Shown in pieces: positions 1 through 64,000 of a stretch of DNA of 64,000 nt. A model generated the notes under the pieces. It saw nothing but the letters and a program-made list of their open reading frames with translations, ran no database searches and was not told the DNA's origin. Each line of letters starts with the position of its first letter. Position 1 is the first letter of the stretch. The position numbers were made by a program, and so were the translations under genes. Source of the DNA: Acytostelium subglobosum LB1 (taxonomy: Eukaryota > Evosea > Eumycetozoa > Acytosteliales > Acytosteliaceae); NCBI RefSeq assembly GCF_000787575.1, contig NW_012236524.1, positions 1 through 64,000 on the forward strand, read 5' to 3'.

Positions 1-25
1 TGGTTGATTGATTGATTGATTGATT
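1..25. repeat. TGAT microsatellite at left edge
   Basis: Run of TGAT units. It lies at the start of an intron of the minus-strand gene that begins at 148. Such tetranucleotide runs are common in the introns and spacers of this window. Confidence 0.8.
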
Positions 26-30
26 CTTAC

Positions 31-148
31 TATTTCCAAAATCTGCTAAGAGTTTGGCCGCAATACGATCGTAGTTTAGGCCTTCAGCTACGCTCTGATT
101 GATAACAACCATCTCCTCAGGAGAGAAGTGTTTGTGAGAAAAAACCAT
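31..148 (-). CDS. First exon of a SANT/Myb-like DNA-binding protein (partial)
   Basis: An ATG at 148 opens a minus-strand frame of 39 complete codons that ends at a GTAAG donor (bases 26-30); the rest of the gene lies beyond the left edge. The peptide starts MVFSHKHFSPEEM and contains AEGLNYDRIAAKLL. This fits the first two helices of a SANT/Myb-type helix-turn-helix: an acidic start, then a Y-x-x-I-A-x-x-L core. The exon is divergent from the DDE transposase gene at 763. PIF/Harbinger transposons usually carry a Myb/SANT-like gene beside the transposase, so the two may be one element, but a host gene is equally possible. The exon was missed by length filters and is short, so the call is tentative. 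Confidence 0.4.
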
Positions 149-762
149 TAATAATTATTATTATCATCTAATATAACTAGATAAACCATTGTATGATAAA
201 TATTGTCAATAACAATTTAATTGAGAGGATTAAGTTGTTACTTAATATCTCAACCTATGACTAATTAAGATCTTCCCTTACATCGGAAATTAAAGAGTGA
301 GAGACAATAGGCCAATATTAAAGATTAGTCTCTGGTCAATTTGAAATCTATATGAACTTGTTTGGAAAAACTACCTCATTATATCAATCTAAGATGTTCA
401 AGTAAATCTGAAGATTGTACGCACATTTTAATTGGTGAAGTAAGTATTATAATAGACAAATGTGTATATATGTCACCTGTCTCAACATAGAACCACAAGT
501 CGGGAAGTATGAGATTTACTGTGAGGAACATGACAACTTCTCATTTCAAGTTTGGTGGTCTGTTCTCAACCCACTTCCCAAATTAGATTAGGGATGTCTG
601 TTGGAACAAATCTTAAGATTGCTTTACACACCCCACAAATCGAAACAATAACCCCACCCCATATCGATAACATTCAACTACCACAACTACAACTACTACA
701 ACAACAACAAGAATAACAACACATAAGTAATAACTGTTTTTAGTGATTAATTAAATCACTTT
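149..762. other. Spacer between divergent genes
   Basis: AT-rich, no convincing reading frame. It presumably holds the promoters of the minus-strand SANT-like gene and of the DDE gene. I saw no clear terminal inverted repeat of a transposon here. Confidence 0.5.
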
Positions 763-1702
763 ATGATGGGGTACAAGAGAAAGAAACAGGCAGAGTTCGA
801 TGACTATACCGATGTCTCATTCAAAGAGAAATTTGGAGTACATAAAGTCGTAGCCAAACAACTCCTTGAGGACATTAAATTCACCGAGCAACACTGGCTG
901 ATGTGGACACTGGACTTCTTGCGAAACTACAACTCTTTCAACTATAGCTCGGCACACTTTGGAGTATGTGATAAGAACTTCAGAGAGAAAGTTTGGATGG
1001 TGATTGACAGTATCAAACAGCTCAGCATCAAGGTAAGTAGTCTGTCATATGATTGTCCGTACGGACGGTTCGTGAGCATTAGGCATACATACCAGACTAA
1101 CATCATCACAGCACCGCACACTTTCAAAGACTAAGTTCGACAAAGATAAAGAGAGCCTTCCAGATCATGCCGCAGATCATCCTGAAGCAACTATTGCATT
1201 GGCTGTCGACTCCACCTTCTGCGACCTGGAGACTAAAGACAATGGATTCTACAACGGTGAGAAGAAGAGGTTTGGTGTGAAGTATGAAGTTGCATGTGTA
1301 GTTAGAACTGGAGAAATTGTGTGGGTGTCCGGACCGCATGGGGCATCCGAGGCTGACGTTGACATTTACAGACAAGGGCTTAAGCAAGAATTGATGGCAA
1401 TTGACAAGGTCAGGGCAGTCGCTGACAAAGGATACCAAGGCGAACCTGACACACTAATCACGCCCTTCAAAAAGAAGCAAGGAGCCATTCACCTCCCCCC
1501 AATGGAAAAGATCTACAATGACTGGGTTCAGTCTATTCGATTCATCATCGAGAATATATTCAGTAGCTACAAACTATTCAATGCATTGAATAGACAATTC
1601 CGAGGAACAGTGGACCAGCACCGAGATATCTTTGATGTAATCACATATATCATCAACCTTGACACAAAATTCAAAATTAATCATATTATAAATAAATCCT
1701 AA
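763..1702 (+). CDS. PIF/Harbinger-type DDE transposase or transposase-derived protein
   Basis: Two exons, 763-1032 and 1112-1702, joined in phase 0 across a 79-base intron (GTAAGT donor, CTAAC branch-like site, CACAG acceptor), give about 286 residues. The N-terminal part (HWLMWTLDFLRNY, then SSAHFGVCDKNFRE) looks like the helix-turn-helix of HARBI1-like proteins. The C-terminal part is a DDE_Tnp_4-type nuclease: VDST with Asp123, ADKGYQG with Asp195, and IIENIF with Glu237, followed by the typical FR and IINL region. All three acidic residues are present, so catalysis is possible. Length is a little short for the family. I found no terminal repeats, so it may be a domesticated copy or an element with ends I could not recognise. 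Family call is firm, activity unknown. Confidence 0.75.
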
Positions 1703-2116
1703 AAATATGACATCTACCTGGGGTCCAGTTGAACACTTCATGTGGTTCATTATTTGTTTGAGCATACATCTACAAACTAAAGAGATATTAATATCTGATT
1801 ATAACATTATCGGAATGGAATGATGAAAGGATCAGCAAAGCCAACAAACACTTCAGAAATGAATAATATCTCTTCCTTGCCCAACGGCCCAACAAGTCAC
1901 GCGGGACTTGCAAGACGAGGCAAGATTCAATCACCAACAGCAGGGGTAGTCGCGCACTCAAGAATCTGAGTTGTGAATTAAACTTAAGTCACCAATGCCT
2001 CGCTGCTGTCACCTGCACCAACCAACATCATATCTTCTCAGCTTGTATCTTATCATTCAATCAATCAATCATTCATTATCCAACAATATATATACACCAC
2101 AATAACAACTACAACA
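1703..2116. other. Spacer before the GTPase-kinase array
   Basis: No gene seen. The stretch around 1880-1990 is GC-richer than its surroundings; the rest is AT-rich and should include the promoter of the gene at 2117. Confidence 0.4.
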
Positions 2117-5066
2117 ATGATACCAAACAGAGCTGAATGGAGAGGACAATCATATGACACAATCACTGAACTTGGACCTGAACCATTCATAACGCATGTT
2201 ACGGCATCAACAAAGCCAGAGGAGTTGTTGGCCACATGTCTTGCAAAGTTGAAGGACAACCAAGACAAGATTAAACAATGTGCCAATGACTTCTACAAAC
2301 TTGAGGCTGAATATCTCAAGGTCATTGACTCCGAAGTACCACTAATGTTCAAGGAGAGCAGAGAACTGATCAGCAGAATCACCGATGATTCATTCGTCAA
2401 GATTGCCTTGTGTGGTGCAACTTGTGCTGGTAAGTAATGGCGATGATGATGACGGTGTGCCAATCATTCATTCATACTAACTATACTCCACAACAGGCAA
2501 GTCCACATTGCTCAGTCTTCTCTTGGACAGGTTGCCATTGCCCAGTGGCAAAGGCCACACCACAGCCCGCATCTGTATCATTCGCTATGCAGAGTTGAAG
2601 GATGCCAAGATCAGTCTGTGTCGTCTCAACCAGGCCACTTCCAAGTTGGAGCCCATTCCCAATGGAGAGGCTGCCTCGTTGGCTCAGTACAAGACAACCA
2701 GAGAGCTGAAGCCCGTCCTCGACAAGTTCTTGCGCCGAGAGAACTTCCCAAATGAGAAGTTCGAGGAAATCGTCACTCAGATCGTCCTCATCCAGTATCC
2801 AATCAAACTGCTCAAGGGTGGTGTAGAGATCTACGATATCCCAGGCTACAGTTCAGAGGACAAGGACTGTCTCAGAGAACTGCGCCAGTCATTCTTGAAG
2901 CATGTCAATCCACACGGACTGATCTTCTGTTTCCCAAACCCAGCCTTCTCCACAGAGGAGATCAACGCATATGACGACCTGCTCAAAGGAATGGGCACCG
3001 ACGTCGAGCTGAGGACCACATCGAGGACATTCTTTGCCAACACCAAGTTTGAGATGTTCTCATTCGCTTACGACCAAGGCTTGACGCTTGAGGAGCTCGA
3101 GGATCAGCCAGACAAGGTGCAGGAGGAGGAGAAGAAGAGATCCGAGAACCTTCCCAAGAGGAGTCAACACCTCTCCGAGGAGAACAAGAACGTTGCACTC
3201 GAAGGATACACATACGCGCTGGTCAATGCCGTCGAGTACCTTGAGGGTGGTGGCCAGCTGATCTTCCATCGATTCCTGGAACGATTGTCAACATGGATCG
3301 TTGGCCAGCAACAACGTCGATACGCCACAGCCTACATGCGCATTGCCCAAGCCAGCAGTTCATTCTTCAGCAGCTACAATACCATCCGCTCAAACACCAT
3401 CGACAAAATTCTCAAGGAGGAATGGTTGAACAATGGCAATGCGTTTCTGGACCAGCTGGGCGACGATCTCCGTGAACAGCTAACGCAGTATCTCCTAAAG
3501 ATCGATGATCACTTCCAAGTGTTCATGGACAGGAACAATCTATACACCGAGGCACTCAAGGAGGCAAAGTCAATCAAGATCCAAGAGTACGACGGTCGCT
3601 CAAGATTGTACTCCGGTGAGGCCTCGGGTGCCTTCAAGGAGGCCTTCTCACCGTGGTTCAACAAGAATGTTCTGGAGGCCTTTTCCAATCATCTGCAGGG
3701 AGTTATTGATGGAGCCATTCAACAGACACTTAAAAACATCTTTGGCAGAGGCGATGTGTTTGAGAACGAGCTGCTCAACGATGTGCTGAAGCAGAGCTTT
3801 GTTGCCGGCTTCAAGTCCAAGATCTCCAACGACAAGATCCTCTACAACAGGATCACACCGACCATCATAACCAACATGTTTATGACTGCCTCTGACCATC
3901 CTGTGCTGGCCACGCTATCCGTGATCATGGGAGTGGGCATCATCGCCACGGTCTTTGGCCTGATCGCCGCGCCTTTCATTGACTCTTTCCGAAAGATCGA
4001 CGATGACTTCAAGGAGAAGTTGACCAAGCGTCTGTTTGTTGAGATCAAGAGCCAGGTGAAGGATCTCCCTAATAAGCTATTCGTGGAGCAAGTCGCCAGC
4101 ACACAGAAGGTCATCGAATCACTCAAGGGCAACCTGGTGGTGCGCCAAAACCAGATGACCAAGATGTCTCAGAAGCTTAAGAATATGCGCGAGATGGCCG
4201 AGACGCGTACCAATTTTGGCAAGGTGGAGGCCGAGGCACTGTCCGCGCTCACCAGTCTGATGGATCCGTCCTACAAGCCTGTGGTCTCGCTCGAGGACAT
4301 TGGAGGCGGGGCGACAGGTCGCGTCTACAAGGGCACACTCGAGGGCAAACCGGTGGCAGTCAAGACACTGGTCTACGCTGACCCCAATGGCGAGGCCTTT
4401 GAGATGGCAGAGTCGATGTTCTTTGAGGAGGTGAACAACAGCCATCAGCTCACAGCCAACATCACCAACCTCAAGTACCTGCTGCCCCTGCTGGGCGTCT
4501 TCAAGGACGAGGTCAGGAAGGAGTGGCAGATCGTTTACCCACTCTACGACTGTGACCTGTTCACCTACATCAAGCGCAGTATTCCGCATCTCAGCTTTAA
4601 GCAGTCACTGAACATCGCCATCGACATGGCATCGTGCATTGTGATCTTGCACCAGAACAAAATCATTCACCGTGATCTCAAGCTGGAGAACTTCTTCATC
4701 AACTACAACAGACAGACTGAGGAGATCACTCAAATCGCACTGGGTGACTATGGCACCATCACCTTTACAAACATCGCCACCACACTCGTTGGCACCATAC
4801 ACTATATCGCGCCAGAGATCAAGAGGGGCGATACCTACACGGAGAAGGTGGATATCTATGCATTCAGTGGTTTGCTGTTTGAGTTGTTGGCCAAGCCAAC
4901 ATTCCAACGAGCCAACATCGAGTCGTTCAAGAATGCCGCACCGATGAAGGGTGTGCCAGAAGAGTACCAACAACTACTTGTCGAATGCTCGGACGTCGAC
5001 CCCAATAAGCGACCAACGATTGACCAAGCCAAGCAGAGGCTGGTTGAACTGGCAAGAAAGCACTAA
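2117..5066 (+). CDS. Dynamin-like GTPase fused to protein kinase (array locus A, intact)
   Basis: Exons 2117-2429 and 2497-5066 give 960 residues; the 67-base intron cuts the P-loop codon in phase 1. An N-terminal helical region leads into a dynamin_N/BDLP-mitofusin-type G domain: P-loop GATCAGKS at 100-107, GHTTAR switch I, DIPG at 218-221, TKFE at 287-290. A long helical stalk follows, with a hydrophobic segment near 575-600 that may enter a membrane. The C-terminal kinase has a glycine loop (IGGGATGRVYKG, from 706), VAVK Lys727, HRDLKLEN with Asp831, DYG in place of DFG with Asp855, and APE at 876-878. Every catalytic residue expected of both enzymes is present. The kinase looks Ser/Thr, TKL-like. 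Cellular role unknown; membrane-bound GTP-controlled kinase is an inference. First of seven tandem loci. Confidence 0.85.
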
Positions 5067-5299
5067 ACAAGATGCTTGTATTTATTAATATAAAATGACA
5101 ATAAAATCAATCAACTCGTAAGCCACCAATCACTGTTTGATCACACTCTGTTTGCAAAACTTTGTGTTTACAAAATATCTGATCAGTTGGCACCAACTCA
5201 AAACACCGTCATTCATCATTCATTGTACAATAACCAGATAATAATACAAATAAATAATATTACTTTATACAAACAACAAATATAAAGGAGGATAATATT

Positions 5300-8130
5300 A
5301 TGAGTTCCTTTATTAATGACAATGATTATCATATTGGTGATCTGCCATCAGAGTTGGAGGACATTGACGATCCCCTCAAGAAGATGGCGGAGACTGTAAA
5401 GATATTCAGTGCGCTAAAGATGAAGTGTAATGATAGGATCAATGATCTATCAAAGTGTCACTCATATTTGAGTGAGGCAGTCAAGTCCACCCGCCTCTTC
5501 AAAGAGTTCACCAAAGACAAAATGAATGTCAAGTTGGTCATGGCTGGTCCGACTCATTCTGGCAAGGTATGTCATCTGTGATGTGATGTAAATACACTAC
5601 TCATTCAATCGTACAATCTCTCACACTCTATCCCAATCAATCAAACAATCAATCAACCAAACAGTCAACATTGATCAATACATTACTGTCGATATTCAAC
5701 CTGATGCCATCAGGAGCAGGTCATACATCAGGGAGGATATGCGTTCTGGCTCACTCGAAAACGATAAACATCAAGTTCTTCAAAGTGATACAATCAGAAG
5801 ATCACATGCCCAACACACTACAGTGTCTGGAGAATGAGACGATCAAGATTGGGTCCAACACATTCAACTTGGAGACGAGAAAGATACTCCATACTCATCT
5901 CGTTCGACCGGTTGGCATCGATAATGATTCAGATGCATTCGAAGAGTGGGCCAGCAAGATTGTGAGAGTCGAGTTCCCATCACCATTGCTTGAGACTGGC
6001 ATGGAGATCATCGATGTTCCGGGCTTCAGCAAGTCTGATCAATCATCATTGTTCAGCATCCGCAGACAGTTCTTCAATGTCTACTCGCCCACAGGCATCC
6101 TCTTCTGCTACCCAAACACATTCTCTGATGCCGAGGTGCTGGCTGTCAAGGACTTGAATGAATCACTCCCAGCCAACTGGAGCGAGACCAATGAATACTT
6201 CTTCTTTGCCAACACCAAGACATCCAAGAGTGAGGTGGCCACCAACAATAATATTGACAAGGGAGAAGACGTGCCGCTAGAGTTGATAGACAGCCACTCT
6301 GACAACTGCTTCTCCAAGATCAAGGCATCAAGTATCAGCGAGCTGATGTGTGTTGATCAGAGACGATTTGGAATCGTCAATGCAATGGAATTCTACAAAC
6401 AACCTCGATCAGTAGAGAGCAAATACATATTCAAACAGTTCATCAATCGGTTGATCAGATGGCTGGCCAGGCTGTTCCAACGCCAGTCTCGCATCATTTT
6501 GGGAACAATCATTCAAGAGTGTGCCTTCATGTCAGGCAAGGCTCTTTCAATCAATCAATACATTGACAATAACATAGGGTTTGGAAACCTGCTCCAGGAA
6601 TGCCAGAAGTTGGTTGACACATTCTCAAATACATTATGTCGCGAGTTGGACCAGATCATCGACACAATCCCATCGGTCGTCAAGTCTGCATTGGCCAACA
6701 AGTCAAACCAGGTGATCATCCAACGTGCCCATGATGCCATCACCAATGTGGCTGAATCCAAGGAGATGAAGTACATCATTGAGGACATCATCAAGGAGGC
6801 ATTCAATCCCATCGATGAGCTCATCACCAACAAGATTCAATCACTCACAGAGACCTTACTTCACGAGAGGGAGGACCTTGCTCACGATCTTCTCAAAAAC
6901 GCCTCCAGGGACGTTTCTATTATGATGTCTGGTACATGGCACCATCTCCTCTGCAAGTCAATCAAGTGGGTGATCAGTCCTTATGAGGATATCATGCGAC
7001 ACTTCAGGAAGCCCAAACTTGAATGGGGCGATCTCAACAACCTGATCAGGAAGTATCCCGGCACGATCGACATTACATCAATGAAGTTTGACGTTTTAGT
7101 AGAGGTACTTAGGAACAAATCCTCATTCAATCGACGCCTCAAGGGACAACACGAAAGTCTGGGACTCATTGTGAATGCAGGCACAATGAACTTCAACATC
7201 GACATGACATTGCAGAGCTATGTAAGACTCTTCAATGATGTGTGGGCACTACACAGTCAATTGGTGTTTCCATTCGATACAGTGACAGTAGATCGCACCA
7301 AAGCGGTAGCATGGGGCGACATTGGACCAGTATACAATGGATCATTCAGGAACACACCCTACCTAATCCAAGAGGTACCTTCAACTGACGTTGCGTTCGA
7401 ACTACCTCTCAGACTGACAATACAGGCAATGTTTGGACACAACGTGGCAAAAAGTAAACCCATGCTGCCACTTCGATTCTTCTTCAAATCAGATGTCACT
7501 GGCGGAGGGTGGCTACTGTTGTACCAGAAGCACAGTCCGTTGATGCCATATCTTGAGGAGAACATCTCAACGATGAGTGTCACTCAATCATTGGCAATGA
7601 TCAAACAGTTGATCAAAGCATTGGAGTATGTACCATATGTTGAAATCTTCAACATCTCAAAGATCTACTCGACAGAGAACATCAAATCAATGGCAATAAT
7701 AGTACAAGCTGCCAGATCATTGTATAATGGATATCAAGGTAACACCAATCATGATGGGTTCCCTCATGAGAAGGTGAGATTGGAGTACATGTACATGGAT
7801 GTCAACACCAAGGATATATACTTGGCTTCGTTTGGACATAGTTCCACAAGTGATTTTCATGGTCTCTCCAACCTAAGTTGGTATTCTACCGAGAAGGTAT
7901 TGGCATCGCTTGCCGTGGTCATTGCAGAGTTGTTACCCAAACCAATATTACAAAGATATACCGATAACGATTTCCGGTATCTGCATGATCCAATCAACCA
8001 ATGGAAGCCAAAGGGCGTTGACAACAAACACCATGGATTGTTTGTCGATTTGATCAGAGTATGCCTCGGAAAGACCACCATAAAGGAAGTACAATCAAAG
8101 TTGGAAGACATTTCGAAGCGTGTGAAGTGA
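5300..8130 (+). CDS. Dynamin-like GTPase with eroded pseudokinase (array locus B)
   Basis: Exons 5300-5566 and 5665-8130 give 910 residues. The intron lies between Lys and Ser of the P-loop in phase 0 (GPTHSGK/STL), unlike the phase 1 site in locus A. G-domain motifs: P-loop, GAGHTSGR switch I, DVPG, and NTKTSK where TKxD is expected. The stalk is recognisable (for example RWLARLFQRQ matching RWIVGQQQRR-type sequence in A). The C-terminal third aligns with the kinase but lacks the VAIK lysine, the HRD loop and the metal-binding Asp (SFG instead of DFG), so it cannot be an active kinase. Together with the locus at 11738 it forms a second subfamily. Possibly a partner or regulator of the intact paralogues; this is inference. 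Confidence 0.8.
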
Positions 8131-8467
8131 TTGATTAAAAAAACATGTTTTTATTGTTTGTTCACAAGTGTGGGTGTCATTCGTTTTTGATTGGAAGTGG
8201 ACCTATTTTGAAGTGGGGAGTGTCGTTTGGGTGTGTGTTGAGGCAAAGATTTTGATTGATCAAAACTATTCCTACTCTAGGAGAAAGTGATCAAACAAGT
8301 TCCAAAAATAGATGATGTCAAAGAATGACCAGATATTTTATTCTTTTTTTTTGATTAACAAAACTACCTTCACTTCATTGACTCATTTAATCATACATAC
8401 ACATACTTTCATACATTCATTCTATACTAATACAAACTAAGTAACAATAATAACGACACCAAAAACG
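8131..8467. other. Spacer between loci B and C
   Basis: Non-coding. Contains a T-rich run near 8341-8352 and AT-rich sequence leading to the start of locus C. No RNA gene recognised. Confidence 0.5.
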
Positions 8468-11400
8468 ATGATATCTAACAACACAGTCGACAATAACAAT
8501 AACAACAATAATAACAGTAATAATAAGAATAATAATAATAATCAGAAAATATCATTCTATGATTCAATCACAGAGGTTGGACCTGAAGAGTTCATCAAAT
8601 GTTTGATTGGTAGTAATAATAATAATACAGATTTGAAGCCAATTAAGTTGTTGGAGACATGTCTTTCAACTTTAAAGTCAAATCAAGTCACCATAGAGAC
8701 ATGTAGTAATGACTTTATTAAACTCGAGAGTGAATACATCAAGTCATTGGACAGCGAAGAACTAGAGACACTGTTGTTCAAAGAGAGTCAAGACCTGATC
8801 AGTCGAATCACCAATGATCCATTTGTAAAGATAGCATTCTGTGGTGCAACCAATGCTGGTATGTGTCATCATTCAATCAATCAATCATTCAAATGAGTGA
8901 TCACTAACACTCACTCACTCATACGTATCATCAACAGGCAAGACAACTCTGTTGATGACACTTCTGGATAGGTTGCCATTGCCCAATGCATCTGGACATA
9001 CAACGGCCAGGATCTGTGTCATTCGTTATTCAGAGTTGGAGAATGCAAATCTCCACTACTGTCGACTCAACACAGAGACGTCCAAGTTGGATCGTATCCC
9101 AGATTCACAGGTCATCTCGCTCTCACAGTATCCAACAACAAGGTCATTGAGGGATGTCTTGTTCCAGCACCTTAGCCGTGACAATATGCCCAAAGGCGAG
9201 GCTCAGTTTGAGGAGGCCGTCTCTCAGATCGTTGTCATCGAGTATCCAATCACATTGCTCAAGGGTGGAGAGGAGATCTACGACATCCCAGGTCAGAGTA
9301 GCACAGACTTGGAGTGCCTAAAGCAGCTGCGACAGTCCTTCCTCCAACATATCAACCCCCACGGTGTAGTCTTCTGCTTCCCCAATCCAGCATTCTCGAC
9401 CGAGGAGATCAAGGCTTACGAGGACCTGCTTCAGAGCTTGAGAACAGACGTTGAGCTGAGGTCGGCCTCAAGGACCTTCTTTGCCAACACCAAGTTCGAT
9501 TCATTCTCATTGTCGTACGACCTTAACCTGACCTTGGATGAGATGATGGTAAACGCTGTCCCTGATGAGGAACAAGCACGATCAAACAACCTGCCCAGAA
9601 GAGCGCAACAACTGGACACGTCCGAGGCAAACAAGGAGGTGGCCTTCAAAGACTACACATACTCGTTGGTCAACACAATGGAGTATCTCGAAGGCAGTGG
9701 TGATGCGATCTTCCACCGCTTCATCGAGCGTCTGGCCACTTGGATCGTGTCACAGCAGCAACGCCGATATGCCACAGCCTACAAGCACATTGCCGAGGCA
9801 TCCAACTCATTCTTCCGCAGTTACAACACCATCCGATCAAAGGAGATTGGCAACATCCTCAAAGAGACCTGGCTCAAGAATGGCAATGAGGCACTCGATA
9901 GCCTTAGAACGAACCTCCTGTCGAGGATGGACGACATCTTGCAGAGGACTGCGCAGCACTTTGAAGACTTCTTGGTGGAGCACGACCTCTACAACAAGGC
10001 ACTGGCCAAGGCCAAGTCCATCGTGGACACAAACTACGAAGGACTCTCAAGGTATAATGCCAGTGCTTATGCCGAGGTGTTCAAGTTGAGGTTCTCGCCA
10101 TGGTTCAACGAGAATGTTTTGAAGGCCTTCATCGACTCAATTCAGAGACGCATCGACTCGGCCGTGGAGGAGTCCATGAAAGTTGTCTTTGACAGGACCG
10201 ATTCAATCGAGAATGAGTTGCTCCTCGACGTCCTCCAACAGTCATTCGTATCAGGCTTCAACAGCAGGATCTCCAATGACTCGATCTCATACAAGAACAT
10301 CACACCGACCATCCTGTCCAACCTCCTGATGACCGCGACCAAGCATCCCATGTTGTTGGCACTGGTCATCATATCAGTGGTCGGCATCATCCCAACAGTG
10401 ATCTCAGTGATCGTGGCACCGATTATGGATGCCATTCGAAAGATTGACGATGACTTCAAGGTGGAGTTGACCGATAATGTGTTCTTCAAGATCAGAGAGC
10501 AGGTTAAGAAGTTGCCAGTGACCATGCGCACGATCCAAACGCAAACTATCAGCGACACAATCGACTCCATCAAGGGTAACCTTGCTGCGCGACAGGAGCA
10601 ACTTAGGTTGATGTACGAGAAGCTGGACTCGTTGAGAAACATGGCAGAGATGAGGACCAAGTTTGGAAGGGTCGAGGCTGAGGCCTTGTACGCGCTCACC
10701 AACTTGATGGACCCATCATACATTCCAGTGATCACAAACACCGACGAGGACATTGGAGGTGGTGCAACAGGTCGCGTGTACAAGGGCACACTCAAGGAGA
10801 AGCCAGTGGCCATCAAGACCTTGTCCTATCGCAAACCAATTGGAGAAGCATACGAGATTGCAGAGTGCATGTTCTTTGAGGAAGTGAACAACAGCTACCA
10901 ACTCACCAACAAGATCGGATCATCAAGGTACCTGCTCCCACTGCTTGGTGTCTTCAACGATGAGACCAGGATGGAGTGGCAGATCGCCTATCCACTCTAC
11001 GACTGTGATCTCTTCCACTACTTGCATCGCAGGATCACCAATGGCAACATCATCACATGGTCCGAGACGCTGTCCATCGCCATCGACGTTGCGTCATGCA
11101 TCCAACTTCTACACGACAACAGCATCATTCACCGCGACCTCAAGCTGGAGAACATCTTTGTCAACTATTCCAAGGATACTTGGAAGATCACTCATATCTC
11201 GCTGGGCGACTATGGCACCATCACCTTTGACAGAGTGGCAATGTCCTATGTTGGCTCGGATCGCTACATGGCACCCGAGATCAGGACAGGCTACACCGTT
11301 CCCAACTCAATCTACACGGATTCAGTCGATATCTATTCACTCAGTGGCATACTATTCGAGTTGATTCCAAAGAACAAGTTCCAAAGAGCCAAGATTGGAT

Positions 11401-11537
11401 ACTTCAACACTGATCAACATATCAAGGATGCACCAGAGCAGTATCGCAAACTGATCATGGATTGTGCCAACAATGATCCAGACCTACGACCAAAGATCAG
11501 TGATGTGAAGTCAATATTGTCATCAATTGTACTTTAA
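8468..11537 (+). CDS. Dynamin-like GTPase fused to protein kinase (array locus C, intact)
   Basis: Exons 8468-8858 and 8938-11537 give 996 residues; the 79-base intron cuts the P-loop (GATNAG/KT) in phase 1 as in locus A. The extra N-terminal length is an asparagine-rich tract. G domain: GATNAGKT, GHTTAR, DIPG, and TKFD, the most canonical G4 of the array. The stalk carries a strongly hydrophobic segment (LALVIISVVGIIPTVISVIV). The kinase keeps IGGGATGRVYKG, VAIK Lys757, HRDLKLEN with Asp864, DYG Asp888 and a MAPE motif. It is the closest relative of locus A over its whole length, and both halves should be functional. Substrate unknown. Confidence 0.85.
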
Positions 11538-11737
11538 TATATCTGTGTACACAATGAATAAAGTAATACCAACACCAGATAGTGTATCTTGGTGGCTAAC
11601 ACGAAGTTCTTGGACACCAAGGTCCTTGTGTGTGGAGTCAATGAACTTGAAAAATCAGTTCTGAACCTTGCCTTGATCATTCAAACAGTTGACAATACTT
11701 ATAACATAGAGATACAGATATTGTAATAACAACAAAG

Positions 11738-13715
11738 ATGAATGTTAACAAGTTTATCAACTCAGACTACTACATAAATGATTTGTCACCAGAGTTAAAG
11801 GGTATAGAGGAGCCTTTGAAGAAGTTGACAGAGACACTCAAGGTGTTCAGTGCACTAAAGAGTGAATCATTTGATAAGATCATAGAACTAGAACAATGTC
11901 ATCAACGAGTTGATGGTATTATAGACTGTGATCATACAATCAAAGATATCGCAAACAGAGACTATTCAAAGATCAAGCTGGTCTTCTCGGGTCCGACATA
12001 TTCTGGCAAAGTAGGTTCAATCTCACTCATGATGATGTACATTATTCACTGAATCTCACTCATTCAATCAAACAATCAATCATTTAGTCAACTTTGATCA
12101 ACACACTACTATCCTACCAACTTATGCCGTCAGGTGCAGGTCACACGAGGCAAACCCAGCCTTCTCCGATGGCGAAGTGATGGCTGTACCAGACCTGATA
12201 AATTCACTGCCTCGTGACTGGGGATCAGATGAGACAATATTCTTTGTCAACACAAAGAGGTCAATTGCCGAGGTGGCACTCAACAACAACATCGATAGTG
12301 AGTTTGTCACAACAGAGCTAATCAACAAGTATGATAATGAATGTTTGGCAAAGTTCAAAGGATCGATGCTCCACACTTCATTGTTACCCGATGATAGACG
12401 ATTCTCATTGGTCAACTCATTGGACTTTATCAAACGACCAAGATCAATTTCAACTCGATACATGTTCCAGCTGTTCATCGATCGTTTGGTCAAGTGGATT
12501 GGGAGACTCTTCCAGAGACAGTGCGACACAATCCTTTCATTGCTTGAGATTCAGTGCCAGAGCATTTCACCAATTGTTCGATCGGCTCAGAACTACTTCG
12601 ATATCAAAGAGGATCTCTACTTCTTGGAGCATCAAACAACTCAATTGTTGAATGAAGCCATTTTCAGTGCAAAGAGGGTGGTATGGCATTCTCTCCAAAG
12701 CATTCCACAGTACTTCAAAGACTATTTTATATCAAGAAAGAAGGATATTCGAGGATCCAAACTCTCAAATGACCCAGTCAATACTTTCATACTTGTAATA
12801 GCAGATGGCACAAACTTGTTCCTCTCATCGTTCAAAGACAAATATGACAACTCAATCAACAACATTTTAAAGTCGATCTTGAAAGAGGATAACTTCGTCA
12901 CAAATATGTTTAAGAGTACAATGAAGGACATCGAGTGGAGCCTAAAGACACCATTCCCCACACTACTCTACAATCGTCTACAAAATGCCATTAGTTCATA
13001 CCTCAACTTCTTTGTTTCGATTCCAATCATTGATTCACAAGTTGAATCACAACACCTGACAGGGTCTAAGTTGGATGTCAGGGAATTGCTTGACAAATAT
13101 GTGGAATCGATCAACATATATTATCTTAAGTTTCTATCTGTTGACAAAGAAGTCAATGAAACATTCGAGATATTCGAGACCAACATGCTCCTTCAAATTG
13201 GTCGTCTTAAACATCAAGCTAAAATGTCCAAAATGCCATATGATCACTTGAGCGACAGTCTTCACAGTTATCAATCACTTCATCTGGATGTGTTGGCACT
13301 CAACTGCAAGGTACACTTCCCTTTCGACAATGTTAAACTAGACCTATCCATTATCGATCACTATCACGAGGTTGGACAAGTATACACAGGGGAGTTCAGA
13401 GATCAAACATTCCTTGTTGTTCGGACCAGAGATCCTTCAATCGATCTCACCAAGAAGATAATCAGTCATGCTTTGTTGGCAAACAAACTGACCATGGACA
13501 TCATGCACTCATAGAACACAGACGTAATAGAGTTTTGGCTACAAACTCAACCCAAGTTGTCCTAAAAATGAATCACATCGAATCATTGAATCAGATACAT
13601 AATCATCAAATCATGACCATATTACCACTTAAGGCATTCTTCAAACAATACAACAACGACCAAATTGAATGGCTGTTGTTGTTCGGTCGATATCAAATAG
13701 TTGAGATGGCCCAAA
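11738..13715 (+). pseudogene. Broken B-type GTPase-pseudokinase gene (array locus D)
   Basis: Exon 1 (11738-12010) and the start of exon 2 (from 12088) match locus B, with the same phase 0 intron inside the P-loop. After GAGHT the sequence jumps to the NPAFSDGEV region, so roughly 125 codons covering most of switch I through the DxxG motif are missing and the frame is shifted. A long frame then runs to 13514 through the stalk. The pseudokinase portion continues in another frame (ILPLKAFFKQY, WLLLFGRYQ) and stops around 13700, where it joins the intron of locus E. The gene cannot make a working GTPase. Since the distal frame of about 445 codons is open, decay may be recent. Confidence 0.8.
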
Positions 13716-13788
13716 CGATTATTGTCATTCCATCAATCATCTGCTCATACTCATTCATTCATTCAATCTTTGAATCATTCAATAACAG

Positions 13789-16222
13789 GCAAGTCGGAGC
13801 TGATCAGCACCCTTCTTGATCGCTTACCATTGCCCTCTTCAATAGGTCACAACTCGGCCAGAATCACAATGATTCGGTATGCCAAGTTGGAGGATGCCAA
13901 GCTCTACTTTTGTAGTCTCAACACTGATCGCTGGAAGCTCAAGTCCAATCCTGATCTGATTCCAGATGGAGAGGTCATCTCACTCTCACAGTATCCAACA
14001 ACAAAGTCATTGAAGGATGTACTGGCCGAGCACCTTAGCCGTGCCAATATGCCAAAAGATGAGGACCAGTACAAGGCGGCTGCCTCTAAGATCGCTGTCA
14101 TCGAGTATCCTATCACATTGCTCAAGGGTGGCCTGGAGATATACGACATACCAGGCGATTGTTCGGATGATATGGCATGGCAAAAGGAGCTGCGACAGTC
14201 CTTCCTGAGGACATTCGACCCGTATGGAGTAGTCTTCTGTTTCGAATCCGATGTATTCACCGACACGGTGATGAATACCTACAACGACATGGCATATTCG
14301 AGATTGGCGGATGTTAACATCGAGCTGAGGAACACATCAAGGACATTCTTTGCCAACACCAAGTTCGAACTATTCTCTTTCGCATATGACATTGACAGGG
14401 ATCTCCCCTTAGAGGAGGTGACGAATGACATGATCTCCGAGGAGGAGAAGATATGTATTGAAACAATTCTCAGTCGCACCAAGTCCGATGGCTTCAAAGA
14501 ATACACGTACTCGCTAGTCAACACAGTCGAGAATAGTGAGGGCTGCGGTGAATGGATCTTTGACCGCTTCATCAAGCGCCTGGCCACATGGATCGTATCA
14601 CTGCAACAATGTCGATTTGCCATGGACTACAGGCGCATTGCCGATGGATGTAACACATTCTTCCAAAACTACAACGTCATGCGACCCAAGACCATAGCCA
14701 ACATTGCCAAACAGTCATGGCTTGGCAATGGTAAAGAGGCAATGGAGAATCTGAGACCGATCCTCTTGACAATGATTGACACGATCTTGAAGAGTATTGT
14801 ACAACACTTTGAAGACTTCTTGACTGAGCACGACCTCTACAACAAGTCCGTCGACAAGGCCAAGTCGATCGTGCACCCAGAGTATGCCAGTGTCTATGCA
14901 GAGGTGTTCAAGAAGGAGTTCACGCCGTGGTTCAACGAGAATGTCTTGACACCCTTCATAGGCATGATGATTCCACTATCAGCTCAGCTGTGGAGAAGTC
15001 AATGATGTTAGTCTTTGACAGGACGGACGTGCTTCAGAATGATTTTCTTTTGGACGTCATTCAACAGTCATTCTTGGCAATCTTCTTAAAGAATGTCTCA
15101 ACCGACAAGATTGTGATCGGATCAGTTGGCGGTATCATCCCATCAATGATCTCACTACTGGTTGTTCCAAAGAAGATTGACGATGACTTCAAGGTGAAGC
15201 TGACCAACAAAGTATTCAACAAGATCAGACAGCAGGTCAAGGCGATGGACATGCGCACCAAACTGGCAGAGATAATCAACAAAACAATCGATTCACTCAT
15301 TGATAATATTCCACTGCGACTCAGAGATCTTAAGAAGCTGTACGAAGAGCAGGATGACATGGACGAACTCAAGCCCAAGTTTGGAAAGATTGGAGCTGAG
15401 GCCTTGTCAACGCTCTCGAACTTGATGGACCCGTCATACAGACCACTGATTAGCTCAGCCGATGAGGACATTGGTGGCAATATGTACAAGGGTACACTCA
15501 AGGGTGTACCAGTGGCCATCAAGACCATTTCATATAGCATCATGATTGGTGAAGATGACGAGATGGCAGAGAGCATGTTCTTTGAAGAGTTAAACAACAG
15601 CTACCAACTCACAAAAATTTACCGAACATCAAAGTACCTGATTCCACTGCTTGGTGTATTCAACGATGAGATCAAGATGGAGTGGCAGATTGTCTATCCA
15701 CTATACGACTGTAATCTTTTCAACTACTTGCAGCGCAGGATCACCAATGGCAACATCCTCAAATGGTCTGAGACACTTTCAATCGCCATCGATGTGGCGA
15801 CTTGCATTGGACTACTTCATAAGAACAAAATCATTCACAGAGACATCAAGCTTGAGAACATCTTCATCAACTTCAACAAGAATACCGAGGTGATCACTCA
15901 CCTCATTCTAGTCAACTATGGCGCCACCAATACCAATGTCGAACATTCACTCGATATCAAGCGCAACGAAGATCATCACTATACAATGGAGACAGAGTCA
16001 GTTGATATCTATTCACTAAGTTGCATACTCTACGAGTTGGTTCCAAGGAATACACTCCAACGATCACACAATAACGACTTCACAAACATCCATGGCGCAC
16101 CAGATGAGTATCGCCAACTAATAATGGATTGTGCCCAAATCTATCCAAACTTGCGACCAAACATCAACGAAGTGCGGAAGACTCTGTCCTCCATTGTACA
16201 TGGATTAACTAGACATAAATAA
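13789..16222 (+). pseudogene. 5'-truncated A-type GTPase-kinase gene (array locus E)
   Basis: It begins at a splice acceptor (CAATAACAG) followed by GC AAG TCG, exactly where exon 2 of loci A and C begins, but exon 1 is missing and locus D lies directly upstream. The G domain resembles A/C (DIPG, TKFE). A frameshift near 14960 splits the stalk, with the second frame running to 16222. The kinase glycine loop is shortened (IGGNMYKG), HRDIKLEN is kept, DFG is NYG and there is no APE. It shares with locus F the short hydrophobic segment GSVGGIIPSMISLLVVP, so E and F are sister copies. Not expected to give a functional enzyme. Confidence 0.8.
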
Positions 16223-16836
16223 ACATGTAATGTATATATTGATCATCCTAGGATGATAGGGTGTCTTTGTTTGTTCAAAAAGACTCAAAAGTAAGAGTTT
16301 AAACAAAATTGATTCATTCAGTTCACAACAACTTACAACATTAAACAGATAATCATATAGATAAACAAAAAGATAGACAATGTTAAAGTAATTGACTGAC
16401 AGATGTTGAACATCATCAACAACATCATCATCATCACCATCATTGTAATCTTTCATATCATATCAACTTAATATTAAAGATAAGATTATTGGTCATGTGA
16501 GTACATGGACAGACGCAGGTTGTTTTTGCAGAGATCATGATTGGCAAACAATGCCAAGTTGGACACATCGACGATACACTACTACTACGGTGTCAACAAC
16601 AGCAGATATTACATTGATCGATCAATCATTCAATAGTATACTATCGAGTCTCGACCAAACGTGCTTTCGTTTACGTAGTACAGTTGTGTGAGCCAACCAA
16701 TCAAAAACTTGGGTTTCCAATCTGATCAAATTAATAAATATCCGGAATCATGTGATGACAATGTTGCTCGCGTAATGTTATTAACCAATCAAACTGGTGG
16801 AGTGGACCATCATTTGTTATCATACTTACTTAAACA
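16223..16836. other. Spacer between loci E and F
   Basis: AT-rich, with a 16-base palindrome (ATCATCCTAGGATGAT) at 16242-16257 just past the end of locus E. No gene or RNA recognised; the sequence from about 16700 is likely the promoter of locus F. Confidence 0.5.
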
Positions 16837-19662
16837 ATGACAGATAGTAGTAATAATATATTCTATAATTCAATCATTGAGATTGGACCTGAACCGTTCG
16901 CCAAACAAGTGATTGATCGTTCAAAGTCAGAACCAGGAAAGGTGTTGGAGACATGTCTTTCAATGTTAAAGTCGAATCAAGATCAGATAAGTACATTGTA
17001 CAATGACTTTACCCAACTTGAGAGGGAATATTTTAAGGACTTGGGCTACCCAGACTTAGAACTGGGTTTGTTGTATAAGGAGAAGCAAGCCCTGATTGGT
17101 CGAGTCATCATTGAACCAATTGTAAAGTTAGCCTTCACTGGTGCTACCTACTCTGGTAAGTATCATCAATCAATCATTGATCCATTCATTCAAACATACT
17201 TATTCACTTATTCATTCATTCCATTCACAGGCAAGTCGACTCTGATCAGCTCCCTTCTGGATGGCTTACCATTACCCACTGCAAGATCACGCAGAACAGG
17301 CAGATTCACCGTCATTAGGTATGCAGAGTTGGAGAATGCCAAGCTCTACTTCTGTCATCTCAACACCGAGACATCCAAACTGGATCCAGATGGACAAGTC
17401 ATCTCACTCTCACAGTATCCAACAACAGAGTCATTGAGGCCTGTCCTGGCTGAGCATCTTGGAGGTGGCTATAAATCAAAGGGTGAGGAGATTGACGAGA
17501 ACAAGGCGGCTGTCACTCAGATCGGTGTCATCGAGTATCCAATCTCATTGCTCAAGAGTGGATTGGAGATCTATGACTTACTGGGCTTTTGTTATGGTGA
17601 TAAGCCATGCATCAAAGAGTTGCGCCAGTCCATCATCAAACATATCAACCCGCATGGTATCGTCTTCTGTTACTCCAACCCAGCATTCGATAAGGGTGAG
17701 ACCGAAGCCTACAATGATCTGATACGTTCGAGATGGGGAGATGACTCTGTGCAAACGAACATCTCTAAGACATTCTTTGCCAACACCATGTTCGATCTAT
17801 TCTATTTCCTGTATGATATTGGCCTCAGCGTCGAGGAGATGACGACCGACATGATCGAGAAGGAGGAAAAGAAACGATTTGATATCCTACCCAAGGAGAG
17901 CAGGGAGGTAGCCTACAAATACTCGTTGGTAAATGCAATTGATCTTCATTGCCGAATTGATAAGGATTATATAGGTTGTGACGATTTTATCTTCCACCGT
18001 TTCCTGGAGAGACTGGCAACATGGATCGTGTCATTGCATCAACGTAGATATGCCAAGTCTTGTGATGGGATTGCTACAGGTTGCAACTCATTCTTCGAGA
18101 GCTACAACGGCCTCCGATTAAGGATAATTGGAAGGATTGCCAAAAAGTCCTGGCTCGACAATGGCATAGTCGCACTCGAGAATCTGAGGCCGATCCTTCT
18201 GTCAATGATTGACACTACCCTCAAGAGTACAATGCAGCACTTTGAAGACTTCTTGCTGGAGAATGACCTATACAACAAGGCAATCGCACAGGCCAAGTCG
18301 ATCGTGCACCCAGAGTATGCCAACGTCTATGCTGAAGTGTTCAAGAAGGAGTTCATGCCATGGTTCAATGTGAATGTCCTGACACCATTCATCGATGTGA
18401 TGCGGGGTCGTATCAACTCAACCATGGAGAGGGCAATGAAGATTGTCTTTGACAGTAAAGAGGACGACACTATTTGGAAAGCAATGGACATCATTCATCA
18501 GTCATTCATTGCCAACTTCAATGAATATATCTCGACCGAAAAGATAGTGATCGGATCAGTTGGTGGAATCATCCCATCAATGATCTCACTTCTGGTTGTA
18601 CCAAAGAAGATTGATGACGACTTCAAGGTGGAGCTGACCAACAAAGTATTCAACAAGATTAGACTCCAGGTCAAGGCAATGGACATGCGCACCAAACTTG
18701 CAGAGACGATCAACAAAGCCATCGACTTACTCAGGGATTACATTCCAAAGCTACTCGAACAACATACGATGTTGCGCCAAAAGATGGACTTGATGAGCAA
18801 CATGACAGAGTACAAGACCAAGTTTGGAATCATTGGGGCAGAAGCCTTATCCGCTCTCAACAACGTGATGGATCCATCATACAGGCCAGTGAAACTCTCT
18901 ACAGTTGACCAAGAGGGTGGGTACACTAGTGCAGCGGGGCGAGTGTACAAGGGCACGCTCAGGGGCGAGCCAGTTGTCATCAAGACAATGCCATTTAGCA
19001 TCATGATTGGAGAAGCCGACCAGATAGCAGAGAGCATGTTCTTTGAAGAGATGAATAACAGCTACCAACTCACCAACAGTATCAGATCATCCAAGTACCT
19101 GCTTCCACTGCTTGGTGTCTTCAACGATGTGACCAAGATGGAGTGGCAGGTTGTCTATCCACTCTACGACTGTAATCTGTTCAAATACTTGCATCGAAGG
19201 ATCACTCAAGGTAACTTCCTCACATGGTCCGAGACACTGTCCATCGCCTTCGACATTGCGTCATGCATTGAACTGCTGCACAAGTATTACATTATTCACC
19301 GCGACATCAAGCTTGAGAACATCCTCATCAACTATGACAAGGATACCGAGGTGATCACTCACCTCACTCTTTGCAACTACGGTGCCAACACCAATGCAGT
19401 CGCACGTTCACCCGATATTAAGAGCAATGTCGATGACTACACAATGGACACAGAGTCAGTTGATATCTATTCACTCAGTTGCATACTCTACGAGTTGATT
19501 CCAAGGAATACACTCCAACGATCACACAATGGTGACTTCAAACACATCAATGATGCACCTGATCAGTATCGCCAACTGATAATGGATTGTGCCCAAATTG
19601 ATCCAAATATGCGACCAAACATCAATTCCGTAAAGGAGACTCTATCATCCATTGTTCTGTAA
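16837..19662 (+). CDS. Dynamin-like GTPase with pseudokinase (array locus F)
   Basis: Exons 16837-17155 and 17231-19662 give 916 residues. The 75-base intron splits the P-loop (GATYSG/KS) in phase 1, is a multiple of three and has no stop, so unspliced mRNA stays in frame. G domain: GATYSGKS, DLLG for DxxG, TMFD where TKFD is expected, so the guanine-contacting Lys is lost. The stalk has a shortened hydrophobic segment shared with locus E. The kinase region keeps a VVIK lysine and HRDIKLEN (His796-Asp798), but the metal-binding DFG Asp is Asn822 (NYG) and APE is absent. I infer a pseudokinase and a GTPase with altered nucleotide binding. The open frame over its full length argues for selection. 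Confidence 0.8.
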   Translation: MTDSSNNIFYNSIIEIGPEPFAKQVIDRSKSEPGKVLETCLSMLKSNQDQISTLYNDFTQLEREYFKDLGYPDLELGLLYKEKQALIGRVIIEPIVKLAFTGATYSGKYHQSIIDPFIQTYLFTYSFIPFTGKSTLISSLLDGLPLPTARSRRTGRFTVIRYAELENAKLYFCHLNTETSKLDPDGQVISLSQYPTTESLRPVLAEHLGGGYKSKGEEIDENKAAVTQIGVIEYPISLLKSGLEIYDLLGFCYGDKPCIKELRQSIIKHINPHGIVFCYSNPAFDKGETEAYNDLIRSRWGDDSVQTNISKTFFANTMFDLFYFLYDIGLSVEEMTTDMIEKEEKKRFDILPKESREVAYKYSLVNAIDLHCRIDKDYIGCDDFIFHRFLERLATWIVSLHQRRYAKSCDGIATGCNSFFESYNGLRLRIIGRIAKKSWLDNGIVALENLRPILLSMIDTTLKSTMQHFEDFLLENDLYNKAIAQAKSIVHPEYANVYAEVFKKEFMPWFNVNVLTPFIDVMRGRINSTMERAMKIVFDSKEDDTIWKAMDIIHQSFIANFNEYISTEKIVIGSVGGIIPSMISLLVVPKKIDDDFKVELTNKVFNKIRLQVKAMDMRTKLAETINKAIDLLRDYIPKLLEQHTMLRQKMDLMSNMTEYKTKFGIIGAEALSALNNVMDPSYRPVKLSTVDQEGGYTSAAGRVYKGTLRGEPVVIKTMPFSIMIGEADQIAESMFFEEMNNSYQLTNSIRSSKYLLPLLGVFNDVTKMEWQVVYPLYDCNLFKYLHRRITQGNFLTWSETLSIAFDIASCIELLHKYYIIHRDIKLENILINYDKDTEVITHLTLCNYGANTNAVARSPDIKSNVDDYTMDTESVDIYSLSCILYELIPRNTLQRSHNGDFKHINDAPDQYRQLIMDCAQIDPNMRPNINSVKETLSSIVL

Positions 19663-19902
19663 TATAATTGAAGATATGATCATTCATTGTTATTATCTCT
19701 ATCACTATTATTATCTGTTTGTGTTGGGCTGTTTGTTCGCGTTGACAATGTTTGACTTTTTGCTTCTTCCCCTATTTTGCACTCTCAAGTTTGATCAAAT
19801 AAATATCTAATCACAACCGACCAGTCGTCTTCTGATTGATCAACTATCATTATTATTACTTACTATTACTAATACTACTAGATAGATATATAAAGATAAA
19901 AG

Positions 19903-22752
19903 ATGACAACTGAGGATGAAGTGGTCAAACACTATGATAGGATACTGTTTGATCAAACATATATTACAACATCAATCATTAATGATATAATAGATTCAGT
20001 CCAACAACAACAACCATGTGATCATATGTTATCAACATGTTTAACAATGTTAAAGGATAACATTTATAATAATGATAATAATAATAATAATAATAATAAT
20101 GATGGAGATAATAATCATATTGATAGGATCAAGAAATGTGTTGAAGATATACATAACATTGAGACTAAACACTTGAAGGATGTCTCATCACTTGGACATG
20201 TGTTGTCCAAGGACACTTCACAACTGATCAACAGTATAACAAACGATACCTTTGCTAAGATCGCAGTATGTGGTACTATTGGCTCTGGTATGTATCCATC
20301 ATCATCTCATTCATTCATTCATTCATTCGATACTTACTCCTCACACGCTCACTTAGGGAAGACAGCACTGATCCGATCACTACTGGATGATATACCATTA
20401 CCCACTGGTAATGGAGGAAAGACAAAGAGAATATGTGTTGTGAGATATGCAGAGTTGAAGGATGCAAAGGTTAGCTTGTGTACTTTGGACAGGACCAATT
20501 CAAAGTTGAAGCCAATCCCGGATAAGGCAGCCACCTCACTCGCCCAATACCCAACGACAAAGGAGATCGACAGGCAACTTCTTGACAAATTCATCCGATG
20601 GGACCCATCACAAGAGTGCAAGTTTAAAGAGTTTATCTCAAAGATCGTACTCATCGAGTATCCAATCACACTACTAAAGTGTGGCGTCGAGCTGTTTGAC
20701 ATCCCAGGCTATGGCCCAAATGACACAAACAGCTTCAAGGAGCTGAGACAGGCATTCTTGGAACACATGGACCCACATGGTGTACTGTTCTGCTTCCCCA
20801 ACAGCACCTTCACGCCCGAGGACAGGAATATATACAACCACATCCTTCAAACACTTGGCATCAAGCAGCCTCATGGAGACAGGGTCTTTGTTGTCAACAC
20901 CATGTTCAGTTTGCTATCGCTGGCCTATGACCTCGGAGTCAATCACCTCAATGATCTCGATTGCTTGATGGCCGAGGTGGACAAGCTGGATCAGATGATC
21001 GTCAAAACGATCAATTTTGGTGCCGACCATATCAACAACAGCAACAACCTTGTCAACTTCTCACGTATCAATTCGTTGGAGTATTTGGAGAGACTCCCAA
21101 ATGGCCTGGTCACCTTCAATCGGTTCATCAAACGTCTTACAAGGTGGATGATGATGTTGGAGCACCGTCGACTGTGCACATCCTATCGATTGATCATCAA
21201 CGACTGTGGCAGGTACTTACGCACCTACCAACAACTATGCTCCAAGTCATTGATGAACAAGGAGGTCGAGAACTTGGAAATTCTTTGCGAGTCAATCGTT
21301 CGCAGTCTGTCATTGGTAGTTAAGGATGTCACATTCGAGGATTTCGTAGACAATCATGACATCTATAGCCAGGCACTATCAATGGCCAAGTCAATCAATA
21401 TCCCAAATTATGATGGTAAATCAAGAATGTATCTCTCCGATGCTACACAAAATTTTAAAGAGGCCTTCGACCCTTGGTTCCAGAAGAATGTTATCGAACC
21501 CTACTTGGATCACTTCACCAAATGCATAGAGCAAGCACTATGCGCTCCTCTTGGGTCCCACCTTGAGAGCTCTCAACTGACACGCACGCTCTTTGGAGTA
21601 ATGTTCTTCACCAACATTGACACACCTTACCATATAGCCAAACATGTTGCGAAGCAGTTATTTGATTACGTTGAAATACGTTGTATGGTCATTGGAATGA
21701 TATCCTCGGTCTTTTCTTTGTTTGGAGCTCGAAACATTGACACTCTAAAGAAGATGGATGACGACTTTAAGGAAAAGGTGATCAGTCGCCTTTTTAAGGA
21801 GCTCAACCATTGGATCAGTATAGGTGACCTTCATAGATTGTGCGATAAGATCAAAGGAATGATCGATTTGATCAAGATGGACATCCAGAAGTTCAAAGAC
21901 GTTCACAGCCAAATCGGCAATATCAATCACTTGTTTGGATTGGTCTCGGCCTCGACCATGTCTGCACTCACATGTTTGATTGATCCTTCATACAAACCAG
22001 TGATCTCAGATCAAGACCACCATGGTAATGGCTATATCAATCTCCATAAGGGAATGCTCCAAGGTCTGCCAGTGACCATCAGGACACTACACTATGGTGA
22101 TGGCAATCCCAACTCTCACCACCAACTAATGTTTATCAAACAGTTCCAACTTGGATTCCAAATCAAGTACAACCTCAAGCAGAAAGATCCAAAGACCAAG
22201 CACAAGGGTATGATCACTCAATTGGGTATCTTCAAGGACGAGGCCAGGAAGGAGTGGCAACTTGTCAATCCACACTATGATTGCAACCTGCTCACATTTG
22301 TCAATCGAATGATCATGTATCTTAAATGGAAGGAGCTGGTCAACATCGCCATTGACATTGCAGGATGCATAGAGGTGTTGCACAGCATCAACTATGTCCA
22401 CGGAAGTATCAATTTGGAGAACATCCTCATTAAGTATGACAACCGATTCGATAGTATCACTGACCTGGTACTTGGTTACTGTGACACCGTCAACGTTGTC
22501 ATGGACAATAATCCAACAACAATGTCATCTGATGTCTATGCCTTCAGTGGCATACTCTACGAGTTGATACCAAAGCCAAGGTTCAAACAAGCCAACATTG
22601 AATCCTTTAGCAAGGGTGAAGATGAGCACTTGAAGAGTGTATCTGTACCATATCGTCAACTGATCATTGATTGTTCTCAATCAAATGCAGTCCTTCGACC
22701 AAGTATCAAAGATGTAAAGTCAACTCTATGCTCCATCGCTTCGCAACTTTAA
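19903..22752 (+). CDS. Divergent dynamin-like GTPase with pseudokinase (array locus G)
   Basis: Exons 19903-20287 and 20357-22752 give 926 residues; the phase 1 intron in the P-loop (GTIGSG/KT) is 69 bases, in frame and stop-free. An asparagine tract lies in the N-terminal region. G motifs: GTIGSGKT, GGKTKR at the switch I position, DIPG, and NTMFS at G4. Only a weak hydrophobic stretch remains in the stalk. The kinase-like end has Arg704 for the VAIK lysine, HGS (from 810) for HRD and no DFG or APE, so it is a pseudokinase. It is the most divergent member of the array and the last one. The intact frame suggests a working non-kinase function. Confidence 0.8.
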   Translation: MTTEDEVVKHYDRILFDQTYITTSIINDIIDSVQQQQPCDHMLSTCLTMLKDNIYNNDNNNNNNNNDGDNNHIDRIKKCVEDIHNIETKHLKDVSSLGHVLSKDTSQLINSITNDTFAKIAVCGTIGSGMYPSSSHSFIHSFDTYSSHAHLGKTALIRSLLDDIPLPTGNGGKTKRICVVRYAELKDAKVSLCTLDRTNSKLKPIPDKAATSLAQYPTTKEIDRQLLDKFIRWDPSQECKFKEFISKIVLIEYPITLLKCGVELFDIPGYGPNDTNSFKELRQAFLEHMDPHGVLFCFPNSTFTPEDRNIYNHILQTLGIKQPHGDRVFVVNTMFSLLSLAYDLGVNHLNDLDCLMAEVDKLDQMIVKTINFGADHINNSNNLVNFSRINSLEYLERLPNGLVTFNRFIKRLTRWMMMLEHRRLCTSYRLIINDCGRYLRTYQQLCSKSLMNKEVENLEILCESIVRSLSLVVKDVTFEDFVDNHDIYSQALSMAKSINIPNYDGKSRMYLSDATQNFKEAFDPWFQKNVIEPYLDHFTKCIEQALCAPLGSHLESSQLTRTLFGVMFFTNIDTPYHIAKHVAKQLFDYVEIRCMVIGMISSVFSLFGARNIDTLKKMDDDFKEKVISRLFKELNHWISIGDLHRLCDKIKGMIDLIKMDIQKFKDVHSQIGNINHLFGLVSASTMSALTCLIDPSYKPVISDQDHHGNGYINLHKGMLQGLPVTIRTLHYGDGNPNSHHQLMFIKQFQLGFQIKYNLKQKDPKTKHKGMITQLGIFKDEARKEWQLVNPHYDCNLLTFVNRMIMYLKWKELVNIAIDIAGCIEVLHSINYVHGSINLENILIKYDNRFDSITDLVLGYCDTVNVVMDNNPTTMSSDVYAFSGILYELIPKPRFKQANIESFSKGEDEHLKSVSVPYRQLIIDCSQSNAVLRPSIKDVKSTLCSIASQL

Positions 22753-22833
22753 TAACAATTAGTATATCAATAAATAAATCCATCAATCAATCAATTGAGG
22801 TCCAATGAATGTCATTTGTTGTTTTGCTACAAG

Positions 22834-23897
22834 ATGTCAGACATACCTGTGAATGAAGTGATAAGTGAGGTGGCACTCATTTTCACTTTAGTTATCCTCC
22901 AGAACAATGTGTCCATTGACAAGGATGATCTACAAAGGTTCAACGACAAGCTATTGGCCAACATCCAGGATTGTATTGATCCAGTCAATGGAGTCCTCTT
23001 GAGCTATGGTATCTTCCCGACAGCAGCCTGCATCAATCATTCATGCCTCCCCAACACGGTCCGATACACTGACAACAATGGCATGTTGGTGTTCCGCAGC
23101 AACAGGGCCATCCAGTCGGGTGAAGAGATCACCACAAACCGTATTCCTGAAGTGATGCTCACAAGATCCAAGCCACTTAGGAACATTGTGACCAAGCAGC
23201 TTGATATCCATTGTACTTGCATTCGCTGCACCGTTGACAACAAGGAGTATCGATGTCCAACGTGTGGCCTTGGAGTTGACCGAAGTATGATCAAGACATG
23301 GGAGCCATTGCCAGAGATCAACTTGATGGCCGAGTGTACCAGTGTACCAAAGGTCATATCACCATGGCTGGTTACTACGAGATGCTAGACGACTCGGATC
23401 CCCACTTTTTCTGCCAACCATCAATGGTAGACTTGGAGCCCATCCTATTGCAATACTTCCAGAAGGGAAGTGGCAAGTTGATGCACCTTCAACAAGTGAA
23501 GTTGGTTGACTTGGTGCAAAGGAAGCAGTACCACTTGTGGCCAAGAGCAATCGAGAGTCTTTGGAAGAGGTTCGAGGTTGCCTTTGACAACCACAAAGGT
23601 ATCATACCAGAGATCTATGCGATGTTTGAACATGTACATTGCACTAGGACGTACCTCCAAGAACACCAAGAAGATGAGTGAGGTCAAAGAGTTGTGCCGA
23701 CAGCTATTGGAACAAAACATTCAACTATCGACGCACAACTATCGTCATTTGTTCCATTACATATTCTCGATGAAGTTTGTCAGTTCATAGAGTCATTGGA
23801 TAGTTTGGCACCAAACTATATCATCGAGCATCACACTCAACTATCCAAGCATTATCATCATCATCGCCATGACTTTGAAGAGTTGTTCAAGCAATAA
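22834..23897 (+). pseudogene. Truncated TPR-SET-MYND family pseudogene
   Basis: Only the second half of the family is present: SET core INHSCLPN and SGEEI, the post-SET cysteines (CTCIRC, CPTCG) and the C-terminal domain. The N-terminal TPR and MYND parts seen in the neighbouring gene at 24077 are missing. The frame changes near 23320 and again near 23680 and 23800, although each piece aligns well with the neighbour (for example DGRVYQCTKGH). The end HDFEELFKQ matches CEFEQLFTIK in the intact gene. A 5'-truncated, decayed duplicate of the next gene. Confidence 0.8.
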
Positions 23898-24076
23898 TAT
23901 CATTCATTCACTGTTTGTATCTGTTTGTGTATCTGTTCGCAAATGATTGTTTGAATGAATGAAAGATTGTGAAGCTCGAGGGTCAAAGTGAAGTTCTCCC
24001 TAACTCACAGATTGATTCATACTTCATCTTGCGCATATTCATAGAGATAGAGATAATAGAGATAATAGAGATAGAT

Positions 24077-26319
24077 ATGGATAAGATAAACTTGACCAAG
24101 GAGGAATATGATCTAGTTGAAAAGGTTTATGATATGTTCAAGAAGGGACAACAGGTAGACAAGGCGACTCTTGAGAAGGTGGTACATATGCAGAAGAGTG
24201 TACAACTGCTCAAGCCACCTTATAAGAATAACTTGATGAGTCAGTTCAGTACTGGTATGAGTCAGCCTTTGAGCGAGACACCACAGAAGTCATACAGCAC
24301 TGTAAAGCAGGTCATTGAACGAATGGAGCAACTCAAGAAGCTGGGCAATGACGCGTTCACCAGAGAGGAGTACTGGTTCTCTGTGTCATACTACACGATG
24401 GCACTAAGATGTTTCGATAAACACTCAATGTCACTTGCCAATGCTGATGCACAGGAAGTGAAAGAGATGAGGAAGTTGGCCGCGATCATTTCCACCAACT
24501 TATCCCTATCATACGTTAAACAGGACTACATTCAAGAGTCAGCGACCGTTGCCGAGAAGGCGATTGCCTATGACGAGACGAATGCCAAGGCATTCTTCCG
24601 ATCGGGCTACGCCCTACAGCGACTGGGCATGGTGGACAAGGCCACGGCACACTATCAACATGGACTGAGACTGGCCACAAGCAGCAAGAACAACGCACTT
24701 CATGGACAGATCAAGAAGGAGCTGGATCATGTCTTCTTGCAGCAGAGGCAGAATGCTGCCAATCGTATACACACACGAACACGTATCGCCAACGACACAT
24801 CATTCTCTGCATTCCCCGTCAGCCTCGTTTGGGATCCGGTCAAGGGCAGGACACTCTCGGCCAACAAGGACGTCCCCAAGGGCGCCCTAATCCTTCGTGT
24901 TGCTCCCTTTGGTGCTGCACTGATCGATGAAACCCTGTCCACTCATTGTTCTTCATGCTTTCGTAACATAAGCTGTAAGTTAGTTTGGAACTATTCCAAT
25001 CAATCAATCAATCCAATCATTGTGACTGACTGGCCGCCATCCTCTCTTACCGTTCAGTCTGCAAACATGTACATTGCTCAAAGTGCAAGATGAATACAAT
25101 GTGCGAGGCATGTAATAGTGACAAGACGATCGCTGAGGAGCATGCCAATGAATGCGATTTGTTGGCCTTCTTGCACAAGCACACTCCCAATGCTCAGACG
25201 ACAGACTTCCGATTCATGATTCGTGTGCTGTTGCGAGCAGTCCAGCACTTGGAGGGCAAAGCCAACAAGCAAAGCACACCGGAATCATGGCGAAAGGATG
25301 GCGCACCATTCATCTATGACACGTTGGACGACCTGGATCACCTCTCGGATGTGCCATCCAACATTGACGAGAAGAAGATGGAAGCTTTCACCACGGCCAC
25401 AGGTGCGATCACCAGAGTGTTTGACATGGTCAAGGGACCGACATTCCTAGCGCAACTGGGCAAGCAGCACATCTTAGACCTTTACTCCAAGATATTGTTC
25501 AATGCACACGAGTACATTGACCCTCTCCATCAAACGGCGGTTGCACGAGGCATCTTCCCAACTGGAGCCTACCTAAATCACTCGTGCCAACCCAACTGCA
25601 TCTGGTACACGGACAACAATGGCATGTTGGCCTATCGCAGCACACGGGTGATCAAGGCAGGCGAGGAGATCGTCACCTCCTATCTGGACATCACGATGGA
25701 CCGATCAAAGAGGATCAATCGACTGCTGGAGCAATACGCATTCTACTGCACGTGTAGTCGATGCAGTGCCGACGACAATGAGTATCACTGCCCCGACTGC
25801 CGCGAGCCACTGAGCACCAAGCATCTGAAGATCTGGGAGCCACAGCCATCGATCAACTTTGACGGACGTGTGCATCAGTGCAGCAAGGGACATGCCACGA
25901 TGTCTGCAATGTTCGAGGTGCTCCAGGAGATGTCGCACAATCTACCTATCTTTGGAAAAGGACCAGTCATCGACATAGGCCTGCGCTCGTTCTTCCAGGA
26001 TGGAAGCATGATGGTGCTGAATCACTATTCGTCGCGAGCTACCCAAGCAATGGAGAATGGTTTATATGATTTAGTACCAACTACAATGGACAGGCTGTGG
26101 CAGTGCTACAAGGATGCATTTAAAGACCCCAGGGACCTAATACCATATCGATACGTTGGAGACTGTGTTCAAGTGCTATTCCCCTTGGCCAAGCGTGATA
26201 AGAGCATCCCGATAATGGGTCAGGTCAAAGAAAAGTGTCGAGCAACACTAGAGCTACAGATACAACTATCTACACATCACATACTTTGTGAGTTTGAACA
26301 ACTATTTACAATCAAATAA
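24077..26319 (+). CDS. TPR-SET-MYND protein, candidate lysine methyltransferase
   Basis: Exons 24077-24974 and 25058-26319 give 719 residues; the ATG at 24077 is preferred over an upstream non-ATG extension. A TPR-like helical region at about 75-220 (LKKLGNDAFTREEYWFSVSYYTMAL, then further helix pairs) is followed by the first part of SET (GRTLSANKDVPKGALILRVAPF). A MYND-type zinc finger from about 290 (CSSC, HCSKC, MCEAC, H-x3-C) leads to the SET catalytic segment NHSCQPN (473-479) and GEEIVTSY (from 501). Post-SET cysteines CTCSRC and CPDC complete the domain. This order matches SMYD-type methyltransferases with a front TPR region. All expected cofactor-binding residues are present. Substrate, histone or other, unknown. 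Confidence 0.85.
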
Positions 26320-26873
26320 CACACAAGTTAGTGAGTGAGTGACTCGTTGGCGTAGAGTGTCCTTCTCTTGAATCAGACTCTACATCCTAGCTCGAGCAGT
26401 TGACATCCATTTCTTGTAAATCATTCATTCATTCATTCATTCATTCGTTCATTCAATCAATGCCAAGTGTGAAAGAAGCAATGCCCAAGAAGGTGACATG
26501 AGATGACATGACCAACTATGGTTCCAGTATTACCCAGGATGATGAATCCATCTGAATCTGAATCATTATCCCTGGACATGTCTCTATTACCAATTACGTA
26601 AGTCATTAATTGGTGTTAATGGGGTCTATGATGTTCTACTCAAACACACTCTTTGAAAAAAGAAGAACAAACTCTGGGTTCGTTTTTAAAAGATCTGGAT
26701 AGAACTGTGTTCTGTTTCATTCTTCAATCGGATATATGCACAAGACAAAGATATAAAGATGGCCGCAATGACAGTCATAATATTCATTCAGTCAAACAAA
26801 TCAATCAATCAATCAATCAAATAATCAAATAATAATCAACTTTATTAATCTAATCAATCAATCAATAATAATA
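26320..26873. other. Spacer before the dehydrogenase gene
   Basis: Non-coding. Holds two tetranucleotide runs (about 26421-26460 and 26799-26822). No RNA gene or further feature recognised. Confidence 0.5.
26421..26460. repeat. CATT/CAAT microsatellite
   Basis: About seven CATT units, then CGTT and CATT, shading into CAAT units. Confidence 0.85.
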
Positions 26874-27752
26874 ATGTCACAACAATCATTGGTATTTTAT
26901 ATTACAGGCGCATCAAAGGGACTGGGAAAGGTGTTTACTCAGAGATTGTTGGAGAAGGGACATAAGGTTGCTGCAACATCGAGAGACACTGATCAGTTGA
27001 AGAGTGCAATTACCAACGCTTCGGATGATGCTTTCCTGCCATTGAAGGTCGACTTGGTAAATGAGCAATCGGTCTCTGATTCATTGGCCGCAGCAGTGGC
27101 CAAGTTTGGCCGTATTGATGTCGTCATCAATAATGCCGGCTTTGGTATCGGTGGAACGACCGAGGAGATGAGCGACAGCGAGTTGCGCCAGAACTTTGAT
27201 ATCAACTTCTTTGGCCTGGTCAATGTATTGAGAAACGTCGCGCCAATCCTTCGCAAGCAGGCCAGTGGATTCGTCCTCAACATCTCGTCAATCGCCGGAT
27301 TCGTCGGTCACTACCCAGGCTTTGGAGCATACTGCGCCACCAAGTTTGCCGTTGATGGTATCACTGAGGGCTACGCTGCCGAGTTGCAACCATTTGGAGT
27401 GCGCGTGGCCACCATCAACCCAGGATACTTCCGCACAGATTTCCTCAGAGCCGAGTCATTCCTGACCACCAAGATCAAGATCGATGCCTACGAGGCTGCA
27501 CACAAGGTCGAGGAAGTGCACCGTACCCAAGTCCATGGCAATCAACAGGGTGATCCAGCCAAGCTCCTTGACGTCATCCTACATCTTGTCCAAAACACAT
27601 CGATTGAGAACGTTCCCCTGCATCTCTTTGTTGGACCCGATGCCCACACTCATGCCAAGGATAAGATTGCAAGATTGAACAAGGATCTTGATACCTGGGA
27701 GACTTTGGCCAAGTCCACCAACCATGATGATGTTGTTGCCAAGCAGCAATAA
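26874..27752 (+). CDS. Short-chain dehydrogenase/reductase
   Basis: A single exon of 292 residues with the classical SDR pattern: cofactor loop TGASKGLG (11-18), Arg at 37 suggesting NADP(H) preference, NNAG at 86-89, NISS with the catalytic serine at 138 or 139, and YCATK with Tyr153 and Lys157. The segment INPGYFRTDF follows as in other classical family members. No signal peptide or membrane segment, so it is probably cytosolic. The substrate cannot be told from sequence. It resembles the bacterial and fungal oxidoreductases often annotated as SDR of unknown specificity. Confidence 0.9.
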   Translation: MSQQSLVFYITGASKGLGKVFTQRLLEKGHKVAATSRDTDQLKSAITNASDDAFLPLKVDLVNEQSVSDSLAAAVAKFGRIDVVINNAGFGIGGTTEEMSDSELRQNFDINFFGLVNVLRNVAPILRKQASGFVLNISSIAGFVGHYPGFGAYCATKFAVDGITEGYAAELQPFGVRVATINPGYFRTDFLRAESFLTTKIKIDAYEAAHKVEEVHRTQVHGNQQGDPAKLLDVILHLVQNTSIENVPLHLFVGPDAHTHAKDKIARLNKDLDTWETLAKSTNHDDVVAKQQ

Positions 27753-28026
27753 TACCATGTTTGGATGGTATATCATCAAACTGGATAATGGTCACCTAAT
27801 ATATAATAATAAATTAAATAATGTACACACAATAATATTTCCTTTCCATGGATTGAATGAATGATCATTCTTGAAGTGTGTCCCCACACTCGTTCACTTC
27901 AAACATAACTTCTAAGCCGAACCCGCCTTTCAATTCAATTTGCCCAAACAACAAACAAACAAACACTCAAAAGCACGTGAATGAATGATAAATAGGTTGT
28001 ACAGATAACTATTAATACATACAAAC

Positions 28027-28043
28027 ATATATATATATATATA
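28027..28043. promoter_or_regulatory. AT run directly before a start codon
   Basis: An alternating AT tract three bases upstream of the ATG at 28047; possibly part of the promoter or 5' leader. Function is not shown by sequence. Confidence 0.3.
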
Positions 28044-28046
28044 AAC

Positions 28047-28442
28047 ATGTCAATGTTTACAAAGAACGGTGTACCATTCACACTTGGTCAGATGAATGAT
28101 CAAAACCTACCTCTGACAGCTGATCGACTAAAAAGTCGGTCTACGCCACCTAACAGTTCATCAAAGTACTGGGACTCTAATAATATGAACACTTGGATCG
28201 ATCGTTCTTACGTCGAGTCAGAGGTATACGTCAAGTATCAGAAGGAACAGGACGCAATCAATGGCATCGTAGAGCCAACAAAAGAGGAAGGTGCAGCTGC
28301 CGACGACGACGACGATGATGACGATGACGAAGATGAGAACAATGACGAAGTCAACAACAAGAACTCAACACAGACTACAACAACTACAACTACGACAACA
28401 TTGAAAGGATCAACGATCACAGACATCAACAAAAAGAAATAG
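28047..28442 (+). CDS. Small hypothetical protein with acidic tail
   Basis: 131 residues from a good ATG. The first 80 residues are of normal composition (TLGQMNDQNLPLTADRL, YWDSNNMNTWIDRSYVESEVYVKYQKEQ). Then comes an Asp/Glu run (about residues 90-105) and a Thr-rich tail. I recognise no family. No signal peptide or membrane segment. The frame is open only on this strand in a way that fits codon use of neighbouring genes, so it is probably real, but the low-complexity second half weakens the call. Confidence 0.5.
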   Translation: MSMFTKNGVPFTLGQMNDQNLPLTADRLKSRSTPPNSSSKYWDSNNMNTWIDRSYVESEVYVKYQKEQDAINGIVEPTKEEGAAADDDDDDDDDEDENNDEVNNKNSTQTTTTTTTTTLKGSTITDINKKK

Positions 28443-28932
28443 AGAGTTAAAGAGATAGAGATAGACAAATATATATAGTGCTACCCAATAGTTAGATCGA
28501 CCGGTAGACAACCCAAATGGCAGGGAACTGAATGAAATGAATGAATGAATGAATGAATGAATGTGGAGGACACCAACTACGACAAGAAGATGATGTTGAC
28601 GACGATGATGACGACAAATGACAGAGACACAGGGTGGCAAGTCGAACCTGGATCAATAACGAATATCAAGATCATCCGTCCGAAGCAACAGAAACAACAA
28701 CAACATCAACTCCGATAGTCATTGGTATTCGTTGTACATACAGCGCCCAGCCAACCTCCAACATCCCAGCTCCAAGCTCTTAAGGACAAACTTGCGACCA
28801 CAAACAAATACAATACAAGCCAACAAAGAGAGCAGAGCATAGAAGAGGTGCATATTATCAATCACCTCTGAATGTACCAACTATATATCATCGTGCGTCA
28901 AATCGTTCTTTTTATTTAATACCAAACATGTA
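28443..28932. other. Spacer with AATG repeat
   Basis: Contains an AATG run at about 28531-28563. The rest, up to the end of the minus-strand secreted protein gene, has no convincing frame. Confidence 0.5.
28531..28563. repeat. AATG microsatellite
   Basis: About eight AATG units with one irregular unit near the start. Confidence 0.85.
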
Positions 28933-29526
28933 TTACGAACATCTGTTCCAATAGCCTTGCTGGCAGTCGAGTGTGACCTCCATGATGTATTGGAGACCGA
29001 GTGTCTGGCACTTGGGATCGTTCCAAGCGCTATAGATGATAGTGCCGTTGGTCAAACACTCGATGGTCGTGGGCTCCATTTCATTCTCAGGATTCTCAAA
29101 GCAGGTGTCTGTGGGGAAGTAGCTGACTACGTTGGGCTGGCAGTCGCTATCCATCTGCGATCCAAAACTGAAAGAGTTGGCGGGTAGTGTAGGACTGTCT
29201 GTCACGACATATGTACCTGAAGTGAACTCGCCATATGATGATGTGTAGTCAGAGTTGATAGGGATGTTGGTCGTGTCCATCAAGTTCTGGCAGGCGTCAT
29301 CATCGTAGAGCATCCAGACGATGTTGTTGTTGTCCGAATCGATTGTGTATAGGGTGGAACTGATGCCCACTGGTACTTGGTAGAGGTATACAACTGTGTT
29401 GTAGCACTGTCCAACCTTGAAGTAGATACCAATATCATTGGTGTTCTGAATCAGGACATACTGTGCCAACGAGGCATTGCTGAAGCATGCAATCACGATT
29501 ACCAAAATGACCAACAGTGACTTCAT
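28933..29526 (-). CDS. Secreted cysteine-containing protein of unknown function
   Basis: 197 residues, one exon. The N-terminus (MKSLLVILVIVIACFSNASLAQ) is a clear signal peptide with probable cleavage after SLA, about residue 21. The mature part holds eight cysteines in patterns suggesting four disulfides, and no further membrane segment or GPI-type tail is visible, so it should be secreted or lumenal. The middle is rich in Ser, Thr, Asp and Tyr. I do not recognise the family; dictyostelids have many small secreted proteins of this kind. Its minus-strand neighbour downstream of the spacer is glucosidase II. Confidence 0.75.
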   Translation of the reverse strand: MKSLLVILVIVIACFSNASLAQYVLIQNTNDIGIYFKVGQCYNTVVYLYQVPVGISSTLYTIDSDNNNIVWMLYDDDACQNLMDTTNIPINSDYTSSYGEFTSGTYVVTDSPTLPANSFSFGSQMDSDCQPNVVSYFPTDTCFENPENEMEPTTIECLTNGTIIYSAWNDPKCQTLGLQYIMEVTLDCQQGYWNRCS

Positions 29527-29716
29527 CTCTCTTTATAAACTTATCTCTATCTTTGATTAATCAATGATTATTGATACTTCGTCTTTGCGGCTTCCAAAAG
29601 ACCTTTGCCTTTTTTGTGATCAAAAAATATCTGACCCTCCAAGTCAATGATTGGCATTGACCGATCAATCAATCAATATTTATTTCTACAGGTACCAATC
29701 CATCCATCTCACAAGC

Positions 29717-32517
29717 CTAATACTCTACCTCAATCAACCAATTGGATGATATTGGTATGTACAGCTTGTCAATGGTTAGCTTGAGCATTGTCCTGTCATA
29801 CTCGAATGGTAGGTTGTGGCCCTCGCGAGTCACACTGGAAGGTCGCTTGTCAACACCCATAACAACGATACGCTCAACGGTGCTGGCGGGCTTGTATACT
29901 GCACTGTTGTCCATTGAGGATGATTGTATCTTGCCATGATTGTAAACGAATGATCGATAGAGGTATTGTCCCTTCTGGTAGTCGAACGAATGTCCGTCAT
30001 CAATGTACAATTCGCCACGTGCTTGTTGTGTGGCCGATAGGGCCACGACCAGGGTATAGGGGTCATCGACCATGTGCTTGGTTGATGGACGCACTCTCTC
30101 CTTCTTTGGCACGATCGTGCCACCACGCTGATAGACGGGTATCTTATCGAGAGGTGTGGCCACCTCCATGTGGCAGGCAAAGTATCTCTTGAGTGTGTCG
30201 ATGTCGTACCATGTTTGTGTGTCACCACCTGGTAGCATTACTCTTGTTGTCTTTGCCCCCTGTTCAACAACTGGGACCACCAACAATGAATTGCCGACCA
30301 TGAACTCGTTGTCGACAGCGAACAAAGATGGGTCCGATGGGAACTCCACCCAGAGTGGACGCATGGTGGGTGCGCCAGTCAATGTGTTCTGGTAGAAGAG
30401 TGTGTACCAAAGTGGGAGATAGGTGTAGCGGCGTAGGATGGCGGCCTTGATGATGCCGAGGTAGGGATCTCCGAACAACCATGGCTCGCGGCGCTTGGTG
30501 TCATGATGAGAGTGTCCACGGAAGAATGGCTGGAATGATCCCGCCTGGTACCATCGTGCCAATAACTCGCCATCTGGGTTACCAAAGAAACCACCAACGT
30601 CTGCACCACTGAATGTAATGCCCGTCAGGCCTAGTGAGAGGAGCATGGGCTGGGCCGCCTTGAGATGCGACCACTTGGCAGCATTGTCACCTGTCCAGAT
30701 GGGTCCGAATCGCTGGGTGCCTGCAAAGAATGATCGTGACAACACAAAGGGACGGTCATTCTTGTCGGTGTTACGATCGACCAAACCCTTTGCTGTCGCC
30801 ATGTGCTGGTAGAAGCCGTAGAGATTGTGGACTTCACGATGCTCTGCGTTGCCATAGTGTAGGGCATCCTTGTTCATTGATACCTCGGGTCCGTTGAAGA
30901 CTGACGGCTCATTCATGTCGTTCCATGTGTATAGGATTGGAGTGGAGCCCTGGTACTTGTTGTAGGCAAACTGTGAAGCCCACCAGTCGCGCGCCTGTGG
31001 GTTGGTAAAGTCAATGTAGCTGCTGTCACCTGGCCAGCAATAACCAACGTACTCCTCACCCTTATTGTTGTTGACAAAGTACTTGTTGCTCTTCGCCTCA
31101 TTGTAGATGTAGTAGGAAGGTTCACGCATGATGTGCGGGTCGACGATAGACACCATCTTCCTGCCCTTGGCTTCGATCTTTGCCAGCATGTCCTTGGGTG
31201 AGCCAAAGTTGGCCTTGTCCCAAGTGAAATATCTCTTTTCATTAGTGTGCTCAATGTCCAGCCACATCACGTCATAAGGTATACTATTGTCATCGAATCC
31301 AGAGTCAACCTCCTCGACATCTTGTTGACTCTATGAGCGCGTATAAATGAATGATTGACTGTAAGTCAATGGACGTCGATGGAGCACGCGAGCATACATA
31401 CAACATAGTTCCAACGGCATTGGTGGTAACCAAGTGAGAATAATTGTGGAAGTGCAGTTGTACCTGTCAGTGCGGCGTACTGCGAGAAGACCTTGAGTGG
31501 AGTTGGACCCGTGAGGAAGAAGACGTCCATGACACCAGTCTCACTGATCCAATGTGTGTACTTTGAGTTGATGCCATCAGACACATCGATAAAGGTCTCG
31601 GCAGAGTTGAGCCAAAACACTCCAACAGTCTTGTTGGCATCGTGTGAGAGCATCAGTGGCACGGCACCGTACAACGCTGTGGTCTTGTCGAGCTCATACT
31701 CAAACACGTCCAGGTTGTACAATCTGTATGGGTTGTCGTTGATCTTGTTACCACGAGTTGAGCGCAGTGCAAGCGATGTGGTGTGTTCGGGGATGCCATA
31801 GACGTGCGATGTGCCAATGAAGCTGATGTCCATGGCGACGGACATTGGACCGCGAGGCCTGCTGTCAGGATGGTCTCTAAACATCTCGGGCCATTTGGTG
31901 TCGGGCGCAGGATGTGTCAGCGTGCGTTCAAACTTGAAGAAGCTGCGCTCGTTGGCAGAGATGGCCAGGATGTCGTCGACAAAGACATCGAGCTTGAACG
32001 GTCGGTATTGGATACGTGCGTAAGAGTGTCGACCAAACTCAAACGTGGCGTCGTTGTCACTGCTCATATGCAGTGTCTTGATGGGTGCGTACTCGATGTT
32101 GGGGAGCAGCACATCATTGACTTGATAGCGCTTGTTCTTGGTGACGGACACCTTCTCTGTGATGGTCATACGGATGGTGTCATCTTCAAGTGCGCGTATC
32201 TCCAGTGATAGTGGGTGTTCCCTGTCGGAGTGGCCCTCCTTGTCGGCAAGGCCCTCTTCGATCAAGTCAGCTTGCAGACGACCCTCTGTATCAATATGTA
32301 AAGATGATGGTACTATCTTATAATGTATACGTGAAGGGTCGTCTTCTATATTACGATTGACTCTACAGAATGATTGATCATTACATTGTTTGAACTTGTT
32401 CAGATCGACTGCTTCTGTTGGTGTTACTATAATATCATTGGTCAATAACACCATTGTTATATATAAAAATAACAACAAAGTAGTTGTTCTAGTTCTTGTA
32501 CTGTTATACATATACAT
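29717..32517 (-). CDS. modA: Glucosidase II alpha subunit (GH31)
   Basis: Exons 31402-32517 and 29717-31330, joined in phase 0 across a 71-base intron (GTATGT donor), give 909 residues. A signal sequence (TTLLLFLYITMVLL) leads into an N-terminal beta domain and a GH31 barrel. The nucleophile motif WNDMNE has Asp510, and the acid/base motif WTGDNAA has Asp587. The intron falls in GYHQCRWNY, just before the PYDVMWLDIEHTN active-site strand. Glucosidase II trims glucose from N-glycans in the endoplasmic reticulum, and the D. discoideum gene is modA. Length and order fit that enzyme, and no HDEL-type tail is present, as expected for the alpha subunit, which is held by its beta partner. Family certain, symbol by analogy. 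Confidence 0.9.
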
Positions 32518-32678
32518 AATAATGAATGTTGTTGTTCAATATCTTGTTGTATCCGTGTTGGTCTTAGCAACGTTGTTGTGGTGGGCTCTAACTTTTGTCA
32601 ACTTTGACACCCAGCTTTGACGAGACTTGTGAAAAACAAACATACCCTCACACATACCCTCGCACAAATACCCTCACT

Positions 32679-32705
32679 CATTCACTCATTCATTCATTCA
32701 TTACA
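32679..32705. repeat. CATT microsatellite
   Basis: Imperfect run of CATT units, about 160 bases upstream of the start of the minus-strand glucosidase II gene. Confidence 0.8.
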
Positions 32706-33239
32706 TTGTCAAGTTGTTATTAAATGATTATCTGTATAACTACAACTAATGAATGATAACAACAATAACAGATAGATAATTAAGTTCTCAATAGTTTGGG
32801 AGATGTTGTTCAACTTGAACAACACCAAAATGCATGGTATGAAGAGGAAGAAGACGATGATCGCGATCAATAATGTTTGCTGATGCTTATGGATGGATAT
32901 CAATATCATATCACGATTAATTACATAATTCTCTATCTTTACTAACTTTGTATCCTTCACTGAATTGTATTATATCCCGTGAAAAGGTGCCATCACCAGG
33001 TCTTAATAATATAACTTTGCATAGCCAGATGGGTCCACCCAAACAAAGAGAGGTACTTCACTTATTCAATTCCGATCAACACGCACAATTGTGTTATTTT
33101 CTTCGGACTTTGATCACGTGTTACTCAAGATTGATGATGGAATTTCCTTCAAAAAACACTCATTGAGGCGAAAGTTTGATCCAAAAAAAACAAAACACAA
33201 GATTCCAGTGGATTTTTTTTAAAGATCTTTTGAATGATG

Positions 33240-33560
33240 GCTCAGCTTGTTTGTGATGGCCTTCTGTGTTTCACCCACACCCCAGACTCGCGCACTCAAA
33301 TCCGTGAGGTGACGAACCGCTTTGGCTCTCGGACAGTTTGGGGGCCGGTATGGGCCACCCTTTGCCCCCAGATCAGATCCTTCACACTTTGGTCTACAAA
33401 AAATCAATTGGATCATTTACACAATAGAGAGGCTCACTGGGGGCCGTCTTCTTCTAGATGGTGGTGTTGGTGGGCCACATCACACCTGCCTCTCTTTGTG
33501 TTAGTGAGAGTGCCCGCGATTACGGATACTTACGGCGATACTTCTGATCAAACAATCCCA
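33240..33560. other. GC-rich non-coding block
   Basis: Base composition rises sharply against the flanking AT-rich spacer. The motif GGGGGCCG followed at a distance by GGGCCAC occurs twice (from about 33350 and from about 33437). A GGGGGC / GCCCCC pair around 33350-33370 could form a stem. Reading frames here lack sense codon structure. Could be a structured RNA or a relic of a repeat; no family recognised. Confidence 0.3.
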
Positions 33561-33944
33561 CCTCCCGCTCCTCTTCCCACCTTCAAACCTATCACTTGTC
33601 GACAACCCACCTATCACTCAATCAAACAAATAACTCTACATGTGTAGAAGTAGGTCTCAACTCAATTAAACTTAATAACTTCAGCTCGTCAGGTCAGCCA
33701 GGAATCACACCCACCCAATCAATCAATTAGCAATCCTTCTTCCAAAGTTAGACTAAGACTTACAATAACAACAACAACATCATACAAATATCAGGATAAG
33801 GAACAGATTAGATTGATCATCCAATCTTACGACTCCTCACTTTGGAGTGCCAATTAAACAATCAGTTCAATCAATCAAACATCCAAATCACTTTATTATT
33901 TATTTATTATTATTATCATTCACATATCATCAATATAATCAATC

Positions 33945-35904
33945 ATGATGGAGATACAAGAAGCAATGAGATTTGGCAGTACCAACAATGTCACATCACA
34001 AAGCAATTGGAAGCAGAGTTGGAGAAAAGTATGTTAGTTAGCCACGTGTGGCCGCATAAAAATTTATGCAGCCACAAAACGGTAACACGCGGAAACACAG
34101 AAACACGGAAACTAACACTTGCCATCACAGATACAACAATGTAGCTCAGATGTACAGTCTTCAGCAGGACTTATATTGAGTGAGGGATCAATGTTAGGAC
34201 ATCAACATGATATGCTCGATATATTCGAGAAGTCCATTACTATGTTATTGTTGGTAGAGAATGCTACACGTCAACTCAATTCAAACAAGTCATTGTTTAG
34301 TCAAGTTATAGAGTCACTGTCCAATAACAGCAACAACAGCAAGAAGCAATCAGAGCTGGTAACAGTGTTGGGCCAGACCAACAAGTCGTCCTTGGTCGCA
34401 TTGCTGTCCAAGATGTCCGAGTTGTCGACAGTCGTTGACATCACACAACTATTCAATCCATCCCAACCACAGCAGACACAGCCACAGCAACAGACACAGT
34501 TGACGACGACTTCCACCCCCACCTCCACCTCCAACTCCACATCCAACTCGCCAATACTCCCACCGAGGAGCAACAGCACACATAGATTCGTACAGCCATC
34601 AGCGTTGATACCAACTGCCATGCTCACATCATTGTTCAACTTGGCAAACAACTCATCGCCATTCGTAACATCGACATCATCGTCGTCATCGTCTTCCGAG
34701 TCTGCATCGTCGAGCTCACCCGCGTTGAACTCAATCCACACAGCTTCAAAGGCCGCATCGTCAATGACTGTGCCAGTGTCCGCATTGATGGATGCTCAAG
34801 CCCACAACAACTTCCACCACCTTCAATCTCCAATATCCTCGCCAAACCAGTTGCCATCGTCTGCCACTGGAGGTGCCTCTCCACCATCCATTTCGCTCAC
34901 TGCCGACGCATCAGTTGTCGACGAGAGTGAGGACATCGCTAGCAACGAGAGTCCACTCTCATCCTCCACCGACGTCGTCCCAACATCACCAACCACCTTA
35001 GCCAGGAACACCACCCTCATCATCAACAACAACAACACCATCACAAACAACAACAATGTTAATGCCAATGGCAAGAGAAAGAGAAGACCTAGAGCACCAG
35101 CTCCATTCCTCGACTCGCTGTTCTGCCATTCGTGTGGCGAGACCCAGACATCACAATGGAGACGTGGCCCAGACGGTTGCAAGTCGCTCTGCAACGCATG
35201 CGGTATCCGCTTTGCCAACATTGTCAACAAGGAGAAGGCACTCGCCGAGAAGGAGGGTAACAAGACCGCCGTCTCCATCAACATGTTGTTGAATGACTCT
35301 GCCGCCGCCGCCGCAGCCGCCAACGGCAACGGTGCCGATGTGCCACAGACACAGAGCAAACAATCCATGGTCGACGCGGTGCCATCCGCCGCCACCATCC
35401 AGATGCAGCTGCAACAGCTGCAGGCCATGGCGCAGCCCAAGGTGCCTGTGCCCTTTTACAACAGCTCCAAGATGTCATACACCGCCCCACCACCACCCCG
35501 CAGCAAGTCTGGCGTTGTTGCCAGCATCGCCAACCTGACCAGTGCCAGCGCCGACCTGTCGTCGGCCGCCTCAGCCAAGAGGAAGTTGTCTCCATCGGCA
35601 ACCACCCTTCCAATCATATCGTCGACCTCCTCGACATCGACCACCCCTAGCAACAAGTCACCAAAGACCTCGCACCCATTCGATGATATCACCAACAGCA
35701 AGATACCATTCCATAATCTCGCTGCCGCGGCGGCTAGCCAATGGAGGCGGCAGCCAGTTCCACCACCAGTCCAAGTTCACATCGTTCCCCCTGGACGCAC
35801 TGTCGGCCATCGCCACCAACGAGGCCATGCTGATATCCAACGACAGCAGCAATGGACATCACCACCACCGTGGTCATGTCGAGACCACGTCGCTGGTCAA
35901 CTAA
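33945..35904 (+). CDS. GATA-type zinc-finger transcription factor
   Basis: Exon 1 (33945-34028, 28 codons) and exon 2 (from 34131) join in phase 0 across a 102-base intron. Low-complexity Ser/Thr/Gln/Asn regions surround one GATA finger at about 360-385, CHSC-18 residues-CNAC, preceded and followed by basic residues (NGKRKRRPRAP). An 18-residue loop is the plant-like form that dictyostelid GATA proteins also use. As given, the frame does not stop at 35904 but runs to 36107 through sequence unlike protein. One extra base near 35734 (AGCCAATGG) would explain this, as the next frame reads SNGGGSQFHH to ETTSLVN and stops at 35904. So the natural protein is probably about 618 residues. A nuclear DNA-binding regulator; target genes unknown. 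Confidence 0.8.
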
Positions 35905-35973
35905 GTGATTGGCTGTGTGAGGGGACCATTCCCCTCCCTACCATCACAACCCTTTTGCTTCACCTTCTGCCTG

Positions 35974-36017
35974 TCTTTGGCAGATGGAGCGATGCACTCC
36001 TAGGTGTGTTTAAGACC
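35974..36017 (+). repeat. Dispersed short repeat, copy 1
   Basis: Matches 38112-38153 in the blocks TTGGCAGATGGA, CGATGC and AGGTGTGTTTAAGACC, with small length differences between the blocks. Family unknown; see findings. Confidence 0.65.
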
Positions 36018-36121
36018 TTGCCTTGCCTCCACTTTTTTCCATCTCTCATTCTCCCTTCTCTCTTCGTCTCTTTCCATTATCCATTAACCATTATCCATTA
36101 TCCATAATCCATCAATATCCA

Positions 36122-36322
36122 TTATCCCCCATGCTTTGCCACATGGGACCATACAACATCCATGTATAATTTCAAACACTTGTTTGTTAACCCATTACAA
36201 TGTGTGCAAGTAGGCGCGTCCTTGGTACCAGGCCAACGTCGTGGAGTCCACAGTTCTTTGCCAAGCGCGCTGATCGTCTTGGACCCACACAACATGAACA
36301 TGTCACCATCACGCCCGCGCAC
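36122..36322 (-). other. Possible remnant of a zinc-finger protein
   Basis: Minus-strand frame of 66 codons without a clear start. It holds CTHC, then HVAKH after about 19 residues, and stops after GG. The Cys2-His2 spacing resembles BED-type fingers. No neighbouring exon could be joined convincingly. It may be a fragment of a transposon-derived gene or chance. Confidence 0.2.
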
Positions 36323-36427
36323 TTTTCTTCTCGACTACCATCACACCAACTTCCCGATGTAGCTAATAACGAATAACTTTAATTAAAGTATTACCTTGAA
36401 CGATAAGATATTTCCTTTGATCATGAT

Positions 36428-36489
36428 GTTGCAGTTGCAGTTGTTTTTGAAGTTGTTGCAGTTGTTGCAGTTGTTGCAGTTGTTGCAGA
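36428..36489. repeat. TTGCAG tandem repeat
   Basis: GTTGCA/GTT units repeat about ten times. On the minus strand they would read Leu-Gln-Gln, immediately after the stop codon of the Uma2-like gene, in a short frame opening with ATG at 36496. Confidence 0.75.
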
Positions 36490-36497
36490 ATACTCAT

Positions 36498-37669
36498 TTA
36501 ATTGAGTGGGATGGTTGAGAGATTAAATCGCAAGCCATTGACTGCTCCAACACAATGAATGATCATGTTTGAGCCATGTACGGCATCGTTCACCAGATTG
36601 AGAGGTATCCCGATGTAGGATACATTAGGGTAGTTCTCTTGAACTCCCTTGTATACGATATGACCAACAGGTGTGAGGTTCTCGAAGTAAACTTGTTGAA
36701 ATAGGAGAGGTTGGAGTTGTTGTTCCTTGATTTGGAGCACACTCTGAATATCGGCAATGTCACGTTGTTGTAAGCCGACCGGATTGGCCAATCGTTGTTG
36801 ACGTTCTTTTATGAAACCTTGGATCTCTTGGAGTTGATCGTTTGTATGCTCTTGCTGAGCTTCCACCTGAGCCTGGAGGTTGGGAAGGTCGTTGCGGCAA
36901 TAAAGGTAGACGTGATTGCCTCGTCTATCAAACAGGACACCAGACTGGCATTGTATATTGAGAGTAGACATCCAGCGACACATCTTTCTGTGTTGGTAGT
37001 CCAGGCGGTTGTTCTCTCCGGGACCATAGGAGCGAACCTCAACAAGAAAGTCTGGAACTGATGTGTTGGCTTGGGTGTTCTTGGTTGCTTCTGGCAATAT
37101 TGCCCATCTGGCGTTGGTCATGAAGGATGCATCTGGTTGTCTAAATGAATGGAATTGATTAGATTTATATACTCATCCAATCACACTTGCAGGTCAACCT
37201 ACCTCTTCATTGTGACACCATTGACGACAAATCGATACGCGCTCTGACTATCAAAGACGTTGCCTATGATATGTTGAACTGGAGGTCCCAGGACATCCTC
37301 ATTCGTGTTCTCGGTTAAATTCCAGTTGCCAAGTTGCCTGGCAAACTCAAAATTCTGCTTGCTAGGTCGTCCAGCCATTTCCTTGAGCCAGAGTATGCTT
37401 CTGCCTTCTGTTTCGATGGTAAGGTCGTCGTTGAGCTCTTCAATTTCTGAAAGAGGATTCAGAGTGAACAAGGGGATGAGAGGTGCGATGTCGATTGGTG
37501 TTGCCACGGGGACTTTGATCTTCTGAACCAGAGGATCAAAGGGTCCGAATTGTACTCCTTCGTTAAGTTTGACTAGTTTAGCGTATAATGAACTGTCAAG
37601 CTCCCAAGGCAACCGAATGTAATAATATTCAGGTTGTTCTATTACTTCTAAGTGATGATGAATATCCAT
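36498..37669 (-). CDS. Uma2-family (PD-(D/E)XK nuclease-like) protein
   Basis: Exons 37203-37669 and 36498-37140 give 369 residues; the ATG at 37669 is preferred because the frame further upstream is repeat-like. The 62-base intron has a GTAGGT donor and a TTTAG acceptor. Residues about 75-260 follow the Uma2 (DUF820) pattern: FEFARQLGNWN, then QSAYRFVVNG, QPDASFMTNARWAIL with Asp159, and VPDFLVEVRS with Glu190, then a helix and LFDRRGNHVYLY. Uma2 proteins belong to the restriction-endonuclease-like fold and are abundant in cyanobacteria and other bacteria. Here a Gln-rich coiled coil (about 270-320) and a further domain follow. Activity is unknown; the usual E-x-K lysine reads EVR. Likely of bacterial origin, by inference. 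Confidence 0.7.
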
Positions 37670-38371
37670 GTTGTATGTGTTTAAGGTATAAGAAGAGTGA
37701 TAGAGTGAGAGAAATATTAGTTCAATTGAATAATTGATTGATTGAAGATTGATTGACAACTCTTCACACTTTTATTCTTAAGCACACCCCCCAAGAGATA
37801 ACACTCTGTCAACCATTTATGAGCTATGCACTTTGTTTTTGTGTTTGTTTATTCACTATTGACAGAACATTAACATTAGTGTTTTGGAGGAGTGTCCACT
37901 CTTGTTTCCAAGTGTTATAGCATCGTTATTGTCAAGGGCATCATGTATCTTCACCAGGATGAACTATTTACTTACATATTCAAAGTCCTGGGTTTGAATG
38001 GTTGTGCCAGTCGCTGATGGATCCTCAATCCCACCACGACCTCGATCCCCAATCAAGCCAGTTCCAATCGTCTGCTGGAGCGGCTTCCCATTTCCCAATT
38101 CTCCTTCTTCCTCTTTTGGCAGATGGAACGATGCTCAAGGTGTGTTTAAGACCAATCTCTTCCAAATCTCTGGATATTGTTTAACTGAAGTTGGCTTCCT
38201 CTAGACAAACTGTTCAGAATCATTCCAATACTTTCATTAAACAATGGACTGAGTTTGATCAATGGCAGAGGACATCAATTTACAATATCCATCACTTTGT
38301 TTAATTAGACAAATCCATAAGAGCAATATACCTACGATTCCTGTACTGTCTTGTGTGTAGAAACACTGCAA
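37670..38371. other. Spacer between the Uma2-like and dynamin genes
   Basis: Presumed promoter of the Uma2-like gene at its left end, then the second copy of the dispersed repeat (38112-38153) within a GC-richer block from about 37990. No gene called. Confidence 0.5.
38112..38153 (+). repeat. Dispersed short repeat, copy 2
   Basis: Same orientation as the copy at 35974-36017. Both also read FGRW, DA and GVFKT in one frame, so similarity extends to conceptual translation. Confidence 0.65.
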
Positions 38372-41185
38372 TCACTGAGAGGACATAAATGAAGAGGAGG
38401 AGTGATCATTCATGCCAATGTTCAAGTTGCCAAGTGTAGATGATGACCTCTTTGTACCAGAGCTCTCAAATGAGTTCGGCTGGGAAGATGAGGAAGAGGG
38501 GTTCTTGGCAGAGGCAGCCGCTGCTGCCTTCATACGGTTGAACACCTCTTTGAACTTGTCTCTGTTCTTTTTGCAGTCGATGGATTGTGCCTCCAACTTT
38601 GAGAGCAAGGCCTTGAGCTCCTCAATGCCCAAATGGAACATCTCCTCGTACTTCTTGTCGGACAACTTGGAGAAGTGATCGATGACCGTCGATCCAAGTC
38701 TTTGGAACAATGGGTCCAAGAAGAATGCATTCAACTTGTTGCGAACATACTTGGCAAAGAAGAACCTGATGCCCGAGAACAATCGTCCAGCAATCATGCA
38801 CACCTTCTTATAAGTGTCATCGTCAATCCTTCTTGACCTTGAGCTACTGGAGTGAGATGGGATGTTAGTATCCTTGTAGCGCAACATCCTGAGTGGTTGT
38901 TACTTACATGTCCAATCCATCCATTGGAGCACCTTCCATGATGGAAACAACTCTTTGCTTGGTATCTTCTGGCGTCACCTTGAGGTAGTTGTACTGCTTG
39001 ATCTCGGACAGGCCGCCAAGCAGGTTCCAGTCGACGATCTTGGTGAAGGTGTCAAAGTCGTCCTTTAAGCGCACCTTGCAGTCGGCTTCAATCTCTTCGA
39101 TGAACTTGTAGTACTGTATCCTCAACTCTGATACGAAGTGCTCGTACAACGACACTGAGTTGAGTCCATTCGAGTCCTCGTTATTCAGGATCGACACACT
39201 GATATCAAACAGCCTCTTCATGATGTAGGTGCAGCGTTGCAACACAATCTCAATCAGTGGCAGCAACACCTTCTTGGACTTGATCTGGAACAGGTTAGTG
39301 GCGGCAACCTCGTAGATGGGTGAGTTGTGCGACTTGGACACACCGATGGCCGACGCCACCTCGTTGATCGATGTCTCGGGGAACTCTCTCGAGTGAATGA
39401 CATACTCCAACTCGTTCAGCAGTCGCTCATACTGTGCGCCACCGTAGAGGTTGTAGTTGGCGTTCTGTACGTCAAAGTTGAAGTTGAAGCTGGGCCACTG
39501 CTCGACGTTGCACTGCTCCACTTCTTGACTGAGCGTCTGGCCAAACTCATCCGGGTCGCCCACAACGCTGCCTTCAAGCAGTCGTTCAATCTGTGTGTTG
39601 AAACTCTGAACATACTGCAGCACCTTGAACTTGAGCGTGTGAATGTTGTTCTCCTCCAGCTCCTTCTTGATCCTGATGATCTCCTGGTCGGTCTTGCGCA
39701 CGATGCCCTCCAGCTGCAGCAGGGATGGCAACAGGTTCTGCTGATACTTCTCGTGCAGCAAGCCCTCGATGTAGTCCTTGACCTTGTAGATGCCAATCTG
39801 GCCACCAAACCTGTTCTCGTCAAAGTTGACCTCGAGAAGCTTGCGGTAGTCCTCCAAGTATGAATCCTTCATCGCCTCCTTGAAGCGATGTGGCTCGAGA
39901 TTGCGCTTGAGTGGCAGACTGATAAAGAATGGCTTCTTGCTGGCGACGATGCCTTCGCCCTCCAAGTACTTGTGTGCGCTTTCACGCGAGCGCAACTCCT
40001 TGACACGGTTGTCAAACTTGGTGTTGACGAGTATCGTGCGGCCAAACTCTTGGTCGATCTTCTTGACCAGGGGACGCGAGATGGTGTTGGCCCACTCGAC
40101 ATTGGACTGCTCGAGACACACGATGATCCTGTGCTTGGGCTCGATCAACTTCTTGACCATGTCGCCAATCTCTGTCTTGAGCTTCTCGTCGCCGCCCTTC
40201 CTGAAGCCTGGCGTGTCGTAGATGTTCAGGTTGGCGCAGTGGGCAAACTCCACGCGCAGAAATATAGGCTGTGCCGACACCTTGTCTCCACGAGTACCAG
40301 TCAAGTTGTTTGTCCTCTTGATGATCTCCTCTGTCAACTCCTCCACTGGTGTCTCATGCTCCTCCCACTTATTCTCCAATGCACTTGCCTCACCAGAGAA
40401 CTCCTTCTTGAATCTACAACTTGGTTGATGTTTTATCGGATTGTTTATCATTTGAATGATCAATGGTCTTCTTGTTCCAATGTCTGTTTGATGTAACATG
40501 GTTAGTAAGTATTGATTGATTGGACATGATGCTACACATACTGGTTTCGACAATGTTGAACTGGAAGCCCAAGAGTGACTCAATGAAGCTTGACTTGCCA
40601 TCAGATTGCATTCCAACGACCACCAACTCTGGTGTCTCGAATGATATGTTGTAACTGTTTGATTGAGTATTAGTCCAATGTCCAACGTCCACTCACTCGC
40701 CCAATCACAATCAATTGTACTTACTCATGTGATATCATCTGAAGATCATTGAACAATGAGTATAGCTCTTGATTGGTGTTGTGAGATCTCTTCTCATCAT
40801 CGTCCAACTTCTTCTTCTCAGCGTCTACTTTGTGACGAAGTTGTTTGGTCCATTGTTCCTCATTCTCTCGCTTCCTCTTCTTCTCTTCACGTTTTCTCTT
40901 CTCCTCCTCATGCATCTGCAGTGCTGAAGCCATTGCCAATGCCATCTGTGCCTTGTTAAGCTGTGGATGTTGTGATGGTGACATATTTGCAACTGATGGG
41001 CCGGCCGCTGCACCCGGTGTCATTGGTAAACTAAGAAGTGTCGATGGTGTCACACCAGATGATCCTCCTCCATTATGTTGTTGTGTTATTGTTGATGCCA
41101 AGTCCATATTATGTGATAATCCTGTTGTTGACAAGTTGTCAAAGTCGAATGAAGGTGGCGCTGCTGGAGAATTAATACTCTCCAT
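38372..41185 (-). CDS. ARC5/DRP5-type dynamin-like protein (Dlp family)
   Basis: Four exons, 40725-41185, 40542-40654, 38908-40483 and 38372-38846, give 874 residues; introns are 70, 58 and 61 bases. For the last intron the acceptor CTCCAG at 38847 is chosen over a site only 19 bases from the donor. An N-terminal low-complexity part and a charged coiled coil (EEEKRKREEKKRKRENEE) precede the G domain: P-loop GMQSDGKSSFIESLLGFQF, then GTRRP switch I, DTPG and TKFD. A dynamin middle region and GED-like end follow, with an Asn/Ser-rich tail. QSDGKS and GFQFN are typical of plant ARC5 and the dictyostelid DlpA-C proteins, which act in division processes including cytokinesis. It is unrelated in detail to the GTPase-kinase array. 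Confidence 0.85.
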
Positions 41186-41311
41186 TATTACTTATATTAT
41201 ATGTATATGTCGATGTAACTTCTTGAAATTAGCTTACTTTGGATTCAAGCTGGAATCAAAGTCGTTCAAGTTGTCATTTTCCAGGAAAACAAAGTTTAGT
41301 TTGATTGAGAT

Positions 41312-41370
41312 GCGAGGGCAAGGGTTTGGAAGTTTTTGAGGGTTCAGGGTAGGGTAAGGGTTGAGGGTTC
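41312..41370. repeat. G-rich AGGG repeat tract 1
   Basis: Irregular AGGGTA/AGGGCA/GAGGGTT units with at least six GGG runs, upstream of the minus-strand dynamin gene (start 41185). Able in principle to form a G-quadruplex on the plus strand. Confidence 0.7.
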
Positions 41371-41447
41371 CTTGGACTTCAAGAAATGCATCTCAAATGA
41401 TATCTTCATTCATTCATTATGTTCTAGACATATAATATAATATAATA

Positions 41448-43127
41448 ATGATTGATTCAATACCTATTATTGTATTGAGAAATATAGCATGTTATCTTGA
41501 TAGGATTGTAGATAGGTTGTTCTTATCATTGGTCTGTAAAAGATTGTTTGAACAAAGGAATAAGTATATTAGTTTCTTTGATACCAATACAGAGTTGGGT
41601 ACAGATTGTGTACATTCATTAAACTCATATAAAGAGATAGTCAACTATGAATACATTGTAAATAAGAAATCAATTGTTGTCGATCTTGGATCATTCATCA
41701 ATGCATCCAATCAAGCATTCGAATTAGGTATGTTGTCGTGTTGTACAATGATGTCATCATGAATGGGATGAAGTCACTGACATCATACACATGAAGAGTC
41801 ATTCAAGGATGCACTTAACATGCCCAACCTCAAGTATGTTACATTTTACTACAGAGGGGAACCATCGACACATCCATTCTCAGAGTCACATCCTCAGTGG
41901 AGCGAAACGAGAATGGTGTTGGATGAGTTGGCCCAGAGACCAGTTGAGTTGGGCATCTACTTTGGCGCAGAGGCCACGACCTTGCCCGTGTTACAACAAG
42001 CCAATCTGAAACTATTGTCCATCATTGGCAGTCAGCGCCAACAACTACAACGTTGTCACTTGCCTACAACGCTCCAGCATCTAATGTTGGGATCAAAGTT
42101 TGAGGGCACTCTGAACGGTTTGTTGCCCGACGGCTTGACGAACCTGGATCTCTCATTCAGCAGTGAATGGAACCAACTGATCACGCCTGATTCATTGCCA
42201 AGCAAACTCGAGACACTCACTCTGTCGAGGTCGTTCAATCAAGAGATACATCCACGAACATTCCCGCCCGCGCTCAAGTCGATCATCTTTGGCAAAGACT
42301 TCAACCAGCCACTGAGTGGCCTGTTGCCTCCATCGCTCACCCACCTTGACTTGAGTATTTGGGGAGACTATCATCACGATCTGGCCAACCTTCCAATCAG
42401 TCTCACATCGATCCACCTACCGACGAGGTTCAGAGGCACGCTCAATCATCCTCCACTCCAATTCATGAGACTTCATGATCCTGTCCGAATGGGCCACCCA
42501 TTACTGGTACTCAGAGAGTTGCACATTGAGAGCCTCGATCATGCGAGTGTCTTTGATGCATCACTCTTCCCAAACATCTCTCGTTTGAAGGTTTCCAGAG
42601 AAGCTCAGTGGTTGGACCTATCAACCCTGCCTTGGACCACCCTAAAACGATGCAAGCTTGTCTGTGAGGACAGTCTTGAAACAAACATCAGTGCCATCCC
42701 ATTCGGTGTGGAGAGGCTGGTTCTAGGCAATTACAGCTTTGACCAGGCCACCACCGACACATTGCCATCATCAATCACACAACTAACTCTAGCAAGTTGT
42801 ATTGGTGTCAAGCCTGGACACATCCCGCCATCAGTCACATCGTTGAAGCTCAAATGGACGTCCATGACCGAAGTGATACAGGCCATCCCTACAACAACAT
42901 CTCTTCGACATCTTACATTGATCGATCACCAGTTCAGAGGATGGAGTCTCTTTGTCCAACGCTTACCAAAGTCAATCAGTACCCTATTCCTATCCAACGT
43001 TGATCAGAGTCTCGAACTAGTTCGACTGACTGATCAACTATACTTCCGAGTCAGTCAATCAATCAAAGAGATTGGATTCATGGACACTCTCGCCATCCAA
43101 TCAATCTTCGCACTGCCTGCCGATTAA
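41448..43127 (+). CDS. F-box-like protein with FNIP repeats (copy 1)
   Basis: Exons 41448-41727 (280 bases) and 41797-43127 give 536 residues; the intron is in phase 1. The N-terminus (IDSIPIIVLRNIACYLD, then RLFLSLVCKRLFEQRNKY) is an F-box-like motif, consistent with binding a SKP1-type ubiquitin ligase. The rest has leucine-rich FNIP-type repeats of about 22-25 residues, such as FNQEIHPRTFPPALKSIIF and FNQPLSGLLPPSLTHLDL. FNIP repeats are an expanded family in dictyostelids, and targets are mostly unknown. First of four paralogues here, all with a 280-base first exon. Confidence 0.8.
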
Positions 43128-43208
43128 ATATATTAATGAAGTTGTGAAACTTCAATCATTCAATCATTCACACCAAACATAGAGATAGAGATACAGATAC
43201 AGATAGAG

Positions 43209-44918
43209 ATGAATACATTACCTTTGAGAATCATTGGTGAGATAGTATCTCATCTTGATGCACTTGTTGATAGGTTGTTCGTGTCATTGTTATGTAAGAG
43301 ATTGTTTGAACATCGACTCAAGTATCTTAGCTTCCTTGACACGAAAGATACATACATACCTCCCTTGGGTAGACTTCATCTTCACTCCTACATCGATATC
43401 ATTAACAATGAATACATAACAAACAGTCGACAAGCCAGTATCGACCTTCGATCATATATCAACCGTGATGATCAATCATTCTCTTTGAGTAAGTATCAAC
43501 ATGATTGATTGAGTTAACTCAACTCAATGAATGAATGTATGACTAACTCGAACAAACAATCAATAGATGCATTCAAGGTAGTATTGAATATGTCTAATCT
43601 AAGGTCTGTATCATTTAGGTTCAAGGGTGCGGCGAATGAACATCCATTCTCTGAGTCACATCCGATGTTTGTTGATATATGTAGCGTGTTGAGAGAGGTG
43701 GCAAAGAGATCAGTGCGAATGACTTTGATTCTTGAGGATTATCCTGTGTCGGGATTACATCATATACCCGTGACACATATGTATATGATGACTGATCGCC
43801 TCACACCTAGTGATGAGTCACTGCGTCAACATCAATATCTCCCAACAACCCTCAAGTCATTGAAGATGCCCTCCAACTTCAAAGGTACACTGGACAACAT
43901 TGTGATGCCAGATGGCTTGTTGACGTTGGAGCTCCCCAACTCGGGTTGGAACCATCCCATCCTTCCCAACACCCTGCCCAGTCATCTCGAGGAGCTTGTC
44001 TTGCCCAGGCACTTTGACCAGGTGATCCAGGCGCAAACATTCCCCGCCACTCTCAAGCGACTCAAGATTGGGCAATGCTTCACACATTCCCTCATTGGTG
44101 TGTTGCCACCGTCACTCACCTGTCTAGATATGAGCGCCATTGACATTAACTATCATCACGATCTGGTCTATCTCCCGACCAGACTAACGACAATCCATCT
44201 GCCCATGCACTTCAAGCGTACACTCGACCACCCTCCCCTGCAGTACATATACGCATGTAACTACTACCTCTCTCCCTCGCGACCATTCCCCAACCTCAAG
44301 AAGCTCAAGACCAGGTATATGAAGTCGACGCACAACTTTGACACAGTTCACTTTCCCAAACTGACAGGATTGACGATCGTCGACGGTGATGACCCACTGA
44401 ACCTGTCGACCGTCCCTTGGTCCACGATGAAGCATTGCAATCTGTTCTGTGACTATGGCATCGGAAGGAATCCGCTGAGGACCATCAAGGATGCCATCCC
44501 ATTTGGGGTCAAGAAGTTATCGTTGGCCAACTGCAACTTTAGTATCGCCCCACCAGGCTGCCTACCCGCATCAATCACTCGCTTGGCACTATGGCGCATG
44601 ATTGGTCTAAAGCCAGGCGATATACCATCTTCAGTCACTTGGTTGGAGATACAAGAGGAGTGCTTGGACATTTACGTCAGTATGGTTCCTGCATCCGTTC
44701 GCCACCTAGTATTGAGAGGGGTACGAGTTGCCGGCGATACTATTCAACGATTGCCAACCACTATTGTATCACTATCCATCCAGATACGCATTGGAACCTT
44801 TGATCTCATTCGAATGACTGATCAACTATACCTCCGACATGGATCATGCCTCAAAAACTATGGCTTCATGGACATCAATTCAGTGCGATCGCTTGTACAG
44901 CCTATAAACAATATTTAA
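43209..44918 (+). CDS. F-box-like protein with FNIP repeats (copy 2)
   Basis: Exons 43209-43488 and 43567-44918 give 543 residues, with the same 280-base first exon and phase 1 intron as copy 1. The F-box-like start is NTLPLRIIGEIVSHLD then RLFVSLLCKRLFEHRLKY. Repeat units include FDQVIQAQTFPATLKRLKI and FTHSLIGVLPPSLTCLDM. Intergenic distance to copy 1 is only about 80 bases, and the pair clearly arose by tandem duplication. The C-terminus (LIRMTDQLYLRHGS, then KNYGFMDINSVRSL) matches the other copies. Confidence 0.8.
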
Positions 44919-45161
44919 TTCATTCAACAATCATTTATCACTATCATTCTGTTTGGATAATTGATCAAGTTTGATACTGATGGCATTACAATCCATGAAT
45001 CCACATTCAATTGTAAATACACAAACCAACATCCTGATCACTCTATCGTGCGTTCAAACTCTTTATATATAACTCATCACTCAACAATCAAGTTTGCAAA
45101 AATGATTGGCTGACTGCTTTATTTTGATTGACTGGGGATGATCAGTCAACCAATCAATCAA

Positions 45162-48100
45162 TCATTTCTTCGATACTCGTTGATACAACTCAATGATGTT
45201 GATGTAACCATGTTCATAAGCTGGTTCGACAATAGCATCAAGGTGTTGTTGACTAGGTACAATGTAGAATGGTGTTGATTGAATATCCTCAAAGAGGTAT
45301 TTGAGTATCCGATGATTGTTGTTCGTTGATGCATCATACATTGTGTTCAGAGTTGGAAGATATCTCTTGAGTTGGGCCAGTGATGTACATCTCTGATGGA
45401 TCGACTTGACCACATCAACGTAATCATTCTCAAATGCCCATTCTAGAATATACTTCAAAGTGAGTGATGATCCATCCAACTTGAGGTAACCTTTGTCCAA
45501 GATGTAATCCATCATAATAGAGTTGGACATATGGTTTGGGATTAAATCGCTTGGTTTGAATGGTGGAGATCTGGTGGCGGCCAAGTCCAAGATGCATTGG
45601 AATGATTGAGTGTCACCTCTAACAACACAATCATCTATTATCATCTTGTAATGCTCTTGACCCAATTGTTGTTCAATATCATCATCAGAGATACAGTTCA
45701 ATAGGTCGATCATAGGTTGTAGGTGTTCACTTGAAACACATGATATCGATAAAAGTATCTGAGTGATGCTTGATACATCAATCGATCCTTTGTGTCCATT
45801 ATAAACGGCCTTGACCATATCAACAATGTCATTGCCAGTGAGTTTGTCATGTCTTGCCGCTTTGCATAAATGACAGACAAATACTCCATCGATCTTCTTG
45901 CTGCCCTTGACCATGTGTCCAATCTTGTCCAAGATGATCTTTGCAGTGTCTATATCTCTTTGGATCATCGCCTCATGAAATGCTCCGTGATAGTCTGTTG
46001 CCATGTGCATGTTCAACATAAACTCGATGACATCCTTCTTTCCTGCCTTGATCGCATGTCTAAGCACATCACCATAGTGAAATATGATTGATTTATGCTC
46101 CAACAATCTCTCAATCAGTTTGATTGAAACAATGCTAGAGTTGATACGACTCACTGCGCTTTTGTATCCATACATTGGTTCTGTCTCCAGGATGTAGTTG
46201 ACCAACTCCAAGTGATTGTTAGCCTGGAGCGCAATTGATAGATGTGGAAATGCTGATTGATTGATTGATTTGGCCTGTGTAGTATTGAGCAACTTAACAA
46301 ACAGGTCCAAGTTGCCATTCATTGCGACATTGTTCAACACCCAGAACATCTCCTTCCCCACATCATCTCGTGTCGGCATGGTAATGGATTCGAGGGGATA
46401 GTGTGAGAGTATCAACTCTCGCACATCTGCTGAGGATGATGATGGTTCAACTACATTCAATAATAATGTATATCCTGGATGTCTTCCCAGGTCCTCGCCC
46501 AACATGATGTCCAATCCAACATCCACCATGCAGTATCTTACTATATCAATGATGTTGAGTTTGATTGAATGCTTCAAAAGTGATCTCTGGATACTAGTTG
46601 TGACCAATGAGTTGGCACGTAGTACTTTGAACATGTCCACTGCCCATGGCTTGTCAAACCAGTTAGTGATAAGTGTATCCACACTGTCTTTGGATTTGAT
46701 CAGATGATCAAATCGGTATCCAAGTGTCAATAACTTGTTGAGGAATGATGGATGTTTGATCTGGATCAACTGGTCCTGACTGATTGACGTGTGGGCGGGG
46801 GTCTGGAAAGTGATTGATATGTACTGCTCCAACGCTCTTTCCCATCCAGGTTGACTACATTCTGATTGCAGCTCAATGAATAGGCTCATAAACTCTTCAT
46901 TGTTGGGGAGCAACATCTTGGGATCTTTGAGCAATGTATCCATGATTGATTGGTTGGGGTATAGCAGGGCCTTCTCAAGCAGTGTGGAGTTGTAACGATC
47001 TTCATGTGTGTAGAATGATTGATAGGCAGCGTGGAACCATTGACTTGCACCATATTCAATCAAGTTCTCAAGACTATTCTTTGAACAAAGGATTGATCCT
47101 TTCATCGTTGGCACACCAATAGTATCATATATGATGCCCACTTGTTCCATGATCATTCCACATATCTTGCCATCACTGAACACCTTGTGAATTGCAGTTT
47201 CCAAGCGTGGCGAGGCATTGACGACAATGCTCTCATCGATTTCCTCTGCAGGTGATTCCTCGCGATCCCTATGATTGATTGATTGAGTGAGTGAATGAGC
47301 GTCCTCTGTGATCACAATAAGTGAATAATACCTCTTCTTGTTTGATTGAATGAGTTTGATGAGTGATTGAGAGTGATTGACGATTCGAGAATGTCCTTTC
47401 ATCAATGATGGCAACATGATTGAGTTGATTGTACGCAGTCTGTCTACCTTGGGAAGTGAGTTGAACTCGATGGATGCAAGATAATGCTCAAGTACGTGGT
47501 ATGCATTGTATTCAGATGCATCAATCAAAGTACCGATTGTAGCCTTGTTTCGCTTCATAGTACAAAGCATGTTCAAAGCATAAAGGTTATCATTGCAATA
47601 TGCCATGTGAATGATGTCCTGTATGTTGACTGGTGATTGTATATCCTCCAATGTGAATTGATTGATTACATATTGGACCACATCATTGTTGGGATTGGCC
47701 ATTACAATGCCACATACACCAATGTCATTCTTGACTCTGGGCAGATTGTCCAGAATCAGTACTACAGTGTCCAAAGATGCCTTTCCAATCAGTTCATTCG
47801 CAAACTCCTTGATCTGATCATCTCGTGACCATACATCCAGTTCTTCTTTACCAACTCGATCAAATATAATTGACAAAGTATCAAAGATGTCCTTGGCTTT
47901 GGCATTGGTCTTGTCCGGGTCCATATCCATATTCAATGCCTCGGCGAAAGTCTCCATTACAAATGGTACTCTGAAAGTTGTAAGAATCTTGTTCATGATC
48001 AATGGTGAGATCCTTGTTGCCACTTTTAGTAGTTCCTCAAACACATCGCCGTTGACATCAGTGTCATGACAGTTTTGAATGAAGTTGAGTACCATGTCAA

Positions 48101-49334
48101 CAGTGATCTGGCTTCCATCCATGGACATTGACTCAAACATGTGCATCAAATTGGTATGATTGAATAGTTGGAGATGTTTGTGAGAGGGATGAGTGATGAG
48201 CATTGCCATGCTCATTGACATCTGTTGCCAGATAATAGCACCAATCTCTACCACTTGTGGAAGTAGTGCCTCGGCCATCTCCAAGTCTTCTGTGATAATG
48301 GCTGCCTTGGGTGTGACAATCAGCTTGCCAAAACCAACATCGAAATGTCCACAGATAGATCGCTTTGATGATGATTTAACATAATCAAGCGAGTGGATAT
48401 ATTTGAGAATATCAACATGTCCATAATCGACCAAGGTCTCAATCAATTGATCAAGATGAGGATATAGATAACTAGTCCCAAGTAGTGATTGAAGTATATT
48501 GACGTTGCCATGCTTGGTGGTTGACAGAAGCTGAATGCATTCTTCCAATACATCCTCCCATTGATGTGAGACCAATGATCGAGGTTTATGTTTGATGATG
48601 TATTGTACACTATCCAACATATTGTGATATATTGAATGTTTGAGTGCTTCAATCCAAATCAGATCTTCAAGCACCGGGTCAAACAAGTGATCACTATCAT
48701 CAAACTCCGCGTGCAACACCTTGAGCATCTCCAAGCTCACACCAGGTTTCGAGAGCTCTCCAATGAGCGAGCCATTCCTCGGTTGACTCTTGAAACAGTT
48801 ATGTTTGATTAGCAATCGCACAAGTTCCACGTTACCAGTGTCGATGGCTGGATACAAGAGAGCGAGCTTCATTTTGAATGTGCAAGCAATGCTGTTGTTG
48901 TTATTAGAGTTGAAGTATGTGTTGAACAAGTCAATGTTGGCGGGCTTGATCATGTTGATCATATGTTCATCACATAGTAACTCCAGGAGTACAGGTCCAT
49001 TGTTGTGTTCCATAATATATTTGCCAGTGACAGTGTTATTATGTTTGAATGACTTGTATACCAATCGAGTAATCAATGATGTAGGTAGAGGAGTGGTAAT
49101 GTTGTGATTCGTTATCATTCTATTGAATGATTGTATGAACCATTGATTGGCATGATACTTTATCATCTTTGTAAGGTTGCCATCATTGTATAACCTTTGA
49201 CCTTTGATCGTTTGTGTTGTTACACTTATAATCTTATGAATTTCTGTAACATGTTTGAAAATGCTATTTCTCAACAACTTGTTACCAAACACCAATCTTA
49301 GTGATTGATATACTATTGTACTACTACTATCCAT
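45162..49334 (-). CDS. Large ankyrin-type repeat protein with internal duplication
   Basis: Exons 47332-49334 and 45162-47268 give 1369 residues. The 63-base intron (GTATTA donor, CATAG acceptor) is in frame without stops, so the unspliced frame would be 1390. The N-terminal block (LRLVFGNKLLRNSIFKHVTEIHKI, then MIKYHANQWFIQSFNRM) recurs near the middle, after the intron, as HKVFSDGKICGMIMEQVGIIYDTI and LIEYGASQWFHAAYQSF. So the gene looks like two fused copies of one family member, joined at the intron. The rest is degenerate ankyrin-like helix pairs. Large proteins of this form are frequent in dictyostelids; function unknown. It lies antisense between two FNIP pairs. Confidence 0.75.
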   Translation of the reverse strand: MDSSSTIVYQSLRLVFGNKLLRNSIFKHVTEIHKIISVTTQTIKGQRLYNDGNLTKMIKYHANQWFIQSFNRMITNHNITTPLPTSLITRLVYKSFKHNNTVTGKYIMEHNNGPVLLELLCDEHMINMIKPANIDLFNTYFNSNNNNSIACTFKMKLALLYPAIDTGNVELVRLLIKHNCFKSQPRNGSLIGELSKPGVSLEMLKVLHAEFDDSDHLFDPVLEDLIWIEALKHSIYHNMLDSVQYIIKHKPRSLVSHQWEDVLEECIQLLSTTKHGNVNILQSLLGTSYLYPHLDQLIETLVDYGHVDILKYIHSLDYVKSSSKRSICGHFDVGFGKLIVTPKAAIITEDLEMAEALLPQVVEIGAIIWQQMSMSMAMLITHPSHKHLQLFNHTNLMHMFESMSMDGSQITVDMVLNFIQNCHDTDVNGDVFEELLKVATRISPLIMNKILTTFRVPFVMETFAEALNMDMDPDKTNAKAKDIFDTLSIIFDRVGKEELDVWSRDDQIKEFANELIGKASLDTVVLILDNLPRVKNDIGVCGIVMANPNNDVVQYVINQFTLEDIQSPVNIQDIIHMAYCNDNLYALNMLCTMKRNKATIGTLIDASEYNAYHVLEHYLASIEFNSLPKVDRLRTINSIMLPSLMKGHSRIVNHSQSLIKLIQSNKKRYYSLIVITEDAHSLTQSINHRDREESPAEEIDESIVVNASPRLETAIHKVFSDGKICGMIMEQVGIIYDTIGVPTMKGSILCSKNSLENLIEYGASQWFHAAYQSFYTHEDRYNSTLLEKALLYPNQSIMDTLLKDPKMLLPNNEEFMSLFIELQSECSQPGWERALEQYISITFQTPAHTSISQDQLIQIKHPSFLNKLLTLGYRFDHLIKSKDSVDTLITNWFDKPWAVDMFKVLRANSLVTTSIQRSLLKHSIKLNIIDIVRYCMVDVGLDIMLGEDLGRHPGYTLLLNVVEPSSSSADVRELILSHYPLESITMPTRDDVGKEMFWVLNNVAMNGNLDLFVKLLNTTQAKSINQSAFPHLSIALQANNHLELVNYILETEPMYGYKSAVSRINSSIVSIKLIERLLEHKSIIFHYGDVLRHAIKAGKKDVIEFMLNMHMATDYHGAFHEAMIQRDIDTAKIILDKIGHMVKGSKKIDGVFVCHLCKAARHDKLTGNDIVDMVKAVYNGHKGSIDVSSITQILLSISCVSSEHLQPMIDLLNCISDDDIEQQLGQEHYKMIIDDCVVRGDTQSFQCILDLAATRSPPFKPSDLIPNHMSNSIMMDYILDKGYLKLDGSSLTLKYILEWAFENDYVDVVKSIHQRCTSLAQLKRYLPTLNTMYDASTNNNHRILKYLFEDIQSTPFYIVPSQQHLDAIVEPAYEHGYINIIELYQRVSKK

Positions 49335-49780
49335 ATAATGTTATAATTATCTCTATCTTTATCTCTATCTTTAACTCTAGAAATATTTTTAAAATGAATA
49401 ATTAAGGTCCTAAGATATTTTTAAAAGGTGCCCGTCCACTTGAACTTAAAAAATTTCTGATTCAGGAACTTCAATTAATATAATCAGATCAATAATGATA
49501 CGACATAATACAAGAAGTACGAATCTTATCTATCAGATACACTGACACACTACCCCAACTAGATGTACAATCATCTTACAACAACATTGTGTGACCACAC
49601 AGTCACACCAACCCAAACTTGAACACACTCAATCAATCAATTAATAACAAATGAATGATTGAACAAATGAACGAATACTCTTGATGATCATCACAAGATA
49701 TTAGTTTATTCGCAATAATAATCAATCCTTTATCATTTAATTAATATTTTTATAGTTATTAATAATAATAATAATATAAA
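49335..49780. other. Divergent promoter region
   Basis: Strongly AT-rich spacer between the start of the ankyrin-type gene and the start of FNIP copy 3, presumably with both promoters. No gene seen. Confidence 0.6.
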
Positions 49781-51555
49781 ATGGATACTCTACCATTAAT
49801 TATTATTACAAATATTGTTATAAATTTGGATAGGTTTATTGATAGAATATTCTTTTCATTAGTATGCAAAAGATTTTATAAACATAGATCTAAATATCTA
49901 AACTTTATTGGAGTTGTAGATAAGTTGGATAGTGATTTCAATAATCTACATTCATACAAAGATATTATCAACATTTCCAAACAATCATATTCATCAATTG
50001 ATATCAATCTTGATGATCACTATGGTCAATCACCAAACAATGTTGAACTATTCTCATTAGGTAAATATATTATGATATTTCATTATTGATTCATTCAATC
50101 AATCAAACTAATATATTCAAACTCAATTTAGTCAAACTCAAACAAATTTTGAGAATGCCAACTCTGAAATCAGTTTGTTTCATTACCAATATGATGACGA
50201 ATAATGAACCAAATACTCAGGTTATTGTACATCATCATCCGTTCTCAAGATCACATCCACATTGGAATGAGACCAGAGTGATATTGGATGATTTGGTGCT
50301 TCGACATGTTGAGGTTCAATTGATACTTGGTACTCAAATATTCCCAATGCATCATCTACCACTGTTCCAACTTGTTTATCAAGGAATGAATGATGATTTC
50401 AATTTCCAGAGAGACAACCTACCACATAAACTACAGGTACTGCTACTTCGTGTTAGACTTGAAGGCACATTGAACCAGAGTGCAAGGCCACTACCTCAGA
50501 GTCTTAAGGTATTGAGCTTCAAAGAGTCAACACAATGGAACAATCCAATAATGCCAGGTAGTCTCCCACATCATCTTATCAACATATATTTCAACAATTC
50601 ATTCAATCAAGTCCTTGAGCCCAACACCTTCCCACCAACAGTCAAGACCATCTCGTTTGGTACCGGTTTCAATCAAACACTCAATGGTGTGCTCCCTATT
50701 TCACTTCTACACCTGCTCATAAACGTTAACAACATTGACTACAACCATGATCTGATCAATCTACCAGCTGGACTTCTCGAGCTAGCCCTACCCAAGTCCT
50801 TTGTCAACCGAGCCCTCAACTGTCCATCTTTGGAGCGCCTTGAGGTATACTCCTACATTCCCATCAGCCATCAATTCCCAAACCTCCAAGGACTTACAAT
50901 CAATCGAGTTGATCAGAATTGTAACTTTGAGGTTGTGACCTCAACTCAATTTCCAAAGCTTGCAGAACTTTTAATCAAGGAGGGAGTGGAGATGGATCTG
51001 GATATCTCGCATCTACCTTGGACAACTCTCAAGAAGGTCAACATGTTCCAAAGTATCTTCTTTACATATCCAAAGATCCTGCCTTTCAAGTTCCCTTTGG
51101 GCCTGGAGAAGTTAGCAGTAGGAGGATACGACTTTGTTGCAGCACCACTTGGAAGTCTACCATCATCGATCAACAGTCTCAAACTATGGGATGTCAAGAA
51201 TATCAGGCTCGGTGATATACCATCCTCAGTTACCAAGTTGGTGATTGAGAAATATGATCAGTCATTCGATGTCAAGATGTTGCCTATATCACTCTCCAAG
51301 TTTGTCATATCAACATTGCCCAATCAGATAGATATTGTTAGGCAACTACCAGATACTATTAGGAAGTTTGAGATACTTACCCATTTCAAGTTGATCAGAG
51401 TATCTAATCAATTGTACTTCCGACAGCCACATGATGATGAAGATCAACTCGGACAAACTCCATATGGATTCCAGACCAAGTCGACCTTAGACTCTATTAT
51501 CCAATCGATTGAACCTCCACCCATTCGAACCGATATATCAACACTGCTATCCTAG
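49781..51555 (+). CDS. F-box-like protein with FNIP repeats (copy 3)
   Basis: Exons 49781-50060 (280 bases) and 50132-51555 give 567 residues; phase 1 intron as in its paralogues. F-box-like start DTLPLIIITNIVINLD then RIFFSLVCKRFYKHRSKY. Repeats such as FNQVLEPNTFPPTVKTISF and FNQTLNGVLPISLLHLLI. Its first exon is more AT-rich than the second. The longest of the four copies, with extra residues near PNTQVIVHHHPFSRSHP and at the C-terminus. Confidence 0.8.
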
Positions 51556-51693
51556 ATCACAATTCATTCCATCAAAGAATCAATCAAATCCATAAACACA
51601 AGAATCTCAACAATCGAAAAAGGGATTTTAGATTCAAAGTCCATCTTCATTCATTCACTAACTCATTCACTTATTAACTCATTCAATCACATA

Positions 51694-53348
51694 ATGGAGT
51701 CACTACCTTTAGTAATACTTAACAAGATTATATTAAGTATTGAACAGTTTGAATCAAGGTTGTTTGTATCTTTGTTGTGTAGGAGATTGTATGAACATAG
51801 ACACAAGTATCTAAACTTCATTGGATCATACAATACAACTTATAATCAGAGAGATATATCAGTTGAGCATCACCTTCACTCTTACAACGATATCATCAAC
51901 AATGAATACCTTACAAACATAACAATGCTCCTAAGATCATTCATACACAAGACAGAGAACATTTTTGAAATGGGTAAGTCTTTCACTTGATTCATTGATT
52001 GAATGAATGAGTGAATGACTAACAGTCTGACTGCCTCATAGACAGGTTCAAACAGACATTCTTGGGCATGACCAACTTGAAGCAACTCACTTTACAGTAT
52101 ATTGGAGGCAATGTACCTGTTTGTGAGACAAATCCTCAATGGCCAGAGTTTAACCAAGTGCTGACTGTGTTGGCAGATAGGTCCGTACACAGGTGTTTGT
52201 ACATTCTATTCGGTTCTTTTCCAATCATACAACATAGCAACTGGTCCAGTGTATACTATGGTCATTTTATGGATGATTATACACTACAACAACATCATAT
52301 ACCTGACAGCCTAGACAAACTATTGTTACCAACATATCGTGGTACAGTGGACAACATATTGCCCGATCACTTGAAGACCTTGGAACTATCAGGATCAACA
52401 TGGAACCATACCATCTATCCGGGTACCCTACCAGGCAAGCTGGAGACACTAAGCTTGCCATCTCTATTCAATCAAGAGATCATAGAGCGATTACTCCCCG
52501 CAACAATCAAATCGTTAACATTTGGATCTTCGTTCGGAGGATCTCTGAATTGTGTACTACCTCCATCTCTCACCTTCCTTGACCTAAAGGATGTCTCAAG
52601 CTATCCACATAGCTTGGTTAACCTCCCTTCCAGTCTCACAACCATTCACACGCCCATTGATTACCAACAAACAATCCAACATCCTCCTTTGAAGCAACTC
52701 CACATTCAACAATTCTGGCAATCATTGTCAAGCTATCCATTCCCCAACCTCAAGGTGTTGTCAATCAAACAAATAATCTATGCAGGCAATGAAGGGTTGT
52801 TTACAGATCCATCACTTCAGACATCAATGTTGGGGACGATTATAAAGTCTATACAATGGTCCACACTGAAGAAGTGCACTCTACATAATGATAATTATGG
52901 ATTCAAGCCGCAGCTGACTCAGCCCATACCATTTGGTGTTAAGGAGTTGTTCATTGGCAATTGTAGCTTTGTATCGGCCACACCTGGATGTCTGCCTTCA
53001 TCAATCACTAGACTCACACTGTTGGATGCAAAGGGACTCAAGCAAGGCGACATTCCTACATCTGTAAAATGGTTGGAGATGAGATATGCTTCAACACTAG
53101 CCAATGATCTACAAGTGTTGCCAAGCTCTATTCGTAATCTACAATTGAGAAACACAAAGATACAACCAGACGTACACATCACGATGTTCCCAAAGTCAAT
53201 CATATCAATGAAGATTGTACTTAGCAGAGTAACACTCAAACTAATTCGATTGAATGATGATCTATACTTTAGAAATGGGCCATCAATCAATGAGTATGGC
53301 TTCATCTCCAGCTCTTCAGCTCAATCAATCTTAATCGCAGCACAATAA
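51694..53348 (+). CDS. F-box-like protein with FNIP repeats (copy 4)
   Basis: Exons 51694-51973 (280 bases) and 52042-53348 give 528 residues. F-box-like start ESLPLVILNKIILSIE then RLFVSLLCRRLYEHRHKY. Repeats such as FNQEIIERLLPATIKSLTF and FGGSLNCVLPPSLTFLDL. The C-terminus (LIRLNDDLYFRNGPSINEYGF) is shared with copies 1, 2 and 3. Ends about 60 bases from the convergent SET-MYND gene. Confidence 0.8.
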
Positions 53349-53410
53349 GGTTGATGGATTTTGACATTACATCCAGTTAAAGTAATAAATTAATCATATT
53401 TGATTGGTAT

Positions 53411-55830
53411 TTATCTGTGTTGCCCAATAGCATCGCAAACTTCTTCAATGGTGAGATCATAATCATCATCATAATCATCATCATCTTCATCGTCATCATA
53501 ATCTTCGTCATCATCTTCATCATCGTCTTCGTCATCGTCGGAGTATTCGTCATCTTCATCTTCATACTCATCCTCATCATCATCGTCTTCGTCATCTTCA
53601 TCTTCATCGTCATAATAGTCTTCATCGTCCTCGTCGTAGTATTCGTCATTGTCGTGAAGATGATGACTCTTCATCATCATGTTCATAATCAAGTCCTTGA
53701 AAATGTCCATATGGGGATCATACTCGGCACCGAAGCGTGGTTTGTCGTAATGAGTTGACAGACCGATGTTTTCTTCCAGATGCGAACGTAGAACCTCGTA
53801 CACTGATCTCATTCCCTGTCGATTCTCAGTGTGTTTCATTGCCTTGTGCAAGAGTGTGTAGCACGATACGAAGTGGAAGGGGATGATGTTTGCGGCCGTT
53901 TCACCAAGGGCTTTCTTGTAGCACTCCAACAGTTGTTTGACGACATCACCAGCAGACTGGTAGCAGGGTCCAAGTGATGACAGAGACGATACCTGTTCTT
54001 GGAGGTATGTTATCTGTAGACAACTGTGTGGCTGGAAGTACTGATGAATGAACTGTTCTGATCGAGGCGAGATCTTCTCGATAATGTCGAATACTGTCGC
54101 CATTGTTGTGTGACCCCTGTCGCACTGATATACCTGTCCATCAAAGTCGATATTTGGTTGAGGCTCCCAAGTAAAGAGATTCCTGCTGCCCAGCGCCAGG
54201 CCACACTTGGGACATTGGTACTCGTTGTCCTCGTACGCATTGCACCGATCGCAAGTGCAATAAAAGTCAAACTCCTTCAAGAATGTTTGATGTCTGACTG
54301 TTTTGGAGAATTGTGGATCCATGTAGTTGGAGGTGATCTCATCGCCAGCCTTGATGTCCTGATTGCTGCGATAGACATACATGCCATAGTTGTCCATGTA
54401 TGAGTTGGTGTTGGCCAGACAGGAGTTGTTGATAAGCGACGAGCTTGGGAAGATGCCAATAGCTATAGGACAACATTCGATAAGGTCATGTAATACCTTG
54501 GTGTTGGGATGTAGCCTGGACACTGTGTTCAGGATGAACTTCTGCTTATCCAGTCGGTTGAGGAATGATTTGCCCTTCACCATATCAAATATTGAGGTGA
54601 TCTCGTTGGCCAATGGCTTGCCAGGCTCCTCCTTCTTGTCAGTCATGGAGGCTGTGTGGCAAAGCTTGTCCACATCTTGCAGCGTGTCATATATGAATGG
54701 TTTGCCATCTTTGCGCCATTGCTCCAGTGTATTCTGTTTGTTGGCCTTGCCATCCAGGTTCTGAATGGCACGAAGCACACAACGGATGATTAGACGAGTA
54801 TTGGTGCTCCTGAACTTGTTGTTGGTGGAGCTAATGACCATGCATTCATTCGTATGCATTTGTTTGACTACTTTGTCTTGTTGGCATTCTTCGCACATTG
54901 TGCATTTACAACTTTCGCATGTTGTAATGTCAAACGCTGTTTGAATGGGAGAATGAGTTAGTATTGGCGCCAAGTTACTTTCAAAGCAATGACCGGTATC
55001 ATACATTTTGGTGTGCTATCCAAGCAGTACGAGCAATAGGAGGCCATCTTATCTTGATTGACTGCCACAGCGAATGGAGCCACTCTCAGCAGAACAGTGC
55101 CCTTGGGTATGTCTTTGGATGCAACCATCCTCCTGCCACCATGTCGTCCAATGCCATCCCAGACCATCCTGATGGGGAAGTTGGCAAATGCCTTGTCCTT
55201 GGCGATCTTGGCCTCGATGTATGTCTTGTTGGACTGTATCCTCTTCTGTTGTTCCTGAAGCTCATCAATCATCGTCTTGATCTGTGTCTTCATTTCTTTG
55301 TTCTTGTCGGTGGTTGTTTGTTTCGATCCTTGCTGGAGGTGTGTAATGGCCTGCTCGGTCTTGCCCAACTGCACCAGGGCATTGGCCGATCGGATGTAGG
55401 CCTTGACGTTGGTCGGGTCAAAGTCGATGGCCATCTGAGCTGTGGTGGCCGACTCGGGAATGTATAGTTGTTTGGCGAATGACATCGATAGATTGGATGC
55501 AATGAGAGAGGCCGAGATCTTAGCGGCTTTGGCATCCTCTTTGGTTGCAGATTGTAGTGTGCTCATGTCTGCATGTTGATCATAACATTGCAGTGCCATC
55601 GAGAAGTATGATATCGCGAACAAAATCTCCTGTTTACTGTAAGCATCGTTGCCCAACTTCTTAAGTTCCCCCATACGATCGATCACTTCCTGTGCTGTAT
55701 TATAGAATGGTTGTGTAATCTCATGTGGTGTAGGTTGTTCAACAATGGGATACTGTTTGAATCTACTCATCAAGCTATGCATATATGATGGTAGATTACT
55801 ATCATTGTTGTGATGGTGATGATGAGCCAT
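53411..55830 (-). CDS. TPR-SET-MYND protein with acidic tail
   Basis: Exons 55005-55830 and 53411-54936 give 783 residues; the 68-base intron sits at the same place in the MYND finger as in the gene at 24077. Order: His/Asn-rich start, TPR-like region (about 50-190), first SET part (GGRRMVASKDIPKGTVLLRVAPF), MYND cysteines, second SET part, post-SET cysteines (CTCDRC, CPKCG), helical domain, then a C-terminal tail of about 75 residues that is almost all Asp, Glu and Tyr. The SET motif reads NNSCLAN rather than NHSCxPN, so a conserved cofactor-contact His and the Pro are changed, and methyltransferase activity is doubtful. The acidic tail could bind basic proteins such as histones; that is inference. 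Confidence 0.8.
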
Positions 55831-55854
55831 TCTTCTTCTTCTCTTTCAAGAGAT

Positions 55855-55882
55855 ATAATAACATAGTATACTATGTTATTAT
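55855..55882. promoter_or_regulatory. 28-base perfect palindrome before the SET-MYND gene
   Basis: The half-site ATAATAACATAGTA is followed directly by its exact reverse complement, with no spacer. It lies 24 bases upstream of the ATG at 55830 of the minus-strand gene. Could be a binding site for a dimeric regulator or a cruciform-forming leader. Confidence 0.5.
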
Positions 55883-55970
55883 GTGTATGAATGAATGAGT
55901 GATTGACTGATCAATCATTGAATGAACTTGCAGAATCAAAGGGATATTCGTCAGATTGCAAAAAAATGAA

Positions 55971-56031
55971 AGGGTGGGTTGCAATGAGGGCAAGGGCGAG
56001 GGTAAGGGCAAGGGCAAGGGTATGAGTGTAT
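55971..56031. repeat. G-rich AGGG repeat tract 2
   Basis: Repeated AGGGCA/AGGGCG/AGGGTA units with seven or more GGG runs, about 140-200 bases upstream of the SET-MYND gene starting at 55830. Confidence 0.75.
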
Positions 56032-56055
56032 TGAAGTAAGAGTGATATACACCAA

Positions 56056-56884
56056 TCAATCCAAACCATTACTTATGATATCAAACATCTTGCCAAAGTA
56101 GTGAGTGGATAGATGGATTGTGTTATCCAGGTGTTGGCNGGTACTGCTTCTTGACCTCGTCCTTATATTTGTTTGATCGAGACAGTATTACCAACAATAC
56201 TTTATAGGCCTCCTTATAGAGTCCGTGTACGAGGTATCTGGCATTGATGCCCAGGGCAGCATCGTCCATCTGTGGCAGTCGTTCGATTGTCTCCACCGTC
56301 TTGGAGTTTAACCTTAGCATATTGTCCACTTTTGAGAGGGCTTCATATCGTATATACCTAAGCCACACAGTGCCAACCGATTGGAAGTACTTCTGCATGG
56401 TTGCTTCAATATGTGGCAAATGTCCAACTTGATCGGCATAGCCTGACAACTCCTCCAACATCTCGTACGCCATGGTCATTGTCGTGTGGCCCTTGTCGCA
56501 TATGTAGACCTGTCCATCAAAGTCGCTCGCTGGCTGAGGCTCCCACGTCCTGAGGTTCTGCTTGCCAAGCGCCTGGCTACACGTTGGACATTGATTCTCG
56601 GTGTTCACCATAGTGGCGCATCGACTGCACTCGCAGAACATATTGAACTCCTTGAAGAATATCTCACGACGTCTCGTCAATGATTGTAGAGGATCGAGGT
56701 AGTTGGTGGTGACTTCGTCGCCAGCCTTGATATCCTGGTTGCTTCGATAGACCATCATGCCGTAGTTGTCCATGTAGAAGTAGGTGTTTGGCGCGCAGTT
56801 GTTGTTGATGAGTGTCGCGGTGGGGAAGATGCCCAGGCCCATAGGTGTATGAGAGATCGGATCATGAAGCTCCTTGAGATTGCT
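56056..56884 (-). pseudogene. 5'-truncated TPR-SET-MYND fragment
   Basis: Begins abruptly with NLKELHDP and contains the SET core (LINNNCAPN, KAGDEVTTNYLDP), post-SET cysteines (CECSRC, CPTCSQ) and the C-terminal helical domain. TPR, MYND and the first SET part are absent. The unresolved base n at 56139 shifts the frame; without it the frame continues QHLDNTIHLSTHYFGKMFDII and stops at 56056. It is joined directly to the end of another damaged copy at about 56885. Asn replaces His in the NHSC motif. A partial duplicate, unlikely to be functional. Confidence 0.7.
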
Positions 56885-58642
56885 TCCTCAATCTTGTGAT
56901 TGTTCGCTGGTAATCCAACCAAATACTACCGATTGGTTGGAAGTACTTCCGAAGGATCGCCTCAAAGCGCGGCTCGAATGCCATCTCCATTTACAAAACG
57001 TCTCCAAAGCATTGTAGAGCATTGCCATTGTGGCGTGGCCCTTGCTGCACACGTAGACCTGTCCATCAAAGTCGATCGATGGCTGTGGCTCCCAAGTCCT
57101 GAGGTAATCCTTGCCCAGTGCCTGGCCACATGTTGGACATAGATACTCTGTGTTGTCGATCGCAGTGCATCGGCTGCACTCGCACAACTTGTTGTGGTAG
57201 TCAAACAATCTGCTTTGTCTCTCGAGTGCGGGACGTTGTAAAGGATCGACGTAGCTCTGACATAGGGTCCCAATGATCGCAAGATGTTCAAGATGAAATG
57301 ATCGTTGAACAATGTGTATTCAAAGCTGGTGGCCCTCACACGCTTGATATGTGCTGCTATCGTTGCGGACCATTCATTGTAGTCGGGCGCATCCTGAGTC
57401 CTGGATGCAATTGGGTCTTGATAGCAGATGTTCAAAAGGTCGGGGAAGGTGGTCCATGATGAATGGCAAACCATCCTTGCGCCATGTCGCCGGTAAGTTA
57501 TATTTCATATTGAGCTGGCCAGACTTGATGAGGCTCACCTCTCGCAATATTATGATCAGGGTCAGTCTTGCAAAGATCTTGAACTTCTCTGCATCATTGG
57601 TCGGTGACTTTGGCAATGTTGCCAGAAGTTCACATGCAGCAAAATGATCATGTTTGATCACACTATCATTATGACACGTATGACACATCATCATCTTGCA
57701 CTTGGGACATGTATGTGTCTTCATCTCTGATGTATCGATGGATTGATTGATTGAATGAGGAGGGTTAGTGATTGGTCCTACACAGCAACAACAACAACAA
57801 CAATACGGAACAACATACTGGATACGTGAGTGTACATGAAACAGGTAGCACATGCAGATTTGTCAAATATGGCACTAAGAGTTAATGCCAATGGTGCCAC
57901 ACGCATCAGAACAGTGCCCTTGGGTATGTCTTTGGATGCTAAGAGCTTCCTGGCATTGTTTGGACCATCGGCATCATCCTCCCACACCACCTTGATGGGT
58001 AGCTGCTCCAACGTTTTGTCCATGGTCAAGAGTTTCATCTTTGATTTAATGTGCTCTTTGGACGACGTCCTCAAACTCTGAATTTGATCCACCGAGGCCA
58101 ACAGTTGTTTAAAGGTGTTATGCGTTGCATCGAGCTCCTTCTTGTTGGCGCGAGCCCTCGTAGCCTTAATATTTCGGTTGATCAACTCGATACCTGCATT
58201 GTACTTCCCTGACTTGAACAATAGGAGGGCGTGAGGTATCCACACTGAGAAGTCGGCTGCGATGATTGCGTTTCTGCTGGCGATGTTGGTCGTTGTGATC
58301 GCCTCCCGGATGAACTTCTCTCTCGTTAACAAATTCGACAGAGATGAGGCGATCATTGAGTAAAGGTAATAGGTCGCGACGTTGTCTGCGCCGGCCATTC
58401 CTTTCAAGTGGCGATGTTGATCATAGCACTGCATCGTCATCGTATAATATGATATCGTGTACAATGTATTCTTTATGTCATTCGCTGCTCTGCCCATTGA
58501 CGTGAGATACTCCATGCGCTCCATCACCTCTGCTGCTGTCTTGAAGAATGGTTGCGGTGTCTCGCGAGGTCGAGGTGGAGTCGACTCTGGTGACTAAGAA
58601 TGCCGCCAATATCTTTTCACAATATGCTGGTAAAGTTTCCAT
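56885..58642 (-). pseudogene. Damaged TPR-SET-MYND gene
   Basis: An ATG at 58642 (METLPAYCEKILAAFL) starts a copy with a frame change near 58595. A long open TPR-like part with the first SET segment (LLASKDIPKGTVLMRVAPL) runs to a donor at 57818, with intron to 57727. Exon 2 continues the MYND finger (CPKCKMMMCHTC) and then shows a frame change near 57420. An internal deletion at about 57250 removes the whole NHSC to GEE catalytic segment (LGPYV joins SYVDPLQR). The C-terminal part runs into the neighbouring fragment. The catalytic core is gone, so no methyltransferase activity is expected. Confidence 0.75.
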
Positions 58643-58730
58643 TCTAATATATATGTGATTGATACAGATAATACTTGTGAAAGAGAATGAATGATCATCC
58701 GTATGGTCTTTTGGTTTTTTAGTTGTGAGT

Positions 58731-58788
58731 GAGGCCGAGGGCAAGGGCGAGGGCAAGGGTTAGGGCATGGGTAAGGGTAAGGGCAAGA
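58731..58788. repeat. G-rich AGGG repeat tract 3
   Basis: Units of AGGGCA, AGGGCG, AGGGTT and GGGTAA, eight GGG runs, about 90-150 bases upstream of the damaged SET-MYND copy starting at 58642. Very similar to the tract at 55971-56031. Confidence 0.75.
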
Positions 58789-58851
58789 ATGAATATACAT
58801 TTGATACAGTGATTCGTTTATTCGATGATTGCAAAATGCAGGACTAACCAA

Positions 58852-60925
58852 CTATGGCATAAATCTTTCCAAGGTTCCTTTGGCGAAATGAGTGGATATT
58901 TGATAGGTCTCTTCCAGGTGTTGAATATACTGTTTCTTGGCATTGATCTTCTCTCGCGGATTGCCATTGGCAACACTCGATCGATACGTGGCTATACTGT
59001 CTAATTGAAATTGTCACCAAAGTTAACTACATAGCTGTGTCTCGATCGTTTGAGTAACTGTGCAGCATTCTTGCTCTTTTTGATAATGTTCATGTTGGTA
59101 TGGTCTCGCAGATACTTCAGCCAAACACATCCGATGGGCTGGAAGTAATTCCGAATGATCGACTCATAGCGCGGCTCCAAGACCAACTTTGGTTCGACTT
59201 CACAAAGATGCTCGAGGACGTGATAAACGGCGGCCATTGTGGCGTGACCCTTGCTGCACACGTACACCTGCCCGTCAAAGGCGATTGATGGCTGAGGCTC
59301 CCATGTCCTCAGGTTATCCATTCCCATTGCTTGGCCACACTTTGGACATTGATACTCTGTTTGCTCGATCGTCTTGCATCGACTGCACTCGCAAAAGATG
59401 TTGTAGTCGTCCACCAACTTCCTTCGTCTCTGGGTTGTGGGAAGTAGTGGATCGACGTAGCTCTGTGTGATTGCTGCGATAGACCAGCATTCCATAGTTG
59501 TCCATGTACGAGTGGCTGTTGGGCGTGCATGAATGATTGATGAGTGATGCACTTGGGTAGATGCCAGCGCCCAACGTAGTTTGACTGATCACATCGGTCA
59601 CCTCCCTGACATTAGGTGCCATAGCACGGAGGATGTTCAACATGTAGTCCTTGCTAAGGTTGGTCACTTCATCATCATCATTGAAATGTTCTTCGAGCGT
59701 TGTGGCCCAGTCTTTCAATTCGTTATAATCCACCAGAGCGTCTTGGTCTCTAAGGCATATCTTCATAAGGTCTTGGAATGAATCGTGGATGAATGGTAGA
59801 CCATCTTTGCGCCAAGCTGCTGGGATGCCCTCCTGTTTTATATGTCGCATCACAATGACCATGGCGATGCGTGCATTTGTCTTGAGCTTATTGGACTGTG
59901 ACCATGGCAATGTATTAAGAAGTGCACACCCAGCTTCATGCTCCATCCATGTCACATTATCATCGCGACACATATCGCACAGTATGAGCTTGCACCTTGA
60001 ACATGTATGAATCTTGATATCTGTGTTCAATCGTTCGTTCGTTCGTTTGATTGATTGATTGATTGAGTAGGTTAGTGATTGATCAAGCTAGACTCCCACG
60101 CGGCGCCTTCAACAACAACATACTGGTGTTATGAGTGCTTTGGAAGCAGGCAGAGCAATAAGAGTCCATCTTGTCAATGTTTAAAGTTGATGCCAATGGA
60201 GCAACTCGAAGCAGAACAGTGCCTTTGGGGATGTCTTTCGATGCCACCATCTTCCTACCACGATCACCATCTGTCCACTCCAACCTGATTGGGAACTGTT
60301 CAAACGACTTGCTCTCAGATGTTATCTTTGCTTGAATGTGCGCTTTGGATTCCATCTCATGCTTCTGGATCTCTGTACATGCCTCTATCAGATCTTTAAT
60401 TGATGACTTTAATGATGTGTCTGGTTCCTCTTTGTTGTAGTGGGCTTTGATTAGCTCGATCGCTTCAGTGTTTCGACCAATCTTAAACAATAGGTATGCT
60501 TGAACATTTCAATCGAATGGTTGGTCGCCGCCAATACGTTACTGCTTGCTATGTTAGCTGTTGTGAAGGCCTCGGCGATGAACTTCTCTTCGGCCAACAA
60601 GTTCGACAGCGTGCTGGCCGACATTGAGTAAAGCACAAATATAACAGCTGAATCGTTTCCGGTCTCGACTCGGCCGGACACTCCTTTCAAGCTGCGATGT
60701 TGATCAAAGCACTGCATCACCATCGTGTAGTATCGCGTACCATTTAAGATCTCTATCAAATGCTGCTTTGCCAAATGCCGCGAGAAGGGTAATGCGTGCC
60801 ATTACCTCTTCTGGCGTTGTGAAGAATGGTTGTGGAGTCTCGCGAGTCAGAGGAGGAGGCACCTCTGGTGACTCGACAAATGACTCCAACAAGTTGATAT
60901 AATGTGATGAGAGTCCTTTATCCAT
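58852..60925 (-). pseudogene. Damaged TPR-SET-MYND gene, outermost copy
   Basis: An ATG at 60925 (MDKGLSSHYINLLESF) starts the TPR-like part, which is broken into three frames (changes near 60765 and 60490). The first SET segment (MVASKDIPKGTVLLRVAPL) leads to a donor at 60123; the 103-base intron ends at 60021. Exon 2 has the MYND cysteines (CSRCKLILCDMC) and SET core NHSCTPN, but about eleven residues with the KAGDE motif are deleted, shifting the frame. Post-SET and C-terminal parts follow (CECSRC, CPKCG), with one more frame change near 59010 before the natural end IQHLEETYQISTHF to the stop at 58852. Recently decayed, judging by the good alignment of all parts. Confidence 0.75.
60029..60066. 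repeat. TCGT/TGAT microsatellite in intron
   Basis: A run of CGTT units passing into TGAT units within the intron of the damaged SET-MYND copy. Confidence 0.8.
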
Positions 60926-61081
60926 TCTTAAGATATATACAGATAACTAACGATTATATGTTGATTGAATAGAAATTTGAAAGACGTGACCTTTCAATTG
61001 AAGATAGAGTTGTTGATTGTTTATCACCAAGACACTTTATTAGAAGTAGACATAATACATACCAATTAAACTTATACATTT

Positions 61082-61291
61082 TCATAGATATATATAATAT
61101 AATATAATATAATATAATAATATAATACCTAGTAATACACATTGATACCTTTGTTCATCATGATATGGACAACAAGGTATTCCTTTCAAACTTGATCGGA
61201 ATGTTGTCTTACACAACATGGCAATAGCATAGGCAGCACCATCATTACCATCAACAACAGCAGTCAGGCACGTCAAGTATCTAGTAGTCAT
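61082..61291 (-). CDS. Doubtful small open frame or first exon
   Basis: A true ATG at 61291 opens a 69-codon frame: MTTRYLTCLTAVVDGNDGAAYAIAML, then a cysteine-rich part (CCPYHDEQRYQC) and a hydrophobic AT-rich end that is probably not coding. A GTAAGA donor after residue 27 or so suggests the start could be a first exon. No family recognised. Confidence 0.25.
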   Translation of the reverse strand: MTTRYLTCLTAVVDGNDGAAYAIAMLCKTTFRSSLKGIPCCPYHDEQRYQCVLLGIILLYYIILYYIYL

Positions 61292-61410
61292 ACTTTACCA
61301 ACAACAACAACAAATAGTCGACTGCCTGGCAGCCACCTTAATACATTTGTCAACGCCTGACAAGCGTTGGTAATAGACACATCAAGTTGGCGAACAATCT
61401 AAAGTGTTGG

Positions 61411-61584
61411 ATGTTCACACAAGAGCATCATCTGCATCATCAGATGACTAGTCACAATCATGATCACAACAGCAGCAGCAACATCCAAGATATGACACTT
61501 ATTGAGGAGATTGATATTGAAACCATCTTCAACGGGAGCAGTAACAACAACAATAATAACCAACAACAACAAGTAACACCTTAG
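61411..61584 (+). CDS. Doubtful short His/Asn/Gln-rich open frame
   Basis: ATG at 61411 gives 57 residues, with QDMTLIEEIDIETIFNGS amid His-, Ser-, Asn- and Gln-rich parts. After the TAG the same frame continues with Gln/Ser-rich sense codons for about 27 codons, which hints at a longer, now interrupted frame. No family recognised. Confidence 0.2.
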   Translation: MFTQEHHLHHQMTSHNHDHNSSSNIQDMTLIEEIDIETIFNGSSNNNNNNQQQQVTP

Positions 61585-62101
61585 CAACAACAGTTGTCCG
61601 ATCAATCAATCGATGTTGCAACAAAAGCAACGATCTCATCACTACGATCTTGAGCGGAGGTCATTATCACTCCGTCCTCAACAATTAGTTAATTCAATGG
61701 AACAACCACTGATTTATATCTATACTCGGAATCCAGTGATTAATCGAAGGTCGAAGAACCTCTAGCGCGACTGTAGTGAAGGCTGTGATCCACATTGATT
61801 GTTATAATAGGTAGTTGGACTAATTTGGTTTATAATTGGATTGTCTTCATTCATTCTTTGTTTGTGTTCCAGACAGACGGGTGATGGGATCAAGCCAAAA
61901 TGAATGAAAAATAAATGTAAATAATACTCTTGGAAACCATCTTCGAAGTTCAAGTTTATATTTTATTTTTTAAAATACATTTACAAGAAGTGGTGGTGGT
62001 GGTGTGCACTTCACTACTACAATTAATACTTGTCTCTGTATATTAAATATCACTTATATATATTATCTGTACACCTTCTTACTCACCTATTAATAGACTA
62101 A

Positions 62102-64000
62102 ATGAACAATCTAGCAATTGCTCAGTTAAAGAATATTCCGGCTTATATCAAGCTATCTGAAGACGAAAAAGAGCAATGTATTGAGAAGATATGTTCATCC
62201 AAACTCCTCGGTACGCTGAACTCCAAGGCCGCAGCAGGCCTCTCTATCCAGAAGACTCTTGATGATATCCTCAAGGCAGAGAGTAAGTACAAACAATTGA
62301 GGCGCAATGTCTTCTTCAATACTAATAAACACACTCAAGCCTCTGCTGCCAATATAGGATCACAAGGTGACGCAACTCCATATACATTGGTGGTACAGAA
62401 ACAACCATCGTGTGGCATATTCGTTGACAGAGTTTCAGAAATCACCAAAATGGCAACTCATTATTTGAAGGTCATTGCCATTGGCAATCTAAGCAGTGGT
62501 GAACGCAACAACTATGCGCCACCAATCCTGGCAACATCACAGATGTGGGGATCGGGCAAGACACACCTTGGAAATAACTTCATTCGCAAACTCAAAGACA
62601 GTGCGACGATCAGGGAGGCTGCTCTGGAAAAGTACGTAGATGTGATAAATGGACAGAATCCAAGGGTGAACATTCAGAAGCTCATGTCTCTTCAAACCGT
62701 ATACATTGATATGAGGAACATTACCATCAATCAGGAGAATGGAGACATATCGGCCATATGGATGGCTGCACTCTGTCATTTCTTGATTCAAACTGGCATA
62801 CCAATCTGTCGAAAGCCCAATCCAACGCCTTGTGAACACACTCCCAAAGGTGTCCTCAACAGTATTGCACAATGCTTCATCCACATCGATGAAATAGACC
62901 ACATCTTTGCCAACAACCAGGACCGTACAAACTCAATGTCGATCGTCTATTATCTCTGGACCAATCTCTTCCAAGATCTTGCACTCAATGGCTATCCTGT
63001 CTACATCTCTGGACGATCTTCAGTTCTCTTGACAATCAACCAGCATTTGTTTGGACCTCGCTTGGAGTCTCCAGTTTCTTCCAAGATCTTCCAGATCCTT
63101 CTCGACATGTTCTCCATTGAACACATCAAAGAGTATGTCAGCCAGAGACTCAAGATTACAGAGATACCACAAAAGCTGATTAATGAGATCTTTGAGGTAA
63201 GGTAACTCACACACCTAAATAAGCTTTGTTGAACTGACTATATATTGGCATTCCCATAGCTCACTGCTGGTGCACCTCGCCTTGTCCAACTCACAGTCGA
63301 CTGTATTGTGGTCAACAAGTCTTTGGAAATCAGTCGTCAAACTTTGGTTGATTATATCAAGGGGGAGAACTCGGCTGTTCTCACACCTTACAGTGAACTC
63401 TCTGACAAACACAAGTCTATGTATATCTCTCTTTGCTTTGCGTCACTCTTTAAGGTTCGTACATTTTTATTCATTGTGGCCCTCATTGACCAGGATCTAA
63501 CCCTACTTTGCCAGTTGCCAATCCGTTTGAACGACAAAGTACTCGACTTGTCTATGTGGGGTCTGAAGGGCTCCAGTATCACACATGCCGATATCCTCCA
63601 ATCGTTGAATGTCTACATTCAGCCGGTTCATGATCTTTCGGAGGTTGTCTTGGTCAAGATTCCCCAGATCACCATCGACTATATTATCACCAACCATCCC
63701 AAAGACCCTGCCGTCAGTGAATATGTTTCTTTCTCTTCCAGATCGGGAAAGACGGCCAAACCAACCTTTGAGACTGGCGATACTCTAGAGATAGCCTTTT
63801 CCAACAACACCCTAATCAAGTTGAGGAAATCCCAAGAGTTCCTCATCGATCCGCCACGGATTACGTTTCCAATCACCATCCCATTTCCATTCCTCCAGGT
63901 ATTTATTAGAGATGAAGATGCAATTACTTTGCAAACATACTAATCACCTACATAGCATACCTTTGCTCACGACATCCAATTCACCATCATGGACTTTTCA
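62102..64000 (+). CDS. P-loop ATPase of unknown role (3' end beyond window)
   Basis: Exons 62102-63196, 63260-63898 and 63956 onward, joined in phase 0, give 593 residues before the window ends. The N-terminal 55 residues are helical. A Walker A motif, MWGSGKTHLG, is near residue 145-155 and a Walker B, CFIHIDEIDHIF, near 260-270, followed by a GRSSVLL sensor-like segment. The overall plan (P-loop, long insert, IDEIDHIF, then a beta-rich C-terminal part) recalls the STAND/AAA-like ATPases seen in large repeated families of dictyostelids and in Crinkler-type proteins, but I cannot confirm the family. No signal peptide or membrane segment. Possible roles in signalling or conflict between organisms are inference. 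Confidence 0.65.

Follow-up and report, generated by a model that had tools for sequence, protein, structure and literature searches.

BDLP (2j68/2j69) possesses a G domain followed by a long helical region that carries a hydrophobic stretch, and we know of no kinase domain in BDLP or in Slr0869, which we take to be SynDLP. The coupling of a GTPase to a kinase is known from the Roco/LRRK proteins, in which it is important for signalling and disease, and the control of the kinase by the GTP state is unsettled there. The IRG and GBP families are expanded. They are described as large GTPases with defence roles (PMC5758549). The available part of a review of the Dictyostelium discoideum dynamin superfamily indicates that superfamily members mediate membrane fission or fusion or serve as scaffolds, that mitofusin/Fzo1 is a member with helical and hydrophobic parts, and that D. 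discoideum has eight members, including DymA, DymB, DlpA-C, Sey1, an Fzo1-like protein and Gnbp (PMC8565484). A protein-kinase fusion is not mentioned in that part of the review, where the word 'kinase' refers to lipid kinases or stands in reference titles (PMC8565484).

The results of the current study describe large GTPases of another social amoeba, Acytostelium subglobosum LB1, which like the D. discoideum set belong to the dynamin superfamily. In the window, i.e. the whole stretch of 64,000 nucleotides that was analysed, we identified seven tandem copies of a single gene family, which occupy the + strand at 2117-22752 and are separated by gaps of 200-614 bases. A tblastn search with four queries from the family (E 1e-3) found no further member in the window outside the array. 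Five of the seven copies are full-length genes with one intron each (G1, 960 aa; G2, 910; G3, 996; G6, 916; G7, 926) and two, G4 and G5, are broken. These results bear out an earlier note, which had proposed a tandem, fast-changing array with at least two complete genes, at 2117 and 8468; these encode 960 and 996 aa, and in each the P-loop codons are split by a GT..AG intron. The features referred to below are as follows.

2117..5066, + strand: G1, complete, exons 2117..2429 and 2497..5066, 960 aa, GTPase and kinase, kinase motifs intact, TKFE
2430..2496, + strand: intron of G1, 67 nt, phase 1, GTAAGT..CAACAG, inside the P-loop codons
2402..2870, + strand: Dynamin_N match of G1 (Pfam), residues 96-229, split by the P-loop intron
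3915..3971, + strand: hydrophobic segment of G1, LSVIMGVGIIATVFGLIAA, residues 578-596, in the helical region
4290..5036, + strand: Pkinase domain of G1 (Pfam), residues 703-951
5300..8130, + strand: G2, exons 5300..5566 and 5665..8130, 910 aa, type B, phase 0 intron
8468..11537, + strand: G3, exons 8468..8858 and 8938..11537, 996 aa, GT..AG intron in the P-loop codons
10359..10415, + strand: hydrophobic segment of G3, ALVIISVVGIIPTVISVIV, residues 605-623
10740..11510, + strand: Pkinase domain of G3 (Pfam), residues 732-988
11738..13514, + strand: G4, broken type B copy, relative of G2
13790..16222, + strand: G5, broken type A copy
16837..19662, + strand: G6, exons 16837..17155 and 17231..19662, 916 aa
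18934..19635, + strand: Pkinase match of G6 (Pfam), residues 675-908
19903..22752, + strand: G7, exons 19903..20287 and 20357..22752, 926 aa

The introns of the full-length genes are short (67-98 nt) and AT-rich, and each splits the codons of the P-loop. In G1, G3, G6 and G7 the intron is in phase 1, immediately 5' of the P-loop lysine codon, and in G2 and G4 it is in phase 0, immediately 3' of that codon. The two phases and positions therefore indicate two lineages, type A (G1, G3, G5, G6 and G7) and type B (G2 and G4), of which type B is a deep second lineage, with G2 only 22-24% identical to G1, G3, G6 and G7. The introns of G6 (75 nt) and G7 (69 nt) contain no in-frame stop. Elsewhere, the window holds other local gene expansions, of FNIP and SET-type genes, with no evident defence role; one FNIP-repeat gene was confirmed. 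Asparagine runs are present and the GC content of the window is about 44%. The FNIP genes, the asparagine runs and the short, AT-rich introns are as expected of a dictyostelid, and the GC content is like that of Acytostelium. The available part of the Acytostelium genome paper reports large FNIP families in dictyostelids (PMC4334915).

The two broken copies lie next to each other. G4 keeps exon 1 and the intron; part of its GTPase region is gone, its frame is broken and it has no full kinase remnant. Downstream (3') of its end, another reading frame resembles the kinase remnant of G2 (E 0.005, search of 400 bases) and runs into the apparent 3' end of the G5 intron. A search of the window with exon 1 of G1 did not find exon 1 of G5, and the G5 frame is broken near 15000. 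We infer that a single deletion fusing G4 and G5 would explain why G4 lacks its end and G5 its start. The 3' part of G5 is 70.9% identical to G6 and its 5' part 58.8%; gene conversion in G5 is a possibility, and is kept at that level since dS differs little between the two parts (0.53 versus 0.69). The presence of broken copies in the array agrees with birth-and-death evolution of the kind that genes under conflict undergo. A link of such a pattern to pathogens would be drawn by analogy.

The fusion of the GTPase to a kinase, on which the earlier note was centred, looks genuine. Exon 2 of all five full-length genes is free of stops and forms one open frame through both parts. The motifs AATAAA and ATTAAA were looked for in exon 2 of G1, G3, G6 and G7 and are absent from all four, and AATAAA is present in five of the seven spacers from G1-G2 to post-G7, missing from G2-G3 and G4-G5. 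The AT content at the junction of the two parts is 37% in G1 (4217-4366) and 49% in G3 (from 10718), and that of the seven spacers is 64-73%. FastTree phylogenies of six taxa, calculated for the GTPase half and for the kinase half, both group G6 with G5, with G3 adjoining; the position of G2 in the kinase-half tree is not firm (support 0.434). Exon 1 of G2 and both pieces of G4 were misplaced or short in a 12-row alignment and were excluded from later alignments. The open frame, the lack of an AT-rich spacer and of AATAAA at the junction, and the broadly agreeing trees argue for a real fusion, and on the strength of the same frame, AT content, polyadenylation motifs and trees, separate GTPase and kinase genes were judged unlikely.

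Constraint is seen in G1-G3, for which we obtained a dN of 0.33 and a dS of 1.27 overall, with comparable values of 0.42 and 1.50 in the linker and 0.31 and 1.09 in the kinase; for G3-G6 we obtained a dN of 0.31 and a dS of 0.70. In many pairs, foremost those involving G2, dS is saturated or could not be computed, and these were given no weight. In a neutral simulation of the G3 frame, with substitutions only and without indels, a mean of 10 stops arose at 0.1 substitutions per site and of 26 at 0.35, and none of 100 runs remained stop-free at any of four distances. G2, G6 and G7 have stop-free frames of 910-926 codons.

The Pfam domain search places both Dynamin_N and Pkinase above the cut-offs in the 960- and 996-residue proteins (Dynamin_N, E 1.2e-13 in G1 and 1.2e-10 in G3; Pkinase, E 2.5e-31 and 5.3e-27), and each of the five full-length proteins, when spliced, exceeds the curated cut-off for Dynamin_N, barely so in G6 (27.2 versus 27); G2 without exon 1 falls below it (24.5 versus 27). 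The P-loop is kept in G1, G2, G3, G4, G6 and G7, and the P-loop, the threonine of the G2 motif and DxxG are present in all five full-length copies, partly from alignment by eye. The GTPase of gene G2 retains the P-loop GPTHSGKS and DVPG, and that of G6 has DLLG and NTMFD. The G4 motif of the GTPase is less well kept. The TKF(E/D) motif that had been reported for the two complete genes is indeed present, as NTKFE in G1 and NTKFD in G3; by eye the alignment gives NTMFD in G6, NTMFS in G7, NTKTS in G2 and TKFE in G5. The canonical TKxD is therefore found in G3 alone, which is the only full-length copy that combines it with the kinase motifs, and as four of the five full-length copies deviate from it, the specificity for GTP is questioned.

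Searches of the PDB with residues 1-697 of spliced G1 suggest that, within the dynamin superfamily, the GTPase is most similar to members of the BDLP/mitofusin type, the mitofusin match being weak. The best sequence matches are BDLP (1.2e-5) and Slr0869 (1.5e-4), confined to the G domain, and weaker ones are mitofusin-1 (0.012), mitofusin-2 (0.028) and IniA (0.059); the search returned 17 sequences at E up to 1, of which all beyond Slr0869 have E of at least 0.01 and are mixed with unrelated chains. The mitofusin-1 match lies around the P-loop, with nothing beyond, and mitofusins differ from the array proteins in having no kinase. In NCBIfam, parts of G1, G3 and G6 gave kinase-type matches only, all below the cut-offs.

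The order of parts appears to resemble that of BDLP, with the G domain followed by a long, predicted helical region that contains a hydrophobic stretch. As had been claimed, the stalk of G1 and of G3 carries a hydrophobic segment, which is 19 residues long and has a Kyte-Doolittle peak of 2.4 and 2.8, respectively. Across the copies the peak is 2.3-2.8 in G1, G3 and G6 and weak (1.6) in G7; no hydrophobic segment was seen in the stalk of G2, whose maximum (1.6) lies near the C-terminus. AlphaFold models built with the window's own paralogues have a mean pLDDT of 56.1 for exon 2 of G1 and of 50.9 for the GTPase-stalk part of G6, which was translated across its intron. The stalk is modelled as helical, with one helix of 87 residues, and as these means are of low confidence the fold of the stalk is a prediction only. 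In Foldseek, all of the best 50 matches listed for the G1 exon 2 model are protein kinases. For the G6 model, no match has an E-value of 0.001 or below; the first is BDLP 2j69 (E 0.013, TM 0.23), and 5owv, Drp1, IniA, CmDnm1 and MxB are also among the best 50 of 329 matches, in which the dynamin-superfamily entries are interspersed with unrelated helical proteins. The proposed order of GTPase, helical region with hydrophobic segment, and kinase is supported by the sequence.

The claim that the array as a whole consists of GTPase-kinase fusions holds in part, i.e. for the GTPase, which is found in all full-length copies, but only two copies, G1 and G3, have an intact set of kinase motifs. Both of these have the VA(V/I)K lysine, the C-helix glutamate, HRDLKLEN, DYG in place of DFG, and (I/M)APE, in agreement with the motifs first reported for the two complete genes. 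G5 and G6 keep the lysine, the glutamate and HRDIKLEN, have NYG instead, and lack APE. In G7 all five motifs are lost, with HGSINLEN, a K to R change in VAIK, and no DYG or APE. A kinase family is above the Pfam cut-off in four of the five full-length proteins, as Pkinase in G1, G3 and G6 and only as PK_Tyr_Ser-Thr in G7, in which Pkinase scores 23.9 against a cut-off of 31.7. G2 has Dynamin_N only and no kinase family above the cut-off; its C-terminal region aligns weakly with a kinase profile (hhalign probability 63.5%, E 6.8e-5) and has lost the motifs, and is taken on this match to be a very degenerate kinase remnant. Of the five copies in which a kinase can be recognised, three (G5, G6 and G7) have lost catalytic residues, and G2 is more decayed still, so that this is not uniformly an array of kinases. 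From these residues, the kinases of G1 and G3 are likely active, G5, G6 and G7 are predicted pseudokinases, and the kinase part is probably inactive in three of the full-length copies (G2, G6 and G7).

HRDLKLEN is a motif of Ser/Thr specificity, and its presence suggests such a specificity for the kinases of G1 and G3. By its PDB matches, with non-TKL kinases among them, the kinase looks mainly TKL-like. The best 60 of 178 sequence matches of the G1 kinase at E up to 1e-10 include 2qkw (presumably Pto), DLK, roco4, LRRK1, FERONIA and IRAK4, and also the non-TKL kinases Aurora C, IKK-beta and PLK1; a profile of four sequences from the family retrieved CERK1, roco4, B-raf and IRAK4, and also EGFR. 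The E-values of roco4, LRRK1, DLK, IRAK4, B-raf and CERK1 are about 1e-14 to 1e-12, and we assume that the top matches are mostly members of the TKL group.

The array proteins share with the Roco/LRRK proteins (roco4, LRRK1) the presence of a GTPase and an apparently TKL-like kinase in one polypeptide, whereas the Roco/LRRK GTPase is a Ras-like Roc with COR and that of the array is a dynamin-type G domain; Roc, COR and LRR gave no Pfam match at E up to 1 in the five full-length proteins. They are also unlike BDLP and Slr0869, which are bacterial, in being eukaryotic and in having a kinase domain. The earlier statement that no such family has been described is supported as far as the titles and abstract starts of the matches listed in full-text searches of the open literature go; no dynamin-kinase fusion is evident in these. 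In the parts of the sources available, the word 'dynamin' occurs 0 times in the main text of the Dictyostelium kinome (PMC1420674) and 0 times in the Acytostelium genome paper (PMC4334915). A connection with prokaryotic conflict systems was also considered and rejected, as 'dynamin' does not occur in the available part of PMC7159879. Scans with two short peptide patterns gave 125 pattern matches in viral contigs and 103 in genome contigs, none confirmed, and a kinase alignment scan of genome contigs gave 59, again none confirmed; as each scan used only two short patterns, distant relatives could escape. A tblastn search with the GTPase part of G1 found no match in plasmids or phages, and PHROGs, searched with the GTPase part of G1 and that of G3, likewise gave no match. 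These collections are not meant for eukaryotes and are therefore silent on other dictyostelids. Within the literature listed, the Dynamin_N-kinase architecture is apparently new for the dynamin superfamily, and a database entry with the same architecture, annotated yet undiscussed, may well exist.

We propose that GTP-dependent clustering on a membrane activates the kinases in trans, and we favour this tentatively as the most likely mechanism, given the analogies of Roco proteins and of the way dynamins assemble. The GTPase would bind a membrane via the hydrophobic segment of its helical stalk and would dimerise or polymerise in a GTP-dependent manner. Such assembly would place the kinase domains of G1 and G3 side by side for mutual activation in trans, and the activated kinases may then phosphorylate nearby substrates or the assembly itself. 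The full-length paralogues G6, G7 and G2 could enter the assembly in a regulatory capacity or as decoys. For membrane binding, oligomerisation and kinase activation, the model draws on other families.

The main rival is a feedback in which the kinase serves the GTPase, phosphorylating its own or a neighbouring GTPase domain and thereby switching membrane remodelling, with other substrates minor and the pseudokinase copies acting as unregulated or dominant-acting GTPases. Toxoplasma ROP18, which acts on IRG proteins, is a precedent. This explanation agrees with the presence of a P-loop in all five full-length genes and G4 when kinase motifs are confined to G1 and G3, and with a G domain that is slightly more similar than the kinase between G1 and G3 (64% versus 59%) and between G1 and G7 (46% versus 41%). 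However, the kinase is more similar than the G domain between G3 and G6 (65% versus 55%), both are 51% between G1 and G6, and in the full-length copies the loss of kinase motifs and a worn G4 motif occur together, so that the GTPase is not cleanly preserved in the very copies without kinase motifs. We consider this rival rather unlikely.

A role in cell-autonomous defence appears less probable again. Here, fast-duplicating membrane GTPases would mark pathogen or damaged vacuoles in the manner of GBPs and IRGs, the kinase would be the signalling output and the pseudo-enzymes would be decoys or adaptors. A tandem array of strongly diverged genes, five of them full-length and two broken, is what such a family might look like, and a defence role fits the turnover by analogy; but the FNIP and SET-type expansions of the window are local too, without an evident defence role, and neither Pfam nor the PDB gave a GBP or IRG match up to E 1. 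The likeness to GBP/IRG put forward at the outset is thus an analogy only, the dynamin-superfamily sequence matches being BDLP, Slr0869, mitofusins and IniA. It is similarly improbable that these are mostly decaying genes, the remains of an ancestral fusion that this lineage is losing, where G1 and G3 would be the last functional copies or of little consequence themselves, since, although G4 and G5 are broken and catalytic motifs are lost in G5, G6, G7 and G2, the long frames of G2, G6 and G7 are open despite large divergence, the neutral control yields many stops, and dN is below dS for G1-G3 and G3-G6.

Returning to GTP-dependent clustering, its boldest form, which we regard as doubtful, is that the array encodes an undescribed class of GTP-gated membrane kinases, in which dynamin-type assembly replaces a ligand-bound receptor to cluster and activate a TKL-like kinase, evolving pseudokinase paralogues take part in mixed assemblies, and the whole possibly serves as a vacuole-guarding defence in a phagocytic amoeba. 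If active, the fusion of a dynamin GTPase to a kinase would be a solution independent of the Roco/LRRK proteins, one that allows membrane assembly to be followed and altered by mutation and whose pseudokinase paralogues offer natural variants for comparison. It would make a GTP-controlled kinase directly testable and, if activity is confirmed, would give the dynamin superfamily a kinase output.

The kinase parts of five genes of the array of dynamin-like GTPase-kinase genes (the full-length copies G1, G3, G6 and G7, and the broken copy G5) were compared with defence models, and mad6 was the top-scoring PADLOC model for all five. The kinase of G1 matched PADLOC mad6 at 7.8e-45 (151.9 bits), higher than its match to Pfam Pkinase (109.5 bits); among eukaryotic kinases, this comparison covers those of the array only. 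Against the NCBIfam MAD6 model, G1 scored 58 bits, which is below a PknB-type model and far under the MAD6 cut-off, and this low score argues against a special link between these kinases and mad6.

The surroundings of the array contain the following features.

1112-1699, plus strand: DDE_Tnp_4 transposase gene or remnant (match 6e-16)
22834-26319 and 53411-59973, one cluster on each strand: ORFs of SET type assigned by eye, some of which include TPR-like regions
38904-40614, minus strand: further dynamin-family gene with a Dynamin_N match and a P-loop-like peptide
41820-53348: FNIP-type ORFs flanking an ankyrin-like ORF
45162-49334, minus strand: the ankyrin-like ORF, 1390 residues, Ank_2 slightly below cut-off

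The transposase gene or remnant immediately precedes the array. One FNIP ORF was confirmed (1.6e-28) and the remainder were assigned by eye. The SET-type ORFs apparently represent another local expansion; the one ORF scanned for SET matched at 2e-5, and one gave a TPR match at cut-off.

In the further dynamin-family gene, the ORF at 38904..40601 matches Pfam Dynamin_N (1.1e-21), and a kinase is absent from the part of the gene that was read. The P-loop-like peptide GMQSDGKSS begins at 40614 in a frame other than that of the ORF, and an intron close to the P-loop is therefore likely. The gene is perhaps a Dlp-type dynamin, although this assignment is a guess.

Within the array, the introns that interrupt the P-loop codons of G6 (17156-17230, 75 nt) and G7 (20288-20356, 69 nt) are divisible by three and free of stop codons. 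Retention of these introns, if it occurs, would thus leave the frame unbroken and add 25 residues in G6, or 23 in G7, to the nucleotide-binding loop.
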